Positions 1 to 64,000 of a stretch of 64,000 nucleotides of DNA are shown here, piece after piece. The stretch lies in assembly GCF_008107625.1 (NCBI RefSeq), contig NZ_SDKK01000013.1, positions 62,001 through 126,000 of the forward strand, given 5' to 3'. The position numbers and the translations under genes are program-made. Each line of letters begins with the position of its first letter. The stretch's first letter is position 1. Below the pieces are notes generated by a model. That model saw only the letters and a list, made by a program, of their open reading frames with translations, made no database searches and was not told the DNA's origin. The DNA is from Zoogloea oleivorans (GTDB taxonomy: Bacteria > Pseudomonadota > Gammaproteobacteria > Burkholderiales > Rhodocyclaceae).

Positions 1-351
1 GCCGTCCAGCATCAGCGGGTCGGACAGGCGGCCGACGTGCATGATCTGGGCGAAGATGGCACCGCCCTTGTCATGCACGGCGTCGGTCACCTGCTGCCAG
101 CCGGCGGCGTGGGCGTCGGTGCACAGACCCGGCGAGAACAGATAGCCCTTGCCCATTTCGCTGGGGTAGACGCCCTCGGTGACGATCAGCCCGGCGCTGG
201 CGCGCTGCTGGTAGTGCAGCACGTTGAGCGCGCTCGGCACGCCGTCGAGATGCGAACGGTTGCGCGTCATCGGCGCCATCACCAGGCGGTTCTTGAGCGT
301 CACGTTGCCGATACGCAGGGGCTTGAACAGCACGTCGAGGGGAGCGGTCAT
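1..351 (-). CDS. Old yellow enzyme-family ene-reductase, N-terminal part
   Basis: The first 117 codons of a flavin-dependent alkene reductase of the Old Yellow Enzyme family (FMN TIM barrel that reduces activated C=C bonds with NAD(P)H); the rest lies beyond the left edge. The reading starts MTAPLDVLFKPLRIG and continues with KNRLVMAPMTRNR, the typical first barrel strand and FMN loop, then YPSEMGKGY and QIMHVGRLS near residue 110, which matches the conserved QxxHxGR region of NemA-like enzymes. It starts 32 nt after the CurA-like gene on the same strand, so it is probably the third gene of an operon with that gene and the GMC oxidoreductase. Substrate unknown. Confidence 0.85.
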   Translation of the reverse strand, partial: MTAPLDVLFKPLRIGNVTLKNRLVMAPMTRNRSHLDGVPSALNVLHYQQRASAGLIVTEGVYPSEMGKGYLFSPGLCTDAHAAGWQQVTDAVHDKGGAIFAQIMHVGRLSDPLMLDG

Positions 352-383
352 CGTGTGGGGCCTTTCGGTTGGGGGTGCAGGCT

Positions 384-1385
384 TTAGAGGATGCGGACCA
401 GTTGCTTGCCCAGGCTGCGCCCGGCGAGCAGGTCGATGAGGGCACGGGGGGCGGCTTCGAGCCCTTCGGCCACCGTCTCCCGGAAATGGATGCGGCCGGC
501 GGCCACGTGGCCGCTCAGTTCATCGATGGCCGGCGCCCAGCGTTCCGGGTGATCGCCGACGATGAAACCCTGCACCTTCACCCGATTGACGATCAGCGGG
601 AGCAGGCGGCGGATGCCGTGGGGGCTGGGGTTGTCCACCTCGGAGATGGCGCCGCACAGGGTGATGCGCGCACCGGGGCGCAGGCGCGGCAGCAGCGCAT
701 CCAGCACTTCGCCGCCCACGTTGTCGAAGATGCAGTTCACGCCGTCCGGCAGCGCCGCCTTCAGGCTGGCCTTGAAATCGGCCGCCTTGTAATCGATACA
801 GGCGTCGAAACCCAGATCGTCCACCACGTGACGGCACTTGTCCGCCCCGCCGGCCACGCCCACCACGCGGCAGCCGCGCAGCTTGGCCAGCTGGCCGGCC
901 ACGCTGCCGACGCCGCCGGAAGCCGCAGTGACGACCACCGTTTCACCGGCCTGCGGGGCGCACAGGTCGATGAGGCCGACGTAGGCCGTCACGCCCGGCA
1001 TGCCGGCCACGCCGAGGCCCGCCGACAGCGGCACCCGCGTCGTATCCACCTTGCGCAGCAAGCTGCCGTCGATGGCGCCGAAGCGCTGCCAGCCCAGGTG
1101 GCCGGCCACGGCATCGCCCACCGCAAAACCCGGGTGACGCGATTCGACGACGATGCCGGCGGTGTCGCCGACCATTACGTCGCCCAGCGCCACCGGCTCG
1201 GCGTAGGTGCGGATGTCCATCATGCGGCCGCGCATGTAGGGGTCGATGGACAGCCACTGGTTGCGCACCAGCACCTGGCCTTCGCCAAGGCTTGGCAGCG
1301 GGCCGTCTTTGATGCGGAAGCTGGATTCCGTGGGCTTGCCCTCGGGGCGGCTGGCCAGCAAAACCTGGCGGTTCGATTCGGTCAT
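384..1385 (-). CDS. NADP-dependent MDR-family oxidoreductase (CurA/leukotriene B4 dehydrogenase-like)
   Basis: A 333-residue zinc-independent medium-chain reductase that should reduce the double bond of enones with NADPH in the cytoplasm. The Rossmann glycine motif AASGGVGSVAGQLAK lies near residue 150, followed by GCRVVGVAGG and DNVGGEVLDA, all typical of the CurA/PTGR group, and the length matches the family. The ATG at 1385 was chosen because the protein then begins MTESNRQVLLASRPEG, the usual N-terminus; the open frame upstream is not family-like. It follows the GMC gene by 23 nt and precedes the ene-reductase. A paralogue at 14353 closes the cluster on the other side, with the same arrangement of motifs. 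Confidence 0.88.
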   Translation of the reverse strand: MTESNRQVLLASRPEGKPTESSFRIKDGPLPSLGEGQVLVRNQWLSIDPYMRGRMMDIRTYAEPVALGDVMVGDTAGIVVESRHPGFAVGDAVAGHLGWQRFGAIDGSLLRKVDTTRVPLSAGLGVAGMPGVTAYVGLIDLCAPQAGETVVVTAASGGVGSVAGQLAKLRGCRVVGVAGGADKCRHVVDDLGFDACIDYKAADFKASLKAALPDGVNCIFDNVGGEVLDALLPRLRPGARITLCGAISEVDNPSPHGIRRLLPLIVNRVKVQGFIVGDHPERWAPAIDELSGHVAAGRIHFRETVAEGLEAAPRALIDLLAGRSLGKQLVRIL

Positions 1386-1408
1386 GGAGCGACTTTCGGA
1401 AAAGGGGT

Positions 1409-3025
1409 TCAGCACCCGGCGCGATCGGCCAGGATGAGGTCGGCAGCCCGCCAGCCCAGCGCCATGGCCGGGCCGTTGGTGTTGCCGGAAATGGGGGCCG
1501 GCATCACCGAGCAGTCGGCGGCGCGCAGGCCTTCGACGCCGCGCACGCGCAGGCGCTCGTCGACGACCGAGGCGGCGTCGCTGCCCATGCGGCACGAGGC
1601 CACCGCGTGGGTGCCGCACAGGGAGGCCTGGCGGAACACGTCGAGGATCTGGTCATCGGTCTCGCAACCGCCGGGCAGCAGTTCCTCGCCGACAAATTTC
1701 GCCAAAGCCGGCTGACGCATGTAGCGGCGCATGTACTTGACCATGTTCACCGCGGCCTGACAGTCCTCTTCGGTGGAGAGCCAGTTGGGGGTGACTTCCA
1801 GCGCGGCCTGCGGGTCGGACGAGCTGACCATCACCGAGCCTTCGCTGGTCAGGCGCAGGAGCTGGCCGTAGGCGGTGACGCCGGGCTTGTCCTCGACGCC
1901 GTCGGGCACCGGAAAGTTGTCTTCGCTGCGCGGGTAGGTGAAAGCCGACAGATACAGCTGGGCGTCCGGGCGGCTGACCTGCGGCGCGGTGCGGAAGAAG
2001 GCGCCGACCTCGAAGGGGCCGGTGGCCATCGGGCCGCTCTTCAGCAGGTAATACTGCAGCACGCTCTTCACCAGCCCGATGCCGCGGAAGCGGGCGTTGA
2101 GGCCCGGATCGTTCTTCAGGCGGAAGGGCAGCAGGAAGCCCAGGTGATCGCGCATGCGACGGCCCACGTCGGGCGAGTCGGCGAGCACCGGAATGCCCTT
2201 GGCGCGCAGGTGCTCGCCCGGCCCGATGCCGGACAACTGCAGGATTTTGGGGGTCAGGATGGCGCCGGTGGACAGGATCACCTCGCCACGGCAGCGGAAT
2301 GTCACGGCCTCGCCGTTGTGCCGGGCCGCCACGCCAACCACCCGCTTGCCTTCAAACAGCACGCGCTCGACCTGCACGCCGGTGAGCACTTTCAGGTTGG
2401 GGCGCGCCATGGCCGGCTTGAGAAAGGCCGCCGCCGAACTGACCCGGCGCCCGTTCTTGATGGTGTGGGCGTAGTAGCCGACGCCTTCGTTGTCTTCCCG
2501 GTTGAAGTCTTCCTTGCGCTCCAGGCCCATCTCTTCGCCGGCACGGACCATCGCCTCGCTGACCGGGTAGCGGAACTTGCCGGTGCTCACGTGCACCGGG
2601 CCGCCAGCGCCACGCAGTTCGTCGGCGCCAAGCTCATGGTCTTCGATGGCCTTGAAGGCCGCCTTCATGGCGTCCCAGCCCCAGTTGGCGCCGGCGTGCG
2701 CCTCCCAGTCGTCGAAGTCGCCCTTCTGACCGCGGATGTAGATCATCCCGTTGATGGAGCTGGAGCCGCCGAGGCCCTTGCCGCGCACCCACACTTCAGC
2801 CGCCGGCAGGCCCGGTTTGCGCGGCTGATGCACCGGAAAGTGCCAGGCGTGCCTGGGCATCGCCACCAGCTTGGCGAAGCCCTTGGGCATGGCGATCAGC
2901 GGGCTGCTGTCGTCACCGCCGGCTTCCAGCAACAAGACCTGGCTCCTGCCGTCCTTCGACAGGCGATTGGCCAGCACACAACCAGCCGAACCGGCCCCCA
3001 CCACGATGTAATCGTAAGCTTCCAT
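1409..3025 (-). CDS. GMC-family FAD oxidoreductase (choline dehydrogenase-like)
   Basis: A 538-residue glucose-methanol-choline oxidoreductase that oxidises an alcohol to an aldehyde or ketone using FAD. The N-terminal dinucleotide fold is DYIVVGAGSAGCVLANRLS (residues 5-23), followed by the GMC signature GKGLGGSSSINGMIYIRG. Near the C-terminus CGTHAVASCRMG supplies the active-site histidine and SGNTNGPAMALG the second active-site position, here Asn. The start at 3025 follows a strong GGAGGA ribosome-binding site; an upstream in-frame ATG is less likely. No export signal is seen, so it is cytoplasmic. It is the first gene of a three-gene minus-strand run. An AT-rich inverted repeat about 60 nt upstream is a likely control site. 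The substrate alcohol is not deducible. Confidence 0.9.
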   Translation of the reverse strand: MEAYDYIVVGAGSAGCVLANRLSKDGRSQVLLLEAGGDDSSPLIAMPKGFAKLVAMPRHAWHFPVHQPRKPGLPAAEVWVRGKGLGGSSSINGMIYIRGQKGDFDDWEAHAGANWGWDAMKAAFKAIEDHELGADELRGAGGPVHVSTGKFRYPVSEAMVRAGEEMGLERKEDFNREDNEGVGYYAHTIKNGRRVSSAAAFLKPAMARPNLKVLTGVQVERVLFEGKRVVGVAARHNGEAVTFRCRGEVILSTGAILTPKILQLSGIGPGEHLRAKGIPVLADSPDVGRRMRDHLGFLLPFRLKNDPGLNARFRGIGLVKSVLQYYLLKSGPMATGPFEVGAFFRTAPQVSRPDAQLYLSAFTYPRSEDNFPVPDGVEDKPGVTAYGQLLRLTSEGSVMVSSSDPQAALEVTPNWLSTEEDCQAAVNMVKYMRRYMRQPALAKFVGEELLPGGCETDDQILDVFRQASLCGTHAVASCRMGSDAASVVDERLRVRGVEGLRAADCSVMPAPISGNTNGPAMALGWRAADLILADRAGC

Positions 3026-3083
3026 GATTCCAGTCCTCCTCCGGGCTGTGGCAGGCGGCGCCTGTGATCGGGCCACTCAAACC

Positions 3084-3107
3084 ACAAACAAAATTGTCTG
3101 TTTGTTT
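3084..3107. promoter_or_regulatory. AT-rich inverted repeat upstream of the GMC gene, putative operator
   Basis: ACAAACA and TGTTTGT form perfect 7-bp arms around an 8-bp centre (3084-3105). The site stands out as AT-rich in GC-rich DNA, 59 nt upstream of the GMC start. Related CAAACAAAA...TTGTT sequences lie at 10940 and 19748, so this may be one site of a small regulon. Which regulator binds it is unknown. Confidence 0.5.
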
Positions 3108-3153
3108 AAGACTACACCGCTGGCCGTGAAAAGCCAACAGCACCGTACCGCAA

Positions 3154-3600
3154 TCAGGATTCCGTCGTGGTGATATTGCGCTTCAGCACCACCGGCACAC
3201 CGCCCAGCTTGCGCTTGGCCATCCACTGGGCGAGCGCCGAATCCAGGTAATCGGCATGGCCCGGAAACCAGCGCGCCAGTTCGGCGGCAAACATGCGGCC
3301 GATCATCACGTTGCCGTCCAGCACGTGGGGCTCGACCTCGAGGGCCGAGTTATAGACGGCGTTGTGGTCATCCACGTGGCAGCTGCTGGCCGGAAAGTCA
3401 GTGGATTCCATCCACGCCTTTTCTTCGGCGAAGTGGGCTTCAGCATGCACGATGAAGGCACGCAGATGGCCGGCAAAGGCCGCGTCCTCGCAGCTCAGCA
3501 TGGCATCGACGATATCGACGAACTCCCGATGGGTGTCGTCCATCGGCGGGTAGCCGAGCAGGTAGTTGTCGGTCCACGGCAGGGCTGTGTTGTCACTCAT
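3154..3600 (-). CDS. Hemerythrin-domain protein
   Basis: A 148-residue single-domain hemerythrin, predicted to bind O2 reversibly at a di-iron centre in the cytoplasm. The ligand motifs are in order: DDTHREF (His), HAEAHFAEE (His and Glu), HVDDH (His) and FPGHADYLD (His and Asp). The C-terminus (about 20 residues) extends past the domain. The ATG at 3600 has an AGGAG site about 9 nt upstream. It lies 25 nt downstream of the TetR gene on the same strand, so the two are probably cotranscribed. A role in supplying or sensing O2 for the neighbouring oxidative pathway is inference only. Confidence 0.88.
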   Translation of the reverse strand: MSDNTALPWTDNYLLGYPPMDDTHREFVDIVDAMLSCEDAAFAGHLRAFIVHAEAHFAEEKAWMESTDFPASSCHVDDHNAVYNSALEVEPHVLDGNVMIGRMFAAELARWFPGHADYLDSALAQWMAKRKLGGVPVVLKRNITTTES

Positions 3601-3625
3601 GGTTTGTGTCTCCTCTTTTGGTTTT

Positions 3626-4213
3626 TTAATCCGCCCCGACGAGGGAGCGGAGTTCTGCGTCCAGGAAGGCCCGCTGCCCATCCCCCGACCAGTCCACCGG
3701 ATCGAATACCGCCTGGACCGCCATGCCGACAACGCACACCAGCAGGCGCCGGGCCAGCGTATCCACCTGATCCGCCGGCACCAGCCCGGCCTGGGCGCGC
3801 GCCACCAGCACCCCCTGCAGGATGTTCCGGGCGTTGTTGGCCTGGGCACGCTGCTCGGCCGAAAAATCCGGGTCCACCAGGGCGATTTGCCAGAAGGCCA
3901 GGTACACCTTCCAGTCCTGCAGACGCGCTTCGTCGAGGGGCAGGAGGGCCTCGATGCTGCCCTTCAGATCGCAGGGATCGCGCGCCAGCACGGTATTTAC
4001 CCGGCCCTGCGCGTTGCTCGCCGAAGCCCGGTAGGTGTACAGCAGCAGGTCGCGCTTGCTGGCGAAATAGTGGGTGACGATGGTCGTACTGTAGCCCGCC
4101 GCCGCCGCAATTTCGCGCATCGTCAGTGCATCGAGGCCAACCCGGGAAATGAGGTCGGCGGCGATGCCGGCAATCTGCTGGCGACGTTTTTCGTGATCGA
4201 CGACTGCGGGCAT
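3626..4213 (-). CDS. TetR-family transcriptional regulator
   Basis: A 195-residue TetR regulator. The N-terminal helix-turn-helix reads LDALTMREIAAAAGYSTTIV followed by THYFASKRDLL (about residues 25-60), the family hallmark. The C-terminal ligand domain resembles the BetI-like group (KVYLAFWQIAL). It is divergent from the Tat-exported FAD dehydrogenase at 4374, and the 160-nt gap holds a perfect 20-bp palindrome, the probable operator, so autoregulation and control of the dehydrogenase/cytochrome genes is likely. The hemerythrin gene follows. The ligand is unknown; a pathway intermediate would be typical. Confidence 0.9.
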   Translation of the reverse strand: MPAVVDHEKRRQQIAGIAADLISRVGLDALTMREIAAAAGYSTTIVTHYFASKRDLLLYTYRASASNAQGRVNTVLARDPCDLKGSIEALLPLDEARLQDWKVYLAFWQIALVDPDFSAEQRAQANNARNILQGVLVARAQAGLVPADQVDTLARRLLVCVVGMAVQAVFDPVDWSGDGQRAFLDAELRSLVGAD

Positions 4214-4244
4214 TGACTTGACTCGTAGGGTGGGACTAATCTAT

Positions 4245-4264
4245 TTTACAACATCCGTTGTAAA
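4245..4264. promoter_or_regulatory. Perfect 20-bp palindrome, likely TetR operator
   Basis: TTTACAAC and GTTGTAAA are perfect 8-bp arms separated by ATCC. The site lies between the divergent TetR gene (start 4213) and the FAD dehydrogenase (start 4374), 32 nt from the TetR start. Size and symmetry fit a TetR-dimer operator. It is AT-rich in GC-rich surroundings. Confidence 0.7.
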
Positions 4265-4373
4265 TAAAGCCAGACATCTGAGACGACCTGCTTCCCACCG
4301 ACCAGCAGGCGATCTTGGATCCCGAGACAAGGAAGCCCCCAGGGCTTTCAACGCAGTAACAAAGGAGAACCGG

Positions 4374-6131
4374 ATGAGCAGCAATACCCCCAGGCAGCCG
4401 ACCCGTCGTGACCTGCTGAAGCGCGGCGCCATGGCCGCTGGCGGCCTCGCCACGCTGGGCATGGCCTCCGCCGCCCAGGCCGCCAAGGCGTCCCCCGCCT
4501 CCCTCAAGTGGGACCACGAAACCGACGTGGTGTGTGTCGGCTCCGGTGCCGCCGCCTGTGCGGCCGCGGTTACCGCCGTCGGCCAGGGCGGCAAGGCGAT
4601 CCTCGTCGAAAAGATGCCGCTGCCCGGCGGCACCACCGGCAAGTCCGGCGGCGTCACCTGGATCCCCAACAACCCCTTCCTGCGCGCCCGCGGCATCGAC
4701 GACAACAAGACCGATTGCCTGCGCTTCCTGGCCCGTTACGCCTTCCCGCGCGAATACACGCCGACCAGCCCGACCCTCGGCCTGCCGGCCAGCGACTACC
4801 GCCTGCTCGAAGCCTTCTACGACAACGGCTCGCCGATGATCGAGCACATGGACAAGCTGGGCGCCGTGCGCTTCAAGGAATTCAAGATGTGGTTCGTGGA
4901 CAAGCATGCCCCCGACTACGCCGACCACCTGCCGGAGAACAAGGTCTCCCGCGGCCGTGCCCTGGAACCCGCTGCCGGTGCCGGCTCGAGCCTCGGCGGC
5001 GGCAGCCTGGCCGCCCAACTGGAAGCCTGGCTCACCAAGCGCGGCATGCCCGTGCTGCTGGAACACCGGGTCACCAAGCTGGTCATGGACAACGGCCGCG
5101 CCATCGGCATCGAAGCCATGCACGGCGACAAGCTGGTGCGCATCAAGGCCCGCAAGGCGGTGGTCTTCGGCACCGGTGGCTTCTCCCACAACACCGAACT
5201 GGTCGGCCTGCACCAGCCCGGCCTGTATGGCGCCTGCGCCATGCCCGGCTCGACCGGCGACTTCATCTCCATCGCCGGGGCGGCGGGTGCCAGGATGGGC
5301 GCCCTCAACACCGCCTGGCGCACCCAGGTCGTGCTCGAAGAAGCCCTTGAAAACCGCGCCGTCGGCCTGGGCGCCTTCGTGCTGCCGGGGGATTCGATGA
5401 TTTTGGTCAACAAGTACGGCCAGCGCATCGTCAACGAAAAGATCAACTACAACGACCGCACCCAGCTGCACTTCGTCTTCGACCCGGTGAAGAAGGAATT
5501 CCCCAACCAGGTCCAGTTCATGGTTTTCGACGAGCGCAGCCTGGACGCCTTCGGCGGCGCCTTCCCGATTCCGGCCGACCGCCGCGCCGCCCGCTTCATG
5601 ATCCAGGGCAACACCCTGGCCGAGCTGGCCGACAACATCGCCGAGCGCGTGAAGAAGCTCGAAAAGCACATCGGCAGCTACACCCTCGCGCCGGACTTCA
5701 AGGCCCGCCTGGCCGATACCGTGAGCCGCTTCAACGGCTACGCCAAAGCCGGCGTCGATCCGGAATTCGAGCGCGGCGTGCATGAGTACGACAAGGACTG
5801 GCAGGCCCTCTTCTCGCCGGTGCGCAAGGAATCGAGGCAGCCCGCCAATCCGATGCCCAACGTCACCATGCATCCGCTGAACGGCCCCTTCTACGCCTTC
5901 ATCCTCGGCCCCGGCGCGCTGGATACCAACGGCGGCCCGGCCATCAACGAGAAGGCCCAGGTGCTCGACACCCACAACAAGCCGATCCCCGGCCTGTACG
6001 GCGCCGGCAACTGCATCGCCAGCCCGGCCCGCGGCGCCTACTTCGGCGCCGGCGGCACCATCGGCCTGGCTCTCACCTTCGGCTACATCGCCGGCCTGCA
6101 CGCCATGCAGCAACCGACGGCAAAAGCATGA
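4374..6131 (+). CDS. Tat-exported FAD-dependent dehydrogenase (3-ketosteroid dehydrogenase/fumarate reductase flavoprotein fold)
   Basis: A 585-residue flavoprotein of the FAD_binding_2 family, predicted to act in the periplasm. The N-terminus has a twin-arginine signal (TRRDLLKRGAMAAGG, then an Ala-rich stretch ending AAQA near residue 36). The FAD fold follows: DVVCVGSGAAACAAAV, then LPGGTTGKSGG. The C-terminal flavin cap, GLYGAGNCIASPARGAYFGA and GGTIGLALTFGY, resembles Delta1-ketosteroid dehydrogenases more than quinol:fumarate reductases. The ATG at 4374 follows AAAGGAG. The stop overlaps the start of a c-type cytochrome gene by 4 nt, so electrons probably pass from the flavin to that haem. 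The substrate is unknown; a steroid-like or other cyclic ketone is a guess from the fold. Confidence 0.82.
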   Translation: MSSNTPRQPTRRDLLKRGAMAAGGLATLGMASAAQAAKASPASLKWDHETDVVCVGSGAAACAAAVTAVGQGGKAILVEKMPLPGGTTGKSGGVTWIPNNPFLRARGIDDNKTDCLRFLARYAFPREYTPTSPTLGLPASDYRLLEAFYDNGSPMIEHMDKLGAVRFKEFKMWFVDKHAPDYADHLPENKVSRGRALEPAAGAGSSLGGGSLAAQLEAWLTKRGMPVLLEHRVTKLVMDNGRAIGIEAMHGDKLVRIKARKAVVFGTGGFSHNTELVGLHQPGLYGACAMPGSTGDFISIAGAAGARMGALNTAWRTQVVLEEALENRAVGLGAFVLPGDSMILVNKYGQRIVNEKINYNDRTQLHFVFDPVKKEFPNQVQFMVFDERSLDAFGGAFPIPADRRAARFMIQGNTLAELADNIAERVKKLEKHIGSYTLAPDFKARLADTVSRFNGYAKAGVDPEFERGVHEYDKDWQALFSPVRKESRQPANPMPNVTMHPLNGPFYAFILGPGALDTNGGPAINEKAQVLDTHNKPIPGLYGAGNCIASPARGAYFGAGGTIGLALTFGYIAGLHAMQQPTAKA

Positions 6132-6526
6132 TGTCCGGCAGCCAAGCATTCGTCCTGGCTGCCGCCCTGCTGGTGCAGGGCGGCAGTGCCGGGGCGGCAG
6201 AGTCGGTGAGCTTTGCCAAGGACGTGGTGCCGGTGCTGCGCAGCCACTGCGCCACCTGCCATCTGACCGGCCAGGAAGCCGGAAACATGAAACTCCATCC
6301 CGTCGCCGCGTGGGCCTCGCTGGTCAAGGTGGCGTCCATCGAAAGCCCGCTGCGCCGCGTCGAACCCGGCGCGCCCGGCAAGAGCTACCTGATGCACAAG
6401 CTCGACGGCACGCATCTGGATGCCGGCGGCCAGGGCGTGCAGATGCCCTTCGGCGCCCCGCCCCTCGAACCGGAAGTCCGGGAGCGGATCCGCAGCTGGA
6501 TCGCCGCCGGCGCACCGAACAACTGA
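6128..6526 (+). CDS. Small secreted c-type cytochrome
   Basis: A 132-residue protein with an N-terminal signal peptide (hydrophobic residues 7-19, probable cleavage near AGAAES) and a single haem-binding motif SHCATCH (Cys41, Cys44, His45). The pattern FAKDVVPVLRSHCATCH is typical of planctomycete-type cytochrome c modules. It overlaps the Tat-exported flavoprotein by ATGA, which implies coupled translation and a shared periplasmic job, most likely accepting electrons from the flavoenzyme. Whether Met54 or another residue is the distal ligand cannot be decided from sequence. Confidence 0.83.
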   Translation: MMSGSQAFVLAAALLVQGGSAGAAESVSFAKDVVPVLRSHCATCHLTGQEAGNMKLHPVAAWASLVKVASIESPLRRVEPGAPGKSYLMHKLDGTHLDAGGQGVQMPFGAPPLEPEVRERIRSWIAAGAPNN

Positions 6527-6541
6527 AACCACACGCGCCCT

Positions 6542-6610
6542 GTGGGTTGGACTTCAATCCGCCTCGGCACGTCGATCCAGCGTGGGATGTCGGACTGAAG
6601 TCCGACCCAC
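6542..6610. repeat. Inverted pair of the 18-bp dispersed palindrome
   Basis: A degenerate copy (GTGGGTTGGACTTCAATCCG, 6542-6561) faces an intact copy GTCGGACTGAAGTCCGAC (6589-6606) followed by CCAC. The pair sits in the gap between the cytochrome and the next flavoprotein gene. Other copies lie at 25362, 25407, 25864, 44397, 44436 and 61356; the layout is REP/BIME-like. Confidence 0.85.
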
Positions 6611-6628
6611 GGACACACGGAGATATCC

Positions 6629-8086
6629 ATGAGCCAACCCCCTGAAATCATCCGCGCCAGCAGCATCGAACGCTGGAGCGACACGGCCGACGTGATCGTC
6701 GTCGGCATGGGCATTGCCGGCGCCTGCGCGGCGCTGGAAGCCAGACGTGCCGGCGCCGACGTGCTGGTGATCGAGCGGGCTGGCGACGGTGGCGGGGCCA
6801 GTGCCCTGTCATCGGGGATCTTCTATCTGGGCGGCGGCACAGCCGTGCAAAAGGCGGCCGACTACGAGGACACGCCGGAAGCCATGTACGACTTCCTGAT
6901 GGCCAACGGGATCTCCCCCGACGCCGCGATCGTGCGTGCCTTCTGCGACAACTGCGTGGCCCACTTCGACTGGCTGGAAGCCCAGGGCGTGCCCTTCGAG
7001 CGCAGCTACTTTCCCGGCAAGGCGGTGTTCCTGACCACCACCACCTGCCTGATGAGCACCGGCAACGAAAAGGTGTGGCCCTACCGCGAAGTCGCCAAAC
7101 CCGCCCCGCGCGGCCACAAGGTTGCCCGTGAAGGCGAGAACGCCGGCTCGCTGGCCATGGAAGCCCTCCTCGCGCGCTGCCGGGAAGCCGGCCTGCGCGC
7201 CAGTTACGACAGCCAGGTGACGGCGCTGATCATGGACGACAATCAGCGTGTCGTCGGTGTGCGCTACCGCAAGACCGGCGAAGACCACCACGCGCGGGCC
7301 AGCAGGGGCGTGATCCTGTCCACCGGCGGCTTCAACATGAACCAGGAGATGCTCGCCGAGCACCTGCCGCACATGCTGGGCAACAGCTACCCGCTGGGCG
7401 TGCCCTACAACGACGGCTCGGGCATCCTCCTCGGCCAGTCGGCCGGCGCGGTCACCCAGTCGATGAGCGGGGTCATCGCCACCGCATCCTTCTACCCGCC
7501 GAGCCAGCTCATCAAGGGCATCCTGGTGAACACCCGTGGCGAGCGCTTCGTGGCCGAGGATTCCTACCACGGGCGCACGGCCTCCTTCATCATCGAGCAG
7601 CCCGGCCGCAAGGCCTACCTGATCCTCGATTCCGAGATCTTCGCCTACCCGGAGCTCACCGACTTCTCTCACCACACCCTGGTCGATGGCTGGGAAACCG
7701 TCGAGGAGATGGAAGCCGGCCTTAACCTGCCCGAAGGCGCCCTGCAGCGCACCCTGGCCGACTACAACGCCCACGCCGCCGAAGGCCGCGACCCGGCACT
7801 GCACAAGCACCCCGACTGGCTCAAGCCGCTCAACGCCGGCCCGTATGCCGCCTTCGACGTGTCCTTCAACAAATCGGTGTATCTCTACATCACCCTCGGC
7901 GGGCTCAAGACCACCGCCCGCACCGAAGTCATCGGCCACGACGGCGAAGTGATCGCCGGCCTCTACGCGGCGGGCGCCTGTGCCTCCAGCGTCTCCCGCG
8001 ACGGCAAGGACTACGCCAGCGGACTCAGCCTCGGGCCGGGCTCGTACTTCGGCCGCGTCGCCGGCCGCCTCGCTGCCGGCGCCTGA
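6629..8086 (+). CDS. FAD-dependent oxidoreductase (FAD_binding_2, ketosteroid dehydrogenase-like)
   Basis: A 485-residue flavoprotein with no export signal, so probably cytoplasmic. It opens with DVIVVGMGIAGACAALEARR (residues 21-40, dinucleotide fold), then IERAGDGGGASALSSG, and ends with GLYAAGACASSVSRDG and SGLSLGPGSYFG, the flavin cap. It belongs to the same broad family as the exported enzyme at 4374 but is shorter and clearly divergent. GGAG lies just before the ATG. It sits between the cytochrome and the LuxR-type gene on the same strand. It probably desaturates or reduces a ring ketone; the substrate is not known. Confidence 0.82.
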   Translation: MSQPPEIIRASSIERWSDTADVIVVGMGIAGACAALEARRAGADVLVIERAGDGGGASALSSGIFYLGGGTAVQKAADYEDTPEAMYDFLMANGISPDAAIVRAFCDNCVAHFDWLEAQGVPFERSYFPGKAVFLTTTTCLMSTGNEKVWPYREVAKPAPRGHKVAREGENAGSLAMEALLARCREAGLRASYDSQVTALIMDDNQRVVGVRYRKTGEDHHARASRGVILSTGGFNMNQEMLAEHLPHMLGNSYPLGVPYNDGSGILLGQSAGAVTQSMSGVIATASFYPPSQLIKGILVNTRGERFVAEDSYHGRTASFIIEQPGRKAYLILDSEIFAYPELTDFSHHTLVDGWETVEEMEAGLNLPEGALQRTLADYNAHAAEGRDPALHKHPDWLKPLNAGPYAAFDVSFNKSVYLYITLGGLKTTARTEVIGHDGEVIAGLYAAGACASSVSRDGKDYASGLSLGPGSYFGRVAGRLAAGA

Positions 8087-8133
8087 ACAAGCCGCGCCTT
8101 TCGCCTCTTCATCCTCCTAGTCGGGAGACTGTC

Positions 8134-8913
8134 GTGCGCACGTCCTGTGATACCCGTTTTCGCCAGCAACTCGGCCAGCAGGCCACCCTCGGCGAGGCCG
8201 CCGCCCTCCTCGCCGAATACGCCGGCACCCTCGGCTGGGGGCTGGCCGCCTTCCACCCCGACATGGATCGCAACGGCCTGCCACGCACGGCCAGCGGCGA
8301 ATTCGTCGCTGTCGCCATGGGCTGGTCGGCCGATTACGTGAAAGCCTGGGTGGACCAGCGCATGGGCCTCGACTGCCCGGTGACCCGCCGCTGCGGACGC
8401 AGCATGGACCCCTTCGTGTGGGACTGCGACCCGGACAGCGACGCCTGGAAGGACACCCCGCTGAGCGGCGAACAACGCCGCATCCTCAAGTCCTACAAAG
8501 ACTCGGTGCATGGCGACGGCGCCGTCACCGTGCCGGTACACCGCCCCGGCGGCAAGACCGGCTACGTCTCGTGGTTCAGCCGCGACCCGGGCAGCCTGCT
8601 GCGCCGCTACCGCGACACCTGGCGCGATACCTACCTGATCTCCCACGCCTTCATCACCCGCGTGGACGCCCTCGAAGGCGCGGCCCGTCGGCGCGAAGCC
8701 ACGGCCGCCGCCGACACCCTCAGCCTGCGCGAGATCGAATGCCTCGGCTGGGCCGCCCGCGGCAAGACCGAAGAAGACATCGGCACCATCCTCGGGCGCT
8801 CCCGCGAGACGGTGCATTTCCACCTCGGCAACGCCTCCCGCAAGCTCGGCGCCAGCAACCGCACCCACGCGGTGGCCATCGCCTGTGCCCTCGGGCTGAT
8901 CCACCTCTTCTGA
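8134..8913 (+). CDS. LuxR-family transcriptional regulator
   Basis: A 259-residue regulator. The C-terminal third is a LuxR helix-turn-helix: LSLREIECLGWAARGKTEED, then GRSRETVHFHLGNASRKLGA (about residues 192-245). The N-terminal two-thirds resembles an autoinducer-binding domain in size and tryptophan pattern, but ligand residues cannot be assigned confidently. The start is GTG at 8134, preceded by GGGAG; no ATG serves better. No luxI-type synthase is in the window, so if it senses a signal it is a solo receptor, perhaps for a pathway compound. It ends 10 nt before the dienoyl-CoA reductase-like gene. Confidence 0.82.
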   Translation: MRTSCDTRFRQQLGQQATLGEAAALLAEYAGTLGWGLAAFHPDMDRNGLPRTASGEFVAVAMGWSADYVKAWVDQRMGLDCPVTRRCGRSMDPFVWDCDPDSDAWKDTPLSGEQRRILKSYKDSVHGDGAVTVPVHRPGGKTGYVSWFSRDPGSLLRRYRDTWRDTYLISHAFITRVDALEGAARRREATAAADTLSLREIECLGWAARGKTEEDIGTILGRSRETVHFHLGNASRKLGASNRTHAVAIACALGLIHLF

Positions 8914-8923
8914 CGCCCGCCAC

Positions 8924-10897
8924 ATGCCCCTCACTCACGTCCACACGCCCATCAATCTCGGCCCCGTCGCGCTGAAAAACCGCGTCGTGCGCACCGCCCA
9001 CGCCACCAACCTGGGTGCCGGCACGATGAACGATGCGCTGATCGGCTACCACCTGGCCCGGGCCGAGGGCGGCGTCGGCCTGTCGATCATCGAGATCCTG
9101 TCGGTGCATCCGAGCACCCCGGCCACGCTCAACGTCTTCATCCCCGACATCGGCGACGCCTACCGCAAGCTGGTCGCCGCCGTGCGCCCCCACGGCATGA
9201 AGCTCTTCCAGCAACTCTGGCACGGCGGCCACAACGCCCTCCCGCTCGACGGCTCGCCGCCCTGGTCGGCCTCCGACGTACCCAGCCCGACCATCGGCGT
9301 CACGCCCGTTCCGATGACCCAGGCGATGATCGACGAGATCGTCGCCGCCTACGCCGACACCGCCCGCCAGTGCGAGGAATGGGGCCTCGACGGAGTCGAG
9401 ATCCACTGCGCCCACGGCTACCTGCCGGCCCAGTTCCTGTCGCCCAACGCCAACCGGCGCAGCGACGGCTACGGCGGCAGCTTCGAGAACCGCCTGCGCT
9501 TCCTGCGCGAAGTGGTCGCCGCCGTGCGCCGGGCCGTGTCGGTGAACTTCGCCGTCGGCGTGCGCGTCGCCCCCGATCAATCGGCCGGCGGCATTGGCGT
9601 GGAGGACGTGCAGCGCGCCGTGCAGGCGCTGGAAGACGAACACCTGATCGACTTCGTGGACGTCTCCCTCGGCGACTACCACGCCTTTCCCAAGCTGATC
9701 GGCGGCATGCACGAACCGATGGGCTACGAGATGCCCACCAGCGCCCCCATCGCCCGCGCGGCGCGCACGCCGGCCATCGTCACCGGGCGCTTTCGCACCC
9801 TCGAAGAAGCCGACCAGATCATCCGCCTCGGTGACGCCGACCTGGTGGCCCTGACCCGCGCCCACATCGCCGATCCGCAACTGGTCAACAAGACCCTCGC
9901 CGGCCACCCGGAACAGGTGCGCCCGTGCATCGCCTGCAACCAGGGCTGCGTCGGCGGCCTGCTCGGCCCGGCGGCGCGCATGGGCTGCACGGTCAATCCG
10001 GCCATCGGCGCCGAGGACAGCCTCGACGACACCCGCCTCACCCCCGTCGCCACACCGCGCCGGGTGCTGGTGGTCGGCGGCGGCCCGGCCGGCATGGAAG
10101 CCGCCCGCGTCGCCGCCCTGCGCGGCCACACGGTCACGCTGGCCGAAGCGGCGGACGATCTCGGCGGCACCCTGCGCATCGCCGCCCGCGCCCCCCAGCG
10201 CCACGGCATCGCCGACATTGCCGTGTGGCTGGAACAGGAGATCTACCGCCTCGGCGTGGACGTGCGCCTGTCCTCCTATCTGTCGGCCGACGACATCCGC
10301 AGCCTGGCGCCTGACGCGGTGATCCTCGCCACCGGCTCGCTGCCGCGCATGGACGGCATCCAGTTGTCGCACCCGGGCGAACCCATTGCCGGCATCGCGC
10401 GCCCGCACGTGCTGTCGAGCTGGGACCTGCTGCTCGAACGCCCGCCCCGCCCAGTGAAAAGCGCCGTGGTCATCGACGATGTGGGCCACTACGAAGGCAT
10501 CGCCGCCGCCGAACACCTGCTGGCCCAGGGCGCCGAAGTGCATTTCGTCACCCGCCACGCCGCCTTCGCCCACCAGATGGAAGCCGCGCTGTCCGCCGAG
10601 CCGGCCCTGCAGCGCTTCGCCCGCGGCCGCTTCACGCTGCACCTGCGCACCCGCGCGCTGGCCATCGGACAAAACGACGTGGAACTGCTGCCTGCCTACC
10701 TGCCTGCCGGCGGCCCCGGCGCCTTCCGCGTGCCGGCCGAACGGGTGGTCTTCATCTCGCACAACGCCCCCAACCGCGAACTGGCCAGCGAACTGGCGGC
10801 CAGCGGCATCCCGCTGCAGGTCATCGGCGATGCCAACGCCCCGCGCTTCCTGCCCGTGGCGATCCGTGAAGGCCGGCTGGCCGGCATGGCGGTCTAG
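8924..10897 (+). CDS. NADH:flavin oxidoreductase, 2,4-dienoyl-CoA reductase (FadH)-like
   Basis: A 657-residue two-part flavoenzyme. Residues 1 to about 340 form an OYE-type FMN barrel (KNRVVRTAHATN; HCAHGYLPAQFLSP; RSDGYGGSFENRLRF). A 4Fe-4S cysteine cluster follows (CIACNQGCVGG, then a further Cys in ARMGC), then an FAD/NAD(P) domain starting VLVVGGGPAGMEAARVAALRG near residue 385. This layout matches FadH, trimethylamine dehydrogenase and the BaiCD/BaiH-like bile-acid reductases. It follows the LuxR-type gene by 10 nt with no clear ribosome-binding site. A role in reducing an unsaturated ring or acyl-CoA is expected; the exact substrate is open. Confidence 0.88.
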   Translation: MPLTHVHTPINLGPVALKNRVVRTAHATNLGAGTMNDALIGYHLARAEGGVGLSIIEILSVHPSTPATLNVFIPDIGDAYRKLVAAVRPHGMKLFQQLWHGGHNALPLDGSPPWSASDVPSPTIGVTPVPMTQAMIDEIVAAYADTARQCEEWGLDGVEIHCAHGYLPAQFLSPNANRRSDGYGGSFENRLRFLREVVAAVRRAVSVNFAVGVRVAPDQSAGGIGVEDVQRAVQALEDEHLIDFVDVSLGDYHAFPKLIGGMHEPMGYEMPTSAPIARAARTPAIVTGRFRTLEEADQIIRLGDADLVALTRAHIADPQLVNKTLAGHPEQVRPCIACNQGCVGGLLGPAARMGCTVNPAIGAEDSLDDTRLTPVATPRRVLVVGGGPAGMEAARVAALRGHTVTLAEAADDLGGTLRIAARAPQRHGIADIAVWLEQEIYRLGVDVRLSSYLSADDIRSLAPDAVILATGSLPRMDGIQLSHPGEPIAGIARPHVLSSWDLLLERPPRPVKSAVVIDDVGHYEGIAAAEHLLAQGAEVHFVTRHAAFAHQMEAALSAEPALQRFARGRFTLHLRTRALAIGQNDVELLPAYLPAGGPGAFRVPAERVVFISHNAPNRELASELAASGIPLQVIGDANAPRFLPVAIREGRLAGMAV

Positions 10898-10939
10898 GCC
10901 TGGCGCGTGTCCGACAGGCGAAGAATCCTGAATTACCCA

Positions 10940-10967
10940 ACAAACAAAACCAACAATCTTGTTTTTT
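10940..10967. promoter_or_regulatory. AT-rich CAAACAAAA / TTGTT site before the NTF2-Rieske genes
   Basis: CAAACAAAAC is followed by AACAA-TC-TTGTT, a perfect short palindrome (10952-10963), inside the 127-nt gap before 11025. A second CAAACAAAAC lies at 11000-11009. TTGTTT (10959) and TAAGCT (10981) could serve as weak -35 and -10 boxes, placing the palindrome on the promoter. It resembles the sites at 3084 and 19748. Confidence 0.45.
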
Positions 10968-11024
10968 ATAAATAGCTAGGTAAGCTGTACTGACAAACAC
11001 AAACAAAACGGTATGGAGACAAGA

Positions 11025-11558
11025 ATGGACCAGAATCCGGATATCGCCCTGCTGGAAGAACTCGAAGCCCAGCGCGACCTGCACAACCTGAACACCCGCT
11101 ACTGCCGCGGCGCCGACCGCATGGACGCCGAAATGCTCGGCTCCGTATGGACCCGTGACGCCCAGGTGGATTGTGGTGCCTTCAAGGGCCCGGCGCAGGA
11201 ATTCACCACCGCCGTGACCACCCCCGACGCGGTACGCGAGCGCAGCTACCACGCGATCTCCAACGAATACTACGAAGTGGACGGCGACACCGCCCGCGGC
11301 GAGGTGTACCTGATCGCCATCAGCACCCTGGTGGAAAACGGCAGCAAGAACGACCAGTGGATCGGCGGCCGCTACCTGGACACCTACAAGCGCGAGGACG
11401 GCGCCTGGAAGATCGCCACCCGCGCCTTCGTGATGGACTGGAACATGAACAAGCCCACCACCGCCGTGTGGGACGAAGGCCTGTTCGGCATGATCAAGCT
11501 GCGCGGCACCCGCGACCGCAGCGACCCGGTGTACGCCCTGCTGGGAGCACAGGCATGA
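11025..11558 (+). CDS. NTF2-like (SnoaL-type) protein
   Basis: A 177-residue protein of the NTF2/SnoaL fold, a cone-shaped pocket used by dehydratases, isomerases and Rieske-oxygenase beta subunits. The reading LEELEAQRDLHNLNTRYCRG at the start and EDGAWKIATRAFVMDWN near the end are typical of SnoaL_4 proteins. The ATG at 11025 is preferred over the one at 11013 because GGAG sits 6 nt upstream. It overlaps the next NTF2-like gene by ATGA; the two are probably a heteromer or a duplicated pair. Position before a Rieske alpha subunit makes a beta-like role conceivable but unproven. Confidence 0.8.
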   Translation: MDQNPDIALLEELEAQRDLHNLNTRYCRGADRMDAEMLGSVWTRDAQVDCGAFKGPAQEFTTAVTTPDAVRERSYHAISNEYYEVDGDTARGEVYLIAISTLVENGSKNDQWIGGRYLDTYKREDGAWKIATRAFVMDWNMNKPTTAVWDEGLFGMIKLRGTRDRSDPVYALLGAQA

Positions 11559-12091
11559 GTACCGACGCCAGCGCCCGCATCCGCGCCCTGGCCGACGAGC
11601 AGGCCATCCACGCCCAGATGTGCCACTACATCCAGGCCATCGACCGCTGCGATGTGGAACTCCTGAAGTCCACCTTCCATCCCGACGGCTCGGTCATCTT
11701 CGGCGTCTTCGACGGCAACGCGATGGACTTCTGCGCGTGGGACATTCCCTTCATCCGCGACAACCTGCTGATGGGCTGGCACCGCGTCGGCAACATCAGC
11801 ATCGTCCTCGACGGCGACCGCGCCATGGCCGAGTCCTACATGCTCGGCAACGCCGCAGCGGCGCTGCCCGCCGAATACGGCGGTGGCGTCATCAACTGCC
11901 CGGACGGCCTGCGCTATCACGACGTATGGGAGAAGCGCGACGGCACCTGGCGCATGTTCTCGCGCAAGCTGATCATGGACTGGAACGCCTGCTGGCCCTT
12001 TTCCGGCAGCACCGAGGGCATCTACGCCAGCTTCGACACCGGCCGGCGCGACCGCAGCGACCCGGCCTACGCCCTCGGCATCCTGCGCTGA
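11555..12091 (+). CDS. NTF2-like (SnoaL-type) protein, second copy
   Basis: A 178-residue paralogue of the preceding protein, with the same fold signals (DEQAIHAQMCHYIQAIDRCD; KRDGTWRMFSRKLIMDWNA) and a shared C-terminal RDRSDPAYAL motif (RDRSDPVYAL in the partner). The start overlaps the previous stop by ATGA. The shared tail and head-to-tail position point to tandem duplication. It may act as a dehydratase or isomerase, or as a small subunit of the Rieske oxygenase 129 nt downstream. Confidence 0.8.
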   Translation: MSTDASARIRALADEQAIHAQMCHYIQAIDRCDVELLKSTFHPDGSVIFGVFDGNAMDFCAWDIPFIRDNLLMGWHRVGNISIVLDGDRAMAESYMLGNAAAALPAEYGGGVINCPDGLRYHDVWEKRDGTWRMFSRKLIMDWNACWPFSGSTEGIYASFDTGRRDRSDPAYALGILR

Positions 12092-12220
12092 GCGGCCCAT
12101 CCAGCTGAAAACCGCCTGCACGCCGCAGCAAGACGGCCGGGCCTGACCCTGCAGAAGAGCACTGGAAACCATCCACATCAATAAGTCGCTGACCGGGTTT
12201 CGGCGAACAAGGAGGAGCAA

Positions 12221-13531
12221 ATGCATATCGAGGAACGCACACAAAAGGAAAAGCTGAGCGGCGATTTCCTGCGCGGCGACCCCATCACGGGCGACCGCTA
12301 CTACTCGCGCGAATTCGCACAAAAAGAGTGGGACCACATCTTCACCCGCACCTGGCAGATCGGCGGGATGAGCGCGCAGCTGGCCGAAACGGGCAGCACC
12401 ATCACCCACAGCATCGGCGAGGAATCGATCCTCATGCTGCGCGACGAGGCCGGCGTGATCCGTGCCTACTACAACGTCTGTCCCCACCGCGGCAACCGGC
12501 TGGTCAAGGAAGAGCACAAGTGCGGCGTGAAGCGCCTGGTGTGCGCGTATCACAGCTGGGCCTTCAGCCTCGACGGCGTGGTGCGCCACGTGCGCGACGC
12601 CGAGGACTACCCGCAGGGCAACCCGATCGGCAAGGTGCAGCTGAAGGAAATCCGCTGCGAAACCCTCGGTGGCCTGGTGTGGTTCAACATGGACCCCGCA
12701 GCCCCCAGCCTGCGCGAGGCCCTCGGCGTGGTCGCCGAGCAGCTCGAACGCTACCAGAGCGACAACTGGGTGCGCGTCATGTGGCTCACCGGCACGGTGG
12801 ACTGCAACTGGAAGATCATCCACGACAACTTCAACGAGTCCTACCACGTGCAGAGCCTGCACCGGGAACTCGGCACCTTCATCGACAACGCCTACCAGAA
12901 CACCGATTTCGATCTGTACAAGAGCGGCCACAACCGCATGAAGATGAAGGGCGCGCTGCCCGCCAGCAGCAGCCGGACCGATCAGGTGCAGGCCCCGCTG
13001 GACGACATCCTGCGCAGCTGGGAAGTCGACCCGGAACCCTTCCATGGCCGCGTCCGTGAAGCCCGCGCGGCCCTGATGGTGCAAAAACGCAAGCTCGGCC
13101 AGGAGCGCGGCTACACGCACTACGAAAAGCTCTCCGACGACCAGCTCACCGACTACCACCACTACACCCTGTTCCCCAACATCTCGCTGACCATGTCGGC
13201 GGACGGCTACCAGGTGCTGCGCCCCCAGCCCCACCCCAGCGATCCGGAGAAATGCCTGTTCGACCACTGGTTCATGGTGCCCAAAGTCGAAGGCGTGCCC
13301 GAAGCCGCCACGCCGCTGGGGATGCGTCCGGTGGTGCCGGCCGCCCACGAGATTTTCGGTGAAGGCGTGGAATCCCTCGGCTTCGTCGCCGACCAGGATC
13401 TGAGCGTTGCCGTGGCGCAACAACGCGGCCTGCACTCGCGCGGCTACCAGGACGCCTACCTGTCCGGCCAGGAGGCCCGCGTGCGTCGCCTCCATGAAGT
13501 GATCAACGACTACATCGAAGGCCGCCGCTAA
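12221..13531 (+). CDS. Rieske ring-hydroxylating oxygenase, alpha subunit
   Basis: A 436-residue oxygenase component that adds O2-derived hydroxyls to a ring substrate. The Rieske 2Fe-2S ligands are CPHRG (Cys87, His89) and CAYHSW (Cys108, His111). The mononuclear iron site is in HDNFNESYHVQSLH (His209 and His214), with an Asp expected near ADQDLSVAVAQQRGL. The length is normal for alpha subunits. The ATG at 12221 follows AAGGAGGAG. No ferredoxin or reductase gene lies in this window, so the redox partners must be encoded elsewhere. An SDR gene follows 33 nt downstream and would suit oxidation of a dihydrodiol product. Confidence 0.9.
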   Translation: MHIEERTQKEKLSGDFLRGDPITGDRYYSREFAQKEWDHIFTRTWQIGGMSAQLAETGSTITHSIGEESILMLRDEAGVIRAYYNVCPHRGNRLVKEEHKCGVKRLVCAYHSWAFSLDGVVRHVRDAEDYPQGNPIGKVQLKEIRCETLGGLVWFNMDPAAPSLREALGVVAEQLERYQSDNWVRVMWLTGTVDCNWKIIHDNFNESYHVQSLHRELGTFIDNAYQNTDFDLYKSGHNRMKMKGALPASSSRTDQVQAPLDDILRSWEVDPEPFHGRVREARAALMVQKRKLGQERGYTHYEKLSDDQLTDYHHYTLFPNISLTMSADGYQVLRPQPHPSDPEKCLFDHWFMVPKVEGVPEAATPLGMRPVVPAAHEIFGEGVESLGFVADQDLSVAVAQQRGLHSRGYQDAYLSGQEARVRRLHEVINDYIEGRR

Positions 13532-13564
13532 GCCTCGCCCTACCCCCAATTCCCGGAGAAACCC

Positions 13565-14323
13565 ATGCAGATCACCTTCCCGAAAAAAGTCGTCCTCATC
13601 ACCGGCGCCGGTTCCGGCATCGGTCGCGCCGCCGCCCTCGCCTTCGCCCGTGAAGGCGCCTCCGTTGCCGTCGCCGACATCACCGAGGCCGCCGGCAACG
13701 AAACCGTCGCCCTGATCGAAGCCGCCGGCGGCGTCGCCCGCTTCTTCAAGGTCAATGTCACCAAGGCCGCCGAAGTCGAAAACCTGGTCAAGCAGATCGT
13801 CGAAACCTGGGGCCGCCTCGACATCACCCTCAACAACGCCGGCGTCGACAACGACATGGCGCCGATCACCGAAACCTCCGAAGCCGACTTCGACAAGGTG
13901 ATCGCGGTGAACCTGAAGGGCGTGTGGCTGTGCATGAAGTACGCCATCGCCCAGATGGAAAAGCAGGGCGGCGGCGTGGTCATCAACACCGCCTCGGCCC
14001 TCAGCATCACCGTCGTGCCCGGCGCCTCGCCCTACAACGCCAGCAAGCACGCGGTGGCCGGCCTCACCAAGACCTGCGCAGTGGAATACGGCGCCAAGAA
14101 CATCCGCATCAACGCCATCTGCCCGGGCGTGATCCGCACCCCGCTGCTCGAAAACCACCCCAACCTGCCCGAACTCGAAAAGAGCCTGCTGCCGCTGCAT
14201 CCCATCGGCCGCCTCGGCACCTCGGAAGAAGTCGCCAACACCATCCTGTGGCTGGCCTCCGACGCCGCCTCCTTCGTCCACGGTGCGCTGGTCACGGTGG
14301 ATGGCGGCTGGACCGCCCAGTAA
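13565..14323 (+). CDS. SDR-family NAD(P)-dependent dehydrogenase
   Basis: A 252-residue classical short-chain dehydrogenase. The cofactor motif is TGAGSGIG (residues 13-20), the structural motif NNAG (90-93), and the catalytic triad Ser144, Tyr157 and Lys161 (SPYNASK). The C-terminus LVTVDGGWTAQ is standard. Asp38 after the second strand (VADIT) favours NAD. It sits between the Rieske oxygenase and the CurA-like reductase on the same strand, so it probably oxidises a hydroxylated intermediate of the same pathway. Confidence 0.9.
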   Translation: MQITFPKKVVLITGAGSGIGRAAALAFAREGASVAVADITEAAGNETVALIEAAGGVARFFKVNVTKAAEVENLVKQIVETWGRLDITLNNAGVDNDMAPITETSEADFDKVIAVNLKGVWLCMKYAIAQMEKQGGGVVINTASALSITVVPGASPYNASKHAVAGLTKTCAVEYGAKNIRINAICPGVIRTPLLENHPNLPELEKSLLPLHPIGRLGTSEEVANTILWLASDAASFVHGALVTVDGGWTAQ

Positions 14324-14352
14324 GCCGACGCCCGACCCCACAGAGCCCCGCC

Positions 14353-15390
14353 ATGACCAACCAGAAAAATCACCAGATCACCCTCGCCCGCCGCCCCGAA
14401 GGCATTCCGGGTCCGGACGACTTCACCCTGCGCGAAACGCCCGTCCCCAGCCCCGCCGACGGAGAAGTGCTGATCCAGAACCTCTACCTGTCCCTCGACG
14501 CTGCCGTGCGCAGCTGGATGAAGGAAGACTGCAGCTACTTTCCGCCGATTCCCCTGGGTGCGCCGGTGCGCAGCACCACCCTCGGGCGGGTCGTCGAAAG
14601 CCGCCACCCGGCCCACCAGCCCGGCGACTACGTGGTGGCCTACGCCTGTGCCGCCTGGGAAGACTTCTCGGTGGTGGCCGGCGACGGCCTCTACCCGGTC
14701 AAGGCCAGCCCCGACTTTCCGCTGCACTACCACCTGAGCGTGTTCAGCGCGATGGGTCTGACGCCCTACTTCGGCATGCTCGACATCGGCAAGCCGCAGC
14801 CGGGCGAAACCGCCCTCATCAGCGCCGCTGCCGGCGCCGTGGGTTCGCTGGCCGGGCAGATTGCGAAGATCAAGGGTTGCCGCGTGGTGGGCATGGCCGG
14901 CACCGACGCCAAGTGCCGCATGCTGGTGGACGAACTGGGCTTCGACGCCGCCATCAACTACAAGGGCAAGAACACCGAGCAGCTGTCGCGGGAGATCGCC
15001 GAACTGTGCCCCAAGGGCGTCGACATCTTCTTCGACAACGTGGGGGGCGAAATCCTCGACGCGGCGCTGCTCAACCTGGCCATGTTCGCGCGGGTCGCCT
15101 TCTGCGGCGCCATCGGCGACTACACCAAAAACGGCCCCATCCCCGGCCCCTACCACTACTGGCAGATCCTGGCCCGCTGCGCCACCGTGCGCGGCTTTCT
15201 CACGCTGTACTACAAGGACCAGTTCCCCGCAGCCATTGCCGAGATGAAGGGCTGGCTGGACAGCGGCCAACTGAAGTTCACCGACGATATTTCGGACGGG
15301 CTGGACAGCACCATCCCCGCCTTCGCCAAACTGTTCACCGGCGAGAACAAGGGCAAGCTGCTGGTCAGGCTGACCAGCGAGGATCTGTAG
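14353..15390 (+). CDS. NADP-dependent MDR-family oxidoreductase (CurA-like), second copy
   Basis: A 345-residue relative of the enzyme at 384, with the same signposts: SAAAGAVGSLAGQIAKIKG, GCRVVGMAGTDAKC and DNVGGEILDAALL. It probably reduces an alpha,beta-unsaturated ketone with NADPH. The start ATG follows the SDR stop by 29 nt; no strong ribosome-binding site is visible. It is the last gene of the plus-strand catabolic run. Beyond it genes switch to the minus strand. Confidence 0.88.
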   Translation: MTNQKNHQITLARRPEGIPGPDDFTLRETPVPSPADGEVLIQNLYLSLDAAVRSWMKEDCSYFPPIPLGAPVRSTTLGRVVESRHPAHQPGDYVVAYACAAWEDFSVVAGDGLYPVKASPDFPLHYHLSVFSAMGLTPYFGMLDIGKPQPGETALISAAAGAVGSLAGQIAKIKGCRVVGMAGTDAKCRMLVDELGFDAAINYKGKNTEQLSREIAELCPKGVDIFFDNVGGEILDAALLNLAMFARVAFCGAIGDYTKNGPIPGPYHYWQILARCATVRGFLTLYYKDQFPAAIAEMKGWLDSGQLKFTDDISDGLDSTIPAFAKLFTGENKGKLLVRLTSEDL

Positions 15391-15411
15391 AAGGCGCCTC
15401 GTCGTACGCCC

Positions 15412-15933
15412 TCACAGGGCCGCGACGAAGGCCTCGTAACCCTGGCCCTTGCCGGCCAGCACCCTGGACAGCACGGCCCGCCCGGCGGCAATCGCGTCCC
15501 GCGGGCCGGCTTCGGCCTCAGTCTGGCACATGGCGGCGTAAAGCGCGGCCACCCCGGGCAGTGCATCCGCGCGCGGCTTGCGCCGGATCGACTTGTAGCC
15601 GGTCAGCCTGCCCTCTTCGTCGAAGAGCGGAAAGATGTGGGCAAACACCCAATAAAAGCTGCCGTTCTTGCTCAGGTTCTTGATGTAGCCGAGGAAGGCC
15701 TCGCCCTCGGCGATCGTCTCCCAGGCCAGCGCAAACACCGCCCGGGGCATGTCCGGGTGACGCAGGATGTTGTGCTGCTGGCCGATCAGCTCATCGGCGC
15801 GGTAGCCCGAAAAGCGCAGCAACACCTCGTTGGCCGAGGTGATGCGACCCGTCGGATCGGTGGTGGACACGATGTACTCGCCGTCCTGCATGCACTGCTC
15901 GACAAGCGTCGGGACGATGTCGTGATTCTTCAT
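15412..15933 (-). CDS. PAS-domain sensor protein
   Basis: A 173-residue protein with one PAS domain (about residues 15-120). TTDPTGRITSANEVLLRFSG and LIGQQHNILRHPDMPRAVF match the Aer-like PAS that usually binds FAD and senses redox state, and GYIKNLSKNGSFYWVFAH completes it. No output domain is present; the tail is Ala-rich and helical. It overlaps the HDOD gene by 4 nt (ATGA), so the two proteins are coupled and may act as sensor and effector. Confidence 0.83.
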   Translation of the reverse strand: MKNHDIVPTLVEQCMQDGEYIVSTTDPTGRITSANEVLLRFSGYRADELIGQQHNILRHPDMPRAVFALAWETIAEGEAFLGYIKNLSKNGSFYWVFAHIFPLFDEEGRLTGYKSIRRKPRADALPGVAALYAAMCQTEAEAGPRDAIAAGRAVLSRVLAGKGQGYEAFVAAL

Positions 15934-16778
15934 TCAACCTCCGTCGTCACGGCCTTCAGGACCGCTTCGCGAAATTCGTCGGAAATGGGAAGGGGCGCCA
16001 GCAGGCTCCGATAACTGCTCGCGGGGACGAAGTCGCGCACGCTGATGATGTCGGACGGCAGGGCCGGGTTTTCCGGATTGGTCTGGATGTGCTTGGCGGT
16101 GGCGCTGGCCAGGCGCGCGATGTTGGCGCGCACGCTGTCGACACCGCGGATAAGCTGGGTGATCAGCGGTGGCAGGCCCCAGGCTTCGGCCAGGGCCAGC
16201 GACAGGGCCTTGAACGAGAAACCGGCGCCCTGCAGTTGCGCCTGCAACTGGCTGAGCGCCCGCCCGGACCTGGCCTCGTCCTGGACGCGCTCGGGAATTT
16301 CGGTGGCAAAGTGCCACAGCATCATTTCGCCAATGTCGGCGAGCAGCGCCGCCAGCGCGATTTCGTCGGGCGACACGTCGGCCCGGTGGGCTGACCAGGC
16401 GCGGGCGATATAGGAGGCACTCGCCGACGCGAACTCACAATCCACCAGCCCCACCAGCGCGTCGTCGCACAGGGGGCTGTCACGGGCAATGTCGAGCAGG
16501 CCATCGAGGCCGATCTGCATCAGCGAGGCCATCGACGTGGTGGTGTCGCTGCCGAGCCGGCGCGAGCGGCGCGCCTCGGCATAGCGCAGACTGCGCAGGG
16601 CCAGGAACGGATCGCCAGTGACGATCCTGGACAGCTCCTTCGGCGACGAAAGCGCGTCGCCCCCCTCGGCGATCGCCAGGATCAGGAAGCGCGAGCGCGG
16701 CATGATCGGGATGTCCCGGACCTTCAGGTAGGCCACCCACTGATCGACTTTCCAGTTTTTCTGGTGCGTAGTGAGCAT
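15930..16778 (-). CDS. HDOD-domain signalling protein
   Basis: A 282-residue protein whose bulk is an HDOD domain (a non-catalytic relative of HD hydrolases found in bacterial signalling proteins). Recognisable pieces are SRIVTGDPFLALRSLRYAE, MASLMQIGLDGL, ALAALLADIGEMMLWHFA and LSLALAEAWGLPPLITQLI. The catalytic HD pair is absent, as usual. It is the first gene of a two-gene unit with the PAS protein. No target can be named. Confidence 0.78.
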   Translation of the reverse strand: MLTTHQKNWKVDQWVAYLKVRDIPIMPRSRFLILAIAEGGDALSSPKELSRIVTGDPFLALRSLRYAEARRSRRLGSDTTTSMASLMQIGLDGLLDIARDSPLCDDALVGLVDCEFASASASYIARAWSAHRADVSPDEIALAALLADIGEMMLWHFATEIPERVQDEARSGRALSQLQAQLQGAGFSFKALSLALAEAWGLPPLITQLIRGVDSVRANIARLASATAKHIQTNPENPALPSDIISVRDFVPASSYRSLLAPLPISDEFREAVLKAVTTEVE

Positions 16779-16887
16779 GGCAGCCTCCCTGAAGATCCGC
16801 CGGCGCCGGCCAGACCGATGTTTCGAGTATCGACCACGGCAACGCTTCCCACAAGCCGGGGAAAACGCCGCCGACGGCGGGCTGGAC

Positions 16888-17220
16888 TCAGACCTTCTTG
16901 ACGAACTCCGACTTGAGCTGCATGGCGCCGAAACCGTCGATCTTGCAGTCGATATCGTGATCGCCTTCGACGATGCGGATGTTCTTGACCTTGGTGCCGA
17001 CCTTGAGCACCGACGAGGCGCCCTTGACCTTCAGGTCCTTGATCACGGTGACGGTGTCGCCGTCCTGCAGCACATTGCCGTTGGAGTCGCGCACAACGCG
17101 GACTTCCTCGGCAGCGGCGACTTTCGGCCATTCGTGGGCACACTCGGGGCAAACGTAGTTGTCGCCCTCTTCATAGGTGTATTCGGAACTGCACTGGGGA
17201 CACTTCGGCAAACTGCTCAT
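16888..17220 (-). CDS. yjdM: YjdM/PhnA-type zinc-ribbon protein
   Basis: A 110-residue protein with an N-terminal zinc ribbon ([21 protein letters not shown]) and the conserved YjdM core ([42 protein letters not shown]). The family was once named PhnA but its function is unsettled. The ATG at 17220 is favoured by AGGAG 5 nt upstream; an in-frame ATG 33 nt earlier lacks this. Single gene, minus strand, between the HDOD and TetR genes. Confidence 0.9.
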
Positions 17221-17319
17221 GCTGACTCCTGATTCGGGATGGTGCGCGGACAAGGCCGCTCGCGGAGGTCGGAATATACGCCTGTCGGGCAGTGGAGGCG
17301 AAGCGCCAGCGGCCCATGC

Positions 17320-17997
17320 TCAGGCTGGCCCGGCTGGTTTGAGCCCAGCATAAGCGCGGCTGAACTCGTCCATCGAGACGGCCGCCATCAGGTCGCACAG
17401 GTGCTCGTGACGCTCGCTGCTCATCAGGTGGGCGGGGGTGATGGCCAGGCTGGTCAGCACGTTGGTCATCATGTCGCGCAGCAATTCACTACTAGCGTCC
17501 AGCCCCTTCCAGACCGGCAGACAAGCCGTGCGAACCGCCATTTCACGGCGATCCAGCTCCCGTTGTGCCATTCCGGCGATGTCCCGCAGGGCCACGTCGG
17601 TGCGCGCCCCGAGCAGCAGCTCCTCCAGCGCCAACAGGCTGGGGCGGTTGAAGTAGCGGTGGTGCAGCAGGTTCACCGTCTCGCGCATGTTGGCGGGCGT
17701 CGGCAGACCATTCATGCGGGCGCTGATGCGACGGACCACCTCCTCGTATTCGGCGATGCGCAGGTCCACCAGGTAGGGCCCGAACTCCAGGAACAGCTCG
17801 GCCCGCGACGGAAAGTGGTGGGTCATCGCCCCCCGCGACACGCCGGCCCGGGAGGCGATGGTGTCGATGGTGCTGTGGGCATAGCCTTCGCTGACCAGGC
17901 AGCGAAGGGTGGCGTCGAGAATCTGTTCGCGCGTGTGCTGACTCTTCGCCGCCCGCCAGCCGCCATCCAGGCCCGACGCCTTGCGGTAACAGGTCAT
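17320..17997 (-). CDS. TetR-family transcriptional regulator
   Basis: A 225-residue regulator. The DNA-binding domain reads REQILDATLRCLVSEGYAHS, then TIDTIASRAGVSRGAMTHHF (about residues 23-65). The ATG at 17997 shares one base with the stop of the VOC-family gene upstream, so the two are coupled. It may control its own operon. It is also a candidate for the CAAACAAAA-type sites at 3084, 10940 and 19748, although nothing in the sequence links them directly. Confidence 0.88.
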   Translation of the reverse strand: MTCYRKASGLDGGWRAAKSQHTREQILDATLRCLVSEGYAHSTIDTIASRAGVSRGAMTHHFPSRAELFLEFGPYLVDLRIAEYEEVVRRISARMNGLPTPANMRETVNLLHHRYFNRPSLLALEELLLGARTDVALRDIAGMAQRELDRREMAVRTACLPVWKGLDASSELLRDMMTNVLTSLAITPAHLMSSERHEHLCDLMAAVSMDEFSRAYAGLKPAGPA

Positions 17998-18437
17998 CAG
18001 CCGTCGACGATTTGCTGGAGTTCGAAGACATTGCCGTCCGGGTCGCGCCCGTAGGTGGCTTTGACGCTGCCGAAATCCTGCGGCGGCGCATGAAAACGCA
18101 CCCCGGCCGCCAGCAGGCGCTGGTAGTCGGCTTCCACGTCGGCCACATCGAAGCACAGGTGGCTCATGCCGTGGCGCTGCACCGGCCGGTCGCCGGCATC
18201 GCGCGGCGGTTGCGGCGGGGCCTCGAACTGGAACAGCTCGACGCAGGTGGGGCCCATTTTCAGCATCGCGACGGAAGCCGCCGTGCCGCTCAAGGCCATG
18301 ACCTTGTCGATCTGGGCCTCACCCGGCTGCCAGGTGATGTGCGAGAGCTCGGTAAAGCCGAGCAGATCGCAGTAAAAACTGCGCAGGCGGGCCAGATTGG
18401 GGGTGGAAATGCCCACGTGGTGCACGGCACGAATCAT
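17997..18437 (-). CDS. VOC-family (glyoxalase/methylmalonyl-CoA epimerase-like) protein
   Basis: A 146-residue vicinal-oxygen-chelate protein. The start MIRAVHHVGISTPNL and the pattern LRSFYCDLLGF are typical, with metal-ligand candidates His6/His7, Glu at VELFQFEAP, His at MSHLCFDV and Glu at NVFELQQIVDG. This set suits isomerases such as methylmalonyl-CoA epimerase or lyases such as glyoxalase I, but the length and sequence do not decide which. The stop overlaps the TetR start by 1 nt. Confidence 0.82.
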   Translation of the reverse strand: MIRAVHHVGISTPNLARLRSFYCDLLGFTELSHITWQPGEAQIDKVMALSGTAASVAMLKMGPTCVELFQFEAPPQPPRDAGDRPVQRHGMSHLCFDVADVEADYQRLLAAGVRFHAPPQDFGSVKATYGRDPDGNVFELQQIVDG

Positions 18438-18562
18438 GGTTCTGTCCTCGACAAACTGGGTGAAGGGGTGGCGCTCAAGGGATGAGGCGCAGCGTGCAGG
18501 TCGGGACAGTTGATCTGGCCGGCAGCGCCGACAGGGCCACGGCAGCACCGCAAAGCAATCCC

Positions 18563-18600
18563 GCAGGGCGAACCCTGCCGAGTTTTTCCTTTTTGTTTTT
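18563..18600 (+). terminator. Terminator-like hairpin with T-rich tail, plus-strand orientation
   Basis: GCAGGG-CGAA-CCCTGC (18563-18578) is followed by two T-runs up to 18600. The T-tract is on the plus strand, yet both neighbours (VOC gene and stress-protein gene) read minus, so it would stop readthrough moving rightward into the 3' end of the stress gene rather than end either gene. Confidence 0.45.
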
Positions 18601-18601
18601 G

Positions 18602-19621
18602 CTAATCGGCCAGGGTGACCAGCCGCAGGAAGAGCTTGTCGAAACCCTGGGCCTTGTCGGCATCGAAACGGGGATCGCCGTTGGCCTCGAAGGCGTGGGC
18701 GACGGCAGCCCAGTCGGGGCCGGTGAGATGGGTCTGACAGGCGGGGAGAATGAACTTCTCCTCCAGGTTCATGTGTTCCCAGAGGCGTCCGGCATAGCGG
18801 TCCACGGCCTCGATGAGCGCGTCGAGGTGCGCGCCGTCCGGACTGCCGGCGTAGGCATTGACGGCCTTGTCGACAGCCTCGATGTAGGCACCTTCTTCAT
18901 GGTGCTGGGCACGCAGGGTAGCCAGCACCTCGTCCGCATCGTGGGAGCGCCCGGCCAGCTTGTCGAACAGGTAGGCGTCTTCCTTGGGGTGATGCAGGCC
19001 TTCGGTGAAGTTGCGGAAGTAATACACCATGCTGCGCAGCAGCCGCACATCGGCAGCGCTTCCCGCACTGCGGGCTTCCAGCAGAACGTGCTTGAGGCCG
19101 TGCATCACCGCCGCCATCGAGCGGTGTTCGCCCTTGATGACCGCCAGCGCCAAATCCATGTCCGGCGTCAGGGCGTTGCTTTCGACGGACGACACGAGCA
19201 CCGGAATGGTTGTATGCGCGAGAACCTTCTGAGTCTGCGAGCCGAGCAGCAGGCCCTTGAGGCCGCGCCGGCCGTGGGATGCCATGAAGATCAGGTCGCA
19301 GCCCTGTTCGGTGGCGATGTCGAGAATGGCTTCGTAGGGCCTGTCGCTGGTGCGGCCGACCGACGCGAAGGGCACACCGGCCAGACGCGCCTCGGATTCG
19401 GCACGGGCCAGCACGGCGCGGGCGTTGCCGGCGGCCTGCTCGACGAATTCGGTGGGAGAAAGTGCATGAATGACGGCACCGTCACTGGTGGCCGCAAAAT
19501 CCGAACGCGCATGGAAGAACGTGATTCGCGCTCCCAGGGTCCGGGCAAAACTGACTGCCTTGCCTACCGTGATGATCGCCAGTTCGGAATCATCCACCGG
19601 CACGAGGATGTGCTGGTACAT
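18602..19621 (-). CDS. Universal stress protein-hemerythrin fusion
   Basis: A 339-residue two-domain protein. Residues 1-145 are a UspA domain (YQHILVPVDDSELA; ATEQGCDLIFMASHGRRGLK; LLLGSQTQKVLAHTTIPVLV), including the GxxxxG(S/T)xxxxV ATP-binding pattern. Residues about 160-320 are a hemerythrin HHE domain (GEHRSMAAVMHGLKH; LHHPKEDAYLF; QHHEEGAYIE; HMNLEEKFILPA). The fusion suggests sensing of O2, NO or iron linked to stress signalling; it acts in the cytoplasm. The start at 19621 gives the standard Usp N-terminus. An AT-rich CAAACAAAA-type site lies about 130 nt upstream. Confidence 0.88.
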   Translation of the reverse strand: MYQHILVPVDDSELAIITVGKAVSFARTLGARITFFHARSDFAATSDGAVIHALSPTEFVEQAAGNARAVLARAESEARLAGVPFASVGRTSDRPYEAILDIATEQGCDLIFMASHGRRGLKGLLLGSQTQKVLAHTTIPVLVSSVESNALTPDMDLALAVIKGEHRSMAAVMHGLKHVLLEARSAGSAADVRLLRSMVYYFRNFTEGLHHPKEDAYLFDKLAGRSHDADEVLATLRAQHHEEGAYIEAVDKAVNAYAGSPDGAHLDALIEAVDRYAGRLWEHMNLEEKFILPACQTHLTGPDWAAVAHAFEANGDPRFDADKAQGFDKLFLRLVTLAD

Positions 19622-19747
19622 ACGACGTACTCCTTGGCCAGAATCAGCGGGGCGCACTGGGTACACCCCGACTGCCGGCGGTCGTGGGGTCGAAAGCCGG
19701 ACGACTTGCTGCGCCGTCAAGGCTCACACAGTATTACGTCAAAACAC

Positions 19748-19771
19748 CAAACAAAACATACTTGTTCGTTT
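19748..19771. promoter_or_regulatory. AT-rich CAAACAAAA / TTGTTCGTTT site upstream of the stress fusion gene
   Basis: AAAC...GTTT arms (19749-19752 and 19768-19771) flank a partly symmetric core with CAAAACATACTTGTTCG. It lies in the 230-nt gap between the stress-protein gene (start 19621) and the convergently placed end of the gene at 19852; the gap holds nothing else recognisable. It resembles the sites at 3084 and 10940. Confidence 0.4.
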
Positions 19772-19851
19772 TTATACTACGCCCAAAGATTGCCCTTGCC
19801 AACACCTGCAAGCAATTACAGGATCCGGAAGAAACTGCCGACGTGGATCAG

Positions 19852-20355
19852 TCAGTCCGGCCGGCGAAACGCCGCGTCGACCCACGCGGCGGCGCTGGCC
19901 CGGGTCAGCTTGAAGCCCGGCTCGACGCGCACCTCGGCCAGTTGCTCACCGAAAGCGTTGTGGGCGCCGAGGATGGCATAGGGTTCATATTCGTCGGGCA
20001 CGATGTCGAGGGTGACGCTGATTGCCCCTTCGGCGGTGCTGACGGTGATGCTCTTGTGGAGCATGGCGTGGAGGTGCTGTTCGTGGCGACGCAGCACTTC
20101 GGAGGCGGTCTTGACCAGGGTATGGAAGGCCGAAACGTCGAGCGGCTTGGGATTCTTCTTGTCACGGCCCATCGTCCACGGGCCAACCAGGGCCGGTTCG
20201 GATTCGCCGTCCTTGATCATTTCCACGGCCCAGCCGTCATCGTCCTGGTTCTTGATGACGCGGGCCGTCCAGCCGTCCTCGCGCCACAGGCGGTCTTCCT
20301 TGATGGCAGCGGGCATGTCGGCCTCGGGGGCCTCGTTGATTGCATTGGATGTCAT
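19852..20355 (-). CDS. Conserved hypothetical protein
   Basis: A 167-residue soluble protein without a recognisable domain. The N-terminal half is acidic and tryptophan-containing (EDRLWREDGWTARVIKNQDD; DGWAVEMIKDGESEP), followed by ALVGPWTMGRDKKNPKPLD and an amphipathic helix VSAFHTLVKTASEVLRRHEQ. No signal peptide or membrane segment. It is 10 nt upstream of the diguanylate cyclase stop on the same strand, with its own start at 20355 just after that gene. Codon use is like the core genome, so it is probably native. Function unknown. Confidence 0.65.
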   Translation of the reverse strand: MTSNAINEAPEADMPAAIKEDRLWREDGWTARVIKNQDDDGWAVEMIKDGESEPALVGPWTMGRDKKNPKPLDVSAFHTLVKTASEVLRRHEQHLHAMLHKSITVSTAEGAISVTLDIVPDEYEPYAILGAHNAFGEQLAEVRVEPGFKLTRASAAAWVDAAFRRPD

Positions 20356-20365
20356 GGCCCGGATT

Positions 20366-21517
20366 TTACTGCGCGGCGGACATCACCGCCTCCGGATCCC
20401 AGACTTCGACCCGGTTGCGACCGCTGTGCTTGGCCCGGTAGAGTGCCTTGTCGGCATGGCGGATCAGCTCCTCGGCAAAGGTGCCGTGCCCCGGATAGGC
20501 CGAAACGCCGATCGACAGGGTCGCCTTCAGACGGAAGTTGCCAAAGGGCACGATCATTTCGCCAAAGGCAAGGCGCAGCTCTTCGGCACGCTCGATGGCC
20601 ACCTCGAGGGGCATGGTGGGCATGAGCAGCAGGAACTCCTCGCCGCCATAGCGGCACGCCACGTCGGCGGAGCGGGCCATGCGGCCAAGCAGCATGCCCA
20701 GTTGCAGCAGGATCTCGTCGCCGGCCTGGTGGCCATAGGTGTCGTTGATCTGCTTGAAGTGATCGATGTCGATCAGGATCAGGGCCAGCGGCTGCCCTTC
20801 CCGCTTGCAGCGCGCCAGTTCCCGATCAAGGGTGCTGTCGAGGTAGCGCCGGTTGAACAGGCCGGTCAGTGCGTCGCGGTTGGCCTGCTCGCGGAGCTGA
20901 TCCTGAAGCAGGTCGATTTCCTGAAGCTTCCGGTGCAGGGTCTGGTTGGCATCCACCAGCTCCGTTTCGCGCAGCCTCAAGGCCTCGCGGGTCAGGCGCA
21001 GCCGGCTGATGCGGGCAAAGCTGATGTTGCCCATCGCAATCAGATAGGCACTCAGGCCAACAATGCAGAAGAAGGTGGCGGGCCAGCCGGTGGCGGGCGA
21101 CAGCGTGAAGCCAGACACCGCATAGCCAACCAGGGCGCCGGCCGGAAAGGCCAGCAGGGTCTTGCCGGCCCCGCGCCAGTTCATGTTGGCGGTGTTGTTG
21201 GAAATGGTCCCGAGGAAGGCCGAGAAGGTGATCCACAGGGGAAAACCGAGCGCAGCAACGGCCAATCCGAGCAGCACGGAGTCGATCAGCAGATTGTGCA
21301 TTTCCGCCTCCAGCGGCTTACGAGCCCTGCATGCGCGGTAATACTGGAGGTGGGGATAGATCAGAAACAGCAGGACCAGCAGCGACCAGAGCCCCGGACT
21401 GTAGCTCTTGCCTGTACTGTGCAGGGCACTCGCCACGAACATCATCGCAAAAGCGACGGTACGCATGCGGTAGTGCATGCCTACCAGCCAGGGGTTTTTG
21501 TTGGGCGTATCGGCCAT
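20366..21517 (-). CDS. Membrane-bound diguanylate cyclase (GGDEF)
   Basis: A 383-residue cyclase making c-di-GMP from GTP at the inner membrane. The N-terminal ~180 residues contain about five to six hydrophobic segments resembling MASE2 (RMRTVAFAMMFVASALHS onward). A coiled-coil linker (LRLRETELVDANQTLHRKLQ) leads to the GGDEF domain from about residue 220 (DALTGLFNRRYLD; ILIDIDHFKQINDTYGHQAG). The active site is CRYGGEEF and the inhibitory I-site RSAD is present exactly five residues upstream, so product feedback is expected. It is likely active. Confidence 0.9.
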   Translation of the reverse strand: MADTPNKNPWLVGMHYRMRTVAFAMMFVASALHSTGKSYSPGLWSLLVLLFLIYPHLQYYRACRARKPLEAEMHNLLIDSVLLGLAVAALGFPLWITFSAFLGTISNNTANMNWRGAGKTLLAFPAGALVGYAVSGFTLSPATGWPATFFCIVGLSAYLIAMGNISFARISRLRLTREALRLRETELVDANQTLHRKLQEIDLLQDQLREQANRDALTGLFNRRYLDSTLDRELARCKREGQPLALILIDIDHFKQINDTYGHQAGDEILLQLGMLLGRMARSADVACRYGGEEFLLLMPTMPLEVAIERAEELRLAFGEMIVPFGNFRLKATLSIGVSAYPGHGTFAEELIRHADKALYRAKHSGRNRVEVWDPEAVMSAAQ

Positions 21518-21690
21518 GGGCTTGTCAGTAAGGCCGACCCCGTGATGTGGGCCAGAGGTGTGCAGGACATCCAGTCAGGTTTGATTTTTGTTCGATGCTT
21601 CAGCTTACAGACGAAGCCCCGCTCCGTCACGCGCATGCCAGAATCCGTGCTGCCTCCAACCGTTTGACCACCGCAACCCAGAACAACACC

Positions 21691-22497
21691 ATGTCCCCCC
21701 GCAAACTCAAGATTCACCAGCATCCCGCAGCCACACCGACCGGCCGTCATCCGCTGCTTTTCATCCACGGCGGCTATACCAACTCCTACTGCTGGCAGCA
21801 TCACTGGATTCCCTTCCTCAACCAGCTCGGTTACGACTGCTACGCCCTCGACCTGTCCGGCCACGGCGACAGCGAGGGGCGCGAGCGGCTCAGTGACTTC
21901 GGGCTGGCGGACTACGCCGAGGATCTGGCCCAGGCCGTCACCACGCTGCCGTCGGCGCCGATACTGATCGGACACTCGATGGGCACGCTGGTGGCCCAGC
22001 GTTACCTGACGAGCGCCGGTACGCCCCTCGCTGCTGGCGTCGCCTTCCTGTCGCCCGTACCGCCCACCGGCACCAGCGGTTCGGCCAGCCGGCTGGCCAT
22101 GCTGCACCCGGAATTCTTCACCGAAATGCCCAACGTGCTGTCCGGCGACACCACCGAGCACAGCATCCGGGTGATGGCCGAGGTGTACTTTGCTCCGGGC
22201 ATGGCCCACGACGAGGTGGAGCAGTTCCTGCACATGGTTCAGGACGAATCCGACCACGCCGTCACCGAGATGGCCGTCCTGCCCTTCATGCCCATGGGCC
22301 GCCGGCCGGATATTCCGGCACTGGTAATGGGCGGCTCGGCGGATGAAGTGTTCCCCGCTTCGATGATGTTCTTCACCGCCCTGGCCTGGAAGGCCAAGAC
22401 CATTACCGTGGAAGGTTCCGGCCACATGCTGATGCTCGACCCCCAGTGGGCCGCAACAGCCGGGATGCTGGCAGACTGGATCGAGACCATTCCGTAA
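21691..22497 (+). CDS. Alpha/beta hydrolase
   Basis: A 268-residue alpha/beta-hydrolase-fold esterase or lipase-like enzyme. The oxyanion region is LLFIHGGYTNSYCW, the nucleophile elbow GHSMG (Ser near residue 94), the acid probably Asp in GGSADEVF, and the base His in GSGHMLML. The lid region around PTGTSGSASR is short. The start at 21691 gives the usual domain N-terminus; an in-frame ATG at 21595 would add 32 unlike residues, and neither has a clear ribosome-binding site. Substrate unknown. Confidence 0.83.
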   Translation: MSPRKLKIHQHPAATPTGRHPLLFIHGGYTNSYCWQHHWIPFLNQLGYDCYALDLSGHGDSEGRERLSDFGLADYAEDLAQAVTTLPSAPILIGHSMGTLVAQRYLTSAGTPLAAGVAFLSPVPPTGTSGSASRLAMLHPEFFTEMPNVLSGDTTEHSIRVMAEVYFAPGMAHDEVEQFLHMVQDESDHAVTEMAVLPFMPMGRRPDIPALVMGGSADEVFPASMMFFTALAWKAKTITVEGSGHMLMLDPQWAATAGMLADWIETIP

Positions 22498-22579
22498 CCC
22501 GCCCTGCGGGTGTGCGCGCCAACACACATGGGCGGCGGGCCGACGGGCGTAAACTGGCGGGCATGACCCGGCCCGCACC

Positions 22580-25342
22580 ATGAAACACGCTCCGCTCCGT
22601 GCCCATTTCGTCGCCCACCTGCACCGGCGGCGCATGGCGAGGCATTTTTTGCGCCTCGCCAGTTTCGAGCTGTTCCGCCATGTGCCGGTCAGCAAGGTGG
22701 TGCCGCCCGACCTGGCGGCCACCCTCAACGCCGCCGCCCGCGAGGACCCCGCCGCCCTCCTCGCCCGCCTGCACAGCCATGCGGATGGGCTCGACGCCGG
22801 CGAGGTCACGCGCATCCGCCGCCAGGCCGGCGAAAACGTCGTCGGCCACGAAAAGCCGATGCCCGCCTGGCTGCACCTGTGGCACTGCTACATCGACCCC
22901 TTCAACCTGTTGCTCAGCGTGCTGGCGGCGATTTCCCTGTACACCGGCGACCTCAAGGCCACCACGGTGATCGGCTGCATGGTGGTGCTGTCCACGCTGA
23001 TCCGCTTCCTGCAGGAAAGCCGCTCCAGCAAGGCCGCCGACGCCCTCAAGGCGATGGTCGGCAACCAGGCCACCGTGCTGCGCCGCGCGCCGCCCGGCAC
23101 CGTGCCGGATGCAGCGCCCACGGTGCACCTGGACATCGACGGCAGGCCGGCGCGGCACGTGGAAATTCCCCTGCGCGAACTGGTGCCCGGCGACGTGGTG
23201 GTGCTGTCGGCAGGCGACATGATCCCGGCCGACCTGCGCCTGCTCAGCGCCAAGGATCTGTTCATCGGCCAGGCGGCAATGACCGGCGAATCGCTGCCGG
23301 TCGAGAAGTTCGTCGCCCTGCGCGACGCGGCCACCAGCAGCCCGCTGGAACTCGACAACATCGCCTTCATGGGCACCAACGTGCTCAGCGGCTCGGCCAC
23401 CGGCGTGGCCGTCGGCACCGGCGCCAACACCTATTTCGGCACCCTGGCCCAGCGGGTCGCCACCGTCGAGCGCGAACCCACCGCCTTCCAGGCCGGCGTG
23501 AACAAGGTCAGCTGGCTACTGATCCGCTTCATGGCGGTGATGACGCCGATCGTCTTCGTGCTCAACGGCTTCACCAAGGGCGACTGGCTGGAAGCCTTCC
23601 TGTTTGCCATGTCGGTCGCCATCGGCCTGACCCCCGAAATGCTCCCGATGATCGTCACGTCCACCCTCGCCAAGGGCGCCGTGCTGCTGTCGCGCAAGAA
23701 GGTCATCGTCAAGCGCCTCGACGCGATCCAGAACTTCGGCGCCATGGACGTACTGTGCACCGACAAGACCGGCACCCTGACCCAGGACAGGATCGTCCTG
23801 CAGCGCCACATCGACATCGACGGGCAAGACTCGCTGCCGGTACTCGAATACGCCTGGCTCAACAGCCACTACCAAACCGGCCTGAAAAACCTGCTCGACG
23901 TGGCCGTGCTGGCCCGCTCGGACGAACTCACCCGCCTCGACCCGGCCAACAACTATCGCAAGGTGGACGAGATCCCCTTCGACTTCCAGCGCCGCCGCAT
24001 GTCGGTGGTGGTGGCCGAACGGGACGAGCGCCACCTGCTGATCTGCAAGGGCGCCATCGAGGAAATCCTGGCCGCCTGCACCCAGGTGCGCCGTGGCGAG
24101 ACCATCGAGCCGCTGACGCCGGACATCCTCGCCCACATCAACGCCGTCACCGGCGCCATGAACGGCGACGGCCTGCGCGTGATGGGCGTGGCCATCAAGG
24201 AAACGCCGCCCGACCAGAGCGTCTACGGCGTCGCCGACGAAACCGGCCTGACCCTCGCCGGCTACGTGGCCTTTCTCGACCCGCCCAAGGAAACCGCCGC
24301 CCCGGCCCTCAAGGCCCTGCGGCTGAACGGCGTGACGGTGAAGGTGCTGACCGGCGACAACGCGCTGGTGACGGCGCGGGTGTGTCAGGAAGTCGGGCTG
24401 GAAGTCAGCGGCATGCTGCTGGGCAGTGACGTGGAGAAGATGGACGACGCCGCCCTCGGCCTGGCGGTCGAAAAGACCACCGTCTTCGCCAAGCTGTCGC
24501 CCACCCACAAGGAACGCGTGGTGCGGGCCCTGCGCGCCAACGGCCACGTGGTCGGCTTCATGGGCGACGGCATCAACGACGCGCCAGCCCTGCACGCCGC
24601 CGATATCGGCATTTCGGTGGATACGGCAGTAGACATCGCCAAGGAGGCGGCCGACATCATCCTGCTCGAAAAAAGCCTGCTGGTGCTCGGCGACGGGGTC
24701 ATGGAAGGCCGCAAGACCTTCGCCAACATGCTCAAGTACATCCGCATGACCTCGAGCTCCAACTTCGGCAATGTCTTCTCGGTGCTGGTGGCCAGCGTCT
24801 TCCTGCCCTTCCTGCCGATGCTGCCGATGCACCTCTTGCTGCAGAACCTGCTCTACGACGTGTCCCAGACCGGCATTCCCTTCGACAACGTGGACGAGGA
24901 ATTCCTGCGCACCCCCCAGCACTGGGACACAGACGGCCTGGGGCGCTTCATGGTGTGCTTCGGCCCGCTCAGTTCGCTCTTCGACGTGGCCACCTTCGGG
25001 CTGATGTGGTTCGTCTTCCACGCCACCACGCCGGCCGCGCAAACGCTGTTCCAGTCGGGCTGGTTCATCGAGGGATTGTTGTCGCAGACGTTGATCGTGC
25101 ACATGATCCGCACCCGCAAGCTGCCCTTCGTGCAGAGCCGTGCATCGTGGCCGCTGATCGCCATGACCAGCGCGACGATGCTCACCGGCATCGCCATCGT
25201 GATGGGTCCGCTGGCCCACTACTTCAAGCTGCAGGCGCTGCCGGCGGAATACTTCCTGTGGCTGTCGGCAATCCTGCTGGGTTACATGGGGCTGACGCAG
25301 CTGATGAAGGGGATGTATACGCGGCGCTACGGGTGGCAGTGA
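22580..25342 (+). CDS. mgtA: Magnesium-translocating P-type ATPase (MgtA/MgtB)
   Basis: A 920-residue P3B-type ATPase that imports Mg2+ with ATP. The phosphorylation motif CTDKTGTLT puts the catalytic Asp at residue 395. TGES (actuator), KVLTGDN and MGDGINDAPALHAADIGI complete the cytoplasmic machinery. About ten hydrophobic segments are visible, with a C-terminal group after residue 730. The length matches MgtA (about 900). The predicted N-terminal tail is basic and soluble. It stands alone; no mgtC gene is next to it, and the 82 nt upstream is too short for an E. coli-type mgtA leader, so its Mg2+ control is not visible. Confidence 0.93.
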   Translation: MKHAPLRAHFVAHLHRRRMARHFLRLASFELFRHVPVSKVVPPDLAATLNAAAREDPAALLARLHSHADGLDAGEVTRIRRQAGENVVGHEKPMPAWLHLWHCYIDPFNLLLSVLAAISLYTGDLKATTVIGCMVVLSTLIRFLQESRSSKAADALKAMVGNQATVLRRAPPGTVPDAAPTVHLDIDGRPARHVEIPLRELVPGDVVVLSAGDMIPADLRLLSAKDLFIGQAAMTGESLPVEKFVALRDAATSSPLELDNIAFMGTNVLSGSATGVAVGTGANTYFGTLAQRVATVEREPTAFQAGVNKVSWLLIRFMAVMTPIVFVLNGFTKGDWLEAFLFAMSVAIGLTPEMLPMIVTSTLAKGAVLLSRKKVIVKRLDAIQNFGAMDVLCTDKTGTLTQDRIVLQRHIDIDGQDSLPVLEYAWLNSHYQTGLKNLLDVAVLARSDELTRLDPANNYRKVDEIPFDFQRRRMSVVVAERDERHLLICKGAIEEILAACTQVRRGETIEPLTPDILAHINAVTGAMNGDGLRVMGVAIKETPPDQSVYGVADETGLTLAGYVAFLDPPKETAAPALKALRLNGVTVKVLTGDNALVTARVCQEVGLEVSGMLLGSDVEKMDDAALGLAVEKTTVFAKLSPTHKERVVRALRANGHVVGFMGDGINDAPALHAADIGISVDTAVDIAKEAADIILLEKSLLVLGDGVMEGRKTFANMLKYIRMTSSSNFGNVFSVLVASVFLPFLPMLPMHLLLQNLLYDVSQTGIPFDNVDEEFLRTPQHWDTDGLGRFMVCFGPLSSLFDVATFGLMWFVFHATTPAAQTLFQSGWFIEGLLSQTLIVHMIRTRKLPFVQSRASWPLIAMTSATMLTGIAIVMGPLAHYFKLQALPAEYFLWLSAILLGYMGLTQLMKGMYTRRYGWQ

Positions 25343-25361
25343 GGCTGCCTGGGGGGGTGTA

Positions 25362-25424
25362 GTCGGACTGAAGTCCGACCCACAAAATCGGCGACCATCC
25401 CTGCAGGTCGGACTTCAGTCCGAC
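25362..25424. repeat. Inverted pair of the 18-bp dispersed palindrome
   Basis: GTCGGACTGAAGTCCGAC at 25362-25379 followed by CCAC, then the complementary version GTCGGACTTCAGTCCGAC at 25407-25424. The pair fills the convergent gap between mgtA and the cupin gene. Confidence 0.9.
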
Positions 25425-25431
25425 ACCCCCG

Positions 25432-25791
25432 CTACGGCCGGTCGACCATCACATAGCGTTTGTACACCCGCTCCAGCACCTCAAACGTACCGATGAAGCC
25501 GGCCGGAATGACCCCGGCCTCGCCGGGACCGAACTCGCGGGCGTTGCCGGCCGTATCGACAATGCGCAGACGCCCGCTGATCACCTGGAAAAACTCGTGG
25601 CGGCCGTCGTGAAAAGCGATCCGCCGGGCGCCGGGTTCGCACTCCCAGTCGCCCATCGACAAGGCACCACTGTCGGCGCTGTAACGTTCGGCGGTCAGGC
25701 GCAGGGGTGGCGCACCGATGGCCCGGCTGAGGGCCGGGCGGTCTTCGACGACATCGGGCGCCGGATCGGAAAAATGGAGAATGGGAGACAT
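25432..25791 (-). CDS. Cupin-domain protein (DUF861-like)
   Basis: A 119-residue single cupin. GDWECEPGARRIAFHDGRHE, then FFQVISGRLRIVDTAG and FGPGEAGVIPAGFIGTFEVL fit the EutQ/DUF861 cupins, which often lack the full metal-binding histidine set; here only the HDGRHE histidines are evident. The ATG at 25791 starts the conserved part; the frame upstream runs through a repeat. Function unknown; likely a small-molecule-binding or isomerase-like protein. Confidence 0.75.
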   Translation of the reverse strand: MSPILHFSDPAPDVVEDRPALSRAIGAPPLRLTAERYSADSGALSMGDWECEPGARRIAFHDGRHEFFQVISGRLRIVDTAGNAREFGPGEAGVIPAGFIGTFEVLERVYKRYVMVDRP

Positions 25792-25863
25792 TGCTGCAGA
25801 TGCGGGAGAGCGTGGCGAAGTCTTGCACGAACCAGTCCGGCAGCGCAGGCTCCACCAGGGTTT

Positions 25864-25881
25864 GTCGGACTGAAGTCCGAC
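25864..25881. repeat. Single copy of the 18-bp dispersed palindrome
   Basis: GTCGGACTGAAGTCCGAC followed by CCACGGG, in the gap between the cupin gene and the helical protein gene. No paired copy is visible next to it, unlike the other sites. Confidence 0.85.
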
Positions 25882-25916
25882 CCACGGGAATTCGGGGGGC
25901 GGACGCGACAGCCGCG

Positions 25917-26483
25917 TTAGAACAGCTCGACGTCGTCGCCCTTGTCCTTCATTTCGGCCTTGTAGTTGTTCAGGGCTTCCTTCACCGGCATGCCCTTCAT
26001 CACCGCGTTGAACATCTCGATTTCTTCGCGGGTGGAATACTTGGCGCGAATTTTTTCCTGCAGCGCGACCCATTCAAACGGGTTGTAGAGCTTGCGCTGG
26101 TCGGTGACGAGGCCAGTGAGGGCTTCGAGACTGTGCGAAACGTGGGCCAGGCGCTGGCTGAGCTTGTCGTAGAACTGGAAGGCGATGATCGACTTCTGGA
26201 CCCGGCCGGCCACTTCGCCGGCGTGACCGATGAGGGACTCCTTGAGCTGGGCGGTAGCCGGGGAGTCGGGGAGTTGCTCGAGCGCCGTACCCATCATGCG
26301 CATGTAGCCGGCCATGGAGGTGAAGGAATCGGTCAGCACTTCCACCGAGCTGCCGCCTTCCTTCATCGCCGCATCAATCTGGCCGACGGCAAGTTCGAGC
26401 ATCAGTACGGTTTCACGCACCTGGCTCCAGTCCAGGTCGGGCATGCTGGCGCTGGAACCGCGCCGTTCGTCTGCTGCTGTCAT
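25917..26483 (-). CDS. Helical protein of unknown function
   Basis: A 188-residue, almost entirely helical soluble protein. The heptad-rich segments (VRETVLMLELAVGQIDAAMK; GEVAGRVQKSIIAFQFYDKL; SQRLAHVSHSLEALTGLVTD) suggest an elongated helix bundle. The stretch AFQFYDKLSQRL resembles, in position and pattern, the FQDLTGQ helix of chemotaxis phosphatase CheZ, but no catalytic Asp/Gln pair can be assigned, so this is only a hint. No chemotaxis genes are nearby. It lies downstream of murB on the same strand, separated by 78 nt. Confidence 0.6.
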   Translation of the reverse strand: MTAADERRGSSASMPDLDWSQVRETVLMLELAVGQIDAAMKEGGSSVEVLTDSFTSMAGYMRMMGTALEQLPDSPATAQLKESLIGHAGEVAGRVQKSIIAFQFYDKLSQRLAHVSHSLEALTGLVTDQRKLYNPFEWVALQEKIRAKYSTREEIEMFNAVMKGMPVKEALNNYKAEMKDKGDDVELF

Positions 26484-26561
26484 CGTCGTCTCCGGGTTTC
26501 AATCAGGTTCCCCGTTTTTCGGCACGGCTCCGAAAACCTTTAGGGCGGCATGGAAACCACC

Positions 26562-27611
26562 TCAGGCCGATCCGACAAAAACCGGCTCCGCCTCCAGATC
26601 GACACCGAAGCGCGCGCGTACATCCAGGCGCACCGCAACGCTGGCGGCCAGCACGTCGGCCCCCGTCGCCCCGCCGTGATTGACCAGCACCAGGGCCTGC
26701 TTCTCGTAACAGCCCACCGGGCCAAGGCGACGCCCCTTCCAGCCAGCCTGCTCGATGAGCCAGCCGGCCGCCAGCTTCATCCGGCCGTCGGCCTGCGGGT
26801 AGCTGGGCAGGCCGGGATGGGCGGCCGCCAGGCGGGCGTGATCTTCGGCACTCACCACCGGGTTCTTGAAGAAGCTGCCGGCATTGCCGATCTCGGCCGG
26901 GTCGGGCAGCTTCCGGCGACGCACGGCGATGACCGCGTCGGAAAGCTGTAGCGGCGTCGGTGCAGCAATGCCCTGCGCTTCCAGCTCGCGGCTCACGTCG
27001 ACGTAGCCGGTAACGGGCTTCCACTTTTTGGGCAGACGGAAGGTGACTGCGGCGATCAGGTAGCGCCCTTTGCCTGCCTGCTTGAAAAAGCTGTCCCGGT
27101 AGCCAAAGGCGCAGTCGCGCTTGTCGAAGCCGACCGTCTTGCCGGTTTCGAGGTCGTAGGCGCGCAGGCTGTAAAAATACTCGGCCATCTCGAGGCCGTA
27201 GGCGCCGATGTTCTGCACCGGCGCGGCGCCGACCGTGCCGGGGATGAGGGACAGGTTTTCGAGGCCCGGCCAGCCCATTTCCAGCGTCCAGCGCACGAAA
27301 TCATGCCAGTTCTCGCCACCGCCGGCGCGGATGTAGAAAGCCTCGGCGTCTTCCTGCACGCGGGTGCGGCCGTGGAAGGCCACGTGCAGCACCAGGCCCG
27401 GAAAATCGCCGGCCAGCACCAGATTGGAGCCACCGCCGATGACCAGCCGCGGCAGGCCCTGGATGCGTGGATCGTCAAGAATGGCGCGCAGGCCGTCCAC
27501 GCTGTCCACCGCAGCAAACCAGGCGGCACGGGCCGGCAGGCGCAGGGTGTTGAAGCTGTCGAGGGCAACGTTCTGGCGGAGCAGGTCGGCGGAGGTGGTG
27601 GCGTGGCTCAT
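26562..27611 (-). CDS. murB: UDP-N-acetylenolpyruvoylglucosamine reductase
   Basis: A 349-residue type I MurB, the FAD/NADPH enzyme making UDP-N-acetylmuramate for peptidoglycan. Recognisable are [28 protein letters not shown] (FAD fold), [16 protein letters not shown] and [13 protein letters not shown] with the proton-donor Ser. The C-terminal domain includes [15 protein letters not shown]. The start overlaps the queF stop by 4 nt (ATGA), so it is translated as the last member of a coupled chain. Confidence 0.95.
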
Positions 27612-28450
27612 TGGCGGACTTCGGCGAGGGATGCCGGTGCAGGCAGGCCCGGCGTGCGGCGACAGGGGTTGATGTCGAGCCCGCCGCGACGGGTGTAGCG
27701 GGCCCACACGGACAGCTCGGTGGGCTGGCACTGACGCAGGATGTCCACAAAAACCCGCTCGACGCACTGCTCGTGGAATTCGTTGTGCTGGCGGAAGGAC
27801 ACGATGTAGCGCAGCAGGCCTTCCCGGTCGATCGGCGCGCCTTGGTAACGCACCACCAGCATGCCCCAGTCCGGCTGGCCGGTAACCAGGCAGTTGGACT
27901 TGAGCAGGTGCGAATACAGGGTCTCGCCCACTTCCGGCTGGCTGTGGTCGGCGATCAACAGGGCCGGATCGGGCGAGTAACAATCGATGTCGATGTCGAG
28001 GGTATCGAGGAGCACCCCCTCCGGATAGCCGATGGGCCGCTCGGGGCGGGTGCTCAGGGGTTCGACCTGCACCGCCACCGGCGCACCGGCGGCGGCGGAC
28101 AGATCGCGGGCGAGGGTGTCGGCCAGCTCGGCGGCACTGGCCACCCTGGTCTGGTTGAAGGAGTTCAGATACAGCTTGAAGGACTTGGACTCGATCAGGT
28201 TGGGCGAATCGGCCGGCACCCGGAAGCTCGCCAGAGCCACCACCGGCTTGCCGCGCGGGTCGAGCCAGGAGAGTTCGTAGGCGTTCCACAGGTCTTCACC
28301 GATGAAAGGCAGCGCGGCCGGCGCAATGCCGATCTCGTCGCGCTTGCCCTGGCGGGCGATGGGGAAGAGCAACTCGGGCGCGTAGTGCTCGGCGTAGGCA
28401 ACGGGCTTGCCGAGGGGCGAGGCGCCGGGATGGGAAGGAGCGTGGCTCAT
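27608..28450 (-). CDS. queF: NADPH-dependent 7-cyano-7-deazaguanine reductase
   Basis: A 280-residue long-form (E. coli-type) QueF, reducing preQ0 to preQ1 in queuosine tRNA modification. The family motif [16 protein letters not shown] lies near residue 90, and [12 protein letters not shown] carries the catalytic Cys in the C-terminal half. DINPCRR near the end is conserved. It overlaps mltB upstream and murB downstream by 4 nt each. A job unrelated to its neighbours in a translation-coupled chain is common for such operons. Confidence 0.94.
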
Positions 28451-29643
28451 GACTTGCGCAGTGCAGTGAGGAGTTTCTGGCCGGCGCGGCCGTCGACGGT
28501 GTGGCCAAGACGCTGCTGTTCGACGCGGATGGCCGCCCGGCTGGCGTCGCCGAGCATGCCGTCGACGGTGCCGATGGCGTGGCCGCGGGCGATCAGCAGG
28601 GTTTGCAGTTCGCGGCGTTCGGCGCGCGACAGGCCAAGGTCGTCGGTCGGCCACGGGGTCACGAAAGGCTGGCCGCCCTTCAGGCGATCGGACAGATGGG
28701 CGATGGCCAGCGCGTAGCTCTCGGCGGCGTTGTAGCCGTAGATCGCGTCGAAATTGCGGAACACCAGAAAAGCCGGGCCACGCGGCCCCGCCGGCAGCAA
28801 CACGCCGGCCGGGGCCTCGCTGGCGGGCAGCGGACTACCGTCGATGCGCTTCACGCCGCGGGCGCTCCAGCTGGCTACCGCCTGCTTGTTGCGGCGGCCA
28901 GCCAGGCTGGCGTCAAAGCCGGCGGGCAGCTGGACTTCGTAGCCCCAGGTTTCGCCTTCGCGCCAGCCGGCCTTGTGCAGGAAGTTGGCGGTGGAGGCCA
29001 GCGCATCGGGGATGCTGCCGACCAGATCACGGCGGCCATCGCCGTCAAAATCGACCGCCAGACGCAGGAAGGTGGAGGGCATGAACTGGGTGTGGCCAAA
29101 GGCGCCGGCCCACGAACCGACCAGTTGCTCGGCCTTCACGTCGCCGGAGTCGACGATCTTCAGCGCGTCGTAGAACTCACCGCGGAAATAGGCCTGGCGC
29201 CGCCCGTAGCAGGACAGCGTCGACAGCGACGTGAGCAGCGGGCGCTGGCCGAAGTTGCGCCCGAAGTTGCTCTCCACGCCCCACACCGCCACCACCGTGG
29301 CCGGGTCGACCTTGTAGCGGGCCGACGCGGCAGCCAGCACCTCGGCCCACTGCTTGTGCAGGGCCTTGCCGTCGGCGACGCGCTCTTCATCGACCAGCCC
29401 CGACAGGTAATCCCAGATCGGGGTGCGGAATTCGGGCTGGTAGTCGAGGAAGTCGAGCACCTTCAGGTCGGGCGCAAGGCTGGCGGTGAGGCGCTCATAG
29501 GACGGCCCCGATACGCCACGACCCGCCGCGCCGCCCTTCAGCTCGGACAGGCAGGAGGCGAAGCGGGCCGGATCGGCGGGCTCGGCGGCATGGGTGGTAG
29601 CAGCGAAAAGCGTCGCGGCAAGAACGGCAAACAGTGATTTCAT
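28447..29643 (-). CDS. mltB: Lytic murein transglycosylase (MltB family)
   Basis: A 398-residue periplasmic peptidoglycan lyase that makes 1,6-anhydromuramyl ends. A signal peptide (residues 1-20, LAATLFAATTHAA) precedes the SLT_2 catalytic domain; Glu124 in VWGVESNFGRNFG is the catalytic acid, followed by GSWAGAFGHTQFMPSTFLR and DFDGDGRRDL. Residues about 335-398 are a peptidoglycan-binding domain (LQTLLIARGHAIGTVDGMLG). The signal lacks a lipobox Cys, so this copy is soluble, unlike E. coli MltB. It overlaps the DUF2242 gene by 1 nt and queF by 4 nt. Confidence 0.92.
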   Translation of the reverse strand: MKSLFAVLAATLFAATTHAAEPADPARFASCLSELKGGAAGRGVSGPSYERLTASLAPDLKVLDFLDYQPEFRTPIWDYLSGLVDEERVADGKALHKQWAEVLAAASARYKVDPATVVAVWGVESNFGRNFGQRPLLTSLSTLSCYGRRQAYFRGEFYDALKIVDSGDVKAEQLVGSWAGAFGHTQFMPSTFLRLAVDFDGDGRRDLVGSIPDALASTANFLHKAGWREGETWGYEVQLPAGFDASLAGRRNKQAVASWSARGVKRIDGSPLPASEAPAGVLLPAGPRGPAFLVFRNFDAIYGYNAAESYALAIAHLSDRLKGGQPFVTPWPTDDLGLSRAERRELQTLLIARGHAIGTVDGMLGDASRAAIRVEQQRLGHTVDGRAGQKLLTALRKS

Positions 29644-30152
29644 CAGCGGATAAAGGATTGCATGAGGGCGAAGAAGCGCCCGTAGAACTCGGCGTCAGTA
29701 ACGGTTTCCTCGCCGACCTTGACCATGGATTCGTTGTTGCCGCCAAAGGGCAGCGACAGCGAGCCGATGCCGGTAACGCTGAGGCCGGTGCTGGCCGAGC
29801 CGGCCTTGAGCTCTTCGCGCAACTGACGCACGTTGGCGTAAACGGCCGAGCCGTCGCCCTCGGCAAGGCAGAACAGACTGAAGCTGAGCTGCACCTGGGT
29901 GCTGCGGTCGGGCTGGAAGTACTTGCGGGCGCGCACCGAATCGACCTTGCTCTCGTCGATCAGGTAGCCCTGGCTGAGCAAGGCCCGCCGGCCGGCTTCG
30001 CAGGCGGCGGTGGGAGACAGCTCGAAGGATTGCTCGAAGGGCGAATCAGGCGCGAAATTCTCGAGCCGGTAACTGTCGTCCTTGGGTTTCAACGTGCTGC
30101 TGCAGGCCGCCAGAAGCAGGCTGCAGAGCAACAGGATGACGCGGTGGTGCAT
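29643..30152 (-). CDS. DUF2242-family lipoprotein
   Basis: A 169-residue lipoprotein. MHHRVILLLCSLLLAACSS is a clear lipoprotein signal with lipobox LAAC. The rest (NFAPDSPFEQSFELSPTAAC; EAGRRALLSQGYLIDES; FSLFCLAEGDGSAVYANVRQ) matches DUF2242, a family of unknown function. The ATG at 30152 is chosen because it starts the signal; an upstream ATG would bury it. It is 44 nt after polA and overlaps mltB by 1 nt. Confidence 0.85.
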   Translation of the reverse strand: MHHRVILLLCSLLLAACSSTLKPKDDSYRLENFAPDSPFEQSFELSPTAACEAGRRALLSQGYLIDESKVDSVRARKYFQPDRSTQVQLSFSLFCLAEGDGSAVYANVRQLREELKAGSASTGLSVTGIGSLSLPFGGNNESMVKVGEETVTDAEFYGRFFALMQSFIR

Positions 30153-30196
30153 GGATGGTGCTTTCCTGAGTCCGGTGAGGCCTGGCACGCGGCCGC

Positions 30197-32920
30197 TCAA
30201 TGCGCCTCATCCCAGTTGTTGCCAACGCCCACTTCGGCAACCAGCGGCACGGAAAGTTGCGCCACGCCGGCCATCAGTTTCGGCAACTGCTCGCGGATCA
30301 GCGCGATTTCATCGTCCGGCACTTCGAGCACCAGTTCGTCGTGCACCTGCAGGATCAGGCGCGACTTGACACCGGCTTCCTTCAGCCACCGGGACGTGGC
30401 GATCATCGCCTTCTTGATCAGGTCGGCGGCGGTGCCCTGCATCGGCGCGTTGATGGCGGCCCGTTCGGCGCCCTGGCGGCGGCCGACCTGCTGGGCACGG
30501 ATGTCCGGCAGGTGGAGTCGGCGGCCAAACACGGTTTCGACGTAGCCGTGGGTCTTGGCCTCCAGGCGGGTGCGCTCCATGTAGGCAGCGACGCCCGGAT
30601 AACGCACGAAATAGCGCTCGATGTAGTTGGCGGCGGCGCCCCGGTCGATACCCAGGTTCTTGGCCAGGCCGTGGGCGCTCATGCCGTAGATCAGGCCGAA
30701 GTTGATCACCTTGGCGTAGCGGCGCTGCTCGCTGGTCACCTCCAGCGGGGTCACGCCGAAGATCTCGCCGGCGGTGGCGCGGTGCACGTCCTCGCCCTTG
30801 GCAAAGGCGTCCAGCAGGCCCGTGTCGCCGGACAGGTGGGCCATGATGCGCAGTTCGATCTGCGAGTAGTCGGCCGAGATGATGACATGGCCCTGGGGCG
30901 CGATGAAGGCGGCGCGGATGCGGCGCCCTTCCGGCGTGCGGATCGGGATGTTCTGCAGATTGGGCTCGGTGCTGGCAAGACGCCCGGTGACGGCCACCGC
31001 CTGGCTGAAGCTGGTGTGCACGCGGCCGGTCTTGGGGTTGACCATCTGCGGCAACTTGTCGGTGTAGGTGTTCTTGAGCTTGGCGAGGCTGCGATGCTCG
31101 AGCAGCAGCTTGGGCAGCGGATAGTCGTCGGCCAGTTGCGACAGCACGTCCTCATCCGTCGACGGCTGGCCGGTAGCGGTTTTCTTGACCACCGGCAGGC
31201 CGAGCTTGGTGAACAGGATTTCGCCGAGCTGCTTGGGCGAACCCAGGTTGAAGGGCTGGCCGGCAAGGACGTGGGCTTCATTCTCCAGGTCGTAGAGGCG
31301 GCGGCCGAGTTCTTCGGAATGCTGGGCGAGCAGGAAGGCATCGATCAGTACACCGGTGCGCTCCATCTCGAAGAGCACCCGCGCGGTGGGCAGCTCGATG
31401 TCACGATACAGCGCGGCAAGGGCGGGCTCGGCGGCCAGCTGGGCCGCCAGGTTGTGGTGCAGGCGCAGCGTGATGTCGGCGTCTTCGGCCGCGTATTCGG
31501 TAGCGCGGGCCAGTTCGACCTCGCCGAAGCCGATCTGCTTGGCACCCTTGCCACACACCTCGGTGTAGGTCAGGGTCTTGAGGCCCAGGTGGCGGCTGGC
31601 CAGCGAGTCCATGTCGTGGGACTTGTCGCTTTCGAGCACGTAGGACTCGAGCAGCGTGTCCTCAGTAATCCCGGCCAGGGCGATGCCGTGGTTGGCAAGG
31701 ATGTGACAGTCGTACTTGAGGTTCTGGCCGAGCTTGTGGTGGGCGTCGGATTCGAGCCAGGGCTTGAGCTTGGCCAGCACCTCGGCCAGCGGCAGCTGGG
31801 CCGGGGCGTCGGCGTAGTGGTGGGCCAGCGGCAGGTAGGCGGCTTCGCCCTCGACGATGGCGAAGGACATGCCGACCAGCGTGGACGCCATCGGGTCGAG
31901 GCCGGTGGTTTCGGTGTCGAAGGCAGTGAGTTCGGCAGCGGAAATCTTCACCAGCCAGGCGTCGAAGGCAGCCCAGTCGAGCAGGACTTCGTAGCCGCTG
32001 CGATGGGCGCCGGGCTCACCCCGGGCTTCGACGACGACGGCTTCATCGGCCACGGCGGCCGGCGCGCGATGGACGCCCAGCTCCAGCTCCTTCAGCCAGC
32101 CCTTGAAATCCATGCGCCGATAGATGACGGCCAGCGCTTCCTTGTCGTCCTCGCGGGCAGCCAGCTCCGGCAGCGTCACCGGCAGCGTCAGGTCGGTCAC
32201 CACCGTGACCAGCCGGCGGCCGAGAGGCAGGAAATCCAGGTGCTTCCTCAGGTTCTCGCCGACCTTGCCCCCGACCTTGTCGGCGTTGGCGATCAGGTTG
32301 TCGAGGGTGCCGTATTCGGTGAGCCACTTCACCGCCGTCTTGGGGCCGCACTTCTCGACGCCGGGCACGTTGTCCACGGTGTCGCCGATGAGGGTCAGGT
32401 AATCGACGATGAGGTTTGGCGGCACGCCGAACTTGGCGGTCACGCCGGCCTCGTCGAGGACTTCCTCACTCATGGTATTCACCCAGCGTACGCCGGGCTG
32501 GACGAGCTGGGTCAGATCCTTGTCGCCGGTGGAAATCACCACCTCCCAGCCGGCCGCGACGGCCTGGCGGGTCAGTGTGCCGATCACGTCGTCGGCCTCG
32601 ACGCCGTCTTCCATCAGCAGCGGCCAGCCTTCGGCCTTCACGGCTTCGTGCAGCGGTCCGATCTGGGCGCGCAGGTCGTCGGGCATGGACGGGCGCTGGG
32701 CCTTGTAGTCGGGAAACCAGTCATCGCGGAAGGTCTTGCCCTTGGCATCGAATACGCAGGCGCGGTATTCCGCCTTGTAGTCGGATTCGAGGCGACGTAG
32801 CATGGACAACACCCCGCGCACGGCGCCGGTGGGCTCGCCCGCCGAGTTACGCAGATCGGGCAGGGCGTGGAAGGCGCGGTACAGGTAACTGGAACCGTCG
32901 ACGAGCAGCAGGGTCGGCAT
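30197..32920 (-). CDS. polA: DNA polymerase I
   Basis: A full-length 907-residue Pol I for repair and Okazaki-fragment processing. The 5'-3' nuclease domain covers about residues 1-290 (LLLVDGSSYLYRAFHALPDL; GDKDLTQLV). The 3'-5' proofreading domain keeps its catalytic pair in FDTETTGLDPM, so it is probably active. The polymerase domain has SADYSQIELRIMAHLSGD and the catalytic QVHDELVLEVPDDE. It heads a minus-strand run (polA, DUF2242, mltB, queF, murB) and is divergent from the LOG-family gene. Confidence 0.97.
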   Translation of the reverse strand: MPTLLLVDGSSYLYRAFHALPDLRNSAGEPTGAVRGVLSMLRRLESDYKAEYRACVFDAKGKTFRDDWFPDYKAQRPSMPDDLRAQIGPLHEAVKAEGWPLLMEDGVEADDVIGTLTRQAVAAGWEVVISTGDKDLTQLVQPGVRWVNTMSEEVLDEAGVTAKFGVPPNLIVDYLTLIGDTVDNVPGVEKCGPKTAVKWLTEYGTLDNLIANADKVGGKVGENLRKHLDFLPLGRRLVTVVTDLTLPVTLPELAAREDDKEALAVIYRRMDFKGWLKELELGVHRAPAAVADEAVVVEARGEPGAHRSGYEVLLDWAAFDAWLVKISAAELTAFDTETTGLDPMASTLVGMSFAIVEGEAAYLPLAHHYADAPAQLPLAEVLAKLKPWLESDAHHKLGQNLKYDCHILANHGIALAGITEDTLLESYVLESDKSHDMDSLASRHLGLKTLTYTEVCGKGAKQIGFGEVELARATEYAAEDADITLRLHHNLAAQLAAEPALAALYRDIELPTARVLFEMERTGVLIDAFLLAQHSEELGRRLYDLENEAHVLAGQPFNLGSPKQLGEILFTKLGLPVVKKTATGQPSTDEDVLSQLADDYPLPKLLLEHRSLAKLKNTYTDKLPQMVNPKTGRVHTSFSQAVAVTGRLASTEPNLQNIPIRTPEGRRIRAAFIAPQGHVIISADYSQIELRIMAHLSGDTGLLDAFAKGEDVHRATAGEIFGVTPLEVTSEQRRYAKVINFGLIYGMSAHGLAKNLGIDRGAAANYIERYFVRYPGVAAYMERTRLEAKTHGYVETVFGRRLHLPDIRAQQVGRRQGAERAAINAPMQGTAADLIKKAMIATSRWLKEAGVKSRLILQVHDELVLEVPDDEIALIREQLPKLMAGVAQLSVPLVAEVGVGNNWDEAH

Positions 32921-32978
32921 GGGTAAACGGGAAGGAGCGGGCCAGCCGTTCCCTCCTCACTCCTCAATCAGAAAAACA

Positions 32979-33704
32979 ATGACGGCAAAAAACAAACTTC
33001 CCCGGATGGTGCCGAATACGGCAGCGCAGAACTTCACGGCCAGGGAGTCGTGGCGGATCTTCGGGATTATGGCAGAGTTCGTCGAGGCCACTGAACGCCT
33101 CAAGCCGATCCGCCCGGCGGTCTCGATCTTCGGCAGCGCCCGCACCAAACCCGACCATCCCTACTACGCGCAGACCGAAAAAATCGCCCGCCTGCTCTCC
33201 GATGCCGGCTTCTCGGTCATCTCGGGTGGCGGCCCGGGCATCATGGAGGCGGCCAACAAGGGCGCCTATTTCGGCAAGTCGCCCAGCGTGGGGCTGAACA
33301 TCCAGCTCCCGATGGAGCAAAAGGCCAATCCCTACCAGGACATCTCGCAAACCTTCCAGCACTTCTTCGCGCGCAAGTTCATGTTCGTGAAGTTCGCGGT
33401 GGCCTACGTGGTGATGCCTGGCGGCTTCGGCACCCTCGACGAGATGCTCGAAGCGATGACGCTGATCCAGACCGGCAAGAGCCGCAACATCCCGGTGATC
33501 CTGGTCCACGAACCCTTCTGGCGCGGCCTGCTGGACTGGTTCAAGGACCGCCTGGTCAGCGAGGGAATGATCAACCCGGACGACCTGAACCTGGTCCAGG
33601 TGATCGATGAACCCGAAAAAGTGGTGGATGCGATTTTCGCCCATTACCAGAGCCGGGGCTTCCTGCCGCTGCCGGAAGAACACGAGCTGATGCTCAACCT
33701 CTGA
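32979..33704 (+). CDS. LOG-family (TIGR00730) Rossmann-fold protein
   Basis: A 241-residue protein of the LOG/YgdH-like family, which includes cytokinin-activating phosphoribohydrolases and nucleotide 5'-monophosphate nucleosidases. The hallmark PGGFGTLDE is present, with FGSARTKPDHPYY and SGGGPGIMEAANKGA for nucleotide binding. The ATG at 32979 gives a sensible N-terminus; the upstream open frame enters the polA promoter region. Probably a purine ribonucleotide hydrolase in the cytoplasm. Confidence 0.88.
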   Translation: MTAKNKLPRMVPNTAAQNFTARESWRIFGIMAEFVEATERLKPIRPAVSIFGSARTKPDHPYYAQTEKIARLLSDAGFSVISGGGPGIMEAANKGAYFGKSPSVGLNIQLPMEQKANPYQDISQTFQHFFARKFMFVKFAVAYVVMPGGFGTLDEMLEAMTLIQTGKSRNIPVILVHEPFWRGLLDWFKDRLVSEGMINPDDLNLVQVIDEPEKVVDAIFAHYQSRGFLPLPEEHELMLNL

Positions 33705-33751
33705 CCGGCCAGACGCGCAGGTTACAATTCCGGCATAGCCAGGAGAAAAAC

Positions 33752-34090
33752 ATGCCCCGCGTACCCTATTTCGCAGCCCTGCTGCTCGCCCTCACCGCCT
33801 CGGCCTGGGCCCAGCAAGCACCGAAACTCGAACCCCTGCCCGAACCACCTCCGCCGCCCCCGGGCATGGAGCTCGACCAGGCCCAGGAACCGCAGGTCAC
33901 CATCATCAAGAAGGGCGAAGACACGGTGGAGGAATACCGGGTTAACGGCCAGCTCTACATGGTCAAGGTCACCCCGCCGGGCGGCATTCCCTACTACCTC
34001 TTCGACGATGTCGGCAACGGCGACTTCACCCGTCGCGACGCCCAGGACACCGGGCTGCGCGTGCCCAAGTGGATCATCAAGAAGTGGTGA
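33752..34090 (+). CDS. DUF2782-family periplasmic protein
   Basis: A 112-residue exported protein. A signal peptide (MPRVPYFAALLLALTASAWA, cleavage at AWA-Q) precedes a proline-rich linker and a compact domain VEEYRVNGQLYMVKVTPPGG with the conserved PYYLFDD. DUF2782 genes sit next to polA in many betaproteobacteria, often beside thrB; here thrB is missing and the accessory island starts instead. Function unknown. Confidence 0.85.
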   Translation: MPRVPYFAALLLALTASAWAQQAPKLEPLPEPPPPPPGMELDQAQEPQVTIIKKGEDTVEEYRVNGQLYMVKVTPPGGIPYYLFDDVGNGDFTRRDAQDTGLRVPKWIIKKW

Positions 34091-34105
34091 GCACCGAAGC
34101 CCGCC

Positions 34106-34612
34106 ATGAAAAACGCAGACTGGCCTATCTCGAGCGCACAAGCATATGGAGGGGTTCTACTTTGCAGAACTGGACAGGTTCTACTTCGTGAGCCTGCCAA
34201 CCACTTTGACGGTTATGTCTGGACCTTCGCGAAGGGCAGACCTGACAGTGGAGAAACCCCGGAAGAGACAGCCTTACGTGAGGTCAAGGAAGAAACCGGC
34301 TACACCGCCGAAGTCGTCGATGTGCTCCCAGGCATCTTCCATAGCGGACTCAGCAGCAATGCTTATTTCGTCATGCGTCATCTGGGCCCCCAAGGGAGCC
34401 TGCAGTGGGAGACGACGAGCACCCGCTGGGTGAGCTTTGAAGTCGCGGCCGATCTCATCTCAAAAACAAGCAACGTGAAGGGGCGACAGCGTGACTTGGC
34501 CGTCCTCGCCACAGCCAAGAATTGGTTCGACACCAATCAGATTTCAGTGCTGTCGGACGTCGAGCAAGATTTTGCCCCGCCGGCGCCAAAGTCTGACAAA
34601 CATATTCAGTGA
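34106..34612 (+). CDS. Nudix hydrolase
   Basis: A 168-residue Nudix protein. The Nudix box is complete: Gly of GRPDSGE, then REVKEETGY with the catalytic RExxEE (about residues 45-67). N-terminal AYGGVLLCRTGQVLLREPAN is typical of small Nudix enzymes that hydrolyse nucleoside diphosphate derivatives. It is less GC-rich than the preceding genes and marks the left end of the accessory island. The start lies 15 nt after the DUF2782 stop. Substrate unknown. Confidence 0.82.
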   Translation: MKNADWPISSAQAYGGVLLCRTGQVLLREPANHFDGYVWTFAKGRPDSGETPEETALREVKEETGYTAEVVDVLPGIFHSGLSSNAYFVMRHLGPQGSLQWETTSTRWVSFEVAADLISKTSNVKGRQRDLAVLATAKNWFDTNQISVLSDVEQDFAPPAPKSDKHIQ

Positions 34613-34653
34613 ATACCCTGAAAAGCATACTCCCCGCTCGGAGTCTGATTTCA

Positions 34654-34809
34654 ATGAGCCATGTTGTCGCATCGCCCAAAACGATACAAATCTTCCTGCC
34701 GTTTGGCGACCCCCAAGCGATACGGGTCGCTGAAATCACAACCCGAATTGTTCGGGTGATGGAGGTTCCGCGCTCCTTGACCACTACATGGAAACGACCC
34801 TACTGGTAG
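34654..34809 (+). pseudogene. Truncated N-terminus of a GIY-YIG nuclease/DUF4357-type protein
   Basis: About 50 residues: MSHVVASPKTIQIFLPFGD, then AIRVAEITTRIVRVMEVPRS. This segment is typical of the beginning of GIY-YIG nuclease-domain proteins with a DUF4357-like tail, which are several hundred residues long. Here the similarity stops after EVPRSL and a stop codon comes a few codons later; no continuation is found in other frames. From there to 35044 nothing recognisable is present. Read as the stump of a deleted gene. Confidence 0.55.
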
Positions 34810-35043
34810 GCGATAGCGCCATGGCGCACCGCCCCCCTTCTTGGATTGCCTCCGGGTCTTTCTCTTATCGACTTAGTGACACGGCGCCGAAGAAATCACT
34901 TCAAACCTCAGGAAAACTGCCGCCCACTGCTTTGGCAAAGATGCACATTGCGCCGCCTTATGCAAGTGCCACTCTACATAGCCTTATTGAGAACCACGTG
35001 GCACAGTACATCTGCGATGTACTCTAGAAAGGTATACGGCATC

Positions 35044-35552
35044 ATGTTCAACATTATGTGGTTGATCAACTCTGTCTTGTTCGGTGGACTCGCTTATTTC
35101 CTAATTGCCAACACTTCTGATCTAAAGGGAGCCACCTTCTTTACATTTCTTGGCATTGGGGTCGGGCTCATTTCGCTTTTTTCCTTATTAAAGCATTCAT
35201 TAAACCAAATTCCGATACTGCATCGCTTGACGCGAACCCAAAGCTACAACCCAAGCCCAAACCAAAGAACGCTGCAGATCAAATCCGCGAGAGTGCTGCT
35301 AGGACACTTCAGCGCATTAAGGACAAGGCGCTGGGCAAACCATTGATCGCTGTTTATGTTGGCGGAAGTGGCATCCCCCTCAAATCCGGCTCTGCATTTT
35401 ATTTGAGCTGCAGAAAAGACAGCTTTGCGATCAGTCATGCCGTGTCAGATGAAGAGGTAGTACTTCCCTACCACAAGCTACTGCGCTTTGAGGTTGAAGG
35501 GCCGGGGACTGAAGTGACTAACGCTGGCTTGATCGGAGGGGGATTCGGCTGA
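35044..35552 (+). pseudogene. Frameshifted two-segment membrane protein gene
   Basis: Two reading frames join into one protein. The first (from ATG 35044, after AAAGG) gives two membrane segments: MFNIMWLINSVLFGGLAYFL and FFTFLGIGVGLISLFSLLK. After about 35190 the likely coding frame changes: KPNSDTASLDANPKLQPKPK, then NAADQIRESAARTLQRIKDK and GKPLIAVYVGGSGIPLKSG up to GLIGGGFG at 35552. The second frame is open and protein-like while the first becomes random. A 1-2 nt indel near TTATTAAAGCATTC explains it. Proteins ending in a GGG(F)G stretch usually continue, so the C-terminus may be cut too. From 35553 to 35772 nothing is seen. Confidence 0.6.
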
Positions 35553-35772
35553 ACTGCATGTGTGGCTCCTTGCGTAGTGAAGGCAAACGGCAGCCTTCTC
35601 AGCAAGGGATTCAATGAGCCACAGGATTTCTTTATGGCCTCTTCATTCCAGTCCGCGAATTTTAAGCTGGACCCAGGTTGTCCATGTCCCTAGTTATGAG
35701 TGTTTCGGGCTGTCCAATACAGTGGCATCATGTAGGCTTCGAAAAGCTTAAAGAACATGGGAGCGAACTATC

Positions 35773-36225
35773 ATGGAGGTACTGGGCGGAATCCTCGCCA
35801 TCATTGTTATCATCTTCTTCCTGAAGGCCATCGGCCGGGGAGGCAGCCAAACCTTCGACGACCCCAAGCCCATGACCGACCAGCATTTGCTCTCGGCCAT
35901 CGCCGGACAGGCCGACTGGCTGGAAAAGATGAGCCGTTCCCCCATCGAGACGCAGCAGTCAGCCTCCATCGTCGAACTCGCCCGCAAGCGCCGCGGCTAC
36001 ATCGCGCAGCTTTGCCTCGAAGCCTGCGCCCGCGCCGACAGGGATGACGGACGCCCCATGTATCTCGGCGCCACCCGCTCGACCAACGCCTTCACGGAAG
36101 CTGCCGACTACGCCAAGGAACTGGCAGCCAAGGGCGTCAGCGGCGAAAACGCTGCCGTCCGCGCGGTCAAGGAAAAGATGTTCATCCCGAGCGGCGTAAT
36201 CTACTCGTCGCACTGGGAAAGCTAG
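35773..36225 (+). CDS. Membrane-anchored hypothetical protein
   Basis: A 150-residue protein with one N-terminal membrane anchor (VLGGILAIIVIIFFLKAIG, residues 3-21) and a soluble helical remainder (HLLSAIAGQADWLEKMSRSP; VELARKRRGYIAQLCLEACA). No catalytic motif is recognisable. It is followed after 13 nt by the HEPN-like gene, suggesting a unit. Start supported by ATCATGGAGG context only. Function unknown. Confidence 0.6.
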   Translation: MEVLGGILAIIVIIFFLKAIGRGGSQTFDDPKPMTDQHLLSAIAGQADWLEKMSRSPIETQQSASIVELARKRRGYIAQLCLEACARADRDDGRPMYLGATRSTNAFTEAADYAKELAAKGVSGENAAVRAVKEKMFIPSGVIYSSHWES

Positions 36226-36238
36226 CCCCCGAGCCGGC

Positions 36239-36706
36239 ATGAGCGTTCCGACACTCGGCTACGAAGACGATACGCAGCTCCCAAAGAGCGAGATTGCCCG
36301 CGTTCAGCTTGTCGAAGCCATTGCGCTGTTTCTCGCCGGTAACTACATCTGCTCGATCACTCTGGCGGGAGCCGCAGAGGCGATCTACGCTGGCATTCTC
36401 GCCGACGAGGGGATGACTTCCGCCGTCGAGGATTCAACCGCAGCCATTTGGCAAATCAGGGAGCGAACCCAATTCAGCCCGTTCGATGGCAAGGCAAAGA
36501 AGGCGGACATCTACAATGCCTGGAACGCCGCCAGAAACGATTTGAAGCACCATAGCAAGGGGCTGGCGTCGATCATCTCCCTCAATCTCTTCGACGAGGC
36601 CTATTGGATGATCAAAAGGGCTCTGGCAAATGCCTGCAAGCTCGGAGTGCCGATTGCCAATTCTCAGTATTTCGAGAATTGGGTCGTTCTCAACATCAAC
36701 CTATAA
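36239..36706 (+). CDS. HEPN-like hypothetical protein
   Basis: A 155-residue helical protein. AIALFLAGNYICSITLAGAAEAIYAG followed by NAWNAARNDLKHH resembles HEPN-type domains: an N-terminal helix pair with a 'TLAGAAE' motif and a later R-N-x3-H motif (Arg99, Asn100, His104), which in HEPN RNases is the catalytic site. No antitoxin of the MNT type is adjacent; the upstream membrane protein is unrelated to known partners. The HEPN call rests on motif and helix pattern only. Confidence 0.55.
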   Translation: MSVPTLGYEDDTQLPKSEIARVQLVEAIALFLAGNYICSITLAGAAEAIYAGILADEGMTSAVEDSTAAIWQIRERTQFSPFDGKAKKADIYNAWNAARNDLKHHSKGLASIISLNLFDEAYWMIKRALANACKLGVPIANSQYFENWVVLNINL

Positions 36707-36740
36707 ATAGAAGGGGCCGAAAGTCTCAATAGGATCATAT

Positions 36741-37418
36741 ATGAATATGAAGCTCATAATCGGCGGCAGTTCCTTGGTCTTTGCCATTGCCATTGCAGTC
36801 CCGTTGACTGCGACGGCGCAAACGGCTGGAGAGAAGGTGAAGATCGAGAGGATGTCGAAATACATTGCCTCCATCGGCAAAAAGCTCGCCGGCAACAATG
36901 AAGCCATCAAATCAACCTCCATGAACTGGCCAGAGAATCCCGAGGCCAAGGAGGTCGCAGCCTTCAATGACGCTAAGCGGATCGGTGCCTTGTGGGAACT
37001 GGTGCATGTCCAGCGGAGCAATGAAGAGAAAGCCTTCCCGAATGCAAAGGATAATCAGGAACAGCTCGCGCTAAGCTTATTGAACCGACTCCTGTCCTTC
37101 TCGAAATACCAAACTTTTCTTGGTAATTCGAGCAACGATGTGATCGTCAAGGACTACATCGACGGCGAGATAGCCGACCTGAAAATGGTCTTCTCAGACA
37201 AGATGCCGGTAGGCCTGTATTTCAAGAGTCGCAAGATTCGTGAAGACAAATACTACTTGCTAACGATGCAGGAGAAGGAAATCGTCACCGAAATCTTGAC
37301 CTTTAAGATATCGAAGAATGGCAAGCTCGAAGCGCTCGCCACGAAGACTTTCATGATTTCTCTTTTAGAGAGTTGCTACCAGAATATGGATGTCTGCGCG
37401 AAGCTGGCGGGCAAGTGA
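36741..37418 (+). CDS. Secreted hypothetical protein
   Basis: A 225-residue protein with a signal peptide (hydrophobic residues 4-22, cleavage near ATAQ). The mature part is rich in Lys and Glu (KVKIERMSKYIASIGKKLAG; DYIDGEIADLKMVFSDKMPV) with two Cys near the end (SCYQNMDVCAK) that could form a disulfide. No domain is recognised. AGGA lies 7 nt before the ATG at 36741. Lower GC than core genes. The 230 nt after it hold nothing recognisable. Confidence 0.6.
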   Translation: MNMKLIIGGSSLVFAIAIAVPLTATAQTAGEKVKIERMSKYIASIGKKLAGNNEAIKSTSMNWPENPEAKEVAAFNDAKRIGALWELVHVQRSNEEKAFPNAKDNQEQLALSLLNRLLSFSKYQTFLGNSSNDVIVKDYIDGEIADLKMVFSDKMPVGLYFKSRKIREDKYYLLTMQEKEIVTEILTFKISKNGKLEALATKTFMISLLESCYQNMDVCAKLAGK

Positions 37419-37648
37419 TTTGAGGTGGGAAGCCAGACAGGAGTTGAATACAAATCGCTAGCAATCAACCTGACCACAATTATCTCATACAAGATCACTC
37501 AATCGTTGCGGTCCGTGATGCGGCTTAATCCATTCAGGTCAGTGCGCGTTCTGATAAAGGCTGTCGCCCCGTTAAATATCCATTCGGAATTCAGAATGAC
37601 TGAGTTTAATTGATGCACGGGCAGTAATAATTTTTGCTAGGAGGCGCT

Positions 37649-38299
37649 ATGCATCAGCCCAAAGTCGAAAAATCTGCGTTGTACATGATCCTGCCCATGA
37701 TCCGAGAGCTGAAGAGCTTGGGGTTCGCCAATGTCAGGTTCTATTCATATTTGCGCTGGGTTCAAACTTTGATGGTTGTTCTCTACCAAGAAATGCCTTT
37801 CAAAGCACGCACTGGGGAGGCATTGGTCTATCCCAACCTTTTTAGGTGTGAGTATGGTTTTGACATGGCACCGAAATTCATAAGTGAGCGCGAGCCTGAT
37901 TTGAACGAATGGGCAGGCAGTGGTTTGTCTGTACAGGAAATTGCCGCAAAATTTTCTGAGCTTTATTTGTGCGATCAGCAACCAGGGGAAGGGTGCTATT
38001 CCGAAGAATATTACCCGTGGCTAGATTCAGTAATGGATATCTGTCCTACTCAAGCCTTTCCCGTAACAGAGGAACCTGTTCCTGGTGGTCCATATAATTT
38101 CGGTGAAACGATAGAGTTTTATGGTGCCGATGAAGCTCATCGCGAGTCAGATATTCGGCGACCGCCAGGATTGAACAAAATGCTGGTACCGCAGCAAGCT
38201 ATGGAGTCTGCAATTGCTTGGGACATTGCGCGAGCCAAGGCTAGGGAGCCAAGCAGATTCAAGATGTGGAATCAGAAACACACAAATTCCAATAAATAG
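37649..38299 (+). CDS. Hypothetical protein
   Basis: A 216-residue soluble protein, clearly AT-rich and with different codon use from its surroundings. The start at 37649 is fixed by AGGAGG 6 nt upstream. The sequence contains MIRELKSLGFANVRFYSYLR, a Cys/acidic middle (LYLCDQQPGEGCYSEEYYPW) and the tail IARAKAREPSRFKMWNQK. No family is recognised. It abuts, tail to tail, the broken gene on the other strand. Confidence 0.55.
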   Translation: MHQPKVEKSALYMILPMIRELKSLGFANVRFYSYLRWVQTLMVVLYQEMPFKARTGEALVYPNLFRCEYGFDMAPKFISEREPDLNEWAGSGLSVQEIAAKFSELYLCDQQPGEGCYSEEYYPWLDSVMDICPTQAFPVTEEPVPGGPYNFGETIEFYGADEAHRESDIRRPPGLNKMLVPQQAMESAIAWDIARAKAREPSRFKMWNQKHTNSNK

Positions 38300-38305
38300 T
38301 TTTAA

Positions 38306-38592
38306 TCAAGGGCGCCCTCCCTCATTGATGGTGGCGAACGGCTGGAAGCAACCGGACGATTCTGTGAAATACGTTTCCTGCTTGATGACCCAACGGTTTT
38401 CCCATTTGGGCGGTACAGCCGACACCTTGGCACCCTCTTGCCCAATCACAAGAAAACATTCTCCATCCCACAGCCCGACATTTCCATTCGTGCCGCACCC
38501 GACATACCAGTGCCCAGTCTGAGCTGCTTCATTGGGATTTGCTGAACGTCCGTCATCGCCTACCCCTTTAGGCTTTCTTTGGCGTCAGCCAT
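38306..38592 (-). pseudogene. Small gene with a one-base frameshift in a G-run
   Basis: The ATG at 38592 gives MADAKESLKG and then a stop. If one G were added to the GGGG run, the frame continues VGDDGRSANPNEAAQTGHWY, then VGCGTNGNVGLWDGECFLVI, KWENRWVIKQETYF and ends at 38306, a 94-95 residue protein. The second frame is open throughout and protein-like (many W, C, G). It starts 2 nt after the stop of the broken metallo-beta-lactamase-fold gene, so they once formed a unit. Function unknown. Confidence 0.55.
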
Positions 38593-38702
38593 ATTCACGC
38601 CTCCCACCATTCGCCGTCATGGCGATAAACCACGTTGCGGAACAATTCGCTGTACTTGTCCGTGGCGAAGCTGTGGGTAGGGATTATTAATGCACGAGGA
38701 GC

Positions 38703-38711
38703 CAAGCCTTC
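38703..38711. repeat. Target-site duplication, left copy
   Basis: CAAGCCTTC directly before the left IS end. The identical 9 bp follows the right end at 40112-40120. A 9-bp duplication fits IS256-family transposition (8-9 bp). Confidence 0.85.
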
Positions 38712-38768
38712 GGAGCCTGTCCGTATTTTTGTGTTTGAGGCCTACCATGCTCCCCGAAAGGAACATGT

Positions 38769-40034
38769 ATGACCTCGAAGAAACAGAAGGTAGTGAAACC
38801 GGTGGTCGCAGCCTTGCCCGCGGCCGCGTCGGAATGGCTGGACCAGATCGTCACCGGCCCGATGACCGCAGAGTCCGTCGAAGAGGTGATGCGCGGCTTC
38901 AAGAAAGCACTGATCGAACGGGCCTTGGGCGCCGAGCTGAGCCACCACCTGGGCTACCCGGCAGGCGGTGCCAAACCGGATGCCACTGCCAATCAACGTA
39001 ACGGCAGCAGCGGCAAGACCGTTCTGACCGATGACGGGCCGCTGCGCATCGACATTCCCCGTGACCGGGCCGGCCTGTTCGAGCCGCAACTGATCGGCAA
39101 GCACGAACGTCGCTTCAGCGGCTTCGACGACAAGATCATCGCCATGTACGCCCGCGGGATGAGTGTGCGCGAGATCCAGGGCTTTCTGGTGCAGATGTAC
39201 AACACCGAGGTGTCGCCGGACTTCATCAGCAGCGTCACCGACGCCGTGATGGAAGAGGTTCTGCAGTGGCAGGGCCGCCCCCTCGAAGCGATGTACCCGG
39301 TGGTGTTCTTCGACGCCCTGCGGGTCAAGATCCGGGAAGACGCGGTGGTGCGCAACAAGGCGGTGTTCCTGGCCCTGGGGGTGCGCGCCGACGGCAGCCG
39401 TGACATTCTGGGCTTGTGGATCGAGAACACCGAAGGGGCCAAGTTCTGGCTCAAGGTCTTCAATGACCTGAAGGTGCGCGGCTGCCACGATATCCTGATT
39501 GCCGTTACCGACGGGCTCAAGGGCATGAGCGAGGCGCTGGAGGCGGTGTATCCCCAAAGTACCCTGCAGACCTGCATCGTGCATCTGCTGCGCAATAGCC
39601 TGAGTTACGCGGGCTACAAGGACCGACAGGGTCTGGCCCACGCGCTCAAGCCGATCTACCAGGCGGTGAGCGCCGAGGCGGCAGAGGCGGCCCTGGAGGC
39701 GTTTGCAGAAGGAGAATGGGGACAGCGTTTCCCGACCATCGCGGTGGCCTGGCAGCGGGTGTGGGAGCAGGTGATCCCGTTCTTTGCCTTCCCGCCGGAT
39801 GTGCGCCGGGTGATCTACACGACCAACGCCATCGAGAGCGTCAATGCCCGGGTGCGCAAGATCATCAAGACGCGGGGGCACTTCCCGACGGACGAGGCGG
39901 CCACCAAGCTGATCTGGCTGGCGCTACGCAACATCACAGCCGAGTGGAAGAGGCCGATGACGTATTGGAAGAGCGCGATGAATCAGTTCGCCATTCTGTA
40001 CACGGATCGCTTCATTCCGGCGATGGCGCGATGA
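38769..40034 (+). CDS. IS256-family transposase (Mutator-like DDE)
   Basis: A 421-residue transposase, the full family length. DDE-domain landmarks are VVFFDALRVKIRED (first Asp), AVTDGLKGMSEALEAVYP (second Asp) and YTTNAIESVNARVRKIIKTR (Glu), with the zinc-like pattern CIVHLLRNSL between. The N-terminal part (SEWLDQIVTGPMTAESVEEV; LGYPAGG; FEPQLIGKHERRFSGFDDKI) is also standard. No frameshift or stop interrupts it, so the element may be active. Confidence 0.95.
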   Translation: MTSKKQKVVKPVVAALPAAASEWLDQIVTGPMTAESVEEVMRGFKKALIERALGAELSHHLGYPAGGAKPDATANQRNGSSGKTVLTDDGPLRIDIPRDRAGLFEPQLIGKHERRFSGFDDKIIAMYARGMSVREIQGFLVQMYNTEVSPDFISSVTDAVMEEVLQWQGRPLEAMYPVVFFDALRVKIREDAVVRNKAVFLALGVRADGSRDILGLWIENTEGAKFWLKVFNDLKVRGCHDILIAVTDGLKGMSEALEAVYPQSTLQTCIVHLLRNSLSYAGYKDRQGLAHALKPIYQAVSAEAAEAALEAFAEGEWGQRFPTIAVAWQRVWEQVIPFFAFPPDVRRVIYTTNAIESVNARVRKIIKTRGHFPTDEAATKLIWLALRNITAEWKRPMTYWKSAMNQFAILYTDRFIPAMAR

Positions 40035-40040
40035 ACCCTG

Positions 40041-40076
40041 GGGATTCTTGCCCTGCCGCGGCAGGGCAAGAATCCC
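40041..40076. terminator. 36-bp perfect palindrome after the transposase gene
   Basis: GGGATTCTTGCCCTGCCG and its exact complement form an uninterrupted 36-bp palindrome, followed by TAAAA. It lies 7 nt after the transposase stop, inside the IS and before the right terminal repeat. It could fold into a very stable hairpin and act as a transcription barrier in either direction. Confidence 0.7.
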
Positions 40077-40111
40077 TAAAACCGCCTCGAACACAAAATT
40101 TCTGACACTCC

Positions 40112-40120
40112 CAAGCCTTC
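40112..40120. repeat. Target-site duplication, right copy
   Basis: CAAGCCTTC directly after the right IS end; identical to 38703-38711. Confidence 0.85.
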
Positions 40121-40261
40121 GGCAAAACGCTTCAAGTCCTTTGGGCTGGCATGTCCCGAGGTGTGTATGTGACGTATCTCGATGCCCAAGGTTTTCAGCC
40201 ATGCTTCCGTCGAGGCATAGGTTCCCTGCTCAAGATAGCCCACCCACTGGGAATAGATTAC

Positions 40262-40505
40262 GATGAACCGGCTCAAACCGGCCTTGAAAAAGTTCATCCC
40301 GGAGATGAACCGATTTGAATCGGGCTTCAAGCTGTTCAAGCCTGCACAACAAACAGTCAAAACCGCCCTGAAAGCCTTCAAACCCCGCCGGAAAGGGTTT
40401 GCCGAAATGTTAAACGCCCGTAACCGGGCGTTTAACAAGTTCACGTTTCAGATAAACCCGCTGCCCGTGACGGACAACCGGTTCAAACCGCTGCATCGAC
40501 CACTG
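40262..40505. repeat. Stretch dense in short inverted repeats
   Basis: No gene is supported here. It contains GTTCATC-CCGGA-GATGAAC, CCGAT-TTGA-ATCGG, AACCC...GGGTT and a 30-nt perfect hairpin (see 40408). AACCGG(C/T)TCAAACCG occurs near both ends (40267 and 40484). A plus-strand open frame from 40263 gives a low-complexity protein (MNRLKPALKKF...) with no ribosome-binding site, which looks like a by-product of the repeats. Confidence 0.6.
40408..40437. repeat. 30-nt perfect hairpin
   Basis: TGTTAAACGCCCG and CGGGCGTTTAACA are exact complements (13 bp) around a TAAC loop. There is no T-run after it on either strand, so it is not a textbook terminator. It lies 86 nt downstream of the sppA stop on the strand sppA uses, so it may still end or stabilise the sppA transcript. 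Confidence 0.6.
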
Positions 40506-40522
40506 ACACCTCGCGCCATCCC

Positions 40523-42355
40523 TCAGGGCGCCAGGCACTCGCAATGCAGGTAGATATGGCCCGGATCGTTCCACAAGGCCAGCGCCTCCAGCTCGGTGCG
40601 GATCTTCGCCAGCGTCTGCTCCACCACCGACGGCTTCGCCATCGCCAGTTCGCTCTCGTCGCCGTTATCCAGCAGCTTGGCCAGCAACTGATCGCGCGGC
40701 GACAGGGCCTTTTCCACGTAACTCACGTCATATTCCTTCAGCCCGGCCCTGACGGCAGCGGCCTTGAGGGCACTATCCAGCCCACCGAGCTTGTCCACCA
40801 GACCCTTCTCCTTGGCCTGGCTGCCCAGCCACACACGCCCCTGGGCGACCTCATCCACCGCCTCGACGCTCATCTTGCGACTCTTGCCGACCAGCCCCAG
40901 GAAGCGCTTGTAGCCGTGCTCGATGGTCTGCTGGAGCACGTTGGCTACCTGCGGATCGAGCGGGCGGCGCGGATCGAGCCCGCCGGACAGCGGCGTTGTG
41001 CCGATCCCATCCACCGCCAGCCCGAGCCGGGTCATCGGCCCCGACAGATCGGGCAGCATCGCGAAGATGCCGATGGAACCGGTGATGGTCGTGGGGCTTG
41101 CCCACACTTCGTCGGCTGCCATGCTGATCCAGTAGCCGCCGGAGGCCGCCACCGACCCCATCGAGACGATCACCGGCTTGCCGGCCTGACGGGTCAGTTC
41201 CAGCTCGCGGCGAATCACTTCGGAAGCAGTCGCGCTGCCGCCGGGGCTGTCCACCCGTAGCACCACGGCCTTCACGGCCTTGTCTTCGCGGGCCTGACGG
41301 ATCAGCCCGGCCACCGTGTCGCCCCCCACCACACCGGGCGGCTGCTCGCCATCGACGATGGCGCCCTGGGCGACGATCACGCCGATCTTGTCGGCCGGAT
41401 GGGCCGCGTCCTCGCGCAGGCGGGCCACGTAGGTCCCCAGGTCCACATGCCTGAAGCCCTTGCCGTCGTCCGTCGCGCCGACCTTGCCCTTGATGTAGTC
41501 ACGCCACTCGTCAACCGTCTTGAGGCCATCCACCAGACCGGCATTGTGGGCCATCCTGGCCGCATCACCGCCAGCGGCGGCCAGCAGGCCAGGCGCATCG
41601 GTGACGTAACTGACCAGGTTCTGACCGGCTTTCGGGCGGGCCGCGGCGATGTCGGCCTGATAGGCCTGCCAGGCAGCATCCAGGTACACCTTGGTGGATT
41701 CCCGATCTTCCGCCGACATGTCGCTACGCGTGTAGGGTTCGACGAAGGACTTGTAGGTGCCAACCCGGAAGACCTGCATCTTCACGCCGGCCTGATCGAA
41801 CAGGCCCTTGTAGTAGGTCGGAAAGCGCCCGAAACCGGACAAGAGCACATAGCCATCCGGATTCACGAAGACCTCGTCCGCCCGGGAGGCCAGGTGGTAC
41901 TGGACCTGGTTGAAGTGTTTGCCGTAGGCATAGACCTTCTTGCCGGCCTGGCGGAATTCGCTCACCGCAGCACCAATCTCTTCCAGCTTCGACAAACCGG
42001 CACCGGCCAGCCCGTCAGTCTCGAGGACCAGCGCCTTGATGCGCGAATCGGTGGCGGCTGCACGGATCGCATCGACCACATCGCGCAGCAGCACCTGGTG
42101 GATGGCGTCGCCACCCTGCAGCACGCTCATCGGGCTGCGCACCGTGCGCTGCTCGACGAGCTGCCCGACCGGCGCGATGACCAGCGCCGCATCCTCGGGC
42201 AAGGGCGTCGGCCGGCTTGCCCACCAGCCGGCAACCAGAAACGCCACGATGGCAATGAACAACAGGTTAAGGCTCGCCCGGCGCAGGCTATCGACCACGC
42301 CCCAGACGCCCGACACCACTCTTCTCACGACACCCGGTCGTGCTTTCCGCTCCAT
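40523..42355 (-). CDS. sppA: Signal peptide peptidase SppA, 67K type
   Basis: A 610-residue membrane-bound serine protease that degrades cleaved signal peptides in the periplasm. One N-terminal membrane segment ([18 protein letters not shown], about residues 27-44) is followed by two tandem S49 domains. The C-terminal one has [20 protein letters not shown] and the nucleophile region [32 protein letters not shown] follows. The double-domain length matches E. coli SppA. The ATG at 42355 starts a positively charged cytoplasmic tail; the frame upstream is not needed. Confidence 0.92.
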
Positions 42356-42441
42356 CACACTCTCCAATGTTTGCCTCTCAGGCTCCGACCTGCGGCTGCC
42401 CGCAAGGTTTCCGGGGCCCGCCAATCCGGTAGAATCCCGCC

Positions 42442-42855
42442 ATGTTTACCAATCCCACCCCCGACCAGATCCGCAGCCTGCTGCAGGAGGTCAAGCGCAT
42501 CGCCGTCGTTGGCCTGTCGCCGCGCCCGGAACGCCCGAGTTACCGGGTTTCCCGAGCGATGCAGGGCTTCGGCTACCGCATCGTACCGGTTCGGCCGGCG
42601 GTTTCCGAAGTGCTGGGCGAAAAAGCCTATGCCACGCTGTCGGATATTCCCGAAAAGGTGGATATGGTGGATGTATTTCGCGCCGGCGACCAGATCGACC
42701 CGATCATCGACGAATGCATCGCCCTCGGCATCCCGCGCCTCTGGCTGCAGGATGGCGTCATCAACGAAGCCGCCGCCGAGCGCGCCCGCGCCGCCGGCAT
42801 CACGGTGGTGATGGACCGCTGCGTGTGGCGCGACTACATGGATCTTCTCCCATGA
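42442..42855 (+). CDS. CoA-binding protein (YccU-like)
   Basis: A 137-residue Rossmann-fold protein. [20 protein letters not shown] is the CoA_binding_2 start, and [20 protein letters not shown], then [20 protein letters not shown] complete the fold. Function is unknown; CoA or a nucleotide is the presumed ligand. The stop overlaps the dapF start by ATGA, which couples them. It is divergent from sppA with an 86-nt gap. Confidence 0.88.
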
Positions 42856-43691
42856 GCAGCAAGCTCGCCTTTACCAAGATGCACGGCCTCGGCAACGATT
42901 TCGTGGTCATCGACGCAGTACGCCAGCACATCGAACTCACCGAAGCGCAGGTGCGCTACCTGGCCGACCGCCACTTCGGCGTCGGCTGCGACCAGTTGCT
43001 GATCGTCGAAGCGGCCCAAACACCGGGCGTCGATTTCCGCTACCGCATTTTCAACGCCGACGGCGGCGAAGTCGAACAGTGTGGCAACGGCGCGCGCTGC
43101 TTCGCCCGCTTCGTGTTCGACCAGGGCCTCACCGACAAGCGCGAGATCCGCGTCGAGACCAAAAAGGGCATCATCACGCCGCGCCTTGAGGCCGACGGCA
43201 ACGTGACCGTGGACATGGGCGTGCCGGTGCTGAATCCCGCCGACGTACCCTTCGTCAGCGAGTCCGATGCGTATGTGCAGCCGCTCGACGTGGCCGGCAA
43301 CACTATTGCCATCACCGCCGTCAGCATGGGCAACCCGCATGCGGTGCAGGTGGTGGCCGATGTCGATACCGCGCCGGTGGCCGAACAGGGCCCGCTCATC
43401 GAGCACCACCCGCGCTTTCCTGCCCGCGTGAATGCCGGTTTCCTGCAAGTGGTGGACGATCACCACGTGCGCCTGCGCGTCTTCGAGCGCGGCGCCGGCG
43501 AAACCCTGGCCTGCGGCACCGGCGCCTGTGCGGCGGTAGTGGCCGGCATCCTGCGCGAACTGGTGGTGTCACCGGTGACCGTCGAAACCCGCGGCGGCGA
43601 GCTCACCATCGCCTGGAACGGCGTCGGCACCCCGGTGATGATGACCGGCCCGGCGGTCAGTGTCTTCAGCGCCGACATCACGCTTCCCTGA
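42852..43691 (+). CDS. dapF: Diaminopimelate epimerase
   Basis: A 279-residue enzyme converting LL- to meso-diaminopimelate for lysine and peptidoglycan. The two catalytic cysteines are in EQCGNGARC (about residue 75) and [11 protein letters not shown] (about residue 220). [17 protein letters not shown] at the start is standard. It follows the CoA-binding gene with a 4-nt overlap and precedes DUF484, the usual dapF-DUF484-(xerC) order, although xerC is not next here. Confidence 0.96.
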
Positions 43692-43725
43692 ATCTCCAAG
43701 CCCACTTCCAACCCGGCCCAACGCC

Positions 43726-44376
43726 ATGAAAGCTTCCGACGTCATCGAGTTCCTGCAGGCAAACCCCGAATTCTTCGACAAGAACTCGACCCTGCTGACC
43801 GACCTGACGGTGACCCACCCCAACAACGGACAGGCCATCTCCCTCACCGAGCGCCAGCTGATCGCCCTGCGCGACCGCATCGCCCAGCTTGAGGACAAGT
43901 TCGCCGAGCTGCTGGCCTTTGGCGAAGAGAACGACGGCATCAGTGAAAAGGTGCATCGCCTGGGCCTGTCCCTGCTGGAAGCGGAAGACTTCGAATCGAT
44001 CCGCCAGGCCATCTACGTGCACCTGCAGGAAGATTTCTCGGTGCCCCACGTCGCCTTCCGGGTGTGGAACAGCGTGCTGTCGCGCAGCGGGCCGGAGTTT
44101 CTGGCGGTTGGCGAGGAAGTGCGCTTTTTCACCGGCGATTTGAACCAGCCTTATTGCGGCGCGCCCACCCTGCGCGAAATCGGCAACTGGTTCGGCCCCG
44201 CCGGCAAGCTGATCCGCTCGGTGTCGCTGGTGCCCCTGCGCCGCGACGAGCAGACCTTCGGGCTGCTGGCCCTGGGCAGCGAAGATCCGGAACGCTTTTA
44301 TCCCGAGATGGGCACGCTGTACGTGACGCGCATCGGCGAGATGGTGTCCTGCGCCCTCCGCCGCCAACTCGGCTAG
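43726..44376 (+). CDS. DUF484-family protein
   Basis: A 216-residue protein of the DUF484 family, which has a GAF-like fold. KASDVIEFLQANPEFFDKNS is the conserved N-terminus, and LVPLRRDEQTFGLLALGSED, then RFYPEMGTLYVTRIGEMV the C-terminal GAF part. A coiled coil (LTERQLIALRDRIAQLEDKF) lies between. The ATG at 43726 gives the conserved start, 34 nt after dapF. In many proteobacteria xerC follows; here the next gene is rlmI after a repeat pair. Function unknown. Confidence 0.9.
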   Translation: MKASDVIEFLQANPEFFDKNSTLLTDLTVTHPNNGQAISLTERQLIALRDRIAQLEDKFAELLAFGEENDGISEKVHRLGLSLLEAEDFESIRQAIYVHLQEDFSVPHVAFRVWNSVLSRSGPEFLAVGEEVRFFTGDLNQPYCGAPTLREIGNWFGPAGKLIRSVSLVPLRRDEQTFGLLALGSEDPERFYPEMGTLYVTRIGEMVSCALRRQLG

Positions 44377-44391
44377 ACAGGGAGCCTAGCC

Positions 44392-44458
44392 TGTGGGTCG
44401 GACTTCAGTCCGACTCGACTGGCTAACCCCGTGCTGTCGGACTGAAGTCCGACCCACA
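44392..44458. repeat. Inverted pair of the 18-bp dispersed palindrome
   Basis: CTGTGGGTCGGACTTCAGTC... (core 44397-44414) faces TGTCGGACTGAAGTCCGACC... (core 44436-44453), each with a GTGG/CCAC tail pointing outward. This is the best-preserved pair, between DUF484 and rlmI, exactly where xerC would be expected. Confidence 0.92.
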
Positions 44459-44518
44459 GTTCGTGCCCCTTCGGCGCGTCCTCATTTTCTTTTTTACACC
44501 TGATTTTTCGCTCCCACC

Positions 44519-45706
44519 ATGGCTGAACTCATTCTCAAATCCGGCAATGACCGGTCCGTGCTTCGTCGTCACCCCTGGATCTTCGCCGGCTCGGTAGACC
44601 GGCTGGAAGGGCGGGCGCGGCCGGGCGACACGGTGCTTGTGCAGGATTCGCGCGGCAAGCCGCTGGCGCGGGCAGCGTGGTCGCCGGAGTCGCAGATCCG
44701 GGCGCGGGTGTGGAGTTTCGATCCCGACCAATCAATTGATCACGCCTTCATCAAGCGGGCGGTGGCCACTTCCGTGGCGCGGCGGGCGGCCCATCCGTGG
44801 CTGGCCGGGCAGGAAGGCGTACGCCTGATCCACGGCGAATCCGATGGCCTGCCGGGCGTCATTGCCGACCGTTACGGCGCCGTGGTGGTGGTCCAGCTGA
44901 CCAGCGCAGGCGCCGACAAGTGGCGCGATGCCATCGTTGCCGGGCTGGTCCAGGCCACCGGCTGCAGCGCGGTGTATGAACGTTCGGACTCCGATGTGCG
45001 CAAGCTCGAAGGCCTCGGCCCGGTCACCGGCCTGGCTTACGGCGAACTGCCGGAAGGCGGCCTGACCATCGTCGAGAACGGCGTGCGCATGGAAGTGGAC
45101 GTGGTCGGCGGCCACAAGACCGGCTTCTACCTCGACCAGCGCGAGAACCGCCACCTCACCGGCCAGTTGGCAGCCGGGCGCGACGTGCTCAACTGCTTCT
45201 GCTACACCGGCGGCTTCTCGCTGCAGGCACTGGCTGGCGGTGCCAGGAGCGTGATCTCCATCGACTCGTCCGGCCCGGCGTTGGCCGCGGCAGCGCGCAA
45301 CCTGGCCCTCAACCCGCAACTCGACGCCAGCCGCGCCGAATGGCGTGAAGACGACGTCTTCCAGGCCCTGCGCAGCCTCAAGGCCGAAGGCCGCAAGTTC
45401 GACATGATCATCCTCGATCCGCCCAAGTTCGCCCCCTCGGCCGCCCACGCCGAACGCGCAGCGCGCGCCTACAAGGACATCAACCTGCTCGGCCTGCGCC
45501 TGCTCAACCCGGGCGGCATCCTGATGACCTATTCCTGCTCGGGCGGCATCGGGCTGGAAATGTTCCAGAAGATCGTCGCCAGTGCCGCCTCGGACGTGGG
45601 TGTCGAGGCGCGTATCATTCACCGCTTGTCTGCCGCGCCCGACCACCCGATCGGGCTGGCCGTACCGGAAGGCGAGTACCTCAAGGGGCTGGCCTGCCAG
45701 GTCTGA
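44519..45706 (+). CDS. rlmI: 23S rRNA (cytosine1962-C5)-methyltransferase RlmI
   Basis: A 395-residue class I SAM methyltransferase. An N-terminal PUA domain (LILKSGNDRSVLRRHPWIFA; SRGKPLARAAWSPESQIRAR) is followed by the RlmI-type linker (HKTGFYLDQRENRHL) and the catalytic domain with NCFCYTGGFSLQALAGGA (SAM motif I) and ILDPPKFAPSAAHAERAARA; YSCSGGIG carries the catalytic-region Cys. Length and order match RlmI/YccW. It starts 60 nt after the repeat pair. Confidence 0.92.
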   Translation: MAELILKSGNDRSVLRRHPWIFAGSVDRLEGRARPGDTVLVQDSRGKPLARAAWSPESQIRARVWSFDPDQSIDHAFIKRAVATSVARRAAHPWLAGQEGVRLIHGESDGLPGVIADRYGAVVVVQLTSAGADKWRDAIVAGLVQATGCSAVYERSDSDVRKLEGLGPVTGLAYGELPEGGLTIVENGVRMEVDVVGGHKTGFYLDQRENRHLTGQLAAGRDVLNCFCYTGGFSLQALAGGARSVISIDSSGPALAAAARNLALNPQLDASRAEWREDDVFQALRSLKAEGRKFDMIILDPPKFAPSAAHAERAARAYKDINLLGLRLLNPGGILMTYSCSGGIGLEMFQKIVASAASDVGVEARIIHRLSAAPDHPIGLAVPEGEYLKGLACQV

Positions 45707-45826
45707 GCTGCGGCCAGGGGGCGTTGTTTTACAGAATGTAACGAAGGAAGGGGGACGTCTTCCGGCTGGTATACTGGTGAAATTGTGTAAAACTAGCCAT
45801 TCTGGATACTGCCTGCGGAGAAACAG

Positions 45827-46353
45827 ATGCACAGCCCCCTGCCCCCTGACTCATCCGGGTCAGCACCTGCCGGCCACGCCGCCGGGGACACCGGGGACGA
45901 AGCGCGACGCGACCAGCGCGTCGTTGCCCTGCTCCTGGCCCGTTACAACCTGCGTTACCTGGTCCGCCTCTACGCCGCCTTTGAGGGTGACCTGCTGCTG
46001 CCCATCGTGCTTGGCGAGGTCGGCCTCTACAACCTCGGCGGCCTCGGCCTCGACAACCAGGCCTTGGCGGCCATTCGGTGCGCCAACGAGGGCAATTTCA
46101 ACAAGCTGGCCCTGCGTCCCTGCAATGCCTTCTCGATCAGCTCATCCACCGGTATTCCGCGGGAAACCGTGCGCCGCAAGGTCAGCCATCTGATCCAGCT
46201 CGGCTGGATCGCCCGCGACCAGAAAGGCGGCCTGACGATCACCTCGCAGGCCGTCAACCGGTGCCTGCAGCCTTTCGACCAGGACAACCTGGCCGACTTC
46301 ATGGCCACCGCAGAACGGGTCCGGACGGTGACAGCCCAGGACCCGGAGGCCGG

Positions 46354-46357
<4 letters not shown>
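45827..46357 (+). CDS. Winged-helix DNA-binding protein
   Basis: A 176-residue protein. The first ~25 residues are flexible ([13 protein letters not shown]). A C-terminal winged helix is visible: [20 protein letters not shown] followed by [20 protein letters not shown] (about residues 103-145). The middle is hydrophobic and helical. TATACT at 45770 could be a -10 box, without a good -35. It converges with ruvB, the two stops overlapping by 4 nt. Regulon unknown. Confidence 0.72.
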
Positions 46358-47399
<1,042 letters not shown>

Positions 47400-47403
<4 letters not shown>

Positions 47404-48470
47404 GCCTGGGCTTCTTCTTCGGAATTGTCGGCAACGGTCACGGACTTGCTGGCCGTCCATGCCAGGAACAGGGCCTGGCCGAGGGCCAGGAAAGTGGGGC
47501 CGAGGAACAGCCCGATGAAACCGAACGCCAGCACGCCGCCAAAAGCCCCCAGCGCGATGAGCAGGATCGGCAAACTGGCGGTGCGGCTGATCAGCATCGG
47601 CTTGACGAAGTTGTCCACCGAACTGATCGCCAGCAGGCCCCACAGCACCATGAAGATCGCCCAGCCCTGCTGGTCCTGCTGATACAGCCAGAAGGCCGCG
47701 CCGCCCCAGATCAGCGGCGGCCCGATGGGCACCATCGACAAAAAGAAGATCCCCGCAGCCATCAGCAGCGCGCCGGGCACCCCGGCGATCAGGAAGCCCA
47801 CCAGCGCCACCAGCGCCTGGGCTGCAGCGGTGCCGACGATGCCGATCATCACCGCCTTGACGGTGTTGCTGGCCAGCTCCAGCAGGCTGCCACCCAGTTC
47901 GCCAGCAAGGCGATCGGCGGCGGTTTCAAGCAGTTCGGAAATGCGCGCCCCGTCCCGGTACAGAAAGAAAACGATGAACAGAACCAGGGTGATCTGCAGC
48001 AGGCCCTGGCCAACCAGCGCCCCCAGCCCGAGGGCAAACTTGCGCGCCGGCTCGACCGCCTGCAGGCCCAGCTTGCGCATCTCCAGCTGGCTGTGGGTGA
48101 GCTTGCGGATGTAGGCATCCACGTCGGCGCCGACAAGCGGAATCTCCTTCAGCCAGGCGGGCGGACGACCATCCGAAGCCTCGATCAGGGCCCGCACCTG
48201 CTCCACCAGTTCCGTCACCGCGTCGGTGAGGGAGGCAGCCAGGCCAACCATCGGCACCAGCAGCAGCGCGGTCAGGAGCAGCGTCATGGTGATCGCCGCC
48301 AGCCCGTCACGCCCGCGCAGGCGCCGGTGCAGGAAACGATAAAGCGGCCAGCTGGTGATGCACACCGTGCCGGCAAAGAGGATGGCGGCAAAGAAGGGGC
48401 TGAGCACGAAGGCGCAGCCAAGAAGCAGGAGGGCCGTGATGGCCACCTGGGCAGTGCGTCGGGGAGCCAT
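47400..48470 (-). CDS. AI-2E-family transporter (PerM-like permease)
   Basis: A 356-residue inner-membrane protein of the AI-2 exporter superfamily. About eight membrane segments are visible ([60 protein letters not shown]), with a large loop around residues 95-150. [20 protein letters not shown] near the end is typical. The start ATG at 48470 follows GGCTCCCC on the sense strand. It overlaps ruvB by ATGA. The transported compound is unknown. The 188 nt between it and the divergent gene at 48659 show no clear promoter. Confidence 0.85.
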
Positions 48471-48658
48471 GAGGATGCCTCGCGTAGGGGTGGCGGGATT
48501 ATCGCTGAATCGGCGGACACCGCGCACCGGATTGCGCCGTCAGGCCGGCACCGATCAACTTCTTCATGAACATGCTCTAGAATTAATCCTGGCAAGCCGC
48601 TCCTCCAGACCCGCCCCAGCCCCGGCCCTCGCGATGAACCAGACCTTGATGGTGAAGT

Positions 48659-49099
48659 ATGACGACAAGGAAGCAACCCATGCCCTCTACGGACCGGACG
48701 GATGCACTGGCGTCACCGGCAGCGGCGCACGGATCAGCGCGTATCTGTTCGCCGCTGCCGCTCCACCTGGAGAACGGCTGCCTGGTCGTCCCGCCGTTCC
48801 GGCTCGCCCACCTGCACCAGCACTACACGCAGGAGACCGAATTGCGGATCCAGCTGAGCCGGATCGTGCCGGACCTCTACCGGGTTGTGGCGGTCCATAA
48901 TTTCTGGGCAGAGGACACCAATCCCGACTTGAGCCAGTGCATCGCGGCAATTTTTCTCGGCCGGCGGCGCCTTGATGGCACCTGGGAGACGGCAGAAAAC
49001 TGGCCCCTCGAGTGCCGCGAAGTTGCACGGCTGGCCTACCTCGAGATCGACGACGGAGCCACCACCGCCCGCCTCTTTCCCCATGATCACGAATACTGA
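48659..49099 (+). CDS. Hypothetical protein upstream of a glycosyltransferase
   Basis: A 146-residue protein without recognisable domain; an alternative start at 48680 (MPSTDRTD) gives 139 residues. The middle is hydrophilic with many His (FRLAHLHQHYTQETELRIQL), then AAIFLGRRRLDGTWETAENW and LECREVARLAYLEIDDG. It overlaps the glycosyltransferase start by 17 nt, so the two are coupled and may work together on the same glycan. Confidence 0.6.
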   Translation: MTTRKQPMPSTDRTDALASPAAAHGSARICSPLPLHLENGCLVVPPFRLAHLHQHYTQETELRIQLSRIVPDLYRVVAVHNFWAEDTNPDLSQCIAAIFLGRRRLDGTWETAENWPLECREVARLAYLEIDDGATTARLFPHDHEY

Positions 49100-50159
49100 G
49101 CGACGCGCCTTCCCGGTCATCGAGATCACCAACGAGATGCCCCTCAACCGGATGGGCGGCGTCGGCACCGTGATCGAGAACCTGATCAGCGGCTTCGCGG
49201 CAGAAGGCGTCGACGCGCTGTGGTTCGTCATTGACCACGCTTATCCGCCGGCCGAGGTGGACGAAATCCTGCGCCGCTTTCATCCGGTGGTGGTCGGCAG
49301 CGCGGAAGAGCTGCGCCACTTCACGGCACCGCTGCTGCACGTGCACACCTACAAACCCAACCCGGCGCTGGATGCCGTGCTGGCCCGCCACCGCGTGGTA
49401 TGCACGATTCATTCACTGCTGGCCCTCGAGGAGCGCACCAACGGCGTCGGCCTCGGCGGTGCACGGGCCTGGCAGGAACACCTGATCTCTCTCAGCGCGC
49501 GGGTCGTCGTACTCTCCGAGGCCGAACACCGGCATTACCGGGCGCTGGGCTACCGACAACGTAATCCGGCGGTAAAGGTCATCCCCAACGGCGTGGCTTG
49601 CGCGGCCCCCTTCCGCCCGGTGCGGGGCAAGGCAGTGCTCGGCTATTGCGGCCGGCTCGTACCGCGCAAGCACCCGGAATACGTGCAGTTACTGCTCGGA
49701 GAGGCGCATTTCGCGACGCGCCGGGTGCTCGTCGCCGGGCGCGGTTTCAGCCCCTATGCCCGCAACCTGCTGCACGCGCACGGGCTCGCCGAGCGGGTCA
49801 GTTTTCTCGGCTGGTGTGCCGGCGCACGGCTGGAAGCCTTCTTCGAGGCCATCGATGTGCTGGCGGTACCGTCGAGCTACGAGCCCTTCGGCCTGGTCGC
49901 GCTGGAAGCCGCCGCCCGCGGTATCCCCGTGGTGTGCACACGCACCGACGGCCTCCACGAAGTCCTCGGCCCCCATGCGTTCTACTGTGCCGACGGCACC
50001 TACGACGCCTTCCGTGCAGCCATGCACGACTGGGACGACGCCAGCCCTGACGAACTGCGCGCCCGTTGCGTGGCGGCCCGGCAGCGCTACGAGGCGCATT
50101 TCACCGACCGCGTGATGGCGCGCCGCTACCGGCACCTGTTCGCCGAACTCGCCGGCTAA
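49083..50159 (+). CDS. GT4-family glycosyltransferase
   Basis: A 358-residue GT-B glycosyltransferase. The N-terminal acceptor half has ITNEMPLNRMGGVGTVIENL (the glycine-rich start seen in GT4 synthases). The C-terminal donor half has KVIPNGVACAAPF, LGYCGRLVPRKHPEYVQLL and the GT4 signature VPSSYEPFGLVALEAAARGI with the EX7E-type glutamates. It is soluble or membrane-associated in the cytoplasm. It overlaps the hypothetical gene upstream. Donor and acceptor are unknown; an isolated position argues against a large polysaccharide locus. Confidence 0.88.
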   Translation: MITNTERRAFPVIEITNEMPLNRMGGVGTVIENLISGFAAEGVDALWFVIDHAYPPAEVDEILRRFHPVVVGSAEELRHFTAPLLHVHTYKPNPALDAVLARHRVVCTIHSLLALEERTNGVGLGGARAWQEHLISLSARVVVLSEAEHRHYRALGYRQRNPAVKVIPNGVACAAPFRPVRGKAVLGYCGRLVPRKHPEYVQLLLGEAHFATRRVLVAGRGFSPYARNLLHAHGLAERVSFLGWCAGARLEAFFEAIDVLAVPSSYEPFGLVALEAAARGIPVVCTRTDGLHEVLGPHAFYCADGTYDAFRAAMHDWDDASPDELRARCVAARQRYEAHFTDRVMARRYRHLFAELAG

Positions 50160-50160
50160 G

Positions 50161-50499
50161 TTAGGAATGGAACAGCTGGTCAGTCTTGGCCGCCATGATG
50201 AAGTCGTTCTCGTGGAGTCCCTTTATCTTCTTGGTTTGCCAGGAGATCTTGGCCCAGCCCCATCCAAAACTGATGTCGGGGTGGTGGCCCTGCATTTCAG
50301 CCAGATTGCCGACGCTTGCAACAAAGTCCATGGCTTCCTTGAAATTCCTGAAAGTGAAGTTTCTCTCAATACGGAGCCCCTCATCCACAAGCTCCCAGCC
50401 CGACACCCTTTGCAGATAGCCGTCGGCCTCGGCCTTCGTCAGGGGAGGTATCCCGCCGCGGCATGGCTCACATGTCCCGGACAAAAAGTCATCGCTCAT
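50161..50499 (-). CDS. phhB: 4a-hydroxytetrahydrobiopterin dehydratase
   Basis: A 112-residue pterin-4a-carbinolamine dehydratase that regenerates the pterin cofactor of aromatic amino-acid hydroxylases. The family core is RNFKEAMDFVASVGNLAEMQ followed by GHHPDISFGWG with the catalytic His residues. An N-terminal CEPCRGG motif is common in bacterial members. The ATG at 50499 is favoured; the frame runs 21 codons further upstream. No phenylalanine hydroxylase gene is in the window, so it may serve a distant one or another pterin enzyme. It is less GC-rich than its neighbours. Confidence 0.92.
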   Translation of the reverse strand: MSDDFLSGTCEPCRGGIPPLTKAEADGYLQRVSGWELVDEGLRIERNFTFRNFKEAMDFVASVGNLAEMQGHHPDISFGWGWAKISWQTKKIKGLHENDFIMAAKTDQLFHS

Positions 50500-50635
50500 T
50501 TTGCGTACTCCCGAAAAACCAGCGCGCTTCCCCTGGAACAGGGGTATGGACGCCTGTTTCATGAGAACCCAAGCTTTCGCGAGAGTTCATCACCAAACCT
50601 TTTGCCCCACCGCCTGTCTCAATTGAGGCGCATGG

Positions 50636-50959
50636 ATGACGGACTTCAAGGACTGCCGCTTGAATCGCGCCCCGGAGCGTCGATGGATCATGAAAAGAGC
50701 CCCAAAACTGTCTGACTATGTGGAAATCGCTGCTGCGGAGTACATCCGGGAGACCGGACGTAGCGAACTCGATTCACGCTGGATCGCCGAATTCTTTCAG
50801 GACAGTGGGGTACTGGAGGCCTATCCGCGCCAGGACCTGGTCGCTTTCTGGATCCAGGTGCAGAAAGCCGTGACGAAATACGCCGACCGGGCAGACAAGC
50901 AGGCACGCCAGCATGTGGACAGGATGACCCGGCTCGAAGGAAGGCTGCGCAAAGGCTAA
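50636..50959 (+). CDS. Small hypothetical protein
   Basis: A 107-residue basic helical protein (MTDFKDCRLNRAPERRW...). GAGG sits 7 nt before the ATG at 50636; a second start at 50690 (MKRAPKLSDYVEIAAAEYIR) would give 89 residues and begins with the more ordered part. RQHVDRMTRLEGRLRKG at the end is positively charged, so nucleic-acid binding is possible. No family recognised. It lies between the pterin dehydratase and the TIR-FGE gene, convergent with the latter. Confidence 0.55.
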   Translation: MTDFKDCRLNRAPERRWIMKRAPKLSDYVEIAAAEYIRETGRSELDSRWIAEFFQDSGVLEAYPRQDLVAFWIQVQKAVTKYADRADKQARQHVDRMTRLEGRLRKG

Positions 50960-50997
50960 GGCCGCTTGCGCGCGAGGCCGGATAGGTGATTGCCGGC

Positions 50998-52263
50998 TCA
51001 AGAGGGGTCAGGCTCAGTTGCCGGCAGCTCGTCGAGCAACACCCGGAAACCGAAATCCCGCACGCAGTCCGAGGGCGAGCAGTAGCCCCGGTTGGAGATC
51101 CGGACCTCGATGGGAATCGAATCCCACGAACCGCCGCGCACTACCCTCTTGTGCAGCACATCCACCTGGACGTCGGGATCCATCGTCGGCTCACGGGGCG
51201 GGCGCGCCGCATACACACCGGCGTCGTACCAGTCGGAAACCCATTCCCAGACATTGCCGACGACATCAAACAGATTGAAGTCGTTGGGGGCAAAGGATCC
51301 CACCGGCGAGGTGCCCTGCCAGCGGGTGTTGTCAGCGTAGTTGGCGCAATCCGGCGTGATCTCGTTGCCCCACGGATAGCAGGTGTCGGCACGGCCGCCC
51401 CGCGCGGCGTACTCCCACTGGGCCTCGCTGGGCAGGCGCCCGCCGACCCAGGCGCAGTATTCACGCGCGTCGGCCCAGGTAACGTTCACCACCGGATGAT
51501 CGTGATCCGCCCAGTTGGGGTTGTGCTTGGGCGGCGGCGGCATGGCGATCCCGCGGCTGCGCACGAAGCGGCCATAAGCCCCCGCCGTCACCGGCCCGCG
51601 GGACAGCCAGAACCCCTGGGTCAGCTGCACCGGATGGCGGGGCTTCTCGTCGTCGTAACGCTCGTCGGTCACCCCATCCCCCGGCACCCGACCCATCATG
51701 AATCCCCCCGGCGGAATCCACGCATACTCCAGCTGGTCGACGGGGTGGACGCGCACGCAGCCGGCCTTCAGGCTGGCCATGCTGGCGGCAAGGCTGCGCC
51801 GCGCATCCGAGGCCTGCCGGATACCCTGCACCAGTGCATCCACGTCGCGGGTGAAGGTGTAATGGTGCAACACGCGGGCCTGCAGGGACGACAGCCGGAC
51901 CAGATCCGGCGGCAGTGCCTCGCCTGGTGGCATCACGGCCTCATCCACCAGCAGCGGAATGACACGCACGTTACGCGTCAGGGCCGCACCGATCTCGATG
52001 CGCACCCAGTCATTCGGCTGGTCCAGGCGGCGGCGCCCGTACTGGTCGGCAGTCTTCAACCAGCGTGACCCGATCATCACCAGGCACACGTCACAGGCAC
52101 GCAGGGTGCTCTCGATTTCGCGGGCAAAATCGTCGCCCGAACAAAGGCGCTCCACGTCGATGAAGATCTTGTCGCCGGGGAAGGCTGCACACAGGCGATC
52201 GTAGAGCCGCCCCGCAAAGCCCGCACTGTCGTCCCGCCGGTAGCTGATGAAGATACCTGCCAT
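50998..52263 (-). CDS. TIR-domain protein fused to an FGE/SUMF1-type C-type lectin-fold domain
   Basis: A 421-residue fusion. Residues 1-135 are a TIR domain: AGIFISYRRDDSAGFAGRLY, IFIDVERLCSGDDFAREIES and NDWVRIEIGAAL with the conserved Glu90 that catalyses NAD+ cleavage in active TIRs. Residues about 170-412 are an FGE-sulfatase domain: GGFMMGRVPGDG, HPVQLTQGFWLSRGPVTAG, GGRLPSEAQWEYAARGG, NLFDVVGNVWEWVSDWY and RVVRGGSWDSIPIEVRISNR, ending FGFRV. The paired Cys that true formylglycine-generating enzymes carry just after GGSW is missing, so this domain is probably a binding module. TIR-FGE proteins occur in signalling/defence and as diversity-generating retroelement targets; no reverse transcriptase is nearby. 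Confidence 0.87.
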   Translation of the reverse strand: MAGIFISYRRDDSAGFAGRLYDRLCAAFPGDKIFIDVERLCSGDDFAREIESTLRACDVCLVMIGSRWLKTADQYGRRRLDQPNDWVRIEIGAALTRNVRVIPLLVDEAVMPPGEALPPDLVRLSSLQARVLHHYTFTRDVDALVQGIRQASDARRSLAASMASLKAGCVRVHPVDQLEYAWIPPGGFMMGRVPGDGVTDERYDDEKPRHPVQLTQGFWLSRGPVTAGAYGRFVRSRGIAMPPPPKHNPNWADHDHPVVNVTWADAREYCAWVGGRLPSEAQWEYAARGGRADTCYPWGNEITPDCANYADNTRWQGTSPVGSFAPNDFNLFDVVGNVWEWVSDWYDAGVYAARPPREPTMDPDVQVDVLHKRVVRGGSWDSIPIEVRISNRGYCSPSDCVRDFGFRVLLDELPATEPDPS

Positions 52264-52380
52264 GACTCGACTCCTGAATCCGGGCTGTGGCCTGCGAAGG
52301 GGGCCCGCCCACGGCCCCGCACGCTCTCGCTTTCATCCAGGGATAGGCCACGATCACGGCCAGGGCAAGCGCGGCGGTGA

Positions 52381-52872
52381 TCAGGCGGCCGGCTTCAGCC
52401 TCACGTAGATGGTCTTCTCCACCGTCGCCACCACCTCGCCCTGGTGGTTCATTACATCCACGCTGAAGGTCGGTTCGTATTTGCCGCCGCCGGCGGTGGC
52501 CTGGCGGATTTCCTCGACCTGCTCGGGGGTGATGCGGAAGGTGGCGCGCACCGTGCCGCGGCCGGGCAGTTTGTAGTCGATGCTGGAGGACTTGTCCCAC
52601 ACCACGTACTTGCGTCCCAGCCGGTTCATGACCAGCAGCGCAAAGAAGGGATCGGTCATCGCATACAGCGAGCCGCCGAAGTGGGTGCCCATGTAGTTGC
52701 GGTTGAGCAGGCCCATGCGCATGCGCACCACGGCTTCGAGGTAGTCGGGGGCGATGCGTTCGACGTGGATGCCGGCGCCGATGAAGGGCGGCCACAGATT
52801 CATCAGCAGGCGCAGGCTGCCGGCGCCGAGCTTCACGTTGCGCATGAAGCCCTGCTTGAGCTTCTGGCTCAT
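52381..52872 (-). CDS. DUF4442-family hotdog-fold protein (thioesterase-like)
   Basis: A 163-residue hotdog-fold protein. [40 protein letters not shown] and the end [17 protein letters not shown] match DUF4442, a relative of acyl-CoA thioesterases. The central helix [12 protein letters not shown] carries the usual active-site region. The start overlaps the ruvA stop by ATGA, so it is translated after ruvA. Substrate unknown. Confidence 0.85.
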
Positions 52873-53459
52873 GCCTTGGACAAGCCCTTGAGCGCCTGGC
52901 GGATGCCGTCGGAAACACCAACGCCTTCAGGCAGCAGCTTGACCGCGCCGAGGGCTTCCTTCTCGTTGTAGCCGAGGGCCAGCAGCGCGTTGGTGATGTC
53001 GGAGCGGTCGTTCCCTGCCAGGTCGGCGGTGACCCGGCCGGACGCCGCCGGCAGGGCCTTGGCGAGCTTGTCGCGCAGTTCCAGCAGCAGGCGTTCGGCG
53101 GTCTTCTTGCCGATGCCGGGAATTTTCACCAGCCGGCCGGACTCCTGCAGGGCGATGGCCTGGGCCAGGTCATTCACCGACAAGCCCGACAGCACGGCCA
53201 GCGCGGTGCGGGCGCCGATGCCGGCCACCTTGAGGAGCTGACGGAAGGCGGCCCGCTCGTCTTCCGACGCAAAACCGTACAGGAAGTGACCGTCCTCGCG
53301 CACCGCCAGGTGGGTACTCAGGGTGACGGACTGGCCGGTGGCGGGCAGGCCGTAGAAGGTACTCATGGGGACTTCCAGCTCGTAGCCGATGCCATTCACG
53401 TCCACGAGGATCTGCGGGGGATTCTTTTCAGCCAGGCGGCCGGTAATGCGTCCGATCAT
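52869..53459 (-). CDS. ruvA: Holliday junction DNA-binding protein RuvA
   Basis: A 196-residue RuvA, the tetrameric junction-binding partner of RuvB. The OB domain starts [20 protein letters not shown] and LTHxx-type loop region [15 protein letters not shown]; two helix-hairpin-helix motifs follow ([40 protein letters not shown]). The C-terminal RuvB-binding domain is [16 protein letters not shown]. It is 16 nt downstream of the glutathione transferase gene, not of ruvC, and ruvB is 5.5 kb away. Confidence 0.96.
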
Positions 53460-53475
53460 GCGTTCTTTCAGGAAG

Positions 53476-54087
53476 TCAGGAGTAGTGCGCGGCCGAGAAG
53501 GCCGGCAGGGCCTCGGCCGCTGCGGAGAGTGCAGCAAGGCCGGGATAATCGCTGTCGGCCACCAGGCCCGGAGCGATGAAATGGGTGAAGCGCCAGGCCA
53601 CCGCAACGGTGATGTCGGCCTGGGTCGGGTAGTCGCCGCACAGCCAGTCGCTCGTCCCGACGTGCGCTTCGAGGAGGCCGTAGGTGTCGCGGATCTGGCC
53701 GTCCACGCGTTCGAGCCAGTCGGGATCGCGACATTCCTTCGGGCGTACCTTGGTCTCATACACACGATGAACACTTTTCTCGGCGGCGGCGAGGCCCAGG
53801 CTGGTGAGCTGCAGGCAGCGCCGGTAGCGCCCCGGGTCCAACGGCCACAAGCTCTTGCCCGGCGCAGCGCTGTGCTCCAGCCAGGCAATGATCTGGGAAC
53901 TGTCCACCATCACCTCGCCATCGTCGAAGACGAGGGTCGGGGCCTTGACCAGCGGATTGATGGCGTGGAATTCGGCAAAGTTGCGGAAGACCGACAGGGA
54001 CTGGTGCTCGAAGGGGATGCCCAGCATCCGCGCAGTGATGAAGGTGCGACGTACGAAGGGGGAATCCAGCATGCCGACAAGTTTCAC
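53476..54087 (-). CDS. Glutathione S-transferase family protein
   Basis: A 203-residue GST. The thioredoxin-like N-terminus is [20 protein letters not shown] with Ser9 as the probable glutathione-activating residue, followed by [20 protein letters not shown] (cis-Pro and the DSS gamma-Glu site). The all-helical C-terminal domain has [18 protein letters not shown]. The start is GTG at 54087, with AGGAGG 6 nt upstream; the longer ATG start lacks support. It overlaps the secreted protein gene by 4 nt. Likely detoxification; substrate unknown. Confidence 0.88.
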
Positions 54088-54398
54088 GGGGAGCCTCCTG
54101 AGACAGGTTTTGCACAATTGGCGGCGGTCCGGCGCAGGCGGGCAAGCACGGCGTCGGCCTCGTCACGACTCTTTACCGGGATACGCGCTTCATAGCCGCT
54201 GCCCAGATTGCCGCCACCGTAGTAAATCCGGACTTCGTCGGCGCGGACCTCCACATATTGCACGATGCCAAGGTTGATGGCGCGCTGGCTGCCGCTCTCG
54301 GCGGGCAGGAAAAACAGGCAAAAGCCGCTGGAACCGGCGTCCTGGGCCAACGCCGGCCAGGCGGAAAACAGCGCGGCAAGAAGCAGCACGATGCGCAT
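54084..54398 (-). CDS. Small secreted hypothetical protein
   Basis: A 104-residue protein with a signal peptide (MRIVLLLAALFSAWPALA, cleavage before QDAG). The mature part (SGFCLFFLPAESGSQRAINL; GIVQYVEVRADEVRIYYGGG) has two Cys (FCLFF and ANCAKP) that may form a disulfide. The ATG at 54398 shares one base with the HAD stop, and the stop overlaps the GST start by 4 nt. No family recognised. Confidence 0.7.
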   Translation of the reverse strand: MRIVLLLAALFSAWPALAQDAGSSGFCLFFLPAESGSQRAINLGIVQYVEVRADEVRIYYGGGNLGSGYEARIPVKSRDEADAVLARLRRTAANCAKPVSGGSP

Positions 54399-55084
54399 CA
54401 GGCAAGCCTCATGGAAAGGAAGCGGGCGATGTCGTGCAGGCTGGTGGCCTGCGGCACGCCGGCCGCCCGCACGTCGTCGGCGGGCTGCAGCAGGTCGGGC
54501 ACCATGATCACCCGGGCGCCGGCCGCCAGGGCGCCGCGCACCCCGGCGTTCGAATCTTCGAGCACCAGACAATTCGCCACCGGCACGCCGAGGCGCTCGG
54601 CGGCAGCCAGGAAGATGTCCGGCGCCGGCTTGCCGCAGGCCACTTCGTCGCCGCACACCATGCCGTGCACGCGCGCCAGCAGGCCTACCGCCGCCAGCTT
54701 GGGCTCGGCCCGCGAGCGCCGCGTGGAGGTGGCGACGACGCGTCCGAGGGCCATGCCGTCGAGCACGTCGAACAGTTCGGTGACGCCGCCCTTCAGCGGA
54801 ATGCGCCCTTCGGCAATGGCCAGTTCATAGAGGCGGCCAAAAGCTTCGTAGAGTTCGGCGGTGGGGTAATCGTCGCCCAGGTGACGGCGGATCACCGCCG
54901 GGCCGTCCTTCGAGTTCAGGCCGACCAGCGCCAGCCCCACTTCGTAGCGCCACGGCACGCCCAGTTCGGCCGCCGCCAGTGCGACGGTGGCGAGGGCGAC
55001 CCGCTCGCTGTCGAGGAGCAGGCCGTCCATGTCGAAGATGACCGCATGAACATCATGCGGGGCAAAGGGCGGGACGAAACTCAT
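54398..55084 (-). CDS. HAD-superfamily phosphatase (beta-phosphoglucomutase-like)
   Basis: A 228-residue HAD hydrolase of subfamily IA. VIFDMDGLLLDSE carries the nucleophile Asp and the acid/base Asp, VVATSTRRSRAEP the motif-II Thr, ACGKPAPDIFLAAAERLGV the motif-III Lys and CLVLEDSNAGVRGALAAGA the motif-IV acid. The alpha-helical cap fits beta-PGM or phosphoglycolate-phosphatase-like enzymes. It overlaps the UbiA gene by 4 nt. Substrate unknown. Confidence 0.9.
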   Translation of the reverse strand: MSFVPPFAPHDVHAVIFDMDGLLLDSERVALATVALAAAELGVPWRYEVGLALVGLNSKDGPAVIRRHLGDDYPTAELYEAFGRLYELAIAEGRIPLKGGVTELFDVLDGMALGRVVATSTRRSRAEPKLAAVGLLARVHGMVCGDEVACGKPAPDIFLAAAERLGVPVANCLVLEDSNAGVRGALAAGARVIMVPDLLQPADDVRAAGVPQATSLHDIARFLSMRLA

Positions 55085-56049
55085 GACAGGGCTCCCGGCC
55101 AGCGTCCGAAGGCCAGGGTAGCGGCGAGGACGAGACCGTGCAGGTGGGCGGCAGCGACGGTCAGCTTGAGGGCCGGCGCCAGCTCGGACGGCTCGCTGGC
55201 GTGGGCCATCAGGTAACGGGCGGCGCGAAAGGAGAGGATCAGGGTCAGCGCGGCAGCGGCGGCCCCCTGCGGCAACCGGTCGCGCCCGACCATCAGCACC
55301 AGCCATCCGTAAGCCAGCAGCACCAGGCCCAGGTAGGCCCACTTGGCGTTCTCCGGGCCAAGGCGTACCACCAGCGTGCGCTTGCCGGCCGCCTCGTCAC
55401 CGCGCCGGTCGGGGAATTCGTTGATGAACAGGATGGCCGCCACCAGCAGTGCATAGGACAGACCAGCGATCAGCGGCAGCGCCGAAAAACCACCACGCTG
55501 CACGAAGTCGGTGCCGATCACCACGATCAGCCAGCCGGCGGCCACCGCCGCCTCGCCCAGCCCGCGCGACACCAGGGCCAGCGGCGGCGCGGTGTAAGCC
55601 CAGCCGAGAAAGAGCCCGGCCAGACCAATGAGGATCAGCCCGGGCGCCGACTGCACGGCAAGCCACAGGCCGGCCGGCACCACCAACGCCAGCAAGCCGT
55701 AGCCCAGGCGGCCGGTCTCGGCCTCGGAGAGCACCCCGTTCTGGATGAAGCGGCTGCCGCCGGTGAAGGGAAAGAGCCGCTCGGTATTGGCCGCGTCGGC
55801 GCCGCTCTGCGCATCGTAATAGTCGTTGAGCACGTTGATGCCAGCATGGGCGACGAGGGCGAAGAAGATCGTCAGCCCGGCTTTCAGGCCGTCGATGGGC
55901 AGGCCGCTGCCATGCGCCACCGCCAGCCCGATCAGGCAGGCGCAGAGGGTCACACCCAGGAAGGCCGGGCGGGTCGCCAGCAGGCCGGCGAGCAGTGGAC
56001 GGGCGCGCAGGGCGATGGCAGGTTCGGCAGGAGGCGCAGTGGCAGGCAT
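55081..56049 (-). CDS. UbiA-family prenyltransferase (MenA-like)
   Basis: A 322-residue inner-membrane prenyltransferase. The first Asp motif is NVLNDYYDAQSGADAAN, the second FINEFPDRRGDEAAGKRTL, both needed to bind prenyl diphosphate through Mg2+. About eight or nine membrane segments are visible. Sequence flavour (FTGGSRFIQNGVLSEAET; LGWAYTAPPLALVSRGLGE) is that of 1,4-dihydroxy-2-naphthoate prenyltransferase MenA. No other menaquinone gene is nearby, so a related aromatic acceptor is possible. It heads a coupled chain: UbiA, HAD, secreted protein, GST, ruvA, DUF4442. Confidence 0.88.
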   Translation of the reverse strand: MPATAPPAEPAIALRARPLLAGLLATRPAFLGVTLCACLIGLAVAHGSGLPIDGLKAGLTIFFALVAHAGINVLNDYYDAQSGADAANTERLFPFTGGSRFIQNGVLSEAETGRLGYGLLALVVPAGLWLAVQSAPGLILIGLAGLFLGWAYTAPPLALVSRGLGEAAVAAGWLIVVIGTDFVQRGGFSALPLIAGLSYALLVAAILFINEFPDRRGDEAAGKRTLVVRLGPENAKWAYLGLVLLAYGWLVLMVGRDRLPQGAAAAALTLILSFRAARYLMAHASEPSELAPALKLTVAAAHLHGLVLAATLAFGRWPGALS

Positions 56050-56215
56050 CGGTACGGCGCAGAGTCAGGACATGCAATGCTGCGGCGGGGCGGCGCCCCG
56101 GTCAAGCTGCCGTGGCGTGAATGCACGCCCGCCAGTCCGGCGGCGGCCCGCGCGACAAGGGCCGGCCTGATCGGTTAGCATCGACAGCCGTTCATCCAGC
56201 CGGCGCCTGACGACA

Positions 56216-58648
56216 TTGAACACCACCGCCTCCTCTTCCCACCCGCCTGCCGTTCGCCCCCGGCGGCCCATCGCTCCCCGCCTGTATGGCACGCTGGCGG
56301 CGCTGGGCGCCCTCGCAGGCCTGGCCATCTGGCTGTGGATGTATCCCCTCGACAAGGGCGTGGCCGGTGCCCTGCTGGCGGCCTACGTGGTGCTGGTGCT
56401 CATGCGCCCGGGCAGTTGGCTGGTGGTCCTGCCGACCCTGTGGCCGGTCATCGAGCTGGCGCCGTGGACCGGGCAGATTTACTTCACCGAAAGCGACGCG
56501 CTGGCGCTGGCCACCCTCCTCGCCCTCGGACTGCGCGAAGCCATCGCACCACCAGCGCCAACACTCAGTGGACGTGCACCGGTCAAGCTCAACGTGGCGG
56601 CGCTGACCCTTTTCGGGTTGCTCGCCGGCAGCGTGCTGGCCTCCGGCCTGCGCGGCCTGCTGCCAATGCCGGCGCTGGAGCCGGACGTCCTGATCAACTA
56701 CAGCTCGACCCTCAACGCCCTGCGCGTCGGCAAGGGCTTCGTGCTGGCCTTTGCGCTGATTCCCTTTCTGCACCTGGCGATCCGCCGTGACGGCGACGCG
56801 GCCCTCGGCCGCTTCACCACCGGCCTCACCCTCGGCCTCACCTCCTGCGCGCTGGCCGCCCTGTGGGAGCGGCTGGCCTTTCCCGGCTTTACCAACTTTG
56901 CCAGCGACTACCGCAGCACGGCCCTGTTCTGGGAAATGCACGTCGGCGGCGCCACGCTCGATGCGTGGCTGATGCTCAGCTTTCCCTTCGCCCTGGCCAG
57001 CCTGCTGGGCGCCCGCAGCCCACTGGCGCGCGGCCTGGCCCTGGTGGCAGTCGGGCTGGGCGGCTATGCGATCTTCACTACCTTCTCGCGGATCGTTTTC
57101 GGGGCGGTACTGGTGGTGATTGGCGTACTCGGCGGTGTGGCCCTGCTGCGCCCGGCCACGCCACATCGGGTGGAAACCCCGCGCGGCCACCCTCGCGTCC
57201 TGCTGGCCCTGGGCGGGGCCGTACTGGCGGGTTGCTTCCTGGCTTTCGGAGGCGGCGGCTATCGCGGCATGCTGGCCTTTGCCGGCCTGGCCCTGCTCGC
57301 CTACCAGGCGGGTGGCCTGCTGGCCGGCGCCCGGGTCGGGCAACTCCTGGCCGGCGCCCTGGCCGGCCTGATCCTGCTGCTGGCCAGCCTCCTTGCCACC
57401 GCCTGGGTACCCAAGGGGGCCTACCTGATTTATGCGCTGTCCTGGTCGGCCACCGCCCTTTTACTGTGGCAGGCGGAGCGCAGCGGCAGCAAGCCGGCGC
57501 TCGCCCTGCTGACCGCCCTGCTGGTGTGGACCGGCGCCAATGCGGTGGAAGTCGGCGTTTTCTGGGGTGAAGCGGCGGCACTGCCGGGCGCCGCCCTGGC
57601 CGTTTGTCTGGTACTACTTGCCGTGGCCGTGCAGGCCATTCGCAGCACGCCCCTGTGGACGCCAAGATCGCAGGACGTCTTCACCGTCGGCGCCCTGCTG
57701 GGCGTCAGCGGCATGGTGGTTGCCACCCTTGGCAGCGCCTATATGGGTAGCCGCCTGTCCACCACCAGCGGCGACCTCGGCAGCCGCCTCACTCACTATA
57801 GAGAGAGCGCCAGCCTGGTGCGCAGCCCCACCGACACCCTCCTCGGCATCGGCCTCGGACGCTTTCCGGATGCCTTTTTCTGGCAGCCGCCGGCCGACGG
57901 TTTTCCGGGCAGCGTGCGCCTGCGTCAAAGCCCCGAGGGGCATTACCTGCAGATAGGCGGCTCACGCTTCGTGCGTGGTTACGGGGAGATGCTGCGCGTC
58001 GGCCAGCGCGTGCCGGTGGATACCGCCACCCCCTTCCATTACCGGCTGCGGGCCCGCAGCGACAAAGACGTGGCGCTGCTGCTGTTCATCTGCCGGAAAC
58101 ACCTGCTCTACGCCGATGGCTGCGCCAGTCAGGCCGTCAAGCTGAAGGGGGGTGCCGGCTGGGAGCAGTTCGAAGGTGTATCGACCGGCGGCGAACTGCC
58201 GGCCAGCGGCTGGCCGCCGCGGCTGGCCTTCTTCTCGATGAGTGTGGAAGCGCCCGTCGATGTGGATGTGGACAACGTCGAGCTGACCGATGCCACCGGG
58301 CGCCCGCTTCTGCGCAACGGCAACTTTGGCCGCGGGGAAGACTTCTGGTTCTTCACCTCGGACCGGGACCACTTGCCCTGGCACGCCAAGAACCTGTTCC
58401 TGCACGTGTACATCGAACAGGGCCTGCTGGGCCTCGGCGCTCTCGGACTGGCCCTCGTCGTGGCGGCTGTGCGTCTGCTGAGAAGCCCGACCCGGCACCA
58501 CCCGCTGGCGCCCATCCTGCTGGCGGCGCTGGCCGCGGTGACCGTCGTCGGGTTGGTGGACAGCCTGCTCGACATGCCGCGGCTGACCGTTTTCATCTAC
58601 CTGCTGCTGTGGCTCGGGCTGACCCTGCGCAAACCGGCGCCAGCCTGA
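56216..58648 (+). CDS. O-antigen ligase-like membrane protein with an inserted beta-sandwich-like domain
   Basis: An 810-residue polytopic protein. About eleven to twelve hydrophobic segments (LYGTLAALGALAGLAIWLWM; LNVAALTLFGLLAGSVLASG; VLRPATP region onward) and, late, HAKNLFLHVYIEQGLLGLGA, the His-Asn...Glu-x-G-x-x-G signature of Wzy/WaaL ligases. TLLGIGLGRFPDAFF before it is the other Wzy_C landmark. Between them (about residues 565-715) sits an unusual extracytoplasmic domain with beta-rich, carbohydrate-binding-like sequence. The start is TTG at 56216: the frame is closed at 56170 and no ATG or GTG lies before the first membrane segment. It probably joins or polymerises glycans at the periplasmic face. 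Confidence 0.78.
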   Translation: MNTTASSSHPPAVRPRRPIAPRLYGTLAALGALAGLAIWLWMYPLDKGVAGALLAAYVVLVLMRPGSWLVVLPTLWPVIELAPWTGQIYFTESDALALATLLALGLREAIAPPAPTLSGRAPVKLNVAALTLFGLLAGSVLASGLRGLLPMPALEPDVLINYSSTLNALRVGKGFVLAFALIPFLHLAIRRDGDAALGRFTTGLTLGLTSCALAALWERLAFPGFTNFASDYRSTALFWEMHVGGATLDAWLMLSFPFALASLLGARSPLARGLALVAVGLGGYAIFTTFSRIVFGAVLVVIGVLGGVALLRPATPHRVETPRGHPRVLLALGGAVLAGCFLAFGGGGYRGMLAFAGLALLAYQAGGLLAGARVGQLLAGALAGLILLLASLLATAWVPKGAYLIYALSWSATALLLWQAERSGSKPALALLTALLVWTGANAVEVGVFWGEAAALPGAALAVCLVLLAVAVQAIRSTPLWTPRSQDVFTVGALLGVSGMVVATLGSAYMGSRLSTTSGDLGSRLTHYRESASLVRSPTDTLLGIGLGRFPDAFFWQPPADGFPGSVRLRQSPEGHYLQIGGSRFVRGYGEMLRVGQRVPVDTATPFHYRLRARSDKDVALLLFICRKHLLYADGCASQAVKLKGGAGWEQFEGVSTGGELPASGWPPRLAFFSMSVEAPVDVDVDNVELTDATGRPLLRNGNFGRGEDFWFFTSDRDHLPWHAKNLFLHVYIEQGLLGLGALGLALVVAAVRLLRSPTRHHPLAPILLAALAAVTVVGLVDSLLDMPRLTVFIYLLLWLGLTLRKPAPA

Positions 58649-58657
58649 GCCCCGCGC

Positions 58658-59830
58658 TCAGTGCGCGGCCTTCGGCGGCTTCATGATGTTGCGCGCCAGG
58701 CTCCAGCGATGCACCTCGGAGGGGCCGTCGTAGATGCGGAAGGCGCGCATGTCGGACCAGATGCGCGCGACGATGGTTTCGGCGGTCACGCCCTGGCCAC
58801 CCAACACCTGCACGCAGCGGTCCACCACCCGCCATTCGGCCTCCGAGCAGATCACCTTGGCCATGCTCGATTCGTTCTTGCCCTTGCCGCCCTGGTCGAG
58901 CACCCACGCGCAATGCCAGATCGCCAGGCGGCTGGTGTGCAGGTCCATCTCGTTGTCGGCGAGCATGAAACCGACGCCCTCGTGCTCACCCAGCGCCTTG
59001 CCGAAAGCCTGACGCTTGCGGGCATAGGCACTGGCCACGTCATGGGCCCGCCGCGCCTGGCCGAGCCAGCGCATGCAGTGAGTCAGACGGGCCGGTGCCA
59101 GGCGCACCTGGGCGTAGCGGAAGCCCTGCCCCACTTCGCCCAGCACGTCAGCCGCCGGCACGCGCAGATTGTTGAAACTCACCACCCCGTGGCCGCCGGT
59201 AAAGCAGGCGTCCAGCGCGTCCATGCTGCGCTCGACGGTGATGCCCGGCTGGTCCATGTCGGCCAGGAACATGGTGGCGCTGCCGTCTTCCATCCTGGCC
59301 ATGATGATGGCGTAGCTGGCACCGGTGGCGCCGGTGATGAACCACTTGCGACCGTTGATCACGTAGTCGTCGCCGTCCTTCACCGCCAGGGTCTGCAGCA
59401 TTGAAGGGTCAGCGCCGGCGCCCGGATCGGGTTCGGTCATGCAAAAGCACGAGCGGATCTTTCCTGCCACCTGGGGCTTCAGCCAGCGCTCCTTCTGGGC
59501 CTCGGTGGCGACGGCTTCCATCAGGTGGATGTTGCCTTCGTCGGGGGCGGCAATGTTGAGCGCCGTCGGGCCGAGGGTGGAATAGCCGGCCTCTTCGAAA
59601 ACGATGGCCTTGGCGAAGTGGTCCAGCCCGAGACCGCCCAGCTCCACCGACGCATGGGGCGTCAGCAGGCCGGCGGCCTTGGCCTTGGCAACCAGTTCGT
59701 TGCGCAGTTCCTCGGTCGGGCCGTGGGCGGTGACGCGGGGGTCTTTCTCGAAGGGAATGATTTCCTCGGCGATGAAACGCCGGGTCTTTTCCTGCAGGGC
59801 CTTGAGTTCGGCCGGGATGTCGAAATTCAT
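58658..59830 (-). CDS. Acyl-CoA dehydrogenase family protein (LvaC/ACAD11-like)
   Basis: A 390-residue FAD enzyme of the acyl-CoA dehydrogenase fold. FCMTEPDPGAGADPSMLQTL and VINGRKWFITGATGASYAII are the flavin-binding strands; VQVLGGQGVTAETIVARIWS, then RIYDGPSEVHRWSLARNIM the C-terminal bundle. The pattern of an ACAD following an aminoglycoside-phosphotransferase-like kinase and a DUF6285 protein matches lvaABC of Pseudomonas putida, where this protein handles a 4-phosphoacyl-CoA rather than desaturating at C2-C3. Its start is 17 nt after the DUF6285 stop. Confidence 0.88.
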   Translation of the reverse strand: MNFDIPAELKALQEKTRRFIAEEIIPFEKDPRVTAHGPTEELRNELVAKAKAAGLLTPHASVELGGLGLDHFAKAIVFEEAGYSTLGPTALNIAAPDEGNIHLMEAVATEAQKERWLKPQVAGKIRSCFCMTEPDPGAGADPSMLQTLAVKDGDDYVINGRKWFITGATGASYAIIMARMEDGSATMFLADMDQPGITVERSMDALDACFTGGHGVVSFNNLRVPAADVLGEVGQGFRYAQVRLAPARLTHCMRWLGQARRAHDVASAYARKRQAFGKALGEHEGVGFMLADNEMDLHTSRLAIWHCAWVLDQGGKGKNESSMAKVICSEAEWRVVDRCVQVLGGQGVTAETIVARIWSDMRAFRIYDGPSEVHRWSLARNIMKPPKAAH

Positions 59831-59847
59831 GTGCTGTCTCCTGGGGC

Positions 59848-60222
59848 TCAGTTCAGGCCGGCCTGCTTGAGGTATTTCGGATTGGAGACCCGCAGGCGGG
59901 CCGTCACTTCGGCCAGCAGCAACTGGCCGACGGCCGGCAGGCGGGTGTCGAAACGGCCTTCGCGCAGGTCATGGGCCAGGCGCACGGCAAATTCGTCGAT
60001 GCCGGCGCTGGTCGCCGCGCTGCCGTACAGCTCGTGCAACAGGGCTGCTTCGGCCTGGTCCTGGCTGGCGTCGGCCTGGATTTCGCGCATCGAGATGGCC
60101 AGCGCGTTGGCGGCCATCAGGGCGGTGTAGTGCTGCTCCTTGGGCAAGTGGGGCAGCAGTTCGTTGAGCAGGCCGTCGCGGGCGATCTTGAGCAGCTCGG
60201 CGGCAGTGGGCAGGCTACGCAT
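59848..60222 (-). CDS. DUF6285 small protein (LvaB-like)
   Basis: A 124-residue helical protein: PTAAELLKIARDGLLNELLP, HYTALMAANALAISMREIQA and FAVRLAHDLREGRFD. The family occurs between a phosphotransferase and an acyl-CoA dehydrogenase in many bacteria and corresponds by position to LvaB, needed for the kinase step in levulinate breakdown. ATG 60222 has AGGAG 10 nt upstream; a GTG at 60231 is too close to it. It overlaps the kinase stop (60215) by 8 nt. No catalytic motif is seen; it is probably a kinase partner. Confidence 0.8.
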   Translation of the reverse strand: MRSLPTAAELLKIARDGLLNELLPHLPKEQHYTALMAANALAISMREIQADASQDQAEAALLHELYGSAATSAGIDEFAVRLAHDLREGRFDTRLPAVGQLLLAEVTARLRVSNPKYLKQAGLN

Positions 60223-61276
60223 GGCGGGCACGCTCCTCTTCGATGGCGTTGATTTCCTGGACCAGATCCAGCTCGATTTCCGGCAGCATGCGGCCGGTCA
60301 GGGCCAGTTCCAGCGACGGCTGCTCGCCGGACAAATGGCGTTCGGCCTGCATCAGGGCGATCACTGCCCAGCGCATCGTGCCCATCACCTTCCAGTAGGG
60401 CAGCGCCGACAGGTCCAGCGGCTGACCGGTGACGGTCGCGTAACCGCGGGCGAAGGCCTCGGCGCTACCGACGCCGCCGGCCTCGTGCTCCCAGGCGCCA
60501 AAGCGCCAGCAGCGGGCACACAGCCAGCCCAGGTCTTCCATCGGATCGCTCCAGCCGGCGAATTCCCAGTCGAGAATGCCGGACAGCCGCTTGTCCTCGA
60601 CCATGTAGTTGCCGGTGCGGAAATCGCCGTGGGTCAGCACCGTTTCACCACCGACCGGGGCATTCAGTTCGAGCCAGCGCAGGGCCCATTCGAGGGTCGG
60701 CTGGGGGCGCCCGATGGCGTCGATCAGGCGGCGGTATTCGGCCACCCGCGCCAGTGCCGGGGAGCCCTCTGGAACAGAGAGGAAGTCGAAGGATGCAACC
60801 GGCGGCCGCACCTGGTGCAGCCTGGCCAGCTCGCTGCCCATCTCGGCCAGCAGGGCCTCGCGCTCGTCGGTCGTCAGATCGCCGCGCACCAGCGGACGCG
60901 CCGCGGCCGAGCCGCCAACCCGGCGCATGAGGTAGAAGTCGCGGCCAAACTCGCCCTGGTCGCGGTGCAGCCACAGGGGCTCGGGCACCTTCACGCCAGC
61001 GGCAAAGGCCACCTTCAGCACAGCGAATTCCTGGGCCCGGCTCAGGCTGATGCTCAGCCCGGAGGGAGAATCGGTGCGCAGCACCAGCGTGTGCCGGCCG
61101 GCCCACGGGCCACCGCTGATGCTCAGGTCGAGCGCCAGGTTCTCCTGGATGGCGCCGCCGCCGAGGCGCTTGCAGCTATGCACTTCGACCGCCTCGGCGC
61201 CCGCCTCACGCTGCAGGAAGCCGGCGACGAAGGTCTCGACGTCCGGCTTTTGCGTTGTTTCCTTGTTCGCGTCCAC
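60215..61276 (-). CDS. APH-family phosphotransferase (LvaA/ACAD10-like kinase)
   Basis: A 353-residue small-molecule kinase of the aminoglycoside phosphotransferase fold. The Brenner motif THGDFRTGNYMVEDKRLSG holds the catalytic Asp and Mg2+-binding Asn; GILDWEFAGWSDPMEDLGW supplies the second metal Asp. An N-lobe with KRLGGGAIQENLALDLSISG precedes it. The context (DUF6285 and ACAD) suggests the substrate is a 4-hydroxyacyl-CoA, phosphorylated before elimination. First gene of the trio; 112 nt of repeat-bearing DNA separate it from pntB. Confidence 0.88.
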   Translation of the reverse strand: MDANKETTQKPDVETFVAGFLQREAGAEAVEVHSCKRLGGGAIQENLALDLSISGGPWAGRHTLVLRTDSPSGLSISLSRAQEFAVLKVAFAAGVKVPEPLWLHRDQGEFGRDFYLMRRVGGSAAARPLVRGDLTTDEREALLAEMGSELARLHQVRPPVASFDFLSVPEGSPALARVAEYRRLIDAIGRPQPTLEWALRWLELNAPVGGETVLTHGDFRTGNYMVEDKRLSGILDWEFAGWSDPMEDLGWLCARCWRFGAWEHEAGGVGSAEAFARGYATVTGQPLDLSALPYWKVMGTMRWAVIALMQAERHLSGEQPSLELALTGRMLPEIELDLVQEINAIEEERARHA

Positions 61277-61310
61277 TGGGTTTCCTCTCCTTTGTGTGGT
61301 GTCTTTATTC

Positions 61311-61378
61311 CTGTGGGCCGGGTGCTTGTCCGACAGCGCCTTGATGACGCTTGTTGTCGGACTGAAGTCCGACCCACA
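61311..61378. repeat. Degenerate/intact pair of the 18-bp dispersed palindrome
   Basis: An intact core GTCGGACTGAAGTCCGAC lies at 61356-61373, with CCACAGG after it. Opposite it, CTGTGGGCCGGGTGCTTGTC... at 61311-61334 keeps the outer GTGGG tail and GTCCGAC but has lost the symmetric centre. It fills the gap between pntB and the kinase gene. Confidence 0.8.
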
Positions 61379-61387
61379 GGGCTCTGT

Positions 61388-62761
61388 TCAAACCGACATC
61401 GCCTTCACGTGCTGGATCACTTCCCCGATGGCCTGCTGGGCCGAGCCGTACAGCAGCCGGGTGTTTTCCTTGTAGAACAGCGCGTTCTCGATGCCCGAGT
61501 AACCCGTGCCCTTGCCGCGCTTCACGACGATGACGTTCTGCGCCAAGTCGGCGTTGAGAATCGGCATGCCGTAGATCGGGCTCGATTTGTCGGTGCGCGC
61601 CGAGGGGTTCACCACGTCGTTGGCGCCGATCACCAGCGCCACGTCGGCCTGGGCGAAGTCACCGTTGATTTCCTCGAGGTCGAAGATCTTCTCGTAGGGC
61701 ACGCCGGCTTCGGCGAGCAGCACGTTCATGTGGCCGGGCATCCGGCCAGCCACCGGGTGGATCGCGAAGACCACCTCGACACCGGCTTCTTCAAGCAGCT
61801 CGGCCATTTCCCACACCTTGTGCTGGGCGCCGGCCACCGCCATGCCGTAGCCCGGCACGATGATGACCTTGCTGGCGTAGCGCATCAGGGCGGCGGCATC
61901 CATCGCGCCGAGTTCCTTCTGCTCGCCCTCGACGGCTTCGCCGCCACCGGCAGCGGCCATCGGCACGAAGAGGATGTTGCTGATCGGCCGGTTCATGGCC
62001 TTGGCCATCAGCTGGGTGAGCAGGGTGCCAGCGGCGCCGACGACGATGCCGGCGATGATCAGCGCGGGGATGCCCATCACGAAGCCTTCAAAGCCCACGG
62101 CCAGGCCGGTGAAGGCGTTGAACAGCGAGATGACGACCGGCATGTCGGCCCCGCCGATCGGCAGGGTGATGATCACGCCGAGCAGCAGCGCCAGCACGAA
62201 GAAGGCGCCGACCAGCAGCGGGTCGATGGTCGGGGCGATGACGATGGCGCCGCCGACAGCGATGGTCACCAGCGCCAGCACGATGTTCACCGCGTTCTGG
62301 GCGGGCAGCCGGAAGGCTTTTTTCATGACGCCCTGCAGCTTGGCCCAGGCGATGACGGAGCCGGAGAAGGAGACCGCGCCGATCAGCGCGCCGAGGGTGG
62401 CGAGCAGGGTGACAACGACGCCGTGCATTTCACCGCGGGCGAATTCGACCGCAGCAATCGCCGCCGCGGCGCCGCCGCCCATGCCGTTGTAGATGGCGAC
62501 CATCTGCGGCATGTCGGTCATGGCGACCTTCTTGCCGGAGATCCACGCCACCGCCCCGCCAAGGGTGATGGCGAGGAGCATGAGGGCGAAGTTGTGCATG
62601 CCCGGGGTGAGGAAGGTGACCACGGTGGCGAGCACCATGCCGACCCCGGCCCAGACGATGCCTTTACGGGCCGACACCGGCGAGCTCATGCCCTTGAGGC
62701 CGAGGATGAAGAGGATCGCGGCGACGAAGTAGCTCGCGTCAATCAGCCATTTCATCGCCAT
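61388..62761 (-). CDS. pntB: NAD(P) transhydrogenase subunit beta
   Basis: A 457-residue subunit with eight or nine membrane segments (residues about 1-265) and a C-terminal NADP(H)-binding domain III (IIVPGYGMAVAGAQHKVWEM; VVFAIHPVAGRMPGHMNVLL; DVALVIGANDVVNPSA; GKGTGYSGIENALFY). It couples proton flow to hydride transfer from NADH to NADP+, supplying NADPH, for example to the reductases in this window. The ATG at 62761 shares one base with the preceding stop (TAATG). Confidence 0.95.
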   Translation of the reverse strand: MAMKWLIDASYFVAAILFILGLKGMSSPVSARKGIVWAGVGMVLATVVTFLTPGMHNFALMLLAITLGGAVAWISGKKVAMTDMPQMVAIYNGMGGGAAAAIAAVEFARGEMHGVVVTLLATLGALIGAVSFSGSVIAWAKLQGVMKKAFRLPAQNAVNIVLALVTIAVGGAIVIAPTIDPLLVGAFFVLALLLGVIITLPIGGADMPVVISLFNAFTGLAVGFEGFVMGIPALIIAGIVVGAAGTLLTQLMAKAMNRPISNILFVPMAAAGGGEAVEGEQKELGAMDAAALMRYASKVIIVPGYGMAVAGAQHKVWEMAELLEEAGVEVVFAIHPVAGRMPGHMNVLLAEAGVPYEKIFDLEEINGDFAQADVALVIGANDVVNPSARTDKSSPIYGMPILNADLAQNVIVVKRGKGTGYSGIENALFYKENTRLLYGSAQQAIGEVIQHVKAMSV

Positions 62762-63045
62762 TATTTCTTCTCCTTCGACTTGAACATGGCGAGCATGCGT
62801 TCGGTCACCACGTAGCCGCCGGCGGCGTTGGCCGCACCGAGCAGCACGGCAACGAAGCCGAGGGCCTGCTCGAGCGGCGTTTCGGCCTGGCCGAGGGCGA
62901 TCATGCCGCCCACCAGCACGACGCCGTGCACAAAGTTGGAGCCGGACATCAGCGGGGTGTGCAGGATCACCGGCACACGGGAAATCACCTCGTAGCCGGT
63001 GAAGGCGGCGAGCATGAAGATGTAGATTGCGACAAAGCCGTCCAT
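62761..63045 (-). CDS. pntAb: NAD(P) transhydrogenase alpha subunit, membrane part (PntAb)
   Basis: A 94-residue membrane protein with three segments (FVAIYIFMLAAFTGYEVISR; FVHGVVLVGGMIALGQ; ALGFVAVLLGAANAAGGYVV), matching the C-terminal third of E. coli PntA. In this three-gene form, known from Rhodospirillum rubrum and many proteobacteria, it is separate. It starts 14 nt after the soluble subunit and overlaps pntB by 1 nt. Confidence 0.93.
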   Translation of the reverse strand: MDGFVAIYIFMLAAFTGYEVISRVPVILHTPLMSGSNFVHGVVLVGGMIALGQAETPLEQALGFVAVLLGAANAAGGYVVTERMLAMFKSKEKK

Positions 63046-63059
63046 GGGGTCGTCTCCGG

Positions 63060-64000
63060 TTACAGGCCGAGGGCCTGCTTGACGCCGGCGTGGCGCAGCT
63101 CGCCGGCGTGGGTGAGGCAGGTACCGGCGATGACCTGGTCGTCCCAGTCGAGCGCCAGCGCACCGTCCTTGATGAAGGGGCTGATGAAGTTGAAGAGGTT
63201 CTTGGCCAGCATTTCCGAGGCGTGTGCCGGCATGCGGCTGGCCACGTGGGTCGGGCCGATCAGGAGCACGTCATTGATCCAGCGTTTTTCGCCGGCGACG
63301 GTGCCTTCCACGTTGCCGCCCGATTCGGCCGCCATGTCCACCACCACCGAGCCGGCTTTCATGCCGGTAATCATGGCGGCGGTAATGATCACCGGGGCCT
63401 TCCTGCCGGGAATCGCCGCAGTGGTGATCAGCGCGTCACACTGGGCCACGGCGCGGGCCAGGCGTTCGGCCTGCCTGGCCTTCTCTTCGGGGGTCAGTTC
63501 GCGGGCATAGCCGCCGGTGCCGGCTGCCGACACACCGGTGTCGACGAACTTGGCGCCCAGCGATTCGATCTGCTCGCGGGTTTCGGGGCGCACGTCATAG
63601 GCCTCGACCATCGCGCCGATGCGCTTGGCGGTAGCAATGGCCTGCAGGCCGGCCACACCGGCGCCGATCACCAGCACCTTGGCCGGGCGGATGGTGCCGG
63701 CCGCGTAGGTGAGCATCGGGAAGAAGCGTGGTGAATGGTCGGCGGCGATCAGCGCGCATTCGTAACCGGTAACAGCGGCCTGGCTGGACAGCACGTCCAT
63801 GCTCTGCGCCCGGCTGATGCGCGGCAGCAATTCCATCGCAAAGGCTGTGACTTGCTGGCGGGCAAACAGCAGCGCCCGCTCGGCATCCGACCACGGCTGC
63901 AGCAGGCCGACCAGCACGCTGCCCGGCTGCATGGCGGCAATCAGATCGGCGGGGGGCGGTTGTACACAGCAGACGATGTCGGACATCGCAAAAACCTTCT
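63060..64000 (-). CDS. pntAa: NAD(P) transhydrogenase alpha subunit, soluble part (PntAa), 5'-truncated by window edge
   Basis: The open frame runs to the right edge; about 313 codons are visible of an expected ~370. The NAD(H)-binding domain is AKVLVIGAGVAGLQAIATAK (about 90 codons after 63986), and TTAAIPGRKAPVIITAAMIT and SVVVDMAAESGGNVEGT are the alanine-dehydrogenase-like signatures of domain I. The edge codons (KVFAMSDIVCCVQPP) continue the family pattern, so the ATG at 63986 is internal, not the start. It is the first gene of pntAa-pntAb-pntB. Confidence 0.93.
   Translation of the reverse strand, partial: KVFAMSDIVCCVQPPPADLIAAMQPGSVLVGLLQPWSDAERALLFARQQVTAFAMELLPRISRAQSMDVLSSQAAVTGYECALIAADHSPRFFPMLTYAAGTIRPAKVLVIGAGVAGLQAIATAKRIGAMVEAYDVRPETREQIESLGAKFVDTGVSAAGTGGYARELTPEEKARQAERLARAVAQCDALITTAAIPGRKAPVIITAAMITGMKAGSVVVDMAAESGGNVEGTVAGEKRWINDVLLIGPTHVASRMPAHASEMLAKNLFNFISPFIKDGALALDWDDQVIAGTCLTHAGELRHAGVKQALGL

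Follow-up and report, generated by a model that had tools for sequence, protein, structure and literature searches.

The gene at 50998–52263 (minus strand) of the window, by which we mean the whole 64,000-nucleotide stretch of DNA analysed here, is an open reading frame of 421 amino acids with an ATG start that fuses a TIR domain to a formylglycine-generating-enzyme-type (FGE) domain, and we give slightly better than an even chance to the reading that this TIR-FGE protein is a fixed-specificity sensor-effector carried in an exchangeable accessory cassette. The cassette is built from a small protein of 146 residues (u146), a GT4 glycosyltransferase, and a third component that is either TIR-FGE or a protein of 266 amino acids. 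The linkage of TIR-FGE to u146 and GT4 and the swap of the third component are new, and in the open-licence PMC papers covered we came across no account of a cassette that joins u146, GT4, and TIR-FGE. With this genetic context now added, the sensor-effector reading of the protein, which was drawn from its sequence, is a plausible one, and the cassette most probably serves in conflict (defence) with a fixed specificity.

The TIR_2 domain occupies residues 4–128 (51880–52254, minus strand; Pfam E 8e-15, 55.8 bits against a cut-off of 28), and the FGE-sulfatase domain, of C-type-lectin-like fold, occupies residues 182–409 (51037–51720, minus strand; PF03781, E 4.6e-56); Pfam recognizes these two domains only, with STAND, NACHT, and vWA/MoxR NTPases absent from the protein. 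Glu90, within the motif DWVRIEIGAAL, aligns with the glutamate of DWVHKEIVTAL in SARM1 TIR structures, which we take to be the catalytic residue, and a glutamate is also present at this position in the three orthologs that were aligned. The first-pass annotation had described a TIR domain that keeps its catalytic glutamate and an FGE-fold binding module that lacks the FGE cysteines, and had seen in the pair a possible sensor and effector; the reading frame, the two domains, Glu90, and the cysteine-free stretch described below show that it was right on the anatomy, the TIR claim being confirmed by both Pfam and the SARM1 alignment, and the sequence also supports the possibility of a sensor-effector. 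PADLOC matches to the protein span its TIR part only, and its AF2 model was unusable (pLDDT 37.2). In the mechanism that we propose, the lectin-fold FGE domain would bind an invader-derived or glycan-bearing ligand, ligand binding would bring the TIR domains together, and the TIR would then cleave NAD+ so that growth stops, following an abortive-infection logic, whereas GT4 with u146 might make, present, or modify the ligand, or might restrain the effector.

The gene partner of TIR-FGE, recognized by Pfam and by comparison of ortholog loci, is the GT4 gene (49083–50159, plus strand), which encodes 358 residues including an EX7E motif, EPFGLVALE; the u146 gene (48659–49099, plus strand), which has no Pfam match and was defined from the ortholog loci, overlaps its start. 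Both accompany TIR-FGE in six of six genomes, namely that of the window and those of five orthologs, and BLAST of the neighborhoods found GT4 (66–69% identical) and u146 (48–55%) at all five ortholog loci, with no other gene matched between the window and the ortholog flanks, which are short on one side at L042, L043, and L044. In each of the five orthologs GT4 and TIR-FGE converge, their 3′ ends overlapping by exactly 80 bp. In the window only, the two genes are separated by a pterin-4a-carbinolamine dehydratase-like gene (50161–50562, minus strand; Pfam) and by a 107-residue open reading frame from the ORF list (50636–50959, plus strand) that has no Pfam match and is present only in the window's insert; neither belongs to the five orthologous cassettes. 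The settings of the cassettes differ: one site is common to L042 and L045; L043 and L132 have flanking genes in common, with their arrangement inverted; a more distant stretch is common to L043 and L044; and none of this is found around the window's cassette. Rfam found no match in window positions 44000–58000, and promoter and terminator scans performed no better than on shuffled sequence.

Among 199 genomes of the family, u146 and the GT4 ortholog were found in the same five, and a full-length TIR-FGE match at about 70% identity or more was found in two (the source genome included), both of which are among those five. More distant TIR-FGE proteins occur in the family, for example at G140:C92 (41% identical), and since u146 is absent from the G140 genome, not every TIR-FGE has the GT4/u146 pair. 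Searches for u146 at order and phylum level (399 and 398 genomes), in which the first 10 candidates per genome were scored so that the counts are lower bounds, each returned, besides the source genome, at least one match, in G226, which was set aside as spurious because it lies antisense inside an MFS transporter gene. No u146 was found on the plasmids searched, and 215 plasmid records match TIR-FGE, none of them across more than 80% of it. As a separate observation, u146 was seen only beside a GT4 of the window's type.

The third component of the cassette is exchangeable. In five genomes (G067, G115, G150, G970, and G971) the u146-GT4 pair has the 266-residue protein directly downstream. The first three belong to one genus, have no TIR-FGE at the locus, and are exactly the genomes in which the 266-residue protein was found among the 199 of the family; in them it begins at the end of GT4. 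Within the window's own genus u146 is present in 3 of 23 genomes, those of the window, G970, and G971, and in the last two the order is u146, GT4, and then a 266-residue protein that is 68–69% identical to the others, the G970 cassette sitting away from the window's site, where that genome has another occupant. The 11 cassettes seen thus comprise six with TIR-FGE, five with the 266-residue protein, and none with neither. For the 266-residue protein itself, Nuc_deoxyrib_tr is a weak Pfam lead in all five members (best E 0.021; the first member scores 13.4 bits against a cut-off of 28.8), the only PDB profile match is a nucleoside deoxyribosyltransferase at E 1.7, and phmmer found no PDB match, so the sequence may indicate a weak resemblance to nucleoside deoxyribosyltransferases, as a lead and not as proof. 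The TIR fold is related to that of the deoxyribosyltransferases. PADLOC has no model that matches GT4, u146, or the 266-residue protein.

In the window the cassette forms an accessory insert of 3,872 bp (48509–52380) beside ruvA/ruvB. In the congener G956 (RuvB 99% and RuvA 100% identical) 58 bp stand in its place, with DUF4442 and an AI-2E permease gene 54 bp apart, and the flanks of the insert align between the two genomes at 92.6% and 90.5%. A survey of the genus, in which ruvB was found in 22 of 23 genomes and the region was taken from 20 of the 21 others (G962 was left out), gave 18 of 21 loci, own included, that span the site, 11 of them with gaps of at most 98 bp and 7 occupied. Five of the short-gap loci have DUF4442 beside the permease, and six have ruvA there and no convincing DUF4442, including G164, whose gap figure rests on a spurious match. 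The occupants are the u146-GT4-TIR-FGE cassette (G000, the window's genome), PDDEXK_4 with a partner (G970 and G133), the same two genes with an Xre antitoxin and a RES toxin (G957 and G961), and an acyltransferase-like gene (G959 and G968), labels that come from Pfam for the G957 proteins only, from similarity for the rest, and from reading by eye for the acyltransferase-like gene, which has no PDB match (L183). Three loci (G036, G971, and G958) fail to cover the site; in G036 the genes adjoining the permease are PDDEXK and the acyltransferase-like one. Given these varied occupants, the gap between DUF4442 and the permease (in congeners L168, L171, L175, L176, L177, and L183) is an accessory hotspot that takes up several conflict-type loads, though not exclusively. 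Constant linkage in several flanking settings, together with the absence of the insert from the near-identical G956, argues for our main reading of a sensor-effector in an exchangeable accessory cassette, whereas the acyltransferase-like cargo of the same site, as judged by eye, is not obviously defensive.

Two further observations concern this neighborhood. A protein of about 190–230 residues (L168, about 4051–4632, with relatives in L171, L173, L175, and L177) lies beside the PDDEXK_4-like gene at five of five loci in which that gene was seen and, in L168, the only one scanned, has no Pfam match; the two possibly form a two-gene nuclease system. Elsewhere in the window, positions 34001–40000 have a G+C content of 51–59%, against about 63–70% in the rest, and may be a foreign segment.

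The best Pfam model for GT4 is Glycos_transf_1 (77.8 bits), and the GT4-conflict model PF20706 also matches, at 39.4 bits against a cut-off of 26. Among NCBIfam models the leading ones are GT4s of metabolism or exopolysaccharide synthesis, none of which reaches its cut-off, and these, with the acyltransferase-like gene at the same site in two congeners, would suit a reading in which u146-GT4 is a surface or small-molecule glycosylation unit and TIR-FGE is its regulator or an unrelated hitch-hiker. We consider this unlikely, because no gene for sugar biosynthesis or transport is conserved with the trio (in flanks that are short on one side at L042, L043, and L044) and because a weak relative of nucleoside deoxyribosyltransferases can take the partner's place. 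Rather improbable, too, is a toxin-antitoxin-like arrangement, in which GT4/u146 would restrain a constitutively toxic effector, be it TIR-FGE or the 266-residue protein. Co-occurrence of the genes, the exchange of effectors on a constant u146-GT4 core, the convergent overlap of the genes, and the RES toxin-antitoxin pair at the same site in two congeners are all in keeping with it, but the FGE module suggests the sensing of a ligand, and we know of no glycosyltransferase that acts as the antitoxin of a TIR protein.

A more specific version of the sensor-effector reading would have GT4 glycosylate an invader component, perhaps one held by u146, with the FGE domain reading the sugar and firing the NADase. 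What u146 might contribute to such a scheme comes from its AF2 model, built from five sequences, which is all-beta with a pLDDT of 64.6. VIA-align placed 13 rows at Z 8.7–6.0 before a drop to 3.0, most of these values being in the range that the program calls middling, and all 13 are phage proteins (tail, baseplate, or receptor-binding) or TssK; they include the phi812 baseplate, the fiber of cyanophage A-1(L), the receptor-binding protein of lactococcal phage 1358, TssK, Bordetella Mtd, the HFTV1 baseplate, and SPP1 gp22, which is named only as a gene product. Foldseek gave a best E of 0.23 in the PDB and of 0.007 in BFVD, where many of the named rows are phage tail or receptor-binding proteins. 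Foldseek is weak by itself; the consistency of the VIA-align list is notable, and with low-to-moderate confidence the u146 model resembles phage tail and baseplate domains, a likeness that at this pLDDT we treat as a lead only; its resemblance to receptor-binding and baseplate domains, Mtd among them, is perhaps a basis for a role in holding the invader component. We hold the scheme as a whole to be a long shot. A link in which GT4 marks with a sugar what FGE then reads cannot hold for all cassettes, since Pfam finds no lectin domain in those with the 266-residue protein. If the scheme were true, the window's cassette would be the fixed-specificity counterpart of TIR-FGE sensors that are diversified by a diversity-generating retroelement (DGR) in the same bacterial family, and in the 266-residue version that u146-GT4 core would drive another enzyme.

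It is very improbable that the FGE domain has the activity of a formylglycine-generating enzyme or of an EgtB/PvdO-like oxidase, with the TIR as a regulator. The strong PF03781 match and the PDB matches to FGE enzymes and PvdO fit such an enzyme, but the stretch that aligns to the active-site cysteine stretch of solved FGE enzymes, GGSWDSIPIEVR, contains no cysteine (on our assumption as to which FGE-enzyme cysteines are catalytic), which also confirms the earlier claim that the cysteine pair expected after GGSW is missing; moreover, the NCBIfam models for EgtB, SenA, PvdO, and OvoA all score far below cut-off, and none of the five neighboring genes scanned is a sulfatase. With the cysteine pair missing and the oxidase models below cut-off, we reject an active FGE. 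Downstream of this stretch the protein has the motif YCSPSDC (51064–51081, residues 395–400), in which Cys395 and Cys400 are five apart, presumably the spacing of the FGE cysteine pair, though displaced; the five orthologs have F and T/G/A at these positions and no cysteine there.

The first-pass annotation had also proposed that the C-terminal segment is of the hypervariable type diversified by DGRs. A true case of this kind exists in the same family: G140 carries, on contig 152 (L130, 317–13672), a DGR with one template, at 8549, an adjoining reverse transcriptase (motif LPIGNLTSQ), and four variable repeats that differ from the template at 15, 15, 16, and 18 of 26 A and at 0, 0, 1, and 0 of the 79 other bases. 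By Pfam its four targets are a TIR/SEFIR-nSTAND1-FGE, a TIR-NACHT-FGE, a DUF4062-FGE, and a TIR-FGE without an NTPase, while two more TIR-FGE genes of G140 (L135 and L136) are 18 and 23 of 79 non-A bases off the template. The window's segment (residues 373–407; 51043–51147, minus strand) has the same length and 35-residue frame as the template and the variable repeats of G140, among which one belongs to a TIR-FGE gene, and 10 of the 11 residues at template-Asn positions are reachable by mutation of AAY codons. However, 29 of the 79 non-A bases of that template are different in the segment. A codon derived from AAY has to have C or T in third place, yet of the 11 codons opposite template Asn only 7 do, where the share in the whole TIR-FGE gene is 56.8%. 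The suggestion that varied codons ending in C betray mutated AAC codons fails likewise, since 5 of the 11 end in C against 42.5% gene-wide, which is not above background. The frame itself, RGGSW..R..NR..P..GFR, is indeed present at 51043–51147, but it is not special to DGRs: among 28 distinct FGE segments, extracted by pattern from 27 of 80 loci compared, the strict 35-residue form fits 12 (four orthologs, the DGR-like L100, and seven others), and only one of the 28, L100, has a template-like copy inside its own locus, so the frame, being common among segments mostly without such a copy, is a signature of the fold. The L100 gene, an FGE gene of Anaerolineaceae at about 10480, differs from its template-like copy at 0 non-A and 16 A positions and is likely a DGR target.

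The machinery was not found in the source genome either (G000; 5.68 Mb, 107 contigs, 100% complete). Its sole RVT_1 match, at C23, is not a DGR reverse transcriptase but a group II intron maturase (NCBIfam TIGR04416, 332.7 bits where the cut-off is 300); whole-genome BLAST of 50998–51180 found no near-copy of the segment, the best non-self matches being of 18–23 bases at E 0.07; and a template scan of the local 16 kb found none, although the same scan recovers the template for the four repeats in L130. Reverse transcriptases in the ortholog genomes are absent or not of the DGR type: RVT_1 was not found in G199, G201, and G202 (completeness not given), G200 has two, neither of the DGR type by motif as read by eye, and that of G060 (L124, G060:C1, about 201890) is the antiviral Drt2 (582.6 bits against a cut-off of 390).

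None of the close strains fetched has a TIR-FGE gene at the window's site, and five full-length orthologs of other genera, 66–70% identical (L013/G060, L042, L043, L044, and L045), stand in for them in the comparison of the segment. Between the window and L013 the segment is 77% identical, with 6/4/14 differences at the three codon positions, and the rest of the FGE domain is 73% identical, with 36/31/79; pN and pS are 0.143 and 0.459 in the segment and 0.179 and 0.489 in the rest. The largest departure of the segment, from L043, is at 66% identity (9/6/19), where the rest of the FGE domain is at 71%. Variation across the orthologs is thus ordinary and third-position-dominated, and the segment, which evolves like the rest of the gene, is conserved and not a variable repeat. 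With no DGR reverse transcriptase, no template, ordinary variation among orthologs, and non-A differences from the G140 template, we reject a live or recently live variable repeat, the chance of which is close to negligible; the first three of these are what the first-pass annotation had itself named as evidence against its proposal, with orthologs standing in for close strains. Proteins of the sort that the earlier guess describes do exist, but the window's is not one of them.

We return to the fixed-specificity sensor-effector and its closest known relatives. According to PMC8195603, predicted conflict systems have FGS lectin domains, TIR, DRHyd, and GT4 among their parts, and the paper raises the possibility that GT4 gives lectin-like domains access to molecules of the invader. 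As described in the relevant passages of PMC8195603, PMC7159879, and PMC10907252, such systems resemble the window's cassette in having an FGE/FGS lectin fold as the proposed sensor and TIR effectors, with GT4, TIR, and DRHyd named as effectors. They differ in that the window's protein has no STAND/NACHT NTPase, EAD, or MoxR-vWA partner and no DGR, and those passages do not name a linked GT4-u146 pair. By Pfam, the five neighboring ORFs of TIR-FGE include no STAND, NACHT, or vWA/MoxR NTPase. The cassette links the gene for GT4 to that for a TIR-lectin protein in a set of three small proteins, and the genes scanned include no NTPase. Judged by sequence, the TIR appears to match SARM1 and bacterial TIR NADases, including the aligned glutamate, and differs from them in the FGE C-terminus. 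The likeness to Thoeris is a weak PADLOC match to ThsB, and a ThsA-type SIR2-SLOG or other Thoeris effector is absent by Pfam from the five neighboring ORFs scanned. To the formylglycine-generating enzyme/SUMF1 family (PF03781) the FGE domain belongs by sequence, yet it has no active-site cysteine pair and is fused to a TIR. The nearest relative in architecture is the DGR target at L130:4023–5729, in which TIR_2 is likewise followed by FGE with no NTPase and which shares with the window's protein the 35-residue C-terminal frame and the taxonomic family; unlike the window's protein, it has a template and reverse transcriptase on the same contig, variation at A sites only, and, from its longest start, about 140 more residues ahead of the TIR. 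Because the G140 DGR diversifies a TIR-FGE, the window's protein is a fixed cousin of the diversified kind, and the presence of both in one family makes it possible to ask what a protein of this architecture gains from hypermutation.
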